From Chondrosia reniformis (lineage: Eukaryota > Porifera > Demospongiae > Chondrillida > Chondrillidae), in NCBI GenBank assembly GCA_947172415.1, contig OX359190.1, positions 10,224,995 through 10,288,994 of the forward strand: 64,000 bases of DNA, given 5' to 3'. Shown one piece after another: positions 1 to 64,000 of the stretch. The position numbers and the translations under genes are program-made. Under the pieces are notes generated by a model that was given only the letters and a program-made list of their open reading frames with translations, was not told the DNA's origin and did not search any database. Numbering within the stretch: the stretch's first letter is position 1; each line of letters opens with the position of its first letter.

Positions 1-124
1 GAATGTGGCTAGCGGCTTTCCCAAGTTTGTGAAAGGAAGTGTTCTTAAGGATCCAAAATTTGTACGAAACGATGTAATGTACATCCGGTGCAAGGTAGAT
101 CGCACCGGACTCACCACTGAATGA
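1..124 (+). CDS. TRAF-family protein, C-terminal end of MATH domain (partial)
   Basis: The window opens inside a coding exon that reads in frame from base 2 (Asn-Val-Ala-Ser-Gly) to a TGA at 122-124, giving 40 residues. The segment ASGFPKFVKGSVL, then VRNDVMYIRCKVD, matches the last strands of the TRAF/MATH domain, where family members have Ala-Ser-Gly-x-Pro-x-Phe-Val followed by a Lys/Arg-x-Asp-x-(Ile/Val)-x-Ile-(Lys/Arg) strand and a short tail. TRAFs are cytoplasmic trimeric adaptors, many with E3 ligase activity, that bind receptor tails through this domain. The N-terminal RING, zinc-finger and coiled-coil parts would lie left of the window and cannot be seen, so the subtype is open. It could instead be a MATH-only protein. 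Confidence 0.7.
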   Translation, partial: NVASGFPKFVKGSVLKDPKFVRNDVMYIRCKVDRTGLTTE

Positions 125-689
125 GCTCAGCATATAGGAAAGCTCTCAACCCCTCTAGCTGATCTAGATTGGTGTTGAGAATAGGGAAATATATCTAAAA
201 ATACAAAAAGAAGAAATTTAAAAAAATAAAAATTCATAGAAAACTACTTAAAAACAAGAAAAATGAAAAAAAAAAAACTAAAAATATTAAAAGAAGAAAT
301 TTAAAAATTCATAGAAAACTACATAAAATTAAAAAAACTAAAATAGATGCTTATTGGATTTTGTAGCAGATGTTATATACCATAAAAATATATTGCTGTA
401 ACTAATACCCTAATTTCCTAGTGTTGAGCTCCACCAGATCTCCCAAGGTCACCCTTCAGATGAGAATATGAAGAATTGAAGAATTTGAGATTTGTTGAGA
501 AGATTAATGATATTATATCAAGAGAAGATTGACGGACAATTTCCTAACTAATATAGCTAGCTTTTGGATATTTGCATAATATACATTTAAACTGCACGCA
601 TTTACTGTACAATTGGAATCATTGTATTTACAGTTTAAACCTTTATTTCTTACATTGTTTCTGGTTGTTAGAGATTATATATATATATA
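125..689. other. 3' flank of the TRAF-like gene, A-rich, no gene seen
   Basis: After the stop there is a very A-rich tract (about 190-340) containing two near-copies of an AAGAAATTTAAAAA-type segment, then AT-rich unique sequence. No open frame of interest or structured repeat was found. Confidence 0.6.
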
Positions 690-872
690 GGGTTAACTGT
701 CCAGTTATGGGTGTATCTCTTAGTCTATATATGTGTTTCTACCTACTGGAGGTGTATCTTTTGTGGTCCTTGTTCCTGTCACTTGATAGAGCAGCTGGCT
801 GCAGGAGGTCGGATCAATGATTATTCCTGTTGGACCAGAAGATGGAAATCAGCACCTCCAGCATATGAAGTA
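690..872 (+). pseudogene. Inverted duplicate of PCMT1 intron 6 end and exon 7 start
   Basis: About 180 bp here matches, on the opposite strand, the junction of intron 6 and exon 7 of the PCMT1 gene at 16887-17170. It contains one diverged copy of the 40-bp intronic minisatellite, the acceptor region ending in CTGTCACTTGATAGAGCAG, and the start of the exon (IEQLA.GGR...IPVGPE) with frame-breaking changes. Because intron sequence is present it is a DNA-level duplication, not a retrocopy. The match stops within the equivalent of the GNQHLQQ codons. It cannot be a functional methyltransferase fragment. Together with the real gene it brackets the satellite region. Confidence 0.8.
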
Positions 873-1530
873 TATACGAAGTGGGAGATGGGCAAATAAA
901 ATATTTCATACATACATATATTCGAAATTAGGAAAAGCGGAAAAAATCCTTTAAGTGTCTTGATGGGCCAACGAGAACGATTTTTCTGATCCCAAATATT
1001 TTCGAGAAATCGTCAATTTATTCCACTTTAATTCCAGACCAGTGAATCGTTCCAAGCAATTTTACACACATACGCAGTATTTCCCATACATCTCAAAACT
1101 GTGGCAAATGGATAAGAGCCTGTATGTATCTTGATGGAGGAAGGAGAGCGACTATTCATGATGCAGAAAAAGCTAGATATACTGCCAGGTCCGATATTTA
1201 TCGCCTATGCGATATTAATGTCTGCATTCGATATTTCAACTAGGCCGGGCTAACTCTAGTATAATTCCTAACTCATGAGAGAAAATGGATAAAATATTTA
1301 GTCACTAACAGGATTCTATCCATTTTTCCCAGTTTCTAGATGAACCACAAATACTGGATATACCTTTAAAATGTCTTGGAACGATGCACTGATCCCGAAT
1401 TAACTCGATATAATTTGACTACATTTTTCTCGCAAATACCCTATTCTTAAGTATGGAATAGCGCCAACCACAATCGTTTCCTTTTGAAATTTTGTTGTTT
1501 AAATAGAAGCGCAAAACCTTATAAAGTAGG

Positions 1531-1840
1531 CCTACCTGGACACATCTCTATGGTGGTAGCTGTTCCCATAGAGGTTGGTAGCGCTTAGACTCTGAAGCTG
1601 TCTCCTAATCGGTTGGTGCCATAGAGACGTGCTCACCAATAATCCGTATTTCGGGGGGGTTCCACGTAATGTGGGATTGGCATCTGATATCTTTAAGGAT
1701 TCATATGAGTCGGCCATATCGAGAAGAACTGGTTCTTCTCACGCAAGTGACACCCAAAGCTCAACTCGGCAGAGCGTTACCACCGATCCCGGCCTCTGAG
1801 CGTCGTGGATGGTAGCGTTCGGTATGGTCCAATTTTTTTT
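1531..1840 (+). ncRNA. Candidate structured RNA locus, copy 1
   Basis: First of four near-identical 0.3-kb segments. It begins just after a TTATAAAG box at 1519-1526 and ends in a run of eight T, as expected for a Pol III transcript with an upstream TATA. Between these are several hairpins: CTCTATGG pairing with CCATAGAG (about 1547-1575), GAGAAGAAC pairing with GTTCTTCTC across two bases (1721-1740), and TACCA pairing with TGGTA near the 3' end. A GCTC...GAGC arm near 1756-1775 resembles a tRNA D-arm/box A, but no full tRNA fold forms. I compared it with U1-U6, 7SK, 7SL, 5S, RNase P and MRP from memory and recognised none. It could also be a SINE. An open frame on the minus strand is broken here by an extra TT. 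Confidence 0.4.
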
Positions 1841-2039
1841 CTTTGGAGTTTCGTTGGCCGTCGATCGGCAAAATTTCACTTTAACGACATCCATATATTA
1901 TATGTGGATAAACACTGCTTCAACAACAATCAAGTACTACACAGTGCATATCCATGTGTATAAGAAATCTTTCAAAAAGTTCTAATTTTCAGAAATATAT
2001 GAAGTACCGTATTTCACTCTTATACCTACTTAAGGTCGG

Positions 2040-2760
2040 CCATTTATAGTATTACGCAATTAGGGTTAGCAAATGTATGGTGAGAGATAGGGCAAATTTG
2101 AGTAGATATAAAAATTTACAAAACTCATTGGATGCCTTTCATACATCTCTGTGAATACTGAGATAGAGTTTCAGTTTCATATCTTCATTTGGCTGAGTTA
2201 CAGCACTTGATGTACTTTAAATTACTGGTATAAGAAGTTATGTATGGTGAGAGATAAGGCAAATTTGAGAAGATATCAAAATTTGCAAAACTCATTGCAA
2301 ACCTTTCATACATCTCTGTGAATACTGAGATAGAGTTTCAGATTCATATCTCTTCATTTTGAAGAGTTACAGCACTTAATGTACTTTAAATTACTGCTAT
2401 ACGAAATTAATGTATGGTGAGAGATAAGGCAAATTTGAGCAGATATCAAAATTTGCAAAACTCATTGCAAACCTTTCATACATCTCTGTGAACACTGAGA
2501 TAGAGTTTCAGCTTCATATCTCTTCATTTGGAAGACTTACAGCACTTAATGTACTTAAAATTACTGCTAAACGAAGTTAATGTATGGTGAGAGATAGGGC
2601 AAATTTGAGTAGATATAAAAATTTTAAAAATTCAATGAAAACCTTTGATACATTACTGTGAATACTGAGATAGAGTTGCAGATTCATATCTCTTCATTTG
2701 GAAGAGTTTCAGCACTATAATGAACGTTAAATTTCTACTATACGACCTTTAATGGTGTAG
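2040..2760 (+). repeat. Satellite, about 169-bp monomers, forward orientation (4 copies)
   Basis: Monomers start with TGTATGGTGAGAGATA at about 2074, 2241, 2411 and 2581, giving a 167-170 bp period. This is the reverse complement of the main array to the right. Copies are more diverged than those at 3.8-10.6 kb. Confidence 0.85.
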
Positions 2761-3256
2761 CATTTATATCGTGCGATACGATTATGGAAATTATCGGTAT
2801 ACCAAGTTAAAATGATTTGACATGAATGGGGCAACTAGAAACACGCAAAGACAGTCCAGAATACAGCTATCGGAAGGTCTTTATATAGAGGCAGGTAGCC
2901 ATTATACTATTACAGCAATTGAGATTGAGTGTTGCTGGTTATACTAGTTTACGTTCATATCGGAACACCTCTCGCTAAAATCGTTTCTACGTGGGACCAG
3001 AAAAGTAGTTCTCCTCCGCCAATCAAGACACTTACAGGATTCTATCCATTTTTCCCAGTTTCTAGATGAACCACAAATACTGGATATACCTTTAAAATGG
3101 CTTGGAACGATGCACTGATCCCGAATTAACTCGATATATTTTGACTACATTTTTCTCGCAAATACCCTATTCTTAAGTATGGAATAGCGCCAACCACAAT
3201 CGTTTCCTTTTGAAATTTTGTTGTTTAAATAGAAGCGCAAAACCTTATAAAGTAGG

Positions 3257-3563
3257 CCTACCTGGACACATCTCTATGGTGGTAGCTGTTCCCATAGAGG
3301 TTGGTAGCGCTTAGACTCTGAAGCTGTCTCCTAATCGGTTGGTGCCATAGAGACGTGCTCACCAATAATCCGGATTTCGGGGGGGTTCCACGTAATGTGG
3401 GATTGGCATCTGATATCTTAGGATTCATATGAGTCGGCCATATCGAGAAGAACTGGTTCTTCTCACGCAAGTGACACCCAAAGCTCAACTCGGCAGAGCG
3501 TTACCACCGATCCCGGCCTCTGAGCGTCGTGGATGGTAGCGTTCGGTATGGTCCAATTTTTTT
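3257..3563 (+). ncRNA. Candidate structured RNA locus, copy 2
   Basis: Same segment as at 1531, with the same TATA-like box upstream, the same hairpins and a run of seven T at 3557-3563. The shared block extends both ways, from about 3010 to 3780, so the locus is carried by a 0.75-kb repeat. The minus strand has an uninterrupted 76-codon frame, also present at copies 3 and 4. That frame looks incidental because it resembles no protein family and copy 1 breaks it. Confidence 0.4.
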
Positions 3564-6500
3564 CCTTTGGAGTTTCTTTAGCAGTCGATTGACGATTTTT
3601 CACTTTAGCGACATCCATATATTATACAGATACTACTTCAAAACAATCAAGTATTACAGAGTGAATATCCATGTGTATTAAAATCTTTAAAAGCGTTCTC
3701 GTCATTCAAAATATACATATAAAAGTACCGTATTTTCAATATTCCCTTCTCTAGGTCGGCCATTTATATTATTACGAAACGTCCATTAAATTTCTATACA
3801 AGAATCTAATGTACATTTAGTGCTGTAACTCTGTCAATTGGAAAGATGTGAAGCTGAAACTTGTTTTCAGCATTCACAGACATACATAGAGCATATCCAA
3901 AGAGTTTTACAAATTTTGATGTTCTATCATATTTGTCCTATCTCTCACCATACATTAAATTTGTATACAAGAATCTAATGTACATTTAGTGCTGTAGCTC
4001 TGTCAATTGGAAAGATGTGAAGCTGAAACTTGTTGTCAGCATTCACAGACATCCTTAAAGCATATCCAAAGAGTTTTACAAATTTTGATGTTCACTCATA
4101 TTTGCCCTATCTCTCACCATACATTAAATTTGTATACAAGAATCTAATGTACATTTAGTGCTGTAACTCTGTCAATTGGAAAGATGTGAAGCTGAAACTT
4201 GTTGTCAGCATTCACAGACATCCTTAAAGCATATCCAAAGAGTTTTACAAATTTTGATGTTCACTCATATTTGCCCTATCTCTCACCATATTTTAAATTT
4301 GTATACAAGAATCCAATGTACATTTAGTGCTGTAACTCTGTCAATTGGAAAGATGTGAAGCTGAAACTTGCTGTCAGCATTCACAGACATCCATGAAACA
4401 TATCCAAAGAGTTTTACAAATTTTGATGTTCACTCATATTTGCCCTATCTCTCACCATACATTAAATTTGTATAGCAGAATCTAATGTACATTTAGTGCT
4501 GTAACTCTGTCAATTGGAAAGATGTGAAGCTGAAACTTGGTGTCAGCATTCACAGACATCCATAAAACATATCCAAAGAGTTTTGCAAATTTTGATGTTC
4601 ACTTATATTTGCCCTATCTCTCACCATACATTAAATTTGTATAGCAAAATCTAATGTAAATTTAGTGCAGTAACTCTGTCAATTGGAAAGATGTGAAGCT
4701 GAAACTTGCTGTCAGCATTCACAGACATCCATGAAACATATCCAAAGAGTTTTACAAATTTTGATGTTCACTCATATTTGCCCTATATCTCACCATACTT
4801 TAAATTTGTATACAAGAATCTAATGTACATTTAGTGCTGTAACTCTGTCAATTGGAAAGATGTGAAGCTGAAACTTGCTGTCAGCATTCACAGACATCCA
4901 TGAAACATATCCAAAGAGTTTTACAAATTTTGATGTTCACTCATATTTGCCCTATATCTCACCATACATTAAATTTGTATACAAGAATCTAATGTACATT
5001 TAGTGCCGTAACTCTGTCAATTGGAAAGATGTGAAGCTGAAACTTGCTGTCAGCATTCACAGACATCCATGAAACATATCCAAAGAGTTTTGCAAATTTT
5101 GATGTTCACTCATATTTGCCCTATATCTCACCATACTTTAAATTTGTATATCAGAATCTAATGTACATTTAGTGCTGTAACTCTGTCAATTGGAAAGATG
5201 TGAAGCTGAAACTTGCTGTCAGCATTCACAGACATCCATGAAACATATCCAAAGAGTTTTACAAATTTTGATGTTCACTCATATTTGCCCTATCTCTCAC
5301 CATACATTAAATTTGTATAGCAGAATCTAATGTACATTTAGTGCTGTAACTCTGTCAATTGGAAAGATGTGAAGCTGAAACTTGCTGTCAGCATTCACAG
5401 CTATCCTTAAAGCATATCCAAAGAGTTTTGCAAATTTTGATGTTCACTCATATTTGCCCCATATCTCACCATACTTTAAATTTGTATAGCAGAATCTAAT
5501 GTACATTTAGTGCTGTAACTATGTCAATTGGAAAGATGTGAAGCTGAAACTTGTTGTCAGCATTCACAGACATCCATAAAACATATCCAAAGAGTTTTGC
5601 AAATTTTGATGTTCACTCATATTTGTCCTATCTCTCACCATACATTAAATTTGTAAAGCAGAATCTAATGTACATTTAGGGCTGTAACTCTGTCAATTGG
5701 AAAGATGTGAAGCTGAAACTTGCTGTCAGCATTCACAGACATCCATGAAACATATCCAAAGAGTTTTGCAAATTTTGATGTTCACTCATATTTGCCCTAT
5801 CTCTCACCATACTTTAAATTTGTATATCAGAATCTAATGTACATTTAGTGCTGTAACTCTGTCAATTGGAAAGATGTGAAGCTGAAACTTGCTGTCAGCA
5901 TTCACAGACATCCATGAAACATATCCAAAGAGTTTTACAAATTTTGATGTTCACTCATATTTGCCCTATATCTCACCATACATTAAATTTGTATAGCAGA
6001 ATCTAATGTACATTTAGTGCTGTAACTATGTCAATTGGAAAGATGTGAAGCTGAAACTTGCTGTCAGCATTCACAGCTATCCTTAAAGCATATCCAAAGA
6101 GTTTTGCAAATTTTGATGTTCACTCATATTTGCCCTATACGTATCTCACCATACTTTAAATTTGTATACAAGAATCTAATGTCCATTTAGTGCTGTAACT
6201 CTGTCAATTGGAAAGATGTGAAGCTGAAACTTGCTGTCAGCATTCACAGATTTCCATGAAACATATCCAAAGAGTTTTACAAATTTTGATGTTCACTCAT
6301 ATTTGCCCTATATCTCACCATACTTTAAATTTGTATACAAGAATCTAATGTACATTTAGTGCTGTAACTCTGTCAATTGGAAAGATGTGAAGCTGAAACT
6401 TGCTGTCAGCATTCACAGACATCCATGAAACATATCCAAAGAGTTTTGCAAATTTTGATGTTCACTCATATTTGCCCTATATCTCACCATACTTTAAATT

Positions 6501-7852
6501 TGTATATCAGAATCTAATGTACATTTAGTGCTGTAACTCTGTCAATTGGAAAGATGTGAAGCTGAAACTTGTTGTCAGCATTCACAGACATCCATGAAAC
6601 ATATCCAAAGAGTTTTACAAATTTTGATGTTCACTCATATTTGCCCTATATCTCACCATACATTAAATTTGTATAGCAGAATCTAATGTACATTTAGTGC
6701 TGTAACTATGTCAATTGGAAAGATGTGAAGCTGAAACTTGCTGTCAGCATTCACAGCTATCCTTAAAGCATATCCAAAGAGTTTTGCAAATTTTGATGTT
6801 CACTCATATTTGCCCTATACGTACGTATCTCACCATACTTTAAATTTGTATACAAGAATCTAATGTCCATTTAGTGCTGTAACTCTGTCAATTGGAAAGA
6901 TGTGAAGCTGAAACTTGCTGTCAGCATTCACAGATTTCCATGAAACATATCCAAAGAGTTTTACAAATTTTGATGTTCACTCATATTTGCCCTATATCTC
7001 ACCATACTTTAAATTTGTATACAAGAATCTAATGTACATTTAGTGCTGTAACTCTGTCAATTGGAAAGATGTGAAGCTGAAACTTGCTGTCAGCATTCAC
7101 AGACATCCATGAAACATATCCAAAGAGTTTTACAAATTTTGATGTTCACTCATATTTGCCCTATATCTCACCATACTTTAAATTTGTATACAAGAATCTA
7201 ATGTACATTTAGTGCTGTAACTCTGTCAATTGGAAAGATGTGAAGCTGAAACTTGCTGTCAGTATTCACAAATATCCATGAATCATATCCAAAGAGTTTT
7301 ACAAATTTTGATGTTCACTCATATTTGCCCTATATCTCACCATACATTAAATTTGTAAAGCAGAATCTAATGTACATTTAGTGCTGTAACTCTGTCAATT
7401 GGAAAGATGTGAAGCTGAAACTTGCTGTCAGCATTCACAGACATCCATGAAACATATCCAAAGAGTTTTACAAATTTTGATGTTCACTCATATTTGCCCT
7501 ATCTCTCACCATACATTAAATTTGTATATCAGAATCTAATGTACATTTAGTGCTGTAACTCTGTCAATTGGAAAGATGTGAAGCTGAAACTTGCTGTCAG
7601 CATTCACAGATATCCATGAATCATATCCAAAGAGTTTTACAAATTTTGATGTTCACTCATATTTGCCCTATATCTCACCATACTTTAAATTTGTATACAA
7701 GAATCTAATGTACATTTAGTGCTGTAACTCTGTCAATTGGAAATATGTGAAGCTGAAACTTGCTGTCAGCATTCACAGCTATCCTTAAAGCATATCCAAA
7801 GAGTTGTGCAAATTTTGATGTTCACTCATATTTGCCCTATACGTATCTCACC

Positions 7853-8251
7853 TTGTACCCCATTACCATGGCAACGGACAGTATCAGTAGGGGTAATAAA
7901 TCCCATGCAAGGAGAGTAATATCAACAGGAAGTTGTGGCTTTCAATTAGAACACAACACTGCATAATAGAAATACACTAGTACAGCAAGGAAAAAGGTCA
8001 TTCAAATAGTGAAAGCAGCAGTTTGTTGTTCTGCTTCTCAGCTAGGTAGGATAAGTCTTCCGCGGATGCGTGCCCGAAACGCTTGCTAGGGGATACAGCC
8101 GCAGTTGCTGATGGTAAGTATCTATACGTAATAGCTGGGTTCTTAACGAGCTTCAAACGCTTCCTTCTTGGTTCGCTATTCTCCTTGTCCATTTTCCCGC
8201 TAAATAAAATTATAACGCAAGGTATCCTGCTGCCATGGCAAAGCGGTACAA
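7853..8251. mobile_element. Small TIR-like insertion in the satellite, with a short ORF
   Basis: This 0.4-kb unique segment interrupts the monomer array. Its ends are imperfect inverted repeats: TTGTACC...CCATGGCAAC at the left and GCCATGGCAA...GGTACAA at the right. Inside, on the minus strand (8192-7998), is a 64-codon frame starting MDKENSEPRRKRLKL, with a later ASAEDLSYL segment. A basic nuclear-type N-terminus followed by that pattern recalls first exons of Crypton-like or ZMYM-like proteins, but the resemblance is weak. It could be a non-autonomous DNA transposon that captured an exon. Confidence 0.45.
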
Positions 8252-8254
8252 ATT

Positions 8255-8364
8255 AGTTATAACCCGCTACCTCGGGCTTCCGGCAAAATACAATTACTCG
8301 GCCTCGGCTTCGCCTCGGCCTCGTATTGTATTTTGCCTGCAGCCCTCGGAAGTGGGTTATAACT
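8255..8364. repeat. 110-bp inverted repeat (foldback hairpin)
   Basis: The segment begins AGTTATAACCC and ends GGGTTATAACT. The arms continue inward through TTCCGGCAAAATACAAT on one side and ATTGTATTTTGCCTGCAG on the other, around a GC-rich centre of repeated CTCGGCCTCGG. It lies directly against the TIR insertion and marks the return to satellite monomers. Likely a short MITE. Confidence 0.7.
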
Positions 8365-10832
8365 ACTACATACATTAAATTTGTAAAGCAGAATCTAATA
8401 TACATTTAGTGCTGTAACTCTGTCAATTGGAAAGATGTGAAGCTGAAACTTGCTGTCAGCATTCACAGACATCCATGAAACATATCCAAAGAGTTTTACA
8501 AATTTTGATGTTCACTCATATTTGCCCTATATCTCACCATACTTTAAATTTGTATACAAGAATCTAATGTACATTTAGTGCTGTAACTCTGTCAATTGGA
8601 AAGATGTGAAGCTGAAACTTGCTGTCAGTATTCACAAATATCCATGAATCATATCCAAAGAGTTTTGCAAATTTGATGTTCACTCATATTTGCCCTATAT
8701 CTCACCATACTTTAAATTTGTATACAAGAATCTAATGTACATTTAGTGCTGTAACTCTGTCAATTGGAAAGATATGAAGCTGAAACTTGCTGTCAGCATT
8801 CACAGACATCCATAAAACATATCCAAAGAGTTTTGCAAATTTTGATGTTCACTCATATTTGCCCTATATCTCACCATACTTTAAATTTGTATAGCAGAAT
8901 CTAATGTACATTTAGTGCTGTAACTCTGTCAATTGGAAAGATGTGAAGCTGAAACTTGCTGTCAGCATTCACAGACATCCATGAAACATATCCAAAGAGT
9001 TTTACAAATTTTGATGTTCACTCATATTTGCCCTATATCTCACCATACTTTAAATTTGTATACAAGAATCTAATGTAAATTTAGTGCTGTAACTATGTCA
9101 ATTGGAAAGATGTGAAGCTGAAACTTGCCGTCAGCATTCACAGCTATCCTTAAAGCATATCCAAAGAGTTGTGCAAATTTTGATGTTCACTCATATTTGC
9201 CCTATATCTCACCATACATTAAATTTGTAAAGCAGAATCTAATGTACATTTAGTGCTGTAACTCTGTCAATTGGAAAGATGTGAAGCTGAAACTTGCTGT
9301 CAGCATTCACAGACATCCATGAAACATATCCAAAGAGTTTTACAAATTTTGATGTTCACTCATATTTGCCCTATATCTCACCATACTTTAAATTTGTATA
9401 CAAGAATCTAATGTACATTTAGTGCTGTAACTCTGTCAATTGGAAAGATGTGAAGCTGAAACTTGCTGTCAGCATTCACAAATATCCATGAATCATATCC
9501 AAAGAGTTTTGAAAATTTGATGTTCACTCATATTTGCCCTATATCTCACCATACTTTAAATTTGTATACAAGAATCTAATGTACATTTAGTGCTGTAACT
9601 CTGTCAATTGGAAAGATGTGAAGCTGAAACTTGCTGTCAGCATTCACAGACATCCATGAAACATATCCAAAGAGTTTTGCAAATTTTGATGTTCACTCAT
9701 ATTTGCCCTATATCTCACCATACTTTAAATTTGTATAGCAGAATCTAATGTACATTTAGTGCTGTAACTCTGTCAATTGGAAAGAAGTGAAGCTGAAACT
9801 TGCTGTCAGCATTCACAGACATCCATGAAACATATCCAAAGAGTTTTACAAATTTTGATGTTCACTCATATTTGCCCTATATCTCACCATACTTTAAATT
9901 TGTATACAAGAATCTAATGTAAATTTAGTGCTGTAACTATGTCAATTGGAAAGATGTGAAGCTGAAACTTGGTGTCACCATTCACAGACATCCATAAAAC
10001 ATATCCAAAGAGTTTTGCAAATTTTGATGTTCACTCATATTTGCCCTATCTCTCACCATACATTAAATTTGTAAAGCAGAATCTAATGTACATTTAGTGC
10101 TGTAACTCTGTCAATTGGAAAGATGTGAAGCTGAAACTTGCTGTCAGCATTCACAGACATCCATGAAACATATCCAAAGAGTTTTACAAATTTTAATGTT
10201 CACTCATATTTGCCCTATATCTCACCATACTTTAAATTTGTATACAAGAATCTAATGTACATTTAGTGCTGTAACTCTGTCAATTGGAAAGATGTGAAGC
10301 TGAAACTTGCTGTCAGCATTCACAGACATCCATAAAACATATCCAAAGAGTTTTGCAAATTTTGATGTTCACTCATATTTGCCCTATCTCTCACCATACA
10401 TTAAATTTGTATACAAGAATCTAATGTACATTTAGTGCTGTAACTCTGTCAATTGGAAAGATGTGAAGCTGAAACTTGCTGTCAGCATTCACAGACATCC
10501 ATGAAACATATCCAAAGAGTTTTGCAAATTTTGATGTTCACTCATATTTGCCCTATATCTCACCATACTTTAAATTTGTATACAAGAATCTAATGTACAT
10601 TTAGTGCCGTAACTCTGTCAATTGGAAAGATATGAAGCTGAAACCTCTTGGCTGTATGCACATATAGCTATACAGCATATCCTGCTAGTTTTGTAAAATT
10701 TCAAAAAAGGATACCCGAGTTACTGCAGATCGAAAAATACCCTATTCTAAAGTATTGAAGTTTCGCCAACCACAAGCGTTTTCATAGGCAATTACTTTAT
10801 TTAAATAGAAGAGAAAACCTTATAATAGTAGG

Positions 10833-11139
10833 CCTACCTGGACACATCTCTATGGTGGTTGCGGTTCCCATAGAGGTTGGTAGCGCTTAGACTCTGAAGC
10901 TGTCTCCTAATCGGTTGGTGCCATAGAGACGTGCTCACCAATAATCCGGATTTCGGGGGGGTTCCACGTAATGTGGGATTGGCATCTGATATCTTAGGAT
11001 TCATATGAGTCGGCCATATCGAGAAGAACTGGTTCTTCTCACGCAAGTGACACCCAAAGCTCAACTCGGCAGAGCGTTACCACCGATCCCGGCCTCTGAG
11101 CGTCGTGGATGGTAGCGTTCGGTATGGTCCAATTTTTTT
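10833..11139 (+). ncRNA. Candidate structured RNA locus, copy 3
   Basis: Third copy of the 0.3-kb segment, ending in seven T at 11133-11139. The upstream flank (10643-10832) differs from copies 1 and 2 but keeps a TTATAATAG box at the same distance. The change to TGGTTGCGGTTCCCA alters only the loop side of the first hairpin; the CTCTATGG/CCATAGAG stem is kept. Confidence 0.4.
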
Positions 11140-11349
11140 CCTTTGGAGTTTCTTTAGCAGTCGATTGACGATTTTTCACTTTAGCGACATCCATATATTA
11201 TACAGATACTACTTCAAAACAATCAAGTATGACAGAGTGAATATCCATGTGTATTAAAATCTTTAAAAGCGTTCTCGTCATTCAAAAGATACATATAAAA
11301 GTACCGTATTTTCAATATTCCCTTCTCTAGGTCGGCCATTTATATTATT

Positions 11350-13150
11350 ACGAAACTCCCGTCCATTAAATTTCTATACAAGAATCTAATGTACATTTAG
11401 TGCTGTAGCTCTGTCAATTGGAAATATGTGAAGCTGAAAGTTGTTGTCAGCATTCACAGACATCCTTAAAGCATATCCAAAGAGTTTTACAAATTTTAAT
11501 GTTCACTCATATTTGCCCTATCTCTCACCATACATTAAATTTGTATACGTACAAGAATCTAATGTACATTTAGTGCTGTAACTCTGTCAATTGGAAAGAT
11601 GTGAAGCTGAAACTGACTGTCAGCATTCACAGCTATCCTTAAAGCATATCCAAAGAGTTTTGCAAATTTTGATGTTCACTCATATTTGCCCTATATCTCA
11701 CCATACTTTAAATTTGTATACAAGAATCTAATGTACATTTAGTGCTGTAACTCTGTCAATTGGAAAGAAGTGAAGCTGAAACTTGTTTTCAGCATTCACA
11801 GCTATGCTTAAAGCATATCCAAAGAGTTTTACAAATTTTGATGTTCACTCATATTTGCACTATCTCTCACCATACAATAAATTTGTAAAGCAGAATCTAA
11901 TGTACATTTAGTGCTGTAACTCTGTCAATTGGAAAGATGTGAAGCTGAAACTTGCTGTCAGCATTCACAGACATCCATGAAACATATCCAAAGAGTTTTA
12001 CAAATTTTGATGTTCACTCATATTTGCCCTATATCTCACCATACTTTAAATTTCTATACAAGAATCTAATGTACATTTAGTGCTGTAGCTCTGTCAATTG
12101 GAAAGATGTGAAGCTGAAACTTGTTGTCAGCATTCACAGACATCCTTAAAGCATATCCAAAGAGTTTTACAAATTTTGATGTTCACTCATATTTGCCCTA
12201 TCTCTCACCATACATTAAATTTGTATACGTACAAGAATCTAATGTACATTTAGTGCTGTAACTCTGTCAATTGGAAAGATGTGAAGCTGAAACTGGCTGT
12301 CAGCATTCACAGCTATCCTTAAAGCATATCCAAAGAGTTTTGCAAATTTTGATGTTCACTCATATTTGCCCTATCTCTCACCATACATTAAATTTGTATA
12401 CAAGAATCTAATGTACATTTAGTGCTGTAACTCTGTCAATTGGAAAGATGTGAAGCTGAAACTTGCTGTCAGCATTCACAGACATCCATGAAACATATCC
12501 AAAGAGTTTTACAAATTTTGATGTTCACTCATATTTGCCCTATATCTCACCATACATTAAATTTGTATACAAGAATCTAATGTACATTTAGTGCTGTAAC
12601 TCTGTCAATTGGAAAGATGTGAAGCTGAAACTTGCTATCAGCATTCACAGCTATCCTTAAAGCATATCCAAAGAGTTTTGCAAATTTTGATGTTCAATCA
12701 TATTTGCCCTATCTCTCACCATACATTAAATTTGTATACAAGAATCTAATGTACATTTAGTGCTGTAACTCTGTCAATTGGAAAGATGTGAAGCTGAAAC
12801 TTGCTGTCAGCATTCACAGACATCCATGAAACATATCCAAAGAGTTTTACAAATTTTGATGTTCACTCATATTTGCCCTACGTATATCTCACCATACATT
12901 AAATTTGTATACAAGAATCTAATGTACATTTAGTGCTGTAACTCTGTCAATTGGAAAGATGTGAAGCTGAAACTTGCTATCAGCATTCACAGCTATCCTT
13001 AAAGCATATCCAAAGAGTTTTGCAAATTTTGATGTTCACTCATATTTGCCCTATATTTCACCATACTTTAAATTTGTATACAAGAATCTAATGTACATTT
13101 AGTGCCGTAACTCTGTCAATTGGAAAGATATGAAGCTGAAACCTCTTGGC
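11350..13150 (-). repeat. Satellite array, reverse orientation (about 10 monomers)
   Basis: Same 169-bp monomer and orientation as 3782-10650. Together with the preceding 0.7-kb block it forms a higher-order unit of about 2.5 kb: candidate RNA loci 3 and 4 are 2498 bp apart and the flanks repeat. Confidence 0.9.
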
Positions 13151-13330
13151 TGTATGCACATATAGCTATACAGTATATCCTGCTAGTTTTGTAAAATTTC
13201 AAAAAAGGATACCCGAGTTACTGTAGATCGAAAAATACCCTATTCTAAAGTATTGAAGTTTCGCCAACCACAAGCGTTTTCATAGGCAATTACTTTATTT
13301 AAATAGAAGAGAAAACCTTATAATAGTAGG

Positions 13331-13637
13331 CCTACCTGGACACATCTCTATGGTGGTTGCGGTTCCCATAGAGGTTGGTAGCGCTTAGACTCTGAAGCTG
13401 TCTCCTAATCGGTTGGTGCCATAGAGACGTGCTCACCAATAATCCGGATTTCGGGGGGGTTCCACGTAATGTGGGATTGGCATCTGATATCTTAGGATTC
13501 ATATGAGTCGGCCATATCGAGAAGAACTGGTTCTTCTCACGCAAGTGACACCCAAAGCTCAACTCGGCAGAGCGTTACCACCGATCCCGGCCTCTGAGCG
13601 TCGTGGATGGTAGCGTTCGGTATGGTCCAATTTTTTT
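13331..13637 (+). ncRNA. Candidate structured RNA locus, copy 4
   Basis: Fourth copy, identical or nearly identical to copy 3 over the 0.3 kb, with seven T at 13631-13637 and TTATAATAG upstream. The identity of copies 3 and 4 fits recent duplication of the 2.5-kb unit, so conservation here is not independent evidence of function. Confidence 0.4.
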
Positions 13638-13859
13638 CCTTTGGAGTTTCTTTAGCAGTCGATTGACGATTTTTCACTTTAGTGACATCCATATATTATA
13701 TATATAATATGGACAGATACTACTTCAAAACAATCAAGTATTACAGAGTGAATATCCATGTGTATTAAAATCTTTAAAAGCGTTCTCGTCATTCTAAATA
13801 TACATATAAAAGTACCGTTTTCAATATTCCCTTCTCTAGGTCGGCCATTTATATTATTA

Positions 13860-14565
13860 CGAAACTCCCGTACATTAAATTTCTATACAAGAATCTAATG
13901 TACATTTAGTGCAATAACTCTGTCAATTGGAAAGATGTGAAGCTGAAACTTCTTGTTAACATTCACAGACATACATAAAGCATATCCAAAGAGTTTTACA
14001 AATTTTGATGTTCACTCATATTTGTCCCCTCTCTCACCATACATTAAATTTGTATGCAAGAATCTATTGTACATTTAGTTCAATAACTCTGTCAATTGGA
14101 AAGATGTGAAGCTGAAACTTGCTATCAGCATTCACAGCTATCCTTAAAGCATATCCAAAGAGTTTTACAAATTTTGATGTTCACTCATATTTGCCCTATA
14201 TCTCACCATACTTTAAATTTGTATAGCAGAATCTAATGTACATTTAGTGCTGTAACTCTGTCAATTGGAAAGATGTGAAGCTGAAACTTGCTGTCAGCAT
14301 TCACAGCTATCCTTAAAGCATATCCAAAGAGTTTTGCAAATTTTGATGTTCACTCATATTTGCCCTATATCTCACCATACTTTAAATTTGTATAGCAGAA
14401 TCTAATGTACATTTAGTGCTGTAACTCTGTCAATTGGAAAGAGGTGAAGCTGAAACTTGGTGTCAGCATTCACAGACATCCATAAAACATATCCAAAGAG
14501 TTTTGCAAATTTTGATGTTCACTCATATTTGCCCTATCTCTCACCATACATTAAATTTGTATACG
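13860..14565 (-). repeat. Satellite array, reverse orientation (4 monomers) up to the strand switch
   Basis: Last reverse-oriented monomers. The array ends in TTAAATTTGTATACGTATGG, where the ATACGTAT palindrome is the exact point at which orientation flips. Confidence 0.88.
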
Positions 14566-16062
14566 TATGGTGAGAGATAAGGCAAATTTGAGCAGATATA
14601 AAAATTTGCAAAACTCATTGCAAACCTTTCATACATCTCTGTGAATACTGAGATAGAGTTGCAGATTCATATCTCTTCATTTTGAAGAGTTACAGCACTT
14701 AATGTACTTTAAATTACTGCTATACGAAATTAATGTATGGTGACAGATAGGGCAAATTTGAGTAGAAATCAAAATTTACAAAACTCATTGAAAACCTTTG
14801 ATACATCTCTATGAACCCTGACATAGAGTTTCAGATTCATATCTCTTCATTTGGAAGAGTTACAGCACTTAATGTACTGCTATACGAAGTTAATGTATGG
14901 TGACAGATAGGGCAAATTTGAGTAGAAATCAAAATTTACAAAACTCATTGAAAACCTTTGATACATCTTTCTGAACACTGACATAGAGTTTCAGATTCAT
15001 ATCTCTTCATTTGGAAGAGTTACAGCACTTAATGTACTGCTATATGAAGTTAATGTATGGTGAGAGATAGAGCAAAATTGAGCAGATATCAAAATTTGCA
15101 AAACTCATTGCAAACCTTTCATACATCTCTATGAATACTGAGATAGAGTTTCAGATTCATATCTCTTCATTTTGAAGAGTTACAGCACTTAATGTACTTT
15201 AAATTACTGCTATACGAAATTAATTTATGGTGAGAGATAGGGCAAATTTGAGCAGATATCAAAATTTTCAAAACTCATTGCAAACCTTTCATACATCTCT
15301 GTGAATACTGAGATAGAGGTTCAGATTCATATCTCTTCATTTTGAAGAGTTACAGCACTTAATGTACTTTAAATTACCGCTATACAAAATTAATGTATGG
15401 TGAGAGAAAGGGCAAATTTGAGTAGAAATCAAAATTTACAAAACTCATTGCAAACCTTTGATACATCTTTGTGAACACTGACATAGAGTTTCAGATTCAT
15501 ATCTCTTCACTTTGAAGAGTTACAACACTTAATGTACTTTTAATTACTGCTATACGAAGTTAATGTATGGTGAGAGATAGGGCAAATTTGAGTAGATATA
15601 AAAATTTGCAAAACTCAATGAAAACCTTTGATACATCTCTGTGAACAGTGACATAGAGTTTCAGATTCATATCTCTTCATTTGGAAGAGTTACAGCACTT
15701 AATGTACTTTTAATTACTGCTATACGAAGTTAATGTATGGTGAGAGATAGGGCAAATTTGAGTAGAAATAAAAATTTGCAAAACTCATTGCAAACCATTC
15801 ATACATCTCTATGAATACTGAGATAGAGTTTCAGATTCATATCTCTTCATTTGGATGAGTTACAGCACTTAATGTACTTTAAATTACTGCTATACGAAAT
15901 TAATGTATGGTGAGAGATAGGGCAAATTTGAGTAGTTATAAAAATTTGCAAAACTTATTGAAAACCTTTGATACATCTCTGTGAACACTGACATAGAGTT
16001 TCAGATTCATATCTCTTCATTTGGAAGAGTTACAGCACTTAATGTACATTAAATTTCTATTA
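14566..16062 (+). repeat. Satellite array, forward orientation (about 9 monomers)
   Basis: Monomers begin TATGGTGAGAGATA (or TATGGTGACAGATA) with a period of about 165-170 bp and are homologous to 2040-2760. Divergence is higher than in the central array. The array passes directly into the right flanking repeat at about 16070. Confidence 0.88.
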
Positions 16063-16330
16063 TACGACCTAAACAATAAAATTTCGAAAGAAAACGGTTG
16101 AGGTTGGCGCTTTCCCAGTAAAATGTATAGGGTATTTTCGAGTAAAATGTAATTATATCATTTCAAGTTAATTCCGGATCAGCATATCGTTCCAAGCAAT
16201 TCAACAGATATATTCAGTATTCGTGGTTCATCTCGAAACTGGGGGAAATGGATAAAATCCTGTTTGTGCTTTAAGAAATGAAGGAGAGGAGCTTTTCTGG
16301 TCCCATGTAGAAACGATTTTAGCGAGTGGT

Positions 16331-16886
16331 GTTTCGATATCAATGTACAGTAGTAGAACCATCCGCATTCAACCTCAAATTCTGTAATGTGATGATGGCT
16401 GCCTACTTCTATATAGAGACCTTCTGGTAAGTGTGTTTTGGACCGTTTCTATCTTTGTCTCGTGTGTCACATGGAAACTTCTTTAACTCGAGGTCCTCCG
16501 ATAGTTATTGTATAACAGTATCGCACGATATATATCTTTATTTTTTGAGATACCATTCATTATTATTGACAATACAATAGTGTGAGCTTCAAAAATAAAA
16601 ATAGATTTCTGAGACCTTGGACACAGAAAACAGACTAATAAATGAATAGTTTCATTGGTAAGAAAGTTGTTTGTTTTTGATAGAGTTACAGAAGTAAATT
16701 CCGAGACGTCAATTATCTGAGGCAATTTCATAATTTGCAACTATTATAGTTGTACAGATAGAAGAAATTTACACTTTGAATCATTGCAAATAGCTAAAAT
16801 TATACATTAATCAGAAAAACACAAAATGAGTGTAAAAACACAATATAATTAGGTACACTAAGTACTGTTAATTTTACACACACACA
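16331..16886. other. AT-rich spacer downstream of PCMT1
   Basis: Unique AT-rich DNA between the satellite region and the PCMT1 stop codon. It should hold the PCMT1 3' UTR. Open frames here are short and show no family resemblance. Confidence 0.5.
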
Positions 16887-19479
16887 TCAACTTGATCTCC
16901 ATTCTACACAAACAGACACATGCAGTAAGTACAGTAATGTGGCTGGTGGCTGCAGATGCATATACCCACTTGGGCACTGCCTCTCCTTGCTAGTTAGCGG
17001 AATATAGATGACACCCATCAAATTGGATACTGTGACATGTCCATGTTCATCTTTGTCAATCTGCTGGAGGTGCTGATTTCCACCTTCTGGACCAACAGGA
17101 ATAATCATCCGACCTCCTTCAGCCAGCTGCTCTATCAACTGACAGAAATAAGGACCAAAATAAGATACACCTCCAGTAGGTAGAACACACCCGCATATAT
17201 AGAGATACACCTCCAGTAGGTAGAACACACCCGCATATATAGAGATACACCTCCAGTAGGTAGAACACACCCGCATATATAGAGATACACCTCCAGTAGG
17301 TAGAACACACCCGCATATATAGAGATACACCTCCAGTAGGTAGAACACACCCGCATATATAGAGATACACCTCCAGTAGGTAGAACACACCCGCATATAT
17401 AGAGATACACCTCCAGTAGGTAGAACACACCCGCACATATAGAGATACACCTCCAGTAGGTAGAACACACCCGCACATATAGAGATACACCTCCAGTAGG
17501 TAGAACACACCCGCATATATAGAGATACACCCACTTACAGCTTCAGGGACTGTTGGAGCTGCTGCACCAACATGTATGGCATCATAGGGTGCCATCTCAG
17601 GGTAACCTTGGCGACCATCCCCCACTGCACAGAGATACAGGGAAGCAACTAACTCTGAATATTCCAAGAAGAACTATCTGACACAACTCACCAAGTAACT
17701 TGATTCTCTCCTGTGCAAGGAAGTCAGGAGCATCCTTCTCAACATTTCTCTTTGAGAGATCGACCAGCTCTTTGATGTGGTCAATCCCAACAACACAGCC
17801 AGTGGAGCCCACCTACAACACAGAGGAAGCGTCACCCACCCTCTCCCCTCATCTCCTCTCCTCTCCTCTCTCCTCCCACTCACCATGTGAGCCATACAAG
17901 TCGTGAGGTACCCACTTCCTGAGCCTACGTCCAGAGCTCTCTTTCCCTCTGTCAACTGTTTAGTCAAGTGTTCCAGTGCATGGGCATGCTAACAGGGATT
18001 TGGGTGTGACAGTGGGTGTGGCTTAAGAATATGCAACTTACCATATGAGGGGCACTAATGGTTGCAGAATATCCTATTAATATATAGAGGAGATAATGAA
18101 ACACAGCACTAACATGGAACCAACATAGACTCGTACCAATGGACTGAGGTGAGTCTTGGTACGGATTATGTGGACAGTAATTCTTGCGGTCAGTCTTCAA
18201 CATGGCTGCCTCCACTGAGCTGGACTTGATGATGTCGTAAGCTACACAAGTCATATGTACTCTTACAAATTGAATGTGCTCAAAATGAACAAGTTAAATA
18301 AATTCCATTTGGAGTCATCCTTGTGATTGGATAATTAACATTTATTAAAAAAAGTAATTAAATTATTAATGTCTGTTGATTTGGATTTTACAAGGCAAGG
18401 TTTAGTGGGCTGTATTAAGAATAACTTGTAACTCGATTATCTTTAAGAATTGTTTCATTAATTTAATCAATTACAAACTACCTAAACCTCACAATAAAAC
18501 GACTACACACAACTAATAGTATTAAAACACTACCTAATCTCACTGTATAAAACACCTGCAGAAACTCAGCGAAAACTTAAGGGAAACATCAAAGTTAGGT
18601 AAATGACCAACAACTAGTATTAAACTGCCAACTACTCATCCTCTGAGTTTAGGAATGACAGTTCAGCCAAAGTAAGTAGAAATGTAGTATAGATAGGAGT
18701 GTGCTGAGGTGAGGAGTGTGCTGAGGTGGGCAGTGTGCTGAGGGGAGGAGTGTGATGAGGGGAGGAGTGTGATGAGGGGAGGAGTGTGATGAGGTGGGGA
18801 GTGTGCTGAGGTGGGGAGTGTGCTGAGGTGGGGAGTGTGCTGAGGTGGGGAGTGTGCTGAGGTGGGGAGTGTGCTGAGGTGGGGAGTGTGCTGAGGTGGG
18901 GAGTGTGCTGAGGTGGGGAGTGTGCTGAGGTGGGCAGTGTGCTGAGGTGGGGAGTGTGCTGAGGTGGGCAGTGTGCTGAGGTGGGCAGTGTGCTGAGGTG
19001 GGGAGTGTGCTGAGGTGGGCAGTGTGCTGAGGTGGGGAGTGTGCTGAGGTGGGGAGTGTGCTGAGGTGGGCAGTGTGCTGAGGTGGGGAGTGTGCTGAGG
19101 TGGGGAGTGTGCTGAGGTGGGGAGTGTGCTGAGGTGGGGAGTGTGCTGAGGTGGGGAGTGTGCTGAGGTGGGCAGTGTGATGAGTCCTCTAATTATCACA
19201 CATACAGTCGACTAGTATGGCTGCTGGATCGAGACGAAATAATAGAATAAAACATACTCAGAGTGTCAACCTGAGCTCCTTGCAATGGAACCAACAAGAC
19301 ATTGATGAAGATATATTTACTTCAGTAAGTGGTACTAGAATATAAAGCTTGCAGCACTAATAAATATTGCTAAGTGGGACAAGTTCACTTCAGTACCACA
19401 TACAGTATTATGATCGAATCTTACCTTTTAAATTGTGCACAAGATTAGCATTCGAGCTGCCGCTGGCTCTCCAGGCCAT
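16887..19479 (-). CDS. PCMT1: Protein-L-isoaspartate O-methyltransferase, 7 exons
   Basis: Repairs damaged proteins by methylating L-isoaspartyl residues with S-adenosylmethionine, in the cytosol. Seven exons join in phase: 19479-19425, 18241-18137, 18073-18042, 17988-17884, 17812-17692, 17624-17539 and 17138-16887, giving 251 residues. The start MAWRASGSS, the block [20 protein letters not shown], the SAM-binding motif [11 protein letters not shown] (about residues 82-92), IGDHI-type [31 protein letters not shown] and [10 protein letters not shown] are all PCMT hallmarks. Human PCMT1 is about 227 residues. Here the C-terminus after [10 protein letters not shown] is longer and unlike the usual ending. 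Exon 3 is only 32 bp. Intron 1 (1.2 kb) and intron 6 (0.4 kb) are long for this locus because of minisatellites. Confidence 0.93.
17161..17530. repeat. 40-bp minisatellite filling PCMT1 intron 6
   Basis: Nine full 40-bp units plus a partial one, each with CTCCAGTAGGTAGAACACAC and a short (AT)n stretch, nearly identical except CATATAT versus CACATAT. It occupies almost all of the 400-bp intron 17139-17538, leaving only the donor and about 22 bp before the acceptor. The left-hand duplicate at 690 has only one unit, so the array probably expanded after that duplication. Confidence 0.95.
18695..19185. repeat. 17-bp minisatellite in PCMT1 intron 1
   Basis: About 29 units of GAGGTGGGGAGTGTGCT with variants (GGGCAG for GGGGAG, TGATGA for TGCTGA). 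It is strongly G-rich on the plus strand. Since 17 is not a multiple of three, all frames repeat every 51 bases, which produces a long spurious open frame on the minus strand. Confidence 0.95.
19217..19351 (+). CDS. Small unassigned ORF inside PCMT1 intron 1 (antisense)
   Basis: A 44-codon plus-strand frame begins [15 protein letters not shown] and runs through an acidic DIDEDIF segment to a good donor-like TCA|GTAAGT at 19325. Composition looks coding, but I could not find a following exon that joins in phase, and I recognise no family. It could be the first exon of a gene nested in or overlapping PCMT1 on the other strand, or chance. Low confidence. Confidence 0.2.
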
Positions 19480-21292
19480 GCTTACTGCGGTGATCTGTGA
19501 TAGAACTACCAATATTGGGGGTGGTTTCATCTACAGAGGATACAATAAATAGGCGTGGCCGTAATAGAACCTCAATGCGTTCGTAGGCAAAAACGATTGG
19601 ATTATTGGCTAGTATGTATTAGAGTAGCGATTACATTCTGTCGTAATAAACGTCTTTATAATGCGATGCTACGGTGGGCCGCAGAGATTCACCGCTCGAA
19701 GAGGCTGGCCCATCACTAACACAACCATCGTTCAGTGACCTTTCGCCAAGTGACTCGATATGGACGGTACTATATGTATACTTAAATAATTAAGTTACAT
19801 CTTCCGTAGGCTTAGAGAACGTTAGAGAGCATATTTAGGAATCGCATAATGTAGATCTTACTGTACTAACTATTTAAACAATTTTGGATTAAAATTACAA
19901 GCAAAGAGATATCTACTCACACAAGGCTTTGAACTTTCGAGTTTATAGTACACTGGTCACGTGATTTAAGGCTGACCCCCTCAACTTTGTGGCTTCGCAG
20001 CTCCGCCTTCTTAGGGCGTGGACAGCGCTATCATGGATCCCCAGGAATGCTGCCCAATTGAACGACACTACTACAGAATCTCTTAAGTACGAGTAGTTGC
20101 CACATCCCTCGCACGCGACATACCCTCCTACAACAGAATATACGTGCCAAACCAGGGAATCGGGAGTTCGGCCCAAGGAAGCTGACGAATATTTGAACCG
20201 ATGAACTGTGAGGGTCGTCCGCTGTCTGCGAGGAAAAGGGACGATAACATCTCTACTTCTCTTGGCTCTCATTGAAGATCGCAGACACATCGAATCGGTC
20301 AGTGTTTGTGAGGTTGAATATTGTAGTCCAAAATTTGGAAAAAATACTTTGGTAGTTCAACTTGCTTGGATTAGTGTTTTATACTTAAGTTCGCTCTGGT
20401 CATTACCGCTCTGTGTCAAATAGAGCAAGTATTTATTGGGAAATATTATGTCATGGAAGCTAGGTCTTCGGGATTTCATTTACAACCAGTTTCTTGTAAC
20501 GAATAGAAAATGATAAGGGAAGAGTAAAGCCGTGTGTGATTCCGTTTCCACATATTTAAACAGAGTTTACTATTTACTGTAAATAGTTTCATTATGTGTT
20601 TTTAATATCGAAATGATGGAATTTGAAGCTTTTCTTTTTGTCCTACAAGTATGTGAAAGCTGAGTCGAGTAAACAGGTTCTGTAAACTGAAAGTTGTAGC
20701 TCTGTACAAGGGTGGGTGCTCGGCTATTGTCCAATGTATGTGACCAGATGCTCTTATTTGAAGTTTAAGTATAAACAATTGACCTTATATTTACAAAACA
20801 GAGAGTACCTTACAAATCACATTCAGTTAGAGAGACAAGTCAAAACAAACTAACTGACTCATTAATTTGGTAGTGTAATGGAATGGGCACTGCTCCACCT
20901 TCTCTTTGATGGTGACCATTCAGCAGAAGACACTCTAATAATGCGCTTCATAATTGAGGGCTGCGTGCTTGCGTCACTCCCTAGTCCCTTTGGTCAGTGT
21001 TGGGTTTCCTAGGAACCCTTGTAAGGTTTCATCTCTGACTTTGCTATCAAATATCAATACATCATTGTAGCATGTATAGCTCTGGATAACTTTGTATATT
21101 TTTGTATATCTTTGGATATTACTCAGTCTTGTTAGATGTTTGTGTTATGATAGGTGACTCCAGTTTGGTTGTCCTACTTACAATTTTGATGGTGTGAAGG
21201 AGATCATTGTTTATAGAACTGCAGGAACACTTTGACAATATCTACCTATATATTAGTATAATATTTCCATTTAGATTTTTACACTATCAGAA
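19480..21292. other. Intergenic and 5' regions of PCMT1 and RhoGEF A
   Basis: This 1.8-kb stretch separates two divergently transcribed genes and should hold both promoters and the 5' UTR of RhoGEF A. The tract TTTTTACACTATCAG just before the RhoGEF A start codon looks like a splice acceptor, so an untranslated upstream exon is likely. A 115-codon minus-strand frame (20290-19943) lacks any family signal and is not called. Confidence 0.5.
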
Positions 21293-24200
21293 ATGGATTT
21301 GACAGTCTTAAACAAGTCTGCTGAGACTGCAAGGATGAGTCGTGGAAGGTCAAGCAGTGAGCGATCAGCAAGCTCTCCCACCCACTACAACAGCAAGTCC
21401 TTGGAAAGGCCAAAGAAACAGAAAGTCACACAAAAGGTTGGTATATTGTGCAACATGAATGTGTCTGAAGGGTTGCTATGGTAATACTCTTTGATGATCT
21501 GCAGAAGTCTACTGTTGAGGGCAGTGCTGTAACAGTGCAGAATCTGTCAGGAGGTAAGAGCATGGGGAGTGGTCTGGATGGGATGGACAATGATGGAAAT
21601 GTTCCAGTGGAGCCTCAGCCTACGTTTTCTCGAGCAATGTCCAGTGAACACAGTAAGTTTGACTGTTACAAAGGACTGCAAGCTTTAATGGTCCTGTGCT
21701 TTGTAGCTACCCATCTGACGGCTGTGCCACACCGCCTGAGGACTACCACCTCACCACCTGTCATGGTCCCCACAGAGCGTCACAGTATGGGCCCAGATGA
21801 TTTTGGGTGAGATGCTGCACACAAAGGATAAAACTATTAAATTTGTGTTCACATGTTTAGTATTATCAGACAAACTCATTTCTTATGTAGTTTAAGTCGT
21901 AATAGTATGTTGGCTGAGAGTTATCGCTTTGCTGTGGATAAATACCCACAAATGACTTCACGAGGACCAACAGACAATCCAGCAAAGAGAGAGTTACAGT
22001 GTAAAGCAGCTATAGAGGAGATCAAGGCGACTGAGAGAAGCTATGTTCTTCTCTTGAATGATATACTAAAGGTACTCTATATAGTGCCCACCTAAGTCAT
22101 GGTGGTGATGTGAGTGCTCTTGTGTGCAGGGATACAGGGACCCCTTGACCATTAGGAAGCATGAACTACCCATCAAATGGGCAGATGCTAACATTCTCTT
22201 TAGTGAAATTAAGGAAATTAAAGATTTTAGCAAGTATGCACAAATTCCTTTACCTGTGCCTTGCCTGTGGTTAGTAATTCTTGTTCTTGCTTATAGAGGA
22301 CTACTGGAGTCTCTAATTAACTGTGGCAATGACTTGAAGGCTATTGGTGAGTGCTTCTCTCAGACATGGTCCTCCGACCAGCAGGGCTGTCAGCTCTACA
22401 CAAAGTACTGCACTAAGTACCCAAAGTTAGTGTACAGACACGTGTACCTGGATGGTGATGTAACCATGATGCACTTACTACAGGGCTATAGAGGTGTATT
22501 CCAGGTGGTACCTCGATTCAACCATGTGTGAATTCTTTCGGGTAAGTGTCGAGCAGTGCTGATGTTATGGACTTTACTGGCACGTATAATGCCATGCTTG
22601 TAGAGGTGCCAGCACCAGATTGGCCACCCACTGCCCCTCGGGAGCGACTTGCTGGAGCCCGTGCAGCGCGTGCAACGCTATCACATAATGCTCATGAAGA
22701 TACTGAAGAATCTCAAAGTTGGAGAGGAGGGATACTGTGAGATAAAGGTATGCTTGGTGTGACATAGCCTGGTCTGTCCTTGTGAGACTTGTCTGGTTGC
22801 AGGCTGCCCATGAGACGATGACCAATGTTGCTGTCAGGATAAACGAGATGAAGGGAAAGCACGATGACGCTGTAAGGGTCCAGGAGTTGCAGTCCCAGCT
22901 GCAGGGTTGGCCTGGCAACGACCTTACCTTTTATGGGGAACTGTTAATCAAGGAGACCTTGTTCAAGTACTACTTTGGACGAGGCACACACATTCCATTT
23001 CGGTAGGCAGACTGTGTCTTAAGTGTTGTGTGGTTGTGAGTGAGATCTGGTGTTACGCAGTGGTACGGAGGACCGCTCTGTGTTTCTGTTTAAAAAGTTG
23101 ATTTTGCTGACAAAAAAGAGAGATGAAGTGTACAAGTACAAGGGTCACATAGAGGTGGGAGTGACGTGAAGTGTATGATATATCAAATTACTCACCTCAA
23201 ATGCATTTGCTTTACGTGTTTCAGTGGAAAGACTTACAATTGATTGAAAATGTCGACAAGTATCCAAACTCATTCCAAGTTCGACAACTCTCAAACGCCT
23301 CAATCCATACATTCCACGTAAGTCTGTATGTCCAATGCCAAATGATCACTTACAGAATGTCTGTACTATGTTGCTCACAGGCGCGTAATGAGGCGGTCAA
23401 GGCACACTGGGTGGTGTCCATTAAGAGGATGATTATGGAGAGCATACCTGAGCTGAATAAGCGGATCAAGCCGACCATGAAGGACCTCCTGCTGAAGGGA
23501 GCCAAAAAGACAGGTTGGTGGGATTGTCAGGAGAGACAATCCTTGTGACTCTTCTTGTTCCTTTGTGCAGACATAACAGCAGACAACATTAGTGGAGACT
23601 TCCGGCACAGTACCAAGAGCTCCTCAATGCAGGGACTTAATGAGATTAGATCAAGAGAGAATTCTCCAAAGAGTAAGTCATACAAGCTCTTTGATCCTTG
23701 ACCCTTGACCTCTAATTGTCTCTAGATGGTACGTCCCGCCTGGCAATGAGCATGTCAGCCAAGGTCCCTCACAGCATTAAAGGTGGCTCTTCCGCTTCCT
23801 CCATCCACGCCAAGGACGACTCCAGTTTGCCACGTAGAAGTAGTTCTACTGATCGCGTGAGATCTAATCGGTTTAGCAGCATAGAGACTGACGATACTAG
23901 AAGCAGAGGTACATGTGCATGAGGAGACACTCTGTGACCAGTGTAGGTGTTCAGTTTCCATTCCCATTTCAGTTTCTGATAGTGGAATTGTGATGGAAAA
24001 TACTCAAAAAACAGAGGGGAAACCCCAAAGGATGGCACATGCTCCACTCAGTCACTCTCGGTCTACAGTAATTGGGAGGACACACCCTCAGGAAGAACCA
24101 CGCCTCCCTAGAAACCTGTCTGATAGTCATGTACAAGAACCCTTTGGTAAGTATTAGATGATATGGTCACATGACAATCAGGTGATGTGGTCACCTGTCT

Positions 24201-27200
24201 CTCCTCACAGGGAAGAGTATGGTTTCCCCGGCAGACAGTATGTACTCTAGTGATAGCATTGGTTCACTGGACCAACTAGAGACTGGAGAGACAGACTCCT
24301 ACAGCAATCCTTCTGGTGATGTAGGTCTGGGTGGCATCGACATCTCTCTCACTGATACCCCAGTACGTTCCTTTCTACACTTGTACCGTGCACCCTTTGA
24401 CACACACCTTTGGTACTGTAGGCCCCTGGTAGTCCCCTCCCCCCGGGGACCAAATTGAGGTCCAGTGGTAGAAAGAGGAAGCCACGCCCATCCTCCTTTG
24501 TGGAGACAGATGATATTCCAGAGCATGGAATATTAGGCCCCTCCCCTCAACTGGGTGGGAGTGACCGTTCTGCCAGCAGGTAAGTAGCAGCTGCAATAGC
24601 TTGAGACTAGAGGTATCCTGCATCTCAAACCCACATACATAGTTCAACAGAGCCGCCACACCCAAATTCAAACCTGGGTATATCACAGGGCGTGTCGCAG
24701 TCGTCCCTCTTTTCAGACTCCATATTTGCTTCAGTGGACAGCCAGTGGGGAGACAAATTAATTAGGGATCTGTTTTACAAAGAGACTGAGTGAGTTCCTT
24801 TGTACAGTTTCTGTTTTAGCCTTTTAAAGTGACTTCATCTTGTGTAATACAGAAGTGCTCAAGTGTCAAATGATTTGGAAGGAGTGGACATCATATCTCC
24901 AGCCAATCACAGTGAAGAGCCACTCCCACCAGGTACGTACGTACATTACGTGATTATGTTGTGAATGATTGATACAAGTTAACTCTTTCTTTGTTAGGCA
25001 TTCAACTAAGGAGGCAAAAACCAGTGTCACCTCGAAGTGAAAAGCTTCATCAAAGTCTTTCCAACCAGCTAGGACAGGAGCTGCAGGAAGATCTATTCAA
25101 TCACTTGCACGGTGACCGTGCAATGTATCGACCTAGTATTGATCAAGACATTGCGATGACATATTTTGGAGAAATGGACAGTAACTCTCTGAAAGCCAAC
25201 CCTGTCTCCTCCTCCTCAGAGGAAAACCTGCTGGTATCCAAAAGTGGTTCTGCAACAACTCTAACACTTTCTGAAAGTAGTTTTCCATTGTTGAGTCCAC
25301 CAGAGAGTTTCAGATTAGAATCCAATTTGGAAACTGATGGAGAGCCCTCTGAACCTGATCAGTTGCACTCTTCATCTGCTGACCCCCTGAAGCCTGGGAT
25401 GTCGTCTCATGATTCTGGCAGTGAAGTGCTCCCAGAGAGGCTAGTGTCACCAGCTGTTAGTGACGGCTTCTTCACTCCAGTGGCCTCACCAGAGCTATAC
25501 ACAGGGAAAATCCCCTCACTTGACCTCCCTCAATGTGATGTAGCCCCTATACCGTAAGGCACTACCTTAATATATTGAAGGGTGCACCTTAATATATTGA
25601 AGGGTGCACCTTAATATATTGAAGGGTGCACCTTAATATACTATAGTGTCCCCATTGCTATACTGGTATATGATTCTGTAGGAGAGACAATTCTGCAGTT
25701 GAAACACTAAACCCTCCAGAGCTGCCTGTCACAAGCAATGATAAGTCACCAAATCTAGCAAAGAAGAGATCTTCTGTGACCCTCTCCATTTCTTCTAATG
25801 GGTCCTTTGAGTTTCCAATGGCAACGGATGGTTCTAGTACATCTACACCCGAGTTTAGAAGGAGGGGTCTATTGGAACGAACACGCCCACTCTCACTCTG
25901 CAGTGCTGACTCACAGAGCAGCACCGACAGTTCTCCCGCTGTGCTCTCTCGCGGTACACACTACACAACTAAGTCATCTCTAGCAACAACAGCTTCTGTT
26001 GCCATGGTTACTGCACTAGATGATCAGGTATATCTGCCTCCTCCGTCTGACTTTGTAGAGGCACTTCCAGATCCCCCTTCAACCAGTGACCGGCCAACTG
26101 GTGTATCACTGAGGAGGGACTCATTGTACTCATATCATTCGGCCGAGATCAACTTTGATTCTGAATCAACCACTCAACCAAGTTCAGAATCAGTTCACAG
26201 TCCCGGCAGTGAAAACAATCAACTCACTTTGGACGAAATCCTGCAGGATCTTGACAAAGAGGCACAGAACATCACGTGGCCCAACCCTAAACACAAGGGT
26301 GGGCAGAATCCTCCAGCTATAGTCATAGACCCTGGCTCTTCAGAGGTCAAGAGAAGACACAAATGTATGCAGATATAGCTCACGTGTTACCAATGGCAAC
26401 CATAACCTGTGATAATTTTGTTTATTCCAGCTAAGATGAGTCCCGCCAGACGTCACACTGTCAGTGACGTGAAGCTGTTACGGGAGCTTGAGGAGGGAAA
26501 GAAGTCAAAGTCACCCAGCTCTAGAGTCAAGAAGATTGCTCGCGAATATTCGCGCTTGTCCAAGGAGGGTCACCTGACTAGAAGGTTTAAGAGCTTCACT
26601 TCACCTTCAGGTATGCTTGCATGGGTGACCACATTTGGTGTTTGAAGTGTTGATAGTTGTTCTCTTTTTTAGGATATCAACCATTAGACAGTCCTCAAAT
26701 CCAAACTAAATTGCCAGAGTGGAAGTTGGAATTGACTCAAGTAAAGGCACTTACGTTGGATGATTCTGAAGACGAGCAAACTGCTCCTTGGAAAGAGGAG
26801 TTTAAGCAGATAAGGGAAATGAGAAAGAGTCAGTCGTCTCCCAGCAATGGTAGTTTTGATAGTGTCCTGAGTGCTCCTCCGTCGGTGCCTGTCTGTCCGC
26901 CACCTTCTCCTCACCAGCCAACCTCCAATCAGGCAGAACCATCCGATGATCAACCCAGCCCAGCTGTTCCATCCACATCCTACTTTGATCCTTTGCCAAA
27001 GGAGTCCTCCCTTCCGATTTTCACTGCCAAGGAGAGCCCAAGAGAGCGGAAGCTTTCACTTCCTCCTGAGGTATACAGGCCTGGAAAGGGAAAAAAGGGA
27101 AATATGAAGTCAAAGTCACGCTCTTCGCTAGGCCCAACTGACGAATATTCCTCACTCTTTGCAATGAAGGAGCTGAGCAAGAGTACAGACTTTTTGCCTC

Positions 27201-27442
27201 TCAAAACTGGCTCCAGCAGTGCAAGGCCTAGCTTCTTCAGTCCTAGACAGACACGGTCTTCCAAGTCATTTAGGAAAGCAAGTGACAGCCCCTCTGTTAA
27301 GCGAGCTCAGACTGTAATGTCTGACACTGAAGATGGTGGTTCTTCTCCGACAGATACAAAGGAATATGAAGAGATTCGAAGGAAAGGCGGTCTCAGGGGC
27401 TTTGTTAAGAATATAGTTGATAGATTTAGTGGCAAGCACTGA
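21293..27442 (+). CDS. PLEKHG-family Rho guanine nucleotide exchange factor (RhoGEF A)
   Basis: Activates Rho-family GTPases by GDP/GTP exchange. Twenty-three exons join in phase into about 1,569 residues. The DH domain spans roughly residues 168-365 (ELQCKAAIEEIKATERSYV; LPLGSDLLEPVQRVQRYH for the key helix; INEMKGKHDDAVRVQELQ). The PH domain follows at about 375-505 (TFYGELLIKETLFK, VFLFKKLILLTKKR). The INxMKxKHxxAVRxQE and DLTxYGEL signatures are those of PLEKHG1/2/3/4. The long Ser-rich C-terminal region ends near SRVKKIAREYSRL (about 1285-1296), a motif also conserved in PLEKHG proteins. Short introns hold poor codon continuity, so the exons must be read joined. Exon 19 uses an acceptor at 24855, three bases past the nearest AG. 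Which GTPase is the substrate cannot be told. Confidence 0.88.
25567..25642. repeat. 22-bp minisatellite in RhoGEF A intron 20
   Basis: Three to four copies of a TTGAAGGGTGCACCTTAATA-type unit inside the short intron 25554-25681. Confidence 0.85.
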
Positions 27443-27937
27443 CCATGTCAGATTATCCAAGTTGTAGACTAATTGCTATCTGTTCCTGGAATGTCACTTT
27501 TAAAACAAATGGAACTGCTTGCTGAGTCACTAAACGTACCACAAACTAAATCTGTACTAACCATAAACTACCTAAAACAGTTGTAATATTATTTTTATAT
27601 CCACTTTATATTCTTGTAAATATAAAGAGAAAGTGTTGCAATATTGTGAGTACTAGATTCCATGAATAGCAATGACAATAAATATCAATTTCAGGGAACC
27701 AGAGAAATTATATTCAGTTACAAGTGACACTTGATCAGAGACAAAACATTTTACATTATGTCTGAAGGGCTTCTGTGTAGTGCAGTCACAGAGCTGTAGT
27801 GTCAGGTAGGGCTCTCAGTTCTGTACAAACCAAGGTTAATAAATTTCTAATAAGACACTGGCACATGGTGCCAGCAACAAAGTAAAAAGCACACCAAAGT
27901 TATTAAAAAGTGATATGTTGTTCTTGATACTTGAATA
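27443..27937. other. Convergent 3' ends of RhoGEF A and FUT8
   Basis: Less than 500 bp separates the two stop codons. An AATAAA at 27677-27682 can serve RhoGEF A. No other gene seen. Confidence 0.6.
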
Positions 27938-30296
27938 TCATGACACTTCTGGGTAGGTTGGAAAGTCTTCGATCACAACAAAGTCAGTGACCTTGTACGA
28001 GGGAAAGGTCTTGTGCAAGCCAGTCCTGCGATTTGTTCCTACACTGGATCCATCCTTTTCATTCCCAGCTATGCCAATTAGGTCACCAACTTTCAGTTCC
28101 AATTCATCTATTTGAAGTTGGAATGGGTACTACAAGTCCACTAAAAGCACTTTTCACTTACTTGGTTTGTCATGTGAATACAGTGCCTTGACATTGTGGC
28201 CCCTCTGACCTGCGACAGAGCAAGGAGAGGTAGCACCAGAGAGCAGGACAACCCCAAGGCAACTCACCACCAAAGTAGTAGATATCGTCAAGAGAATAAT
28301 ACTTTTGTGATGCATCAATGTGCTTTGTTTGCATCAGCTCATAGGCCATTCTACATACCTATCAATATGTTCCCATGACAACAGTATCATAGCAACCAGA
28401 GACAAAACATACTTGTGATGAAAAGGTACAGACAATGTATTCACTTTCTGAGAGAGTGTGAACGTCAAATATTATTCCTTGAAGGGACTCAATGGAGTAG
28501 CGAGTGTCCATTTGGGCAGACCTTGCTATCTTGGAGTCTCCATATACTGTATACTGAGGATAACTACACAGGATAAAGGGGTCATGTGACACTCATATGA
28601 CTACAATGTAATAATGTGACCTCACTTGTTTATTGCCTCCTTGACTACAGAAGGGTCGTCAGTTGCAATATAAACTCTCTTTTTCCAGTGGTTCCCCAAA
28701 ACTTCCTGATACTCGTACCACTCTTCAACGTGTACCATGTACTCAGCAAGTGTATGGAAAGCTGCCTCCGTATTGATCTTGTCAGTTCTTCTCACTTGTA
28801 TACTACAAGAACAGGCAACGAAAGAACAACCCACTAGTAGGACACACCCACCACTAGTAGGACACACCCACCACTAGTAGGACACACCCACCACTAGTAG
28901 GACACATCCATCACTAGTAGGACACATCCATCACTAGTAGGACACACCCACCACTAGTAGGACACACCCACCACTAGTAGGACACATCCATCACTAGTAG
29001 GACACATCCATCACTAGTAGGACACACCCGCCACTAGTAGGACACACCCACCACTAGTAGGACACACCCACCACTAGTAGGACACACCCACTTACCCAAC
29101 ATATGGTTTCTGAATAGAAAGACCCTTTGATTTGCTGTCAATGTAAGATTGCATCTTTGCATTTGGTCTCATCAAATATTTGACAAAATGACCGGCAAAC
29201 CAGACAAAAGGATGGCCATGGAACGCCATCAGCTCATCTGCCAAGTCCTTTGGCACCGCTTGCGGTAACTGCAGCAACCTGGGAACCAAACTCTCAATAA
29301 TTGGTAAAGATACAGTTTTCATGTTCCTGTGGTTACTTCCCCAATTGACAGGATGGTCCGCCGCAGTGCAGGTGGCGCTCAAGGGCTGGAACACATCCGA
29401 CCACCCATGCTCTGATGAATAGGCCCATCCTGGTAGAGACACAAAGCTAAGATATCGCAGGCACACACTGAGTAATGACTACCTTTTGAATCCAAAATGA
29501 GTGTTCTCCTTGTAGCATACGCCACTATGAAGCAGTACATCAAATGGTGCAGCTGACAGCCAAAACCACAAGCTTTTCCAATTTGACAAACCAGCTTTTG
29601 GGCAGAAACGCAATTTGGAGGATTTTGCAAGTATTCCAGTCGCTTTTGAAGCAAACTCGACAACTTCTACAGAAGCACATGCATCACCTAATACAACTCA
29701 AAAACACAATAAAAAGTGTACACTAACAATTGAAAGCTGCTGCCTGTAATTGAGGTATGACGTCAAATTCTCCAATCGTTGCAAGTCAGCCAAAATAGTC
29801 TTCTCTTGATGACCAAGTTCTTCTAGTAAAGGAGTAGTTTCCACATCTTTCTTTTCTTGCATCTTCCTCAACCTTGCTCTAATCGTCCACCATATCTCGC
29901 GCACCCCAGCGATAGCCTACGAATCATATGAGACTCTACTGTTTAACACGAGACTGTCATGTGAGGTACACTAACTCGCAACATTAGTTGGTACTTCTCC
30001 CTCGCTTCTGATAGGTCCACTGAAGCAGGCGATTGGTCGAATCCCTTAAGGTTCTGCGTATGCGCGTTAAGTGGCGCTCGATCTATGTTTGGCATTCGCA
30101 GGACGTCTTTACCGAGATCGGTCTCGTCCTCCAAAACATCTTCTTGCGTGACTGTCTCAACCGCTTGGTGAGAAACTTTCGATTGCACTTCTAAAGAGCT
30201 TAGCTTCAAATGAAGGTGCAATATCAGACACAAACAGATGAATAATGCGACAAATAGAACCTTTCTACCGAAGACTCCGCGAAAGACACGCGACAT
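27938..30296 (-). CDS. FUT8: Alpha-1,6-fucosyltransferase, type II Golgi membrane protein, 9 exons
   Basis: Adds core fucose to the innermost GlcNAc of N-glycans in the Golgi, using GDP-fucose. Nine exons in phase (30296-29976, 29916-29728, 29666-29483, 29429-29096, 28802-28626, 28563-28413, 28358-28268, 28209-28162, 28107-27938) give 554 residues; human FUT8 has 575. Visible: a short cytosolic N-terminus, a signal anchor [16 protein letters not shown] (about 12-28), a coiled stem, [17 protein letters not shown], the donor-binding VRRTDK (residues 346-351), [32 protein letters not shown], and a C-terminal SH3-like region with GDLIGIAGN. The residue two before the catalytic arginines is Gln where vertebrates have His. 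Start chosen because it is the only ATG ahead of the anchor. It shares a 60-bp upstream region with ALDH6A1. Confidence 0.94.
28831..29090. repeat. 20-bp minisatellite in FUT8 intron 4
   Basis: Thirteen units of CCACTAGTAGGACACACCCA, varying only at CACCCA/CATCCA and CCACC/TCACT. It fills nearly the whole intron 28803-29095; the last unit is 5 bp from the donor. Confidence 0.96.
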
Positions 30297-30356
30297 TGTT
30301 TGCCACTGCAATAATTATTCATACGATAAATTGATCACGTGACGTCGTATATTAAA
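30297..30356. promoter_or_regulatory. 60-bp bidirectional promoter between FUT8 and ALDH6A1
   Basis: Only 60 bp separate the two start codons. In it lies CACGTGACGTC (30336-30346), an E-box (CACGTG) fused to a CRE-like TGACGTC, followed by an AT-rich GTATATTAAA. Both 5' UTRs and any core promoter must fit here or overlap the first exons. E-box/CRE composite elements are common in housekeeping promoters; use by both genes is inference. Confidence 0.6.
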
Positions 30357-32452
30357 ATGGCTGTAAGAAGACTGTTGCTACTGCCAAGAGCGGTAAGGAG
30401 AGATGCATCACATAGCCCGTATACATCAAACGTAATAAATTGTACTTCTCTTTGCAGTTCTCCTTTGCTCGTTGGAGAAGCTTTAGCAACGGATCAGTTG
30501 TAAGTATTTCTCGCCATATTTAGAGGTACTGGATGCAAATGGCGTCCTTTTCTGTAGACTACAACTCAAATGCTTATTAATGGAAAGTTTGTGGATAGCA
30601 AATCCGATCAATGGATCGACATTCACAATCCAGTCAGTTTCACTAGCTATGTATTGTATCCCACCATCCACATACTGTACTGTTGCTAGGCAACCAATGA
30701 GGTGGTGTCCCGTGTGCCGTGCTCCACTCAAGAGGAGATGTTGTCTGCTGTAGAGGCAGCAAAGGCGGCTTTCCCAAGTTGGTCAGACGCGAGCATCCTC
30801 TCCAGACAGAGAATCATGTTCAACCTTCAGCATCTGATCCGTGAGAGGATGTCTGACCTAGCTCGACTGATCACCCTGGAGCAAGGAAAGACACTTGCTG
30901 ACGCTGAGGGAGATGTTCTCAGAGGACTGCGTAAGTGTTGATGGTGTTGCATAAGGATTGTAAGCGTGCTATTGAACCTCCCTCCCTCCCCCAGAGGTGG
31001 TGGAGCATGCCTGCTCCATAACAAGCCTGAGTCTTGGGGAAACTCTCGGGTCCCTTTCTGCGGACTTGGACACTTACTCCTACAGAGTTCCCTTGGGAAT
31101 ATGTTCCGGAGTCACCCCGTATGTTGCCATGGAAACAGACAAGACAGTTGTCATAGTTTCATTTCCAATTTAGATTTAATTTCCCAGCCATGATTCCGCT
31201 TTGGATGTTTCCAATTGCCTGTGTAATGGGAAACACATTTGTATTGAAGCCGTCGGAGAGGGATCCAGGGGCTGCCATGTACATTGCCAAGCTGGCCCAG
31301 GAGGCGGGGCTTCCTGATGGAGTCCTCAATATTATTCATGGTACAAAGGATTCCGTGGACTTCATTTGTGATAACCCTGACATTAAGGCAATATCATTTG
31401 TGGGCTCTGACAAAGTGGTATGTGGTCATGTGATGGTCACATGACCTACTTTTATGCTGTCTACCTCTTTGGATAGGGCCAGTACATCTATGAGCGTGGC
31501 AGCAAGAGTGGCAAGCGAGTGCAGTCCAACATGGGAGCCAAGAACCACTGCATAGTACACCCAACAGCTAACAAGGAGCACACCCTCAACCAGTTGGTGG
31601 GTGCGGCCTTTGGGGCTGCCGGGCAGAGGTGCATGGCGCTGTCCACTGCTGTGTTTGTGGGTGAGACGAAGCAGTGGATCCCGGAGCTGGTGGAAAGGGC
31701 TAAAAAGCTAAAGGTGAATGCGGGGGACCAACCAGGAGCTGACTTGGGCCCCCTCATATCACCAGAGGCAAAGGACCGTGTCTGCAGACTGATCCAGAGC
31801 GGAGTAGACCAGGGTGCCAAGCTCTCGCTGGATGGGAGGGGGGTTCAAGTGACAGGGTATGAGAAGGGCAACTTTGTGGGTCCCACAGTCCTGTCTGAAG
31901 TAGAGGTGAGTAGATTACCAAATATGGTGTGATGGTTGCTCAATTGCTTCCGGTTTGACAGCCAAATATGGAGTGTTACAAAGAAGAGATCTTTGGGCCG
32001 GTGCTGGTAGCGCTGAACAGCAATTCATTGGATGAAGCCATACAAGTTAGCTACTGATATTGATGTACTGTGAGACCTTTAAAAGGTGTTCTGTTCACAG
32101 CTGATCAATGATAATCCTTATGGAAATGGAACGGCCATCTTTACACAATCAGGATCTGTTGCAAGGAAGTTCCAAAAGGAGGTAGATGTTGGGCAGATTG
32201 GAATCAATGTGCCTATTCCAGTTCCTCTGCCAATGTTTTCCTTCACTGGGTCCAGAGGCAGTTTCCGTGGTGATGTAAATTTCTATGGAAAAGGCGTAAG
32301 TGCAGCTTTGGAAGGTTAAAACATGAAATACAATTGCTTTTCCAACCTAGGGAATTCAATTCTATTCTCAAGTAAAAACAATTACATCTTTGTGGAGATC
32401 TGATGATGCCAATGTCACATCAATGCCTACAGTCATGCCCACAATGAAGTAA
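30357..32452 (+). CDS. ALDH6A1: Methylmalonate-semialdehyde dehydrogenase (acylating), mitochondrial, 10 exons
   Basis: Converts methylmalonate and malonate semialdehydes to propionyl-CoA and acetyl-CoA in valine and thymine breakdown, with NAD and CoA. Ten in-phase exons (30357-30392, 30458-30499, 30558-30632, 30690-30930, 30995-31118, 31174-31417, 31477-31905, 31962-32045, 32101-32295, 32351-32452) give 523 residues; human has 535. The Arg-rich, acid-free first 20 residues ([12 protein letters not shown]) look like a mitochondrial presequence. [50 protein letters not shown], the catalytic [11 protein letters not shown] (Cys about 306), EEIFGPV and the C-terminal [12 protein letters not shown] are nearly identical to animal orthologues. 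Confidence 0.96.
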
Positions 32453-32964
32453 CTAACTCTGTAGAGGAATAGATAATGGATAATGAATATATAGATGTTA
32501 TAACATAATAACTCTGATGGATTATGTAATTCTAAAATGCTAATGTAATAGTGTAGCACGTGTTTCGTCAAGTGACTTTCAAGTGACCGCTGAATGGATT
32601 CAGTTTTGGGATCGAATCGATTGTTCTCTTCATTCTAAAGATATAACAAAAAAGACTTGCTTAATCTTTTTGTTTCTAGTAGTAGTTAAAGGATCCTCGC
32701 TCGTAATCGGAGCTCTTTCTACGGTAAGTTAGAAGTGTGAGGACCTGTATCGACTGAATGCGCTACTGTCAACGTAATGTCCGATCGATCATCCACTATT
32801 AAATTAGAGCTCAAAGTGGTCGTTGGGTTTGTAAAGCGATTAGCAGATGTTTAGCTAACTCAATAGGATAGGGTGTAGGAAATGTTTCCTATTAACTTGT
32901 GCGCAGTTGAGGTGTCAAGTCTCGATAAGTCTCTCCCAACTCGTTCTGCAGGAGATGGTGTAGA
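32453..32964. other. Intergenic region between ALDH6A1 and RhoGEF B
   Basis: Half a kilobase with the ALDH6A1 3' end and the RhoGEF B promoter. TTCTGCAG at about 32945 just before the start codon may be an acceptor of a 5' UTR intron. No gene seen. Confidence 0.5.
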
Positions 32965-35900
32965 ATGGCCACGGATAGAGTAAGTGAACGGGGAAGTACC
33001 TTATCGATCGCTTCTGAAGGATTTATCAAGTCCGCAGAGAGTCTGCAGTCGGTAGCTTCCGAGAGTGCCATTCGATCTGCTGGAAGTACAACAACTCCCG
33101 CAAGCAATGTTCCGTCAGAGTCGACTGATTTTGCATTTCAAGTCCTCGACCCAAGTGCTATGTTTCAGGCATGGCCAACTAAAAAGTCAGCTTACGTTGT
33201 CGAGGAGATTCTGCAAACGGAAGGTGTATATGGCAATTCTCTCCACGAAATTGTCAACGTGAGTGGTTGAGTTGTCGTATAGAGCATGTCTGTTTACAGC
33301 CCCTCCCGCCCACGCAGGGCTACATGCTACCTTTGTGCTACCAGCAGGGGCTGGATCAGGTGGATGCAGTTGAAGGAATATTTGGAAACATTAGGGAAAT
33401 GCTGACAGTGCATCAGACATTTAAAAATGAATTGCTAAAGGCTGCAAAGCAACCAGAAGTATTTGCCAATTGTTTCCAAAAATTTGTAAGTGTGTTCTCT
33501 ATAGTACTGCCTTACAATGCAACACCTCCTTTTCACTGCTAATCCTTGTAGGGCTTTCAGTTTAAGAAGCTGTATGCAGTGTATTGTGCTAATTACCCAA
33601 AGTTAGTTTAACACTACGTATGTTTAGTTGCAAATAGTGAAAATTACATTTTATGTTTAGAGCAATGGAGAATCTTCAAAATATTTTGGAACTTAAAGAA
33701 ATCCAAATATTATTTGGGAAGTGTCAACGAAGCCTTGGTCATGCGCTACCCCTCTCTTCCTTGCTACTAAAGCCAGTGCAGCGGGTTCTGCGATACAAGC
33801 TCCTTTTAGAAGTAACTGGTGGGAAATGTTTTCATCACATGACAATAATTGTTTGTATTTTGCATTAGAAATTGTACACAACAACACAAGAGAGTCATTC
33901 CAGCACACAGTGCGCAGTCAAGGTATAAGATATAGAGCCCTGTGTTGTCATGTCACCACCATGTGATAATCCTGCAGGATGCCTTGGACTTAATATGTGA
34001 TATAGCCAATCAAATCAATTCCTATAAAAGGGAGCATGAACATTTTCTGCGTTTGCAGCAAGTTCAAAGTTTATTAAACGGATGGAATGTTAGTACATGT
34101 ACATGTTTATATGTGTCGTTGTGTAGTAGTCCTTACATGGCCCTACATTGTCGACTGTTACCCTCCCACACCCCCTGGTATTGAGGCCCATGATCACTAT
34201 TGTTCTGTGGTTGTATAGGGTGAGAAACTCACCTCAGCATACGGTACCCTACTCCATGAGGAGGCTCTAAGGGTCGGCAAGGCAGACCGCATTGTACTGG
34301 TTTTAGAAAAGCTTCTACTTATTTTGAAACAGAAAGAAGGAAAATATTATTACAAGAAATCCATTTCAGTTAGTATTGTGATTATTCATATGTTTGTCTG
34401 TTGATTTTACACGTATTGTTTGTAGGTAGATGAGATGATGATCCAGGACAAAGGACCGAATGGTGAAGAATCCTGCATTCGACTATATCAGCAACACAAC
34501 TTGAAGGAGCTTGTAATACTTCAAGTAGGTGCAGGTGTTACAAATTGTACATAAATTTCCAACAAATTGTTTCATTTAGTTTTCAAATATGAGAATGAAA
34601 TCTGATTGGCTGAAGACTTTGACTAGTTTAGTTTTTCAATCAATAACTGAAAGGAAGCTAGGCTATGAGAAATGGCAAGGGGGTGGGGCCAAGGGTAGGG
34701 GTAGACCCTCCACTCCTAAAGGAAGACGAGGAAGGTTTAAATGTAAGCTTTTATTCCACTCCAGAAGTTGCCCATTAGCACCTTAATCTTTCTTCCTATA
34801 GCTGACAATAACTCTCTTCCACACAATGCTTCTTCTAAACTAAACAGCAAACTCCTTGATTTGCTGAGTGCTAGTTGGGAGCCAGACCAACCCACCACCT
34901 GGGAACCACGCCCCTCAGATGGTATGTACAACAGCATATCCCGTAGGTTGAGCACCATGACCTGACAATAATGTTCACGTTTTAGGTGGTGCACCAAAGT
35001 ACCAAAATAAGAGGTATTCTGAAGCAGACATATTTGATTACATGGAAGACTCCTTTGAAGACGTTTCCTTGGACAGCAGCAAGGTTTGTATGTAAGTGAG
35101 ACATGTGGTGAGCTAACTGTTAATCTGGTAATGTTCTACTAGGATCTGACAAGTGTTACCATGGAAACAGAAAGTTTGGTAGACCCTCTATCTCGAAAGA
35201 CAGCAGATGTCAGCTTGTGGTCACATGACAGCATAGGCAGAGAGAAGCCTTCTGTAACTATGGCAACTGAGCCAATGAAATCAGTGGCTAGTTCTACTAC
35301 AAGCCTCCCCACATCAGCTCCTCTAGCTGTTGCAAAAGTCTCTAAAGTGACTCAAAGAAATATGTCATATATTGAGGCTTGTGAAGATGTATTGCCTAGT
35401 TACAGTTGCCATGCCGATGATTCTCTAAGTACTTCATCTGAAGAGTTTGTGGAGAGTGATACTTCTGGTTCTGACACTGACAGTGATCAAGAGGTTAACA
35501 TTATTTTCAGTCGTAGATCTCCAACTGGCAAGACTAGTTCTCTACCCAGAGACATTAAGAGGATAAATGTAGAATCTAGAGGAAGTCCCATTGGAAGAAG
35601 GAGACCAGTTTCTAGAGAAGCAGCTCTCACAGTGAGGAGGAGGTTTAGTAGCACAAGAGAAGAGAAAAACCAATATGCTGAAAATTTAAGAGTGTCTCCA
35701 CAACAATTGTTAAGTTCTTTAGAAATTCCTACAGAGCAGCCAGAAATCCCCACAGAGCAGCCAGAAATCTCTACAGAGCAGCCAGAAATCCTCACAGAGC
35801 AGCCAGAAATTCCTACAGAGCAGCCAGAAATCCCTACAGAGCAGCCAGAAATCCCCACAGAGCAGCCAGAAATCCCCACAGAGCAGCCAGAAATCCCTAC

Positions 35901-38900
35901 AGAGCAGCCAGAAATCCCCACAGAGCAGCCAGAAATTCCTACAGAGCAGCCAGAAATCCCCACAGAGCAGCCAGAAATCCCTACAGAGCAGCCAGAAATC
36001 CCCACAGAGCAGCCAGAAATCCCCACAGAGCAGCCAGAAATCCCCACAGAGCAGCCAGAAATCCCCACAGAGCAGCCAGAAATCCCTACAGAGCAGCCAG
36101 AAATCCCCACAGAGCAGCCAGAAATCCCCACAGAGCAGCCAGAAATCCCTACAGAGCAGCCAGAAATTCCTACAGAGCAGCCAGAAATTCCTACAGAGCA
36201 GCCAGAGCAGACTACTGAGGATAATGGGAAACCTGATGAGGATGTGTTATTTTCAGAAGAGACTGAAGAGAATTTTAGTAAATTGAAGAGACGTGGAAGT
36301 GTTAGGAAGTTAATAGCAAACTTTGAGACAAAAAAGAAGGAAAGAAACTGCCTTGAGGCTTCAGACCCACAAAGAATTTTAGGCAATAGGTCAAAACGAT
36401 GTGGTCAATTTGACAGTGAGAAAAGATTCGCTATAGTGGCAAATGACCCCACCCCTCAAGTCAAAGAGCGTGTCCCCCAGGCCAATGATCCCACCCCTCA
36501 AGTCAAAGAGCACGACCCCCAGGCCAATGATCCCACCCCTCAAGTCAAAGAGCACGACCCCCAGGCCAATGATCCCACCCCTCAAGTCAAAGAGCGCGTC
36601 CCCCAGGCCAATGATCCCACCCCTCAAGTCAAAGAGCGCGTCCCCCAGGCCAATGACCACACACCCAAAACAAATGACTGTGCTACTCAAGGAAACTTCC
36701 AATCACCTTTACATCTGATTGATATGGAAAGGTCACCACAAAAAGTAAGATAATTGCTTTAGTATTACAGTGTTCAATTGTTACTGGTTACTTTATTAAT
36801 TTATAGGTAGCACCTAAGAAAGCCAATTTTATCTGGAGAAAACCACTAAAAGCTGTCAAGCATACACCTTTACATGTTGAAAGGGGTGAAGTGAAGAGCT
36901 ACTCTACTCAGTCAGAAGTGAACCCAAAAGTGAGTTTTACTTCATTGGTTGATCAAGAGTCCAATAGTGACAAGCGTGACAGTGCCCCACTGGTAGACAA
37001 CAGCAGGCAATTCTTATCAATAAATCAACAAATTGCAGCCTTCCATACTCCAGTTAGTCAGGTTCCATTGGCACACAGGACCGAGTCTGTTCAAAGAATT
37101 GAGAGAAACAGAAGTGGAGCAGTTAATAAACTTTCAACCTTTTTTGAGAAAAGTAAGCATGTCAATATACAAGCATCGCAAACAGAAGAACTAGATAGGG
37201 GCATGTCAAGTGTAGATAGGGGTGTGTCTGATGGAGGTGGGGGCAAGTCTGATGGAGGTAGGGGCATGTCTGATGGAAATAGGGGTGTGTCTGATGGAAA
37301 TAGGGGTGTGTCTGATGGAAATAGGGGTGTGTCTGATGGAAATAGGGGTGTGTCTGATGGAGATAAAGCTGAGGATGACAGACTTGTTACAGCTGAAGAT
37401 GATAGACTTGTTACAGCTGAAGATGACAGACTTGTTACAGCTACTACTTCTGATGATCTGGAAACTTGTAATAAAACTCTAGTTTTAAGTTGGGAAGATT
37501 TAGAATTAGAACAGAGTTTTGAAGTGACAAGAGAACAACAGAAGTTAGCAGAAGATAGAACTGGTATGTTCTTTAACTATTTTACTGAGAAAGTGTCTTC
37601 AAAGGATGTTGCTTGTGGAGAAGTATCTTCTCAAAGTAGTTTATTATATAGTTGTGAAAGAAAAATTATTACAAATTACTCATGTCTTAAAAGCTACAAT
37701 GAAATGATGGTCATACCTAAACAAGAAATATTCCAACCAGTTCCTCCAACCAAACCAGTTCCTCCATCTGAACCAGTTCCTCCAACCGAACCAGTTACTC
37801 CAACCGAACCAGTTCCTCCAACCAAACCAGTTCCTCCATCTGAACCAGTTCCTCCAACCGAACCAGTTCCTCCAACCGAACCAGTTCCTCCAACCAAACC
37901 AGTTCCTCCATCTGAACCAGTTACTCCAACCGAACCAGTTCCTCCAACCAAACCAGTTCCTCCATCTGAACCAGTTCCTCCAATCGAACTAGTTCCTCCA
38001 TCTGAACCAGTTCCTCCAATCAAACTAGTTCCTCCATCTGAAACAGTTCCTCCATCTGAACCAGTTCCTCCAACCGAACCAGTTTCTCCATCTGAACCAG
38101 TTCGTCCAACCGAACCAGTTCCTCCATTTGAACCAGTTTCTCCATCTGAACCAGTTCGTCCAACCGAACCAGTTCCTCCATTTGAACCAGTTCCTCCATC
38201 TGAACCAGTTCCTCCAACCGAACCAGTTACTCCAACCGAACCAATTACTCCATCTGAACCAGTTCCTCCACCTGAGCCAGTTCCTCCAACCGAACCATTT
38301 CTCCCATCTGAACCAGTTCCTCCAACTGAACTAGTTCCTCCATCTGAACCAGTTCCTCCTTCTGAGCCAGTTCCTCCACCTGAACCAGTTCCTCCACCTG
38401 AACCAGTTCCTCCACCTGAACCAGTTCCTCCACCTGAACCAGTTCCTCCACCTGAACCAGTTCCTCCACCTGAACCAGTTCCTCCACCTGAACCAGTTCC
38501 TCCACCTGAGCCAGTTCCTCCATCTGAACCAGTTCCTCCAACCGAGCCAGTTCCTCCATCTGAACCAGTTCCTCCATCTGAACCAGTTCCTCCACCTGAA
38601 CCAGTTCCTCCACCTGAGCCAGTTCCTCCACCTGAACCAGTTCCTCCAACCGAACCAGTTCCTCCATCTGAACCAGTTCCTCCACCTGAGCCAGTTCCTA
38701 CAACCAAACCATTTCTCCCATCTGAACCAGTTCCTCCACCTGAACCAGTTCCTCCACCTGAGCCAGTTCCTCCATCTGAACCAGATCCTCCAACCGAACC
38801 ATTTCTCCCATCTGAACCAGTTCCTCCATCTGAACCAGTTCCTCCATCTGAACCAGTTCCTCCATCTGAACCAGTTCCTCCATCTGAACCAGTTCCTCCA

Positions 38901-39200
38901 TCTGAACCAGTTAAACTAATTCCTCCATCTGAACCAGTTAAACTAATTCCTCCATCTGAACCAGTCACTCCTTCAAAGCCAGTAATTATTCCAATGGATG
39001 AGAGAGGCCTGACTCCCAGAAGATATAGTTCAAACACTTCATTCCAGTTAAATCAAGTTAAAAGGAGATCCACTGTTCCTCATGTGCCAAGGACAAAGTG
39101 GTCAAATAAGTTGTTGTTGTTTTTACTATGTTTGGTGTTTGTATTTTTCTTTCTTGGGTTGTCTGCTGTTAGTACTACTAAAGATTCGCATCCTTTGTAA
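32965..39200 (+). CDS. PLEKHG-like RhoGEF with giant repeat tail and C-terminal membrane anchor (RhoGEF B)
   Basis: Thirteen exons join in phase into about 1,817 residues. The DH domain (about 73-270) shows KKSAYVVEEILQTEG, LPLSSLLLKPVQRVLRYKLL and QINSYKREHEHFLRLQQVQ; a PH domain follows (about 277-400; IVLVLEKLLLILKQKEGKYY). DH helix order and the xNSYKxxHExxxRxQ motif match RhoGEF A, so the two are paralogues. Exon 12 (35143-36744) encodes 23 copies of an IPTEQPE heptapeptide and five 14-residue ANDPTPQVKE units. Exon 13 (36807-39200) encodes GVSDGNR repeats and about 68 hexapeptides of the PSEPVP type. The protein ends with a hydrophobic stretch, LLLFLLCLVFVFFFLGL (about 1789-1805), followed by 12 residues, so it is predicted to be tail-anchored with the GEF domain in the cytosol. 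Tail and membrane location are inferred from sequence only. Confidence 0.85.
35722..36205 (+). repeat. Coding 21-bp repeat (IPTEQPE) in RhoGEF B
   Basis: Twenty-three 21-bp units with synonymous drift mainly in the Ile and Pro codons (ATTCCT, ATCCCC, ATCCCT). Two early units differ at the protein level (ISTEQPE, ILTEQPE). Low DNA divergence points to recent expansion. Confidence 0.96.
36441..36650 (+). repeat. Coding 42-bp repeat in RhoGEF B
   Basis: Five 42-bp units encoding ANDPTPQVKExxPQ, alternating ERV and EHD at the variable position. Confidence 0.94.
37737..38970 (+). repeat. Coding 18-bp repeat (PSEPVP-type) in RhoGEF B
   Basis: About 68 hexapeptide units. The third and second positions vary among PSEP, PTEP, PPEP, PTKP and PIEL, in blocks that reveal internal duplications. 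A 21-bp GVSDGNR repeat lies upstream at 37216-37365. The antisense strand is open across the array (a Gly/Ser-rich frame) but this is a by-product of periodicity. Confidence 0.95.
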
Positions 39201-39503
39201 TTATTTGTATATAGTGTTTATATTATTGGCACCGAGTGTCTGAATGATGTCATTGGTTTTCCTATATTTGGAAGCAACGCCCAACAGTCAGCCATTTTAC
39301 TGTTGGTCCAAGAAGTGAGGAAACGGGCCTTCATCTCTCTATTGTTCGGTGAATCGTTATTTCTGGTGAAGCTGTTACGGTGCGGCCCAATTTGCCAATA
39401 GAAAAGAGTATTTAATGTTAAGGAGAAGTATTTGTTGCGTGTCGCTGGCGGGCTGTTCTAAATAGCTCAATTTTCAAGCTACCAATAGTCTACGATACCG
39501 TAA
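39201..39503. other. Intergenic region and promoter of the PAK gene
   Basis: Three hundred bases between RhoGEF B and the PAK start codon. GCCATTTTACTG at 39289 and CRE-like TGATGTCA at 39245 are possible control sites. No gene seen. Confidence 0.45.
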
Positions 39504-42573
<3,070 letters not shown>

Positions 42574-42706
42574 CAACATCACCTATTCAAGCATTTTGAT
42601 TGAATGTAAAATTTTTATTGGAAATTTGTCATTTGGAATTATTTGTGAAATTTGCATGCTGGAGTTGTAAAGATTATTCCTGGACTTCATACATCTGACA
42701 GATACT
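42574..42706. other. Convergent 3' ends of PAK and FERM genes
   Basis: Only about 130 bp between the two proposed stop codons; no further features seen. Confidence 0.5.
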
Positions 42707-43917
42707 TCAAAAATACTACATAAATACAAACAATCAGGTCTACATAAGCAAGCTGGGAACTAGCTATATATGCTCGCTCTTTATACATACCTGATGTCCA
42801 TGTGGTTTGATTTTTATGGCTGACACCTCAATATTTACCTTTTCCTGTGAGCCTCTTTCAATATCTTCCCCCTAGAGCACAGAGCATATGCCATTTAAGG
42901 TCACACGCACGTACGCACACACACACACACACACACATACTCACTATAATGACGGAGAATTTGTGAATGTCTGGTTTTACAAACTTCTCATAAGTTTTGA
43001 TATAGCCTTGCATACACTTGCAGGAAGTCATCTCTTTGCCCCCGTAGACCCGATTGGGGATTTGCTCACATGCCTGGATCAACAATTGTCTAACTTTTGG
43101 CAGTTTGACAACCCAAGATTTCGGAAGAAATGATTTCGGTTTCTGAGACTTGCTAAAGTCAAAGCATTACTAATAGAATACGGACCAAGTACACCCGTGC
43201 TGTCGTGTGCCTTATATGAAAGCTTTGACTGAACTTAGGTCTCCTCTGTTGTCCTCCAAACAAACCTTCCATATGTGGAGACCCGCCATCTTGCACAAAA
43301 CTGACATCCCATCCGGCCCCAAGTCAAGATTGTCAAATTTCGAAGACAAAAATTCCTGTTGGATCTGATGACAAAAAATGTACACCAATCGCCCTGGTGG
43401 GATTATAATCACTTACTTGATTAAACAGGAACTCTAGTAGAGGTTCGTAATCAGTCGCCAGACGAGTCAAATGGAGATGGATCCCTCGTATGAAAGCAAA
43501 CATTCTCAGTTCATAAACACCTCGACAGTCGTCCGGTAGCATCGGCCTGTAAGTGTAGAGACACTCATTACTGGCACCTAGTGGACACAGCGCGAGGAAG
43601 GGACGAACACAGGGAGGCAGTTTGGCGTGTTGGTCTTGACATGCCTCAGCGATCACATCCTAATTGGACAAATAACAGAAATTGTCTTACGAATCACAGA
43701 ACAAGATTGCTCCGAACAACTTTCCAACTTTTGCTACATTACTAATATTTCGGCTACATGAACATTGGAGCTATATTATTAACTTGTACTGTATATATCT
43801 TAGGACTCGCTTTAAAGTTGACATATTTACCTTCACAAATAACGTGTCCTTATAAACTAAATGCATATGCTTCCCGTTTGGAAAGATAACTAAGCCATTC
43901 TCGCTTGATTTACTCAT
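42707..43917 (-). CDS. JAK-like FERM-domain protein lacking a kinase
   Basis: Five clear exons (43917-43831, 43659-43417, 43364-43266, 43142-42945, 42871-42791) join in phase, with a tiny sixth (42715-42707, Tyr-Phe-stop) as the best ending; total about 238 residues. The N-terminus GLVIFPNGKHMHLVY, then VKDVIAEACQ, LPPCVRPFLALCP and YELRMFAFIR, follows the F1 lobe of Janus kinase FERM domains. LLEFLFNQ, GMSVL and KSFLPKSWVVKLPKVRQ follow the F2 lobe (Glu-x-Leu-Phe-x-Gln, Gly-Met-x-Val-Leu, and a Ile/Leu-Pro-x-x-Leu helix). A fragment like the first F3 strand (NIEVSAIKIK) is the last thing seen. No SH2 or kinase domains exist downstream; PAK occupies that space. The last exon is the weakest call. 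It may be a truncated gene copy or a genuine FERM-only protein. Confidence 0.6.
42905..42936. repeat. (CA)n microsatellite in FERM gene intron
   Basis: CA dinucleotides in the 73-bp intron 42872-42944, next to the donor. Confidence 0.9.
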
Positions 43918-43992
43918 AATACTCGTGGCGTCTAAACTCCTCTAGTCTTCTGTTTATCGCGTGATTGTGCAGTTTACAGACGACAAAATAGT

Positions 43993-44181
43993 ATGCCCGT
44001 CAGTTGTTGCGCTGTTGGCTGTGCCAATCGTTTTAGTAAGGACACTGAAATAACTTTTCATCGTTTTCCAGAAGATAAAATTAGACGACAGCAGTGGAAA
44101 ATCGCCGTATCTCGAGATCAGTGGGAAGTGAAGGACCACGATCTGGGCCGTTGCACTTTAACTATCGTCAACTATTGTTAA
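43993..44181 (+). pseudogene. THAP zinc-finger exon, truncated
   Basis: Sixty-two codons open with MPVSCCAVGCANRFSKD, then ITFHRFPEDKIRRQQWKIAV and RDQW, the first two thirds of a THAP DNA-binding finger (Cys-x(2-4)-Cys, the FHRFP block, the invariant Trp). The expected Cys-x2-His pair (VCSxHF) is missing: the frame runs into CTLTIVNYC and stops. A small indel near 44150 or an unrecognised splice would explain this. THAP domains occur in transcription factors and in P-element-like transposases. The start lies 75 bp from the FERM gene start on the other strand, suggesting a shared promoter region. Confidence 0.6.
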
Positions 44182-45096
44182 ACGGCGTCTTTTGCCAACC
44201 GTGATGTCACGTCATATGACTACTGCATATTTATTACGTCATTAAGCACGTGGTCTTATAGTTGCAATCGGTAACCGGCAGCGAGAAGGAGCAGCACTTG
44301 GCTCCTGTGCTAGCTGGGAACAAAGTAAGAAATTGTTCTATTGCGTACAGGCGAAAAGCGACGCTGTGTCCGGAAGTCTCCTACCTTACTGCCAGTACGC
44401 CGCCTCCACCACATTCCCTTAGAAAACCTCACTCAGCAACGGAGTCGTCACCGGGAAAGGAAAATTAAAGTACTTCGGACAACCAGTCCAACTTTTCCAT
44501 CTGTACGTTGTCTGGTGTTTAAATTTGGCAGTTTTTGGAAAGGTGAAGACGAACTTACGGGACGTAAAGTTGCCAAAAAGATTCTTAACAGGAAAAAGGA
44601 TCAAGAAAATCGACGTCGCGGATCATGCAGTGATTGTCTACAGTGCTGGTATGTTAAATGTGACAGAGTTCGTTGTATCTCCCTCCCTCTCCCCTCTCCC
44701 ATCTCATCTATGCAGGAATGATGAGTCCATCTATCCATTCGCCCATTCATCCATCCATCCATTCGCCCATTCAATCAGTCATTCATCCTCTCCCACTCCC
44801 CTACCCTTAGGAGAATGGTTCACTCGAGTTATACGCTCTCCCTAAGCCCTGCCTACAGCATGACTCGGGAGGTTATTTGATTTGGACTTGTGTCCCTCAT
44901 TACAGTAGTAGACTTTAGTGTCACTTGGCTGATTTGGCATTATAAACTTCCACTAATTATTCACTAATCATCATTTGAACCCTCTGCACCTTATATTGTA
45001 TATTTATTACACCTATTGTATACCTGTTGTATACCTGTTGTATACACAGCTATTATATTTACACATGTACACATGTTTTCTCGTTAGCAATTTAAA
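44182..45096. other. Region after the THAP exon, no clear gene
   Basis: Contains overlapping short plus-strand frames rich in Pro, Ser and basic residues (44262-44845) and a CCATCCATTCGCCCATT-type short tandem repeat near 44730-44780. Some of this may be decayed downstream THAP-gene sequence. Nothing recognised. Confidence 0.4.
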
Positions 45097-46140
45097 ATGG
45101 ACAGTTCATCACTAGGTCGGTCATTTCAGATAGCGACAATGGACGTTACTGATTATCATTTGGTTGGTAGCAGAGCTGGGACAGCCAGACCCTCAATGGA
45201 TCCATCATGGCACCCTCAGCCTTCCAGCAAGCACCGGACAGCATGAGGAGGTACTTATATATACTAATAGATTTTTCAGTGGAACCTTTATATGAACCAC
45301 TCCCTCTCTAGGACAGTTGTTTGTCTGATATTGATTAGGATTATTGAGCTTTCTGTGAAACAATTAACTTCAGGATGTTTTTGTATTATTCAGCTGATGA
45401 AGTTCTACCAACCGAAACATCCTGAAATAAGTTAATTGTTTTACTCCTCTACAGAAAGTTCAATAACCTATCTATCAACCAATTTACATTCTAGTTTGCT
45501 ATTGATGGAAAGCAAATTTTTAGTTTAGTCATTAATCATTTGAATGGAATTACTGCTCACATTATAGTGCATTCTTTGGTTTGCAAATGAATTGTGTGGT
45601 TGAGGAGGTAACAAGTATCTTTGTGTGTATCACCTGTGTAACCACATAATTCACATCAAGATGTGTAAAGTTATTGTCCTGAGAGCTTCTTAAGTCCCAT
45701 ATGGGAAGCTATGATAAGTATATGACATCACTCTTTGAAATTACTTGAATTACTGTAACTATCTATGCATTCAGTGGGGACTACGTAAGTAGTAGTCAAC
45801 TACAGCAGAATCTTTGGTATACGTAGAAATAGAAGTGAAGTTTCTCCTTATTGTTACAATTTTTTGACCTCCCATTTAGTATGGAGAGATTTGTGTTTTC
45901 AAGGAATTCCAGAAGTCTGTGACCATTATAGTTTATCCTGAAATGTGTCTTTGAGTGAACCACAATATAGTGTATGTATAAATACATATATACGTACATA
46001 TGTGTTAGTGGATTATCTTGAATTATTATTCACCTGATGTATATATTAGGTTAATTCTGATGTGTTGACGGAGGAACAAGGGCAATTGGCAAGACTCATT
46101 CATCATTTCAGAGCAGACCATTCTGACGAGCAATATGCAG
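45097..46140 (+). other. Two exon-like segments of an unrecognised plus-strand gene
   Basis: An exon-like stretch ends at a GAG|GTACTT donor near 45251, and another lies at 46050-46140 between a TATTAG acceptor and a GCA|GTAAGG donor. They join in one frame as ...GQHEEVNSDVLTEEQGQL then ARLIHHFRADHSDEQYA. The LTEEQGQLARLI pattern loosely recalls the start of a nuclear-receptor ligand-binding domain, but no further helices were found in the following kilobase. In another frame 45097 opens a 49-codon ORF. Treat as a weak lead. Confidence 0.2.
45338..45468. mobile_element. Palindromic MITE-like element
   Basis: Arms of about 45 bp: left has ATTGAGCTTTCTGTG...CAATTAACTT and CAGGATGTTT; right has AAACATCCTG, AAGTTAATTG and ACAGAAAGTTCAAT. 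They pair around a 34-bp loop. A related right arm alone occurs at 47955-48010. Confidence 0.65.
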
Positions 46141-47296
46141 TAAGGATAAATTTTAAAGTAGTTTCACTTCAGTTGAACCTATTGGAGATTGTCGAATTAG
46201 AATCAAGTAGTAATATGTGGGTTATAGCTTAGATATCCCTCTGAATGTTCCTGTTCGGGCAGCTGAAAGAATTGGTGCTCTGGCAGCACCAGCAAATTTC
46301 CTAGATTTTGCGTTGTCTTACAGATATCTTATCGTATAGCCAGTAGCAGCCAATGTATTTTCTTATAACTTCCCTTCTGGCCACACGTGAAACCTACAGT
46401 TTGTTGTATGAATTTTCTTGGATTGTGTCGCAAGGTCGAATTGTGTGATTTGATTTGACAGCTCGTTATATGGAGTGTCCAAGCAAGTGATTATGTGAGG
46501 TCCTCAAAGCAAATTGCGAGGACTGCCCTTCGATATGCAGTTGTTATAATTGGGCCTTTAGTGTGACAAACAAGCATTCAGAGTCTCTAAGGCTGTAGTA
46601 TATTAGTATTTCTCTTTCTGGTTCGCACTACTTTTAATATCTTGTTATATTTATGTATTTGGATTCTGATGTATACGAGACACTTGGGATTATGAACAGT
46701 CAAACCATTTTGAGATTTTTTCTGGAAGTTCTATTTTATTTTAACTTGTTCGGCTATAGTTAAATCTTTGCTTTGCTTTGAAGAATATGATGAATCTTTG
46801 TAAAGGTTCATCTTTTGACTTTGGGAGCGTCTAGAGACGCAGTTTTTTTTCGATTTTTTTTCGAAGATAAGTTCGACACAGTTAGAAGAAATCGTTACTC
46901 TATAATATAATGAATATTCGCTTTTTGATGTAAATTTTGTCGACGTATTTTTGATACATATCTTTCAAAAAATCAATTGTTTCCCTTAGAAATTGATTAA
47001 GTTCAAACAATATGGAGTGGTTTGTTTTGATCCCATTCATTGCACAATCTGGACCTGAATGTGTAGTATGAACAATCTGGTATATTAGCGGCAGTTAAGA
47101 TGCTACATACCTCTTATGGTGGAGCATGATGATTAGACAGCTAACTGAAGATACTGCCCCCTTCAGTTGTGAAGTAAGATACTCTATAGATGCTGATTGC
47201 TGTCTAGGTCTGTAAGAAATTGATTGATTGACCATACAGACCTCTCTTGCCTACTCAGAATGGAGTCTGCCATCTTCTTAAACCTTGTAGGCAAAA
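46141..47296. other. AT-rich intergenic DNA, nothing recognised
   Basis: No convincing ORF, RNA or repeat structure seen over 1.1 kb. Confidence 0.4.
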
Positions 47297-47757
47297 TACC
47301 GTATGGCCGGAAATTTTGGCGGAGAATTTATTTTGGCGGATTGGCGGTTTTGAGAGCAATCCGCCAATATTTCATCCGCCAAATTACAAATTAAATTACT
47401 GTACAAGAGCCTTTTGGCAGTCTTAACCGTGTGCGAATCGTCCCAGCCGCTAGTGGAAAGCACGCCTACAAATGGCCGTCGCTCGAAATTCTAATCCGCA
47501 TGAAAGATTAGAACGAAAACAGTCCAGATTAAGTATAACAACGATTTGTATACTTTTCAGTCGGATTTCATCATCAATTTCGTCCTTACTGAGCCAAAAC
47601 TAGCTCACGTCCCGGTTAAATTCCCAGCGCGTTCGATTTTGCAATGAATATCATTATGGCTAAGATTTGCTCAATCGCCAAAGTAAATTCCGTCAAATGT
47701 CTTAATTTCAGCAAACCGCCAAAATATCTTCCCGCCAAAATTTCCGGCCATACGGTA
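47297..47757. mobile_element. MITE with 26-bp perfect terminal inverted repeats
   Basis: Left end TACCGTATGGCCGGAAATTT (continuing TGGCGG) at 47297-47322 is matched exactly by the reverse complement at 47732-47757. Sub-terminal parts repeat GGCGGATTGGCGG-like words in both orientations. The outermost TA on each side fits a TA target-site duplication, as in Tc1/mariner-like families. Length 461 bp, no transposase, so non-autonomous. Confidence 0.8.
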
Positions 47758-47814
47758 ATATGCATGCTGAAAGTGGTTCTTTGGCAGTGCTTTGGTCGTC
47801 GGGTAGACAGACGA

Positions 47815-47890
47815 ATCCAGATTAGAGACATCTGGATTAGAGACATCTGGATTAGACGCACCCTGATTGGAGGCATTTGGATTAGAGGCA
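47815..47890. repeat. Short tandem repeat, 15-19 bp ATTAGAGACATCTGG units
   Basis: Four to five imperfect units (ATTAGAGACATCTGG, ATTAGACGCACCCTG, ATTGGAGGCATTTGG) directly right of the MITE. Confidence 0.75.
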
Positions 47891-48189
47891 TCTCAGAGTA
47901 TAATAATAATAGTTCCAGACTACAGATAGCTAGAAATGAATAAACATGTGAACTGAAATAAGTTAATTATTTACGCTGCTATGGAAAGCTCAATAACCTA
48001 TCTATCAATAGACATGTACCTATGGTTATGATATTTATACGACTCTCAAGTTTTTAAGGAAGCCTGCAGTGATCGTAGGCCAGAGTGAATGATTCAGGAT
48101 TGAGTGTTCTGTTGGATGATCAGGAAGGTGTGATTATTGTAAACATTGAAATCATATAAATCGAATATGCTATTCCTTGATTGAAATGT

Positions 48190-48985
48190 GGTTCACAGTG
48201 AAATACACATTTTTTGGTTGGTACCTCTCCAGCATCTTTCCTCCTCTTCACTTCTTTAGCATATTGCTGGGACAGCAGCTGATACTTTTCTGTCATCTCT
48301 TCATTCTTAATTCTTCATTGAGGTTTTTTAGAATATTTACCACCAGTTCCATAAATGTCTTTCCGGCTTTAATGGCTCTACCCCAAACTGATCTACGGTA
48401 CCAGACAGAATAAACTGAACATTTGAACCGTACACAATGTTGCACCTACGGATGCTTGTCACGGTATTTGAGCGAGAGAATCGTTCGTCTATATCAAGAA
48501 GGGAACAGTATATCGTCTATATATTGTGATAATTTGCAACGATTTCCATTCCAATCCAATATCGATCTCGGATACGTAAGTCGCCAATGATATGTTTGAC
48601 GTTAATTCGATGTATCTTGCCGCGATCCTTTGATTCCAGCCACTGTACAGAGATTTCCTTCGCTTTTTTCTACATTCTGACGCTTACAATCTTACACCAA
48701 AATGTATGCGTTGTATAATATAATCAGTACGCCGAAGGTGTTAACGATTGCGAGTATTATTTTACTCGTACGAGTACTCAAAAGGCACGCAAGTAGCACA
48801 CGTTTAAATAGTTATTTACTTTTACTGTAATGTAATGTACGTACGTACGTATGTTGACATTTTACATAATGGATATTTTCATATTGCTGGACCAGCAGCT
48901 CATACTTCTTCCTTATTTACTCTTTTTATTGTCCTCATTCTCAATAAAGACTTCATCCAGTTTTTCCAGAATATTTACTGTTTAC
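48190..48985 (-). pseudogene. Two related decayed exon fragments
   Basis: Minus-strand segments at about 48420-48190 and 48985-48870 translate, across stops and frame changes, into related pieces: VVNILKNLNEEL then EKYQLLSQQYAKEVKRRKD, and TVNILEKLDEVF then KYELLVQQYEN. They look like copies of one coiled-coil exon. Family not recognised. They lie at the start of the same-strand gene block that runs to 60.1 kb. Confidence 0.4.
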
Positions 48986-49730
48986 TTTATTATTAAGATA
49001 AAAGTTGGGACTTTAATTGAGCTACTACGCTCAGAAACCAAGTGCAATATATCGTAACCATTAAAATGAGAAAGGCCAAATTATGAGCACATAGAGTTTG
49101 GATTGAATACCCTCACATCAAAAGAATACCCCTACATTGGTGTCTTTTATAACCTGATTATGAATAGTTTTAATATTACAAAAAATCATAGTGTCGTCCC
49201 TCTCTCTCTGTGTTCATCATCGTGAAATATTTTTTGTGCAGCTACAGAATTTACTTTTTTCTTGCCCAGTTTTAATACTGGGAGCTTTTTATGGATGTTA
49301 ACACCTATAAGGAATAGAACTATTTTTCGGTTTTCAGAATTCTGAGGTTCCAGATTACCAAGCATTTTTGTATCGTTTGTATGCATAGCCTATACCTTGT
49401 TCAAGAGTTTTCTAGAACAGGCCGACTTTTGATGGAATCTTATTGGTTAATGATTACACACTTTCCTTTTGGCCAAAATACGTACATACTGTAGCTGATA
49501 CTCATATGAAAACCACAGACCTTATATATATATACTTTGTTACATACATAGGTTGCAGTAACATTTATAAGCTTACTTCAGTTATGTCTTCATGTGTGGC
49601 ATCCAACACTGTTGGAGAGCACTGAAGCTGGCTATAAAATGTGTCATGTGACCTGGCCATGGATTCTGTTGGAGTTATAAGCTGTAGATCTGAACAAAAG
49701 CATGTTCACTACTAAGAACTGTCTGCTACA

Positions 49731-51060
49731 TTAACCATAACACATTCTGCTTAGGAAGTTGGGATCATTAAGATTAGCATCAGGTTTCTCCATTTCCTGA
49801 ATATAAGCCATTAGGGTTTGCCATGTCTGACAGTCTAAGTGCGATATTTCATTAATAAAATATTCATTTTGGTGGCTTTTTACTGCCCAGTTTAGCAAGA
49901 GTATAGACAGTTTTGCAACTTCCTGCTCATTGTCGTGCATTAATTTGTCTAAGTTAAATACTATATATATATATAACAGTGATAGTGTAATATAATATAA
50001 AACAATAATTTGTTAAATTAAAAAATCATAATGTCTTTGTTATAGCATACAAGAAGCAGTACAAGTGTATGGTAATTTTCATGCACCTGAGGAGGTATCC
50101 CCTGATCTAGATCTGTGTACCCTTGGCAGAATATATGAGGTTCCTTACTTTTTGATTCTCCTTGGCAGAATTCCTGTACTGCATCACAGTGTGAAGATCC
50201 TACAGTGTTGTTATCTTAATCAATATATAGACAATAGGAGTTTTATAATTCAATTAATTTGCAGCCTTGTTATGGTCTGCTTGAAATTGTAGTTTTTTGC
50301 CTTGACTTAATAATTGGGCAACATCATTTTCCAGTATTTTAATGACTTCATTTCTCTGGGCATTATCCTACAGCCAATTGTAACGGTAAGGCTATGTGAA
50401 TCTACTTTAGATTTACTGCGTGTATCTATATCTATGTCGTCTAGAAAGACGTTCTTAGTCGACAATCTAAGTTTGTGCTAAGTACATATATCTACGTGAC
50501 TTTTGTTAAGACAAAGTCATAATTGTCTTCTTTGGATTCAGAGTCCGATTCACTAGAAAAAAAGGAGATAGAACAATAACAAAAATATAACAGTATCCTA
50601 AACCCTGAACACTTGACTTACATTTCCTTACGATTCTTGCCAAGCTTTGGGGCAGGTTTGTACACCCTAAAATTGTGTTAATCACATCTGGTTTCTTGGA
50701 TCCCTTATCTATGCACCGATGATATACTTAGTGGAGCAGCCCAAAGCTTATAAAGTGCATAGCAAGGGTGGTCTTATAATTACTCTTCTTTGACCTCTTG
50801 GGTGATGTTGAGATTAAATCCTGGTTCTAATGCATTAAATGGAGTATTTTTCCAAAAATTGATAATAGAAAGAAATGATGTGGCCTTGGCTGGATGAGTT
50901 GATGGAAAATTCAAATGTACATAGAAGTACCTGGCTACAAACTCTTTATATCATAGAATATAATGAAAAGGCTTTACATTTTCATTTGATATTTCTCTTT
51001 TGCATATCCTCAATGTATTTTTTGATGTCCTGTTGACTTCTGAAGTATATACATACAGTA
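49731..51060 (-). pseudogene. Exon-like segments of an unrecognised minus-strand gene
   Basis: From upstream: an exon reading YFYVHLNFPSTHPAKATSF to LNITQEVKEE (about 50940-50786), joining in phase over consensus splice sites to VYKPAPKLGKNRKE (about 50672-50624) and ESDSESKEDNYDFV (about 50555-50510, then a stop); a helical segment DNAQRNEVIKILENDVAQLL (about 50370-50290); and a 69-codon frame ending at 49731 (EVAKLSILLLNWAVKSHQNE). Short introns join these plausibly, but stops intervene. No known family. It may be the 3' part of the gene starting near 52588. Confidence 0.35.
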
Positions 51061-51309
51061 AAACCTCTATTAAGGCTACTCCCAATAGCGGACAGTCTCC
51101 ATATAACAGACAGCATGCAATGTACCACCTTATTTTTGCATACGAATAAACTTCCTCTTCTAAGTAATCCCTTTGGGCTGGTCCTCCGAAACTTATAAAA
51201 TATTATGTAAGTTTAACAGTAAACAGCTAAACAGTTAACAAGTTAAAGAAGTTTCTGTCCTACTTGAAAATGTGACTGTCCATCAAAGTAAATGATTCTG
51301 CTAACTTTC

Positions 51310-52588
51310 TTAGCGTTCCTTAACAATTTTCTCAAAAGTTGCGGATATTCTTTTGATATAGCTGCTACCCTTGATCAATTTCTCTAAAATCACTCCATTT
51401 GGCAATTTATTCACTGGAATATACTTTTCTGCTAATTGGATGGCTTCAGCATAAGTAAGGTTTCCTTTGAGGCTCAACTCTATTCTATCTCGTTAAATTC
51501 TGTTAAATCCGTTGACATGAGATCTTTTAACAATTTTTTCAAGGACTCAAACTTATGCCTAACCGACTTGAGTGTTTGGGGAATCTGAATTTGAACAGTT
51601 GAAGCTGCTTTCAAGTAGTGCAGGAGATGCTGGTAAACTATAATGGGTCCTTCAGGAACATCCACTTCTACAGACCCTTCTTCTCTCAGCATCATAGGGA
51701 ACACTTTACCTGAAACAACTTTTTTTATCAATTGAGAAAAGGGGGATCCCTGTTTCCTTCGTAAGTTGCACTAGTTCCTATGTCCTACCTACAAGATGCA
51801 ACAGGGTATCTTGGCAAAGTATAGTCTTTCATTATTAAGCAGAATGAGGAATCCATTGCCTTTATGCCATAGGCATAAAGACAAACCTGATTTACTCCAG
51901 CATCTTGCAGAGCTTCAATTAGTGTCTCCAATGTAAGCGTACACCTTCCTCCAATGAAGCATTTTGCATTCTTTGCAGGAAGCACTGTCTGACCACGGAG
52001 GATTATATGTTGACACACTTCATCCTTTCTGCCAGCAGTAAGTGGAGCGAACAATTTCCAGCCCATATCCCCAATCAAAACCAAATGTGAAAGCTCACGG
52101 ACAACATGTGGTGTGTTTAGAAGGTGAATGAGGGTCAAACCTATAAACACATATATATATATACAGTACAAATTACAATATACTATATATATATATATTG
52201 GAGCCATATGAATTATTTAATTAATTATATTATATTATATTATTTATTTATATTAGATTACCTTAGTATATTGTAACTTGTACTATATATATATATATAT
52301 ATTTGAAAAATCTGTATTATATATATGTATATATATTAAATTAATTAATTATATTATATTATATTATTTATTTATATTAGATTACCTTAGTATATTGTAA
52401 CTTGTACTGTATATATATATATATGCAATGTGTGCACTATTTATATAAATGGGGTGCTCAGAAGGTGTATGAGTATATATCTATACCAAACCTGCAAACC
52501 ACATAAGGACTTGGATTAGAGTTGCTATAACTTACATTTAACAAGCTCCAGCTGCCGTTCACACCTCTCCTTTCTTTAGTTCCCGCCA
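51310..52588 (-). pseudogene. Unrecognised gene, paralogue copy 1, frameshifted
   Basis: The core exon (about 52155-51800) reads LIHLLNTPHVVRELSH, LIGDMGWKLFAPL, EVCQHIILRGQ, LEALQDAGVNQVCLYAYG and splices in phase at about 51796 to VFPMMLREEGSVEVDVPEG. That frame stops at 51480. One frame over it continues as ELSLKGNLTYAEAIQLAEK, and the DNA shows an ATAGAATAGA duplication at the break, so a 5-bp duplication explains the shift. A second frame change near 51370 leads to LLRNAKKVSRIIYFDGQ and a donor. A candidate first exon (MAGTKERRGVNGSWSLLN, 52588-52535) did not join in phase. Function unknown; no motif recognised. Confidence 0.45.
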
Positions 52589-52931
52589 TTCTCGTGACTA
52601 CTTCTGTTGCGCAATCCCCACACGGAAGTGATATATAATATATATACGTACTTATTATTTTAAAGGAATCGTAGAATTAAACGTTCTTTTTACAAATAAG
52701 ATCGATGAATTAGGTATATTTAACTTGGTTAGGCCCGTATTATGAACAAAACATTCATCGGAATGGAAATACTTCTACACGGCCTTTATCGACACCTTTT
52801 TATGTCCTCTTCCGAGTAGGCCACCTTGGAAAGCATGTTTCTTTGGATAGAAAAGGGTAATGAGTCTAATATTCCTGTCATGCCCGTACCAAGCATTGAA
52901 TTATGGAAATATAATGTAATACTGTTCCTAG

Positions 52932-53519
52932 TTATTGTTTGCTGTAGTTATAACATGCATTCCCTTCAGGAACCTCTATCATGACAGAACCAGAATCTTT
53001 GAGCAACATCAGATAAACTGCACCACGAGCACGTTTTGAGATGGTAGAGTGGAATATTACCTCCTTCAACCTCTGCTGCATTTCCAAAATCCCATCTGCA
53101 TGGAACTATGGGATTCCGAGGTACTTTGTATTCAGTCAGCAGCCTGATATTCATGGTCTCGTGAGCCTTCATGCCATAGGCATATAGGACGACTTGTTCC
53201 ACACCAGCTTCTTCCAGAGCTCCAATGAAAGTAGAAAGAGAGATCATGCAGCAACCACGAATAAATATCCTAGCATTTTCAGAAGGTTGAACAACCTGGC
53301 CACGCAGCGTCAAAATTTGGCAAACTTCTTTCATCCGTCTTGTAAGGGGTGCGAAAATCCTCCAACCGAAGTCTCCTAGCAACAGGAGGTGTGAAAGTCG
53401 GTAACAACATGAGGTTGGTTTAGTAGATGGACCATGGTCACAAGAGTGAACCAAGTCAGAATTTCCTTAGTCTGAAAGGGAAAGCAGGCTGAGTCCAGGT
53501 CTATCTCCATTTCTTCCAT
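52932..53519 (-). pseudogene. Unrecognised gene, paralogue copy 2, frameshifted and truncated
   Basis: Homologous to copy 1: MVHLLNQPHVV, LSHLLLLGDFGWRIFAPL, EVCQILTLRGQ, LEEAGVEQVVLYAYGMKA, then, after an intron at 53060-53018, VYLMLLKDSGSVMIEVPEG. Starting from ATG 53519 (MEEMEIDLD) the frame breaks by one missing base between HVV and RLSH (near 53400). The C-terminus ends eight residues after EVPEG, far earlier than copy 1. Both copies are on the same strand in tandem. Family unknown. Confidence 0.45.
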
Positions 53520-54238
53520 TTTGCTCACTGAGGTGAATGTTGACTGATTCCGCTCTATTCTTTATATAGGCAAAAATCGGACCCTAGTGTAGAAAGGATC
53601 ATGTGATCCCCAAGGTATCCCTTTTTGATTTTTGTGAATGACAGACTACATTTTAGTGAATAAACCGAATTATATATATAATTTTCAATTATTTTAATTG
53701 ATATTCTGATATAATAGGATAGTAATTATTAAAATATAATATAAAATAATAAAAATTTATAAATATTAAGGAAATATAAATAATAAAATTAATAAATAAA
53801 TCTTGAAATTATATATAAAGGTATATAGTGAATGTTACATATTATTATATTATACAAATAGTTAAAATGTAAGGAGACAAATGGGTGTGGCTAGACTAAT
53901 TCTGTAAGAGCGAGGGTGGTCTTAATTAGTGGGCGAGTCCTCCGAAATTAATATGAGTGGGTGGGGCCAATGTACAACGCAGAGTGGGCGGATCTTCCGA
54001 AACTAATTAGGGGTAGTTTTTATGTTGAGCACTAACGGATTGAATCTAGTTAGTGGGCGGGTCCTCCGAAATAGATTAGGGGGTGGGACTTACTTCTAAG
54101 CTAATTGATTAAAACTAATTATTGGGCAGGTTCTCCGAAACTAATTAGGGGGTGAGACTTAGGGGGCAATTTTTATCATTTTAAGGAGTCACTGTATAAA
54201 GTCGCATTTAATAAACAACATTATAAGCTTGAAAATAC
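53520..54238. repeat. AT-rich spacer with imperfect 55-65 bp tandem repeats
   Basis: At 53885-54160 there are four to five diverged units sharing AGTGGGCGGGTCCTCCGAAA and GGGGGTGGGAC words; the rest is AT-rich. No gene seen. Confidence 0.6.
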
Positions 54239-57200
54239 TTAAAATTTGTAGCGTATGTAATATAAGTTAGCTGTTTTGTCGTAAGTGTAGTCAATTGGTA
54301 ACAGAATTTGTCCCAGCTTGACTTTCCTTGTCTGTCCTGCTGTAAACTTGTGGCCATTTTCTCCTATAGCTAGGTGGTGCCTGAGTGGAGAAAGGATGAT
54401 GTCTTCACCTTGAAGTCTGTACACTTTCCCGAAGGATCCATCTGTCTTGATAGCCACAGGTTCTCCAATGGTAGGTTCCAATGTTGTGTTTTCTATGATG
54501 TCGTCTGCTGTAGCAGACCTCTTTGGTGAGCCCTCACAGTTGGAGTCACCTAATAAGCTTGTTTGGAGCCTGGTTCTTGAAAATTCATGTGCCTCCTTTT
54601 GCTTGTCCATGCTTGTTCGTCTGTCATACTCTGACAGTTGCTATGTATATGTGATAAGATAAATGTGACTCCGTTCAGCAGGTACTAAAGTAGTCAGCTT
54701 ACCGTTTTTCTATTGTGCTTCATGGACCTTGCTAAAGATGTCTTAAGTTTCTCCGATAAGTCCATCTCCTCTAGATTAGTAACAAAACTTGACCTTATAG
54801 TGTTGATCCCCACATTTTGACCCGTGAATTGATAAAAATACCCTTTATATAGGTGGACCAGCTGCCAGAAGTAAAGGGACTTCCACCTGGTCTCTGCATG
54901 TAGAAGAACATTCAGAAATAAAGATGCAGAAGTGATTGTTGATCAGTTGACTTACCACAAATAGGGATGAATTCTTTGGATCCGAGCAAAGGTAAGCCTT
55001 CCTGTTTAATATATGTTCCTTTAATTGTTGCAAAAGTAGGGGGTGATCATCCAGAGAGACCAGATCATCATTGTAAAACTTCTTTGTTTTGTAATCTGAC
55101 AGGTAGAGAAAGGCGTGGTCCCCCTCCAGATCTATATGGAGCATGTTGGCCTTGGTGGCATACTTTCCCAGCGATGGAAGCCCTAATTGTGTACCTGTGT
55201 TTGCAGGGAGGAAGTGACGACAGACCTAGGTGAGTCAGACAGTGATAATTTAATACAATATACTTGTGCCTTTACCATAAAATGTAGGGACTGGTACTCT
55301 TTTGACCTCCTGGGAGGCAGGTCTGTATAGAATAGTAGTGCTAGAAATTTTTGTCCTAGCACAGCCTTCTTTATACCAGAGTCTTCACTAGCATATGCAT
55401 TTTTGCATTGTTTCACCACCTGTAAAATTTCGTCCCTAAGTAGAAAGATTAGTATATAATTTTGTTATGTTATTTACAAACAACAGAGATACACTAATTA
55501 GAAACTTACCAATCAAGCCACATTCTCTGTGCCTTCAAAGCATCTCTGCTTTGATGAGCTGTAAGGGAACTAGATGCTTTCTTAAAGGATTCTGATTTTT
55601 TCTTAAGCCTTTTGTAGAAGGGTGTGTCATATGAAATGTCTTCTTCTGCTGCTAAGTAGCGTAGAATGTAGCAGAGATGGTCAATGTACGTCCCAATTGT
55701 GCTTCCCATTAGGTGCTTATCCTATATTGAGAGATATTAGCAAAGATTGGGGCAATGGTGGTGGATCACACTGGCAAGGGAGGTGTTGAGGAAAATTACA
55801 AAGTGGTAGGATGGTATTCAGCATTTGACATGGTAAGACACATATATGTATCAGTGTTTACTAACCTCTAAAGAGTTAAGAAAACTTTCTAGCATGTTAC
55901 TATCCCTAGTATCTTCTAGACTGGGTTCTTGCTTAAAATTAACTGAAACATAATGTAGATAGTCTGTGCAAAAAAGGGAAGTATAATGTTTTTCCTAATT
56001 AGGACTTGCATAGCAATTACTTACTCAAAGTGTGTAATTTGACTTTTTCCCAAGTCGATTCCTGGATACGGTCTCCATCCCTTTTCAAATTTGTGCTGCT
56101 TAGAAAGAACCTTTCTGTAGCTTTAATTTGCTTGGCCAATTGAGAGTGTTGACTGAGGTCAAGATAATTAGGCATTCTTCCTGGTTTTCCTTTTTTTACA
56201 GGGGGAAGCATGTATTCATAGGTACTGTCGTCATCATCCTCAGACTCGGAATCATCAAAAGATGAATCAGAGTGATATGAAGCAGATGATAGTCTGTTGA
56301 CTACTGGAGGCTGAATATTTAACTCAGGTAAATCTGTAGCTGTAGTATATGTACCTTGTGGCTCCTTGGGTTGGGGAGGACTTAGGGCGAGACTTGTGGC
56401 TGGGATGGATGTACCTTGTGGCTCCTTGGGTTGGGGAGGACTTAGGATGCGGCTTGTAGCTGGGATGGATGTACCTTGTGGCTCCTTGGGTTGGGGAGGA
56501 CTTAGGACGAGATTTGTAGCTGGGATGGATGTACCTTGTGGCTCCTTGGGTTGGGGAGGACTTAGGACGAGATTTGTGGCTGGGATGGATGTACCTTGTG
56601 GCTCCTTGTATTGGGGAGGACTTAGGACGAGATTTGTGGCTGGGATGGATGTACCTTGTGGCTCCTTGGGTTGGGGAGGACTTAGGACGAGATTTGTGGC
56701 TGGGATGGATGTACCTTGTGGCTCCTTGGGTTGGGGAGGACTTAGGACGAGATTTGTAGCTGGGATGGATGTACCTTGTGGCTCCTTGGGTTGGGGAGGA
56801 CTTAGGACGAGATTTGTGGCTGGGATGGATGTACCTTGTGGCTCCTTGGGTTGGGGAGGACTTAGGATGCGGCTTGTAGCTGGGATGGATGTACCTTGTG
56901 GCTCCTTGGGTTGGGGAGGACTTAGGACGAGATTTGTAGCTGGGATGGATGTACCTTGTGGCTCCTTGGGTTGGGGAGGACTTAGGACGAGATTTGTGGC
57001 TGGGATGGATGTACCTTGTGGCTCCTTGGGTTGGGGAGGACTTAGGACGAGATTTGTAGCTGGGATGGATGTACCTTGTGGCTCCTTGTATTGGGGAGGA
57101 CTTAGGATGCGGCTTGTAGCTGGGATGGATGTACCTTGTGGCTCCTTGGGTTGGGGAGGACTTAGGACGAGACTTGTAGTTGGGATGGATGTACCTTGTG

Positions 57201-57387
57201 GCTCCTTGGGTTGGGGAGGACTTAGGATACGGCTTGTAGCTGGGATGGATGGTGGCCGCTTGACTCCTAGATGGTGAGTCTCACCTGGTTTAGATGATGG
57301 TTCTGCTGGTGGGTTTGTGTTGTGTCCCTGTTCTTTCATCCTTTTAAACATTAGAAACTCCTGATACTCTTCTGGCGCAATGTCCAT
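54239..57387 (-). CDS. Tyrosine recombinase with repetitive N-terminal region (one homopolymer frameshift)
   Basis: DNA strand-exchange enzyme of the tyrosine recombinase/phage-integrase superfamily. Seven exons (57387-56025, 55942-55866, 55721-55510, 55435-55264, 55225-54956, 54893-54703, 54640-54239) join in phase to about 895 residues, except that exon 6 is one base short: in the A5 run at 54834-54838 the frame shifts. Every expected catalytic element is visible: LFYTDLPPRRSKEYQSL (Arg 593/594), DYKTKKFY (Lys 654), INTIRSSFVT (Arg 732, with Asn where His is usual in HxxR), MKHNRKT (His 758) and LSEYDRR (Tyr 767), with the normal nine-residue His-Tyr spacing. The N-terminal 360 residues are dominated by 15 copies of a 20-residue Pro-rich repeat, then an acidic Ser/Asp tract. 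No reverse transcriptase is nearby, so Crypton-like rather than DIRS-like. Natural break or assembly error cannot be decided. Confidence 0.75.
56341..57255 (-). repeat. Coding 60-bp repeat in the tyrosine recombinase
   Basis: Fifteen 60-bp units encoding TSIPATNLVLSPPQPKEPQG with variants SRI for NLV and PPQY for PPQP. Units are almost identical in DNA, and variants alternate in a pattern that shows block duplication. Confidence 0.97.
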
Positions 57388-57447
57388 GGTAGTCCTTTGT
57401 CTTTGAAGAAGTGAAAAGTTAAGGTGAGTCTGGTTTAACACTTTCAT

Positions 57448-57702
57448 TTATATACTGAAACTTGCATAAAATTTATTCTGATGTAATATTTCCTTATATG
57501 GGTGCATTTTGCCCCTGCTGTTGGTCAATTAACATGATTGAGCAGACAAATTCCACTGTTGGGCTTCAATGAGTTCATTAATATGGGAGCAGTGTTAATT
57601 GTAAAGGCACCAGACAACATTCAGATTCAGATTAACTGTATCCTAATACAATATTGGTTTAATTATCTAGTTATTATTATTGAGTCATTGGTCTAAAATT
57701 AA
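57448..57702. other. Short spacer between the SET gene and the recombinase gene
   Basis: About 300 bp between the SET stop codon and the recombinase start codon, on the same strand. AT-rich, no feature recognised; the recombinase promoter or an upstream exon would lie here. Confidence 0.45.
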
Positions 57703-60113
57703 TTATGTCCTCCTTCTTTTGGAATGTAGAAGCTCTGGCCATGGTAGCTGAACTTCCCTGTCAAAGTTCTGGCCCCAATGCTCCCTAAAGTTAGTGAAGA
57801 TGGAGTCCCGGAGTGTGGCTTGGCTCCAGGCAGCGTGGTTGTGAGGAAGCACAGTCCATGCAAGGGCTTGTATGAGTACATGAGACTTTCCCCAGGTGTG
57901 AACTGCAGTGGTTGAAAGGTAAGGCAGCCAAAAGGATTTTATTCCATAGTGTATGGTCAGTTCCTTGGGAACTTCTGTTAGTTGAGCCCTTTCCTTGATG
58001 GTACAAAGTAGCTGCCCTTGTATGGTTCGAAAGCTTGCTAGGCAATGTGCTTCTGCAATATTCTCAACCTGTCTAAGATGTATCTGGCCCAAAGCACATT
58101 GCCTAGCAAGCTCTCGAATAGACTCCTCCAGGCCTCCCTGGTTGACAAAACGCCCTGTATTGATGCCATTATAATTGTCTGCGTTAAAGAATTCCAAGCG
58201 GCCTGCTGTCTCCCTCATGAGTAGATAATCGAAGGATGGCAAGTTATCCGCTTCCTCCTCAGAGATGGAGGAGGAAGCGTAGATGGTCAAACTGCTTCCT
58301 GTTGGAATGAAGGAGCCAGGGGAACCTGCAATGAAGCAGCCCAGCCCAGCCCCTGGAATATTACTCTGTAGCACCATGATGTTGCCTTCAAATCTGTTTT
58401 GCCTGCCTTTGGCTACCTTTATGGTCCCAGCACTGGTGTCGATGCTCACCTCACGAGAGATTACTAGGGACTGGCGTAGATTCCATGGGAGAAGCTGGGC
58501 TGGAACTGCTCCATTGCAGATACGATAGATACCAACAAGTTGTGACTGCGCCTGCGCAGCCACAACTTGGTAGGAGTTTGGGGCAGAGGCCTCTCCGGTG
58601 GTAGGGTGAGAAAGGCCAAGGCTCAAGAGAGCCTCCCCATTGCAGGTGGAGCTGCCATCTTCATGGACAAAGTCCACTGCAACGAGGAGACGTCTCCCTG
58701 ACAGGTCCTTCTTCCCTGTGGTATGAATAACCACCTTCTTGGCACCTGCCAGGTGAGACCTTGCCTTTCTAAGGCATTCTACACCCATTTCAACCCTTCC
58801 ATTCTCGTGAATGTACATATGACCTACTTCTGGTGCATCATGGCCCCACTCCCGAAATGGTACACCTCTTGGAGTCTCCAGATCAGAGAGATTATGACCC
58901 TGGAGGAAGTCTCCCAACCCCCTGAAGGCTGAGGTGAGAATGAACCCCCCATCCCCATCCACATAGTTAAGTGCCCCAATTGGGTTAGAAGTGGCGAAAG
59001 TGGCTGTGAGCCCAACCTGGGACGGAGATAGGAGACTACTGTGGCTCACAGCTACACTGACGGCCGACCTCAATGTAGCAGTAGAGTGGCTGTGGGTTGG
59101 TAAATATCTAAGCAGTGCACTCTCCTCAGGTACTTGCTGGGCTAAGGTTGCCAATGCCTCCAGGTGTGTGGGACTTAGGTCAGTGTACTGAATGTGGTCC
59201 AACTTAGTGAAAATTTGCACACTTCTACATGGTGGAGAACGCTGATTCAATGGTAGTCTGGAAGAGATGGAGGCCAGCTCTCTTTGGCAGGCTGTGCAAG
59301 CATCATTTGCACATTGCTGAACCCTGCAGACATACCTGGTAAATTCTTCCTGAGAGGTCTTGTTGCAAAGTGCAGTTGTGACCTCTCCCAGTGGCACCCT
59401 TGCTGCATTGGCAAGTGTCAGTATGTACTTGCCAATGCGGTACTCTGCCCTCAAAGCAGTCAAGGTATTGGCCCTCCTCCACTGCAATATTTGGCTGAGG
59501 TGTTTTTCCCAATCTGGAGATGGTGCAGATTCATCCATTTCAGCCAAATCTTTAATAGTTTCTTCTCTTGTTGTTAGGATTGATTTTAGGATGTCTGCTG
59601 TAATAGAAGGCCCACCATACGTAATTAATCCAGATGTTGAGTGAGGGAGTCCTTCGAAGGAGCACACCCCAGGGTGCTGCTCCGTCCTGTACCAGTTTGC
59701 CCGGTACTCATAGACTGTCCTTGTAGGACAGGACGATCTTTCAGGTGATGGGCTCAGGATGGCCTGCGGTGTCTCCAAATGAGTACATGTGGAGGATAAC
59801 TGACTTACTGCCTGGGGTGGTTGAGTCACATCCTCGGGTGGTTGAGTCACATCCTCGGGTGGTTGAGTCACATCCTCGGGTGGTTGAGTTACAGCCTGGG
59901 ATGGTTGAGTCACATCCTGGGGTGACCCTGGAAGAGGGAAGACTACTGTGATTGTCCCTTCCATTTTAATAAAATCACTCCAAGACTTACCAAGGAAAAG
60001 CTGTTCAGCTTGACAAAGCAATAAGAAGACAGCCTCATAGTCCCCATCTATAGGGCTATGTCTTGTGACTAAAGCCTCCAGAGCACGAAGCTTGTCGCAG
60101 CACTGTTGTATTC
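57703..60113 (-). CDS. SET-domain protein, 5' end incomplete
   Basis: Large exon 59927-57703 joined in phase to 60113-59991 (QQCCDKLRALEALVTRH ... AEQLFLG) through a 63-bp intron; at least one more exon lies upstream, unresolved. If unspliced, ATG 59964 would start a 753-residue product. The SET domain is at about 58362-57940: NIPGAGLGCF opens it, NTGRFVNQGG stands at the AdoMet-binding NHxxxPN region, and ELTIHYG replaces the usual ELTFDYG. SET domains methylate lysines; the Asn-His pair is altered to Asn-Gln and the Asp before Tyr to His, so activity is uncertain. The N-terminal part has a five-unit VTQPPED repeat and a Cys-rich CANDACTACQREL segment. The tail ends HSKRRRT, a possible nuclear signal. 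Same strand as, and 300 bp upstream of, the recombinase gene. Confidence 0.65.
59815..59920 (-). repeat. Coding 21-bp repeat in the SET gene
   Basis: Five units encoding VTQPPED/VTQPSQA, at the 5' edge of the main exon. Confidence 0.92.
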
Positions 60114-60149
60114 CTACATTGTTGGTTTGTTAATATGTAATTACTTATG

Positions 60150-60325
60150 TATATATTTATTAACATTCATTCTTTTTTCAATTTAGGTTTTGTGGCCAAA
60201 CAGCTAAGGATGAGCTATTATTAATTTAAATTTTATGTATATATTTATTAACATTCATTCTTTTTTCAATTTAGGTTTTGTGGCCAAACAGCTAAGGATG
60301 AACTATTATTAATTTAATTTTTTTA
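60150..60325. repeat. Tandem duplication of about 88 bp
   Basis: A segment including TTTTGTGGCCAAACAGCTAA and TATGTATATATTTATTAAC occurs twice with almost no differences, upstream of the SET gene. Confidence 0.9.
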
Positions 60326-61009
60326 TTGTAAATATACTAATAATTATTATGGCTTCGTATATGCATTGCAAAAATGGATGTGCGGGCGATAAAAACATGG
60401 TGTTCCGTATCTAAAATCCGGAAGTGACTTAAAAGTATTTAGCCATTAACTTATCTGTTTTTCAGTACGCAAGAGGCCAAACATTTACATAGGACTATTA
60501 TATACAGCTCCAGCTTATTAATTTTGTAGTTTTATGTCTGTAAAATAGCAGTTGAAATGACACTAATTATATAATAAAATTACGTGTCTTGGATTTTCTC
60601 GGATACTGCGTAAATTACCATTACAATCGCCCTAATGAAAAATAAACTAAACCTGCTCAAGAAACTAACCAGACATAACTGAGAAACACTATTGATACTT
60701 GTGAACTAATAGAAGACTCTTGAAAAACGTCGAAAGAATGATGCAATCGCAAAAAAACTACGCATTTCAGATACATATATATTAATTTCTCGATTCCATA
60801 CTATACGCTCAACTTTTTAATAAAGGGACCGCTTTAATTTTGAGATTTACAATAATTTTATTAGTTAAAACGAAACATTGATCAAGTCAAGTACCTTGCA
60901 CATGCCCAATATGCGCATTTAATTGTGAAACACCGTTAAATAAACAAATTCTTGTATAACCACAAAGCGCACCTTTAAATGTGCCATTTACACAATACCC
61001 TACCTACGA
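60326..61009. other. AT-rich subtelomeric DNA, nothing recognised
   Basis: No gene, RNA or repeat structure seen. A missing 5' exon of the SET gene may lie here. Confidence 0.4.
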
Positions 61010-61690
61010 CATGCATGATTTACTGAATTTATATGAGCATACATGCATCTACATGCTTCTACATACATCTACACGCATCTTCATGCATTATTACTTACAT
61101 CTACATGAATCTACACTCATCTTCATGAATTTACAAGTATCTATATGCATTTTAGATGAATCTAAATGAATTTTACAAGCATTTTTACATGAATCAACAT
61201 GCAACTACATGTATCAAATCAACATGTATCTACATGCATTTACATGTATTTACTTGCATCTACCTGCGTCTACATGCGTCTACATGCATCTACATGAACA
61301 TACAAAAATCTACATGTGTCTACATGCATCTACTTGAATTTACATGTTTATAGATGCATCAACATGCATCTACATGCAGCTACATGCATCGGCAAGACTC
61401 TCCATGCACCTACATGCATTAACATGCATCTACATGCATTAACATGCATCTACACGCATTAACATGCATCTACACGCATTAACATGCATCTACACGCATT
61501 AACATGCATCTACACGCATTAACATGCATCTACATGCATTAACATGCATCTACATGCAATAACATGCATCTGCATGAATAAACATGCATCTACATGCATC
61601 AATAGGCATCTAAATGCTTCTGCATGAGGGCATCTAAATGCATCTACATGCATCTCCATGCATCTCCATGCATTAATATGCGTCTAAACC
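61010..61690. repeat. 12-bp ACATGCATCTAC subtelomeric satellite
   Basis: About 55 variants of ACATGCATCTAC and AACATGCATTAA-like words, each centred on the palindrome ATGCAT. The left half is degenerate and the right half (61420-61560) has near-perfect 24-bp units. Confidence 0.93.
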
Positions 61691-61694
61691 TAAC

Positions 61695-62022
61695 TGTATT
61701 AACAATAACTTGAAAAACCCAAAAACTCTAAACCAAAAACCCTAGCCCCGATTCCCTAATTCCAAAAAACCTAAACCCAAGAACTCAAACCCAGAAAACC
61801 CTAACTCCAAACATCTAACCCCGAAAACCCTTACCTGATAACCCTAGCATCAAAATCACTAGCCTCGAAAACTTAACACCGAAAAACCCTAATTTAAAAC
61901 ATTAATCTTGAAAACCCTAACCCCGAAAAACCCGAATTTAAAACAATCTCGAAAAGCCTAACCCCCAAAACCTTTCCTTGATACCTTAACCCTGTAATCC
62001 CTTACCCAACAACCCTAACTCT
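61695..62022 (-). repeat. Degenerate CCCTAA-like block, inverted relative to the telomere
   Basis: Many AACCCTAA, AACCCTAAC and CCGAAAACCCTA words with irregular spacing. The C-rich strand is on the plus strand, opposite to the terminal array, so this block points towards the chromosome interior. Looks like decayed telomeric repeat or a telomere-derived satellite. Confidence 0.8.
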
Positions 62023-62316
62023 ATAGGCTAGGGTTTATGGGCTGGGTTTATGGGCTGGGTTTATGGGCTGGGTTTATGGGCTGGGTTTAAGGGCTGGGTT
62101 TATGGGCTGGGTTTATGGGCTGGGTTTATGGGCGGGGTTTATGGGCGGGGTTTATGGGCGGGGTATATGGGCTGGGTTTATGGGCTGGGTTTATGGGCTG
62201 GGTTTATGGGCTGGGTTTATGGGCTGGGTTTATGGGCTGGGTTTATGGGCTGGGTTTATGGGCTGGGTTTATGGGCTGGGTTTATGGGCTGGGTTTATGG
62301 GCTGGGTTTATGGGCT
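62023..62316 (+). repeat. 14-bp satellite GGGTTTATGGGCTG
   Basis: About 20 units, three of them with GGGCGG in place of GGGCTG (62130-62165). It resembles a telomere-like GGGTTTA word joined to TGGGCTG and passes directly into the true telomere. Confidence 0.95.
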
Positions 62317-64000
62317 GGGTTAGGGTTAGGGTTAGGGTTAGGGTTAGGGTTAGGGTTAGGGTTAGGGTTAGGGTTAGGGTTAGGGTTAGGGTTAGGGTTA
62401 GGGTTAGGGTTAGGGTTAGGGTTAGGGTTAGGGTTAGGGTTAGGGTTAGGGTTAGGGTTAGGGTTAGGGTTAGGGTTAGGGTTAGGGTTAGGGTTAGGGT
62501 TAGGGTTAGGGTTAGGGTTAGGGTTAGGGTTAGGGTTAGGGTTAGGGTTAGGGTTAGGGTTAGGGTTAGGGTTAGGGTTAGGGTTAGGGTTAGGGTTAGG
62601 GTTAGGGTTAGGGTTAGGGTTAGGGTTAGGGTTAGGGTTAGGGTTAGGGTTAGGGTTAGGGTTAGGGTTAGGGTTAGGGTTAGGGTTAGGGTTAGGGTTA
62701 GGGTTAGGGTTAGGGTTAGGGTTAGGGTTAGGGTTAGGGTTAGGGTTAGGGTTAGGGTTAGGGTTAGGGTTAGGGTTAGGGTTAGGGTTAGGGTTAGGGT
62801 TAGGGTTAGGGTTAGGGTTAGGGTTAGGGTTAGGGTTAGGGTTAGGGTTAGGGTTAGGGTTAGGGTTAGGGTTAGGGTTAGGGTTAGGGTTAGGGTTAGG
62901 GTTAGGGTTAGGGTTAGGGTTAGGGTTAGGGTTAGGGTTAGGGTTAGGGTTAGGGTTAGGGTTAGGGTTAGGGTTAGGGTTAGGGTTAGGGTTAGGGTTA
63001 GGGTTAGGGTTAGGGTTAGGGTTAGGGTTAGGGTTAGGGTTAGGGTTAGGGTTAGGGTTAGGGTTAGGGTTAGGGTTAGGGTTAGGGTTAGGGTTAGGGT
63101 TAGGGTTAGGGTTAGGGTTAGGGTTAGGGTTAGGGTTAGGGTTAGGGTTAGGGTTAGGGTTAGGGTTAGGGTTAGGGTTAGGGTTAGGGTTAGGGTTAGG
63201 GTTAGGGTTAGGGTTAGGGTTAGGGTTAGGGTTAGGGTTAGGGTTAGGGTTAGGGTTAGGGTTAGGGTTAGGGTTAGGGTTAGGGTTAGGGTTAGGGTTA
63301 GGGTTAGGGTTAGGGTTAGGGTTAGGGTTAGGGTTAGGGTTAGGGTTAGGGTTAGGGTTAGGGTTAGGGTTAGGGTTAGGGTTAGGGTTAGGGTTAGGGT
63401 TAGGGTTAGGGTTAGGGTTAGGGTTAGGGTTAGGGTTAGGGTTAGGGTTAGGGTTAGGGTTAGGGTTAGGGTTAGGGTTAGGGTTAGGGTTAGGGTTAGG
63501 GTTAGGGTTAGGGTTAGGGTTAGGGTTAGGGTTAGGGTTAGGGTTAGGGTTAGGGTTAGGGTTAGGGTTAGGGTTAGGGTTAGGGTTAGGGTTAGGGTTA
63601 GGGTTAGGGTTAGGGTTAGGGTTAGGGTTAGGGTTAGGGTTAGGGTTAGGGTTAGGGTTAGGGTTAGGGTTAGGGTTAGGGTTAGGGTTAGGGTTAGGGT
63701 TAGGGTTAGGGTTAGGGTTAGGGTTAGGGTTAGGGTTAGGGTTAGGGTTAGGGTTAGGGTTAGGGTTAGGGTTAGGGTTAGGGTTAGGGTTAGGGTTAGG
63801 GTTAGGGTTAGGGTTAGGGTTAGGGTTAGGGTTAGGGTTAGGGTTAGGGTTAGGGTTAGGGTTAGGGTTAGGGTTAGGGTTAGGGTTAGGGTTAGGGTTA
63901 GGGTTAGGGTTAGGGTTAGGGTTAGGGTTAGGGTTAGGGTTAGGGTTAGGGTTAGGGTTAGGGTTAGGGTTAGGGTTAGGGTTAGGGTTAGGGTTAGGGG
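62317..64000 (+). repeat. Telomere, (GGGTTA)n / TTAGGG
   Basis: About 280 uninterrupted TTAGGG units to the end of the window, with only the last base off-register. The G-rich strand reads 5' to 3' outward, as at a right chromosome end. TTAGGG is the ancestral animal telomere repeat. Confidence 0.98.

Follow-up and report, generated by a model that had tools for sequence, protein, structure and literature searches.

The chromosome end analysed here, from the sponge Chondrosia reniformis, carries a gene resembling a tyrosine recombinase (YR) beside a second long reading frame. This arrangement raises the question of whether the two genes are mere neighbours or the parts of a mobile element and, if the latter, of how such an element spreads. 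The window, as we call the whole stretch of 64,000 nucleotides that was analysed, had been interpreted in a sequence-only reading as a recombinase travelling with a SET-domain gene. Comparison of the locus with the rest of the genome makes it probable, in our judgement, that the pair constitutes a compact two-gene DNA transposon of C. reniformis living in telomeric repeats.

Results

The recombinase gene and its partner

The YR gene was modelled on the minus strand as seven exons running from 57387 to 54239, with splice borders taken from sequence alone (Table 1). The tandem repeat of its first exon comprises about 15 units of 60 bp (20 aa) at 56349-57251 and, in the intact copies described below, the open model takes an exon 5 acceptor 31 bp further in. 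The motifs follow one another as Arg box LLFYTDLPPRRSKEY, DYKTKK (Lys), NTIR (Arg), MKHNRKT (His) and LSEYDRR (Tyr), bearing out the earlier claim of a recombinase with Arg, Lys, Arg, His and Tyr in order, with Asn at the box-II His position.

Table 1. Coordinates of the features described, numbered from the first letter of the window
Feature	Positions	Strand	Remarks
YR exon 7	54239..54640	-	Nucleophile Tyr and C-terminal tail of ~120 aa
YR exon 6	54703..54893	-	Second Arg and His; frame broken in window copy
YR exon 5	54956..55225	-	Lys hairpin DYKTKK
YR exon 4	55276..55435	-	First catalytic Arg box PPRRSKEY
YR exon 3	55510..55721	-	AG/GT borders conserved in 10/10 copies
YR exon 2	55866..55963	-	AG/GT borders conserved in 10/10 copies
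YR exon 1	56025..57387	-	Carries in-frame tandem repeat
Partner gene	57703..60129	-	808-aa open frame; SET-like motifs by eye only
Window copy, retained part	54165..60788	-	Inner end 54165; homology to other copies ends at 60788
Telomeric hexamer CCCTAA	54159..54164	-	Directly past inner end AATTGCC; border within C run ambiguous
Terminal telomere (GGGTTA)n	62317..64000	+	Array fills the interval

The partner frame lies on the same strand and ends 315 bp ahead of the YR start, in keeping with the spacing of about 300 bp noted earlier. Its first in-frame Met is residue 55, which leaves room for another exon on the 5' side. The label of SET-domain gene could not be upheld. Even with the threshold relaxed to E=10, neither the partner ORF nor any of the seven members of alignment A2 matched a Pfam family, and the SET model PF00856 matched 19 times across the genome, never at the element. 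Searches of NCBIfam, PHROGs and PDB sequences lent no support either, a profile-profile comparison (hhalign) with an alignment of five SET fragments from the same genome gave a probability of 2%, and the structure model, at a pLDDT of 34.8, was unusable. Both of the alignments compared are shallow, and the outcome is therefore an absence of support, not a disproof. The only protein-search match, P0001 (97%), looks from its sequence like this species' own protein. The pN/pS of roughly 0.7-0.9 (window copy against three others) does not establish selection.

A repeated unit with fixed ends in telomeric hexamers

The two genes recur side by side in 10 subtelomeric copies within this genome, all reading inward. 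Full-length in four of these and internally deleted in the other six, the partner sequence stands upstream of the YR in every one. In 8/10 the YR model yields an open frame, so that the near-identical copies for the most part retain an open recombinase gene. Alignment of the loci, a check proposed in the sequence-only reading along with the search for recurrence, revealed common ends, (CCCTAA)n/TTAATCC...AATTGCC/CCCTRA, where slashes mark the borders; target-site duplications, also sought there, cannot be defined because the target is itself a hexamer array. Since the pair is repeated with common ends, the contrary outcome, two genes always at separate single-copy positions, did not occur within this genome, and the suggestion that recombinase and partner form one element holds.

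Twelve exact inner ends were found. Every one is less than 26 kb from a chromosome end and in the same orientation, and each is followed by an in-register telomeric hexamer with differing sequence beyond. Shared sequence halts at a common point at telomeric hexamers on the inner side in 12/12 copies, and does so on the outer side in 8/9. The unit is discrete, with fixed ends, and sits in register and in one orientation within CCCTAA-type repeats at many chromosome ends, an unusual home for a DNA transposon of this kind. End-to-end length was 6.9-10.0 kb in the five copies measured. The copy C7R, at 10,033 bp, showed no terminal repeats in a self-comparison and, besides the two genes, its outer 3.7 kb holds only short frames of at most 93 aa, as judged by eye.

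The window copy (C2R) is a decayed member of this set, a condition that, like the telomeric repeat as target, had not featured in the sequence-only reading. In exons 5 and 6, small differences in length break up its YR frame, and its truncated outer end lacks about 3.2 kb present in C7R. The span of 54239-60113 originally assigned to the pair captures the coding part and falls short of the retained copy (54165 to ~60788). The telomere noted upstream is indeed there, as a GGGTTA array. The same-strand genes downstream, previously taken as possible cargo, lie beyond the inner end and hence outside the element, and their family also matches other places. The exon 6 break is common to C3L, which was scored as broken from its cut exon 5 and the length of exon 6 (its start codon was not found, and the stop count was disregarded); this sharing counts against transposition, since at least some copies either proliferated while lacking a functional YR themselves or broke independently.

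Relatives of the recombinase

By sequence, the YR matched nothing in Pfam, NCBIfam or PDB, and hmmscan of the spliced protein against Pfam returned no YR family, a result that also bears on the DUF3435 captain YR of Starship elements. The DUF3504 model (PF12012) had four matches at three other places in the genome and none at the element; not every Crypton need match it. A protein search with the single sequence gave nothing at E<=0.001 among 4,369 candidates. With a two-row alignment, nine rows were recovered at E<=1 among 4,316 candidates, including P0008 at E 2.2e-8, while P0009 (0.18) and P0010 (0.49) were not significant by this search alone. Judged by their sequences, P0002 (81%) and P0007 look like this genome's own, P0007 holding the sequence of the C5 4.096-Mb relative. 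P0003 is absent from this genome (best match 56%) and found no match in PHROGs. Alignment with P0003 and P0008-P0010 displays the catalytic order R..K..(H)xxR..H..Y; the 99.8% probability obtained with alignment A7 is partly circular, because A7 includes P0003.

Structural comparison through a relative supports the predicted YR catalytic fold and, with it, membership of the tyrosine recombinase superfamily. The best viral structural matches of the relative were algal giant-virus and virophage proteins. Foldseek against solved structures speaks less clearly, with a best E of 1.2e-3 at probability 1.00 and none reaching E 0.001. Viral contigs searched with alignment A3, P0009 and P0008 yielded no relative; alignment A7 found two loci on one contig, the region being present in both orientations. 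This contig, 15.6 kb long and from IMG/VR, encodes a distant YR relative alongside one frame labelled by eye as DNA-methyltransferase-like and another, long one labelled in the same way as primase/helicase-like.

Discussion

How the element may spread

Under transposition, the YR would excise the element or copy it as a circle, whose joined ends would contain a CCCTAA core. This core would recombine with a telomeric hexamer through the conservative Arg/Lys/Arg/His/Tyr reaction, and its asymmetry would dictate which way round the element inserts. With the partner gene deleted in six copies, its protein seems dispensable in cis; it may target DNA or chromatin in trans. Terminal erosion would remove outer copies, and new insertion into what remains would leave stacked, eroded remnants.

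The main rival to transposition is a subtelomeric block resembling the yeast Y' elements, flanked by telomeric repeats and spread by homologous recombination or break-induced replication between them, with the YR a passenger or no more than an ancient founder. This we regard as unlikely, albeit a serious contender. It accounts for the location, orientation, differing inner flanks and stacking of the copies, and also for their short inner tracts (perfect repeats of 0-5 hexamers in nine copies, and of one or two in C2R, C2L and C11L), which count against insertion because random entry into a kilobase-long telomere would usually leave long tracts. Among the inner flanks, several come from shared families of subtelomeric sequence, and these too count against transposition, since recombination among chromosome ends would produce them as well. 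So does the fact that neither a circle, nor polymorphism between empty and filled sites, nor a target duplication was seen. Moreover, C2R and C3L have unlike flanks despite their broken exon 6. Such spread fits less well, however, with junctions that, in variant arrays shifted in phase, are precise to roughly a single repeat, or with the lack, in C10Rb and C3L, of a donor CCCTAA beside the element end. Over 1,792 bp three copies show no difference at all, but their inner flanks are unlike; between two copies identical over that length, C1R and C7R, both flanks differ. Nor would it readily explain a YR that stays open in 8/10 copies while the partner is deleted in 6/10.

Descent from a larger endogenous DNA virus with a telomere-specific YR, of the crustacean nimavirus or Polinton-like type, of which the element would be a remnant or satellite, appears highly improbable. 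The viral structural matches, the IMG/VR contig and the telomere-specific YRs reported in nimaviruses (PMC10871703) speak for it; against it stand ends so close together in the five copies measured and the short frames that are all C7R offers in its outer part beyond the two genes. A further reading, that a subtelomeric pair of host genes was simply copied by segmental duplication and that no mobile element is involved, agrees with the subtelomeric position of all 10 two-gene copies but is equally improbable, because duplication would have brought flanks along instead of stopping at common telomeric hexamers.

Comparison with known systems

To our knowledge, telomere-specific mobile elements are retroelements or, where they carry YRs, giant endogenous viruses, and we found no report of a compact telomere-targeting YR transposon in the open-access library searched. 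Yeast Y' elements, which bear a helicase and spread by homologous recombination, are likewise subtelomeric, flanked by telomeric repeats and stacked. TRAS/SART are telomere retrotransposons that use reverse transcriptase, and the same is reported of Terminons (PMC6431247) and FoTeRs (PMC12857005). All three groups resemble the element as mobile DNA in or at telomeric repeats but differ in using reverse transcriptase; Pfam detected no such family on the two genes, and the outer region has no other long frame. DIRS/Ngaro retrotransposons combine reverse transcriptase with split or inverted terminal repeats; Pfam on the two genes showed no trace of the former, and self-comparison of C7R none of the latter.

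Cryptons, described as YR DNA transposons without reverse transcriptase (PMC3212892), share both traits with the element, which differs in its telomeric target and in having a second gene where a Crypton would have the YR alone. The YRs of Polinton-like viruses, virophages and giant viruses have PPRRxK[DE]Y and YKTKK-type motifs, as does that of the element. No capsid or packaging genes of Polinton-like viruses or virophages were seen, the two long genes having no Pfam match and the rest of C7R consisting of short frames by eye. Endogenous nimaviruses (Majanivirus, Pemonivirus and some whispoviruses) carry telomere-specific YRs in viral genomes of ~280-400 kb, with crustacean hosts and (TAACC)n targets (PMC10871703). 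Their YRs, like that of the element, are associated with insertion in animal telomeric repeats, a likeness of target and enzyme class that makes these giant endogenous viruses of shrimp a precedent; these viruses, however, span hundreds of kb with core genes, against two genes and at most ~10 kb.

Conclusions

A bolder extension of the transposon reading, which we offer tentatively and consider rather doubtful, is that this is the first compact animal telomeric-repeat transposon known to us to move by site-specific recombination. A virus-type YR would have been reprogrammed to a CCCTAA core and a highly diverged SET-like methyltransferase would condition telomeric chromatin, allowing low-harm colonisation of chromosome ends and rebuilding subtelomeres. 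Deletions of the partner gene in several copies raise the question of a trans-acting helper. If the telomeric target is true, a small two-gene YR element would be a tractable system for studying the recognition of telomeric DNA by a recombinase. It would also serve as a model of integration where little harm is done, and would represent an agent of subtelomere evolution in an animal lineage that branched early.

Recurrence of the gene pair

The sequence-only reading had joined a multi-exon tyrosine recombinase gene (YR) and a neighbouring SET-labelled gene into one possible mobile element, and the two do recur side by side at other loci, giving 10 subtelomeric copies (named here by contig and by left or right end, with a and b for two at one end; C2R is the window copy). 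The window forms the right end of contig C2 (10224995-10288994). The search covered 117,379,552 bases in 15 contigs; the excerpted description of the Chondrosia reniformis assembly (PMC12181767) gives 117.37 Mb, 14 chromosomes and a 17.45-kb mitochondrion. YR exon 5 has 11 matches, these copies and a relative at C5 4.096 Mb, and partner-gene sequence lies directly upstream of the YR in 10/10 copies. The 808-aa partner protein has at least 35 matches, a lower bound since 56 of 61 candidates were scored; these are subtelomeric on C1, C2, C3, C5, C7 (two), C10 (two), C11 and C14 (both ends), with diverged fragments in the interior of C1, C2, C5 and C8. An extra partner-gene copy on C7 (C7Rb) is without a YR match and is left out of the 10. 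At C5 4.09 Mb, close to telomere-like repeats, decayed versions of both genes lie less than 5 kb apart in the order YR then partner, and may be two adjacent remnants.

Ends of the element

Alignment of such loci, proposed earlier as a route to common ends, revealed a sharp inner end on the side away from the chromosome end, ...AAAATGATAAAAATTGCC, whose border is ambiguous by 1-2 bases as it falls inside a run of C. This 23-base end occurs exactly at 12 places and with 3 mismatches at one more, compared with 2 places (up to 3 mismatches) for a reversed-pattern control. None of the 12 exact ends is more than 25.4 kb from a contig end, and all have the same orientation relative to it; the thirteenth (C2 37.1 kb) has the opposite orientation and a non-telomeric flank. 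Each of the 12 junctions reads AATTGCC and then an in-register hexamer, CCCTAA in 10 and CCCTGA in two (C3L, C10Rb), while the sequence beyond varies.

Copies of the element and adjoining genes
Copy or feature	End to end (bp)	Inner flank	Window position	Strand
C1R	8,561	CCTATACC arrays
C2L		other sequence
C2R		other sequence
C3L	9,305	other sequence
C5L		CCCTAGCCCATAAA arrays
C7R	10,033	CCCTAA/CCCTGA alternating, phase opposite to C10Rb
C10Ra		GTGACAGGG arrays
C10Rb	6,877	CCCTAA/CCCTGA alternating, phase opposite to C7R
C11L		other sequence
C11R	7,851	CCCTAG arrays
C14L		telomeric tract, inverted
C14R		other sequence
Two related host-like genes, directly inward of the inner end			51500-53540	-

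Perfect telomeric tracts on the inner side span only 0-5 hexamers. Certain inner flanks belong to common subtelomeric families joined at differing points, one found at C7R and C10Rb (beyond the arrays) and, inverted, at C11L, another at C2L and C14R. At C14L the flanking telomeric repeats are inverted head to head, CCCTAACCCTAA followed by GGGTTAGGGGGCAATTAGGG, and contain a few bases that resemble an element end; this is possibly an old telomere fusion.

The outer end, TTAATCCTGAATTTT, occurs at nine places. Eight read CCCTAA then TTAATCC (C1R, C3L, C7R, C7Rb, C10Ra, C10Rb, C11R, C14R) and C2L reads AACTAA then TTAATCC. With at least 300 consecutive hexamers (one mismatch each allowed) outside them, C3L, C7R and C10Rb border on long telomeric arrays; the tracts next to C1R and C11R are shorter. 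The C1R flank runs CCCTAACCC-GCC-CCCTAA-TTAATCC, in which the GCC, one hexamer off, looks like three bases from the right end of a further copy. At C2L 1370-1410, telomeric repeats are joined to the final ~20 bp of a copy, which looks like an eroded and healed chromosome end; a ~20-base remnant between telomeric repeats is as expected from erosion of an outer copy and healing of the end. The window also holds subtelomeric repeats of 10 bp (TACATGCATC) and 13 bp (TATGGGCTGGGTT) at 61040-62321, parts of which are common to ends without an element-gene match (C1L, C6R, C8R, C9L, C13R).

State and surroundings of the copies

The spread in size stems at least partly from the 20-aa repeats, from deletions in the partner gene and from an outer-region repeat whose unit, judged by the spacing of reading frames, is ~353 bp. 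Neither direct nor inverted terminal repeats showed up when C7R was compared with itself. Eight copies (C1R, C5L, C7R, C10Ra, C10Rb, C11R, C14L, C14R) have a modelled YR frame of 866-946 aa that is open throughout; in the other two, the window copy and C3L, it is broken. Four copies (C2R, C1R, C5L, C7R) retain a full-length partner frame, and the other six have internal deletions in it, with at least two different breakpoints; at present depth the partner gene gives no support for purifying selection (pN/pS 0.7-0.9). Over 1,792 bp from YR exon 2 to the inner end, the eight intact copies differ among themselves by 0-4 substitutions (0-0.22%), with zero among C1R, C5L and C7R, and from the window copy by 12-15.

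Directly upstream of the window's partner frame lies an 88-bp tandem duplication (60145-60320, 98% identical). Counting these two, the family of the host-like genes has 10 genome matches; the one at C5 4.139 Mb is 2 kb away from a weak YR match. Between the two genes, 452 bp (52512-52963) are inverted and 94% identical to C7R element positions 219-678, in the outer region, which looks like capture of host DNA by the element or the reverse. Farther off, 2072-16067 holds ~11.5 kb of satellite arrays with 169-170 bp units, apparently of two families.

Mechanism of spread

The element probably spreads by YR integration at telomeric repeats. The constant ends, register and orientation of the copies, together with a lone integrase, argue for site-specific recombination. 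The element ends would join through a CCCTAA core into a putative circle, and this core would next recombine with a telomeric hexamer; the three bases GCC, one hexamer away in the C1R outer flank, are a weak hint of such a joined-end circle. Yeast Y' elements spread by break-induced replication between telomeric repeats, and a similar process here, which we judge unlikely, could easily produce all of our observations but three. Speaking against integration by the YR, the short inner tracts suit recombination at short telomeres, several inner flanks are common subtelomeric families, and the two YR-broken copies have an exon 6 defect in common. Break-induced replication sits poorly, however, with junctions exact to about one hexamer although the variant arrays are phase-shifted, with an identical interior in C1R and C7R between flanks that differ on both sides, and with a YR left open in 8/10 copies, yet a partner gene deleted in 6/10.

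Relation to known systems

In the excerpted text of PMC10871703, the authors record telomere-specific integration by YRs of endogenous nimaviruses and set these YRs apart from Cryptons and from other YR elements of eukaryotes. Going by that excerpt, the sponge element resembles these viruses in the class of its enzyme and the type of its target, at a size some thirty to forty times smaller. No virus genes were seen in the element. The Crypton domain model (DUF3504) matched the genome at three places (C5 3.758 Mb, C14 4.095 Mb, C2 4.658 Mb), none at the element, and the general integrase model PF00589 gave 41 matches elsewhere (E<=0.1) and left the element unmatched. The genome also carries Crypton-type and other YR genes, the latter perhaps DIRS/Ngaro. 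A distant YR relative is encoded on a 15.6-kb viral contig, IMGVR_UViG_3300006802_016932, one part of which occurs in both orientations and whose frames resemble, by eye, a DNA methyltransferase and a primase/helicase. The SET label of the partner gene should be dropped, pending a SET fold. From the comparison with nimaviruses and with the Crypton and integrase models, we place the sponge element among the YR DNA transposons, a known class; the surprising part is its target specificity.
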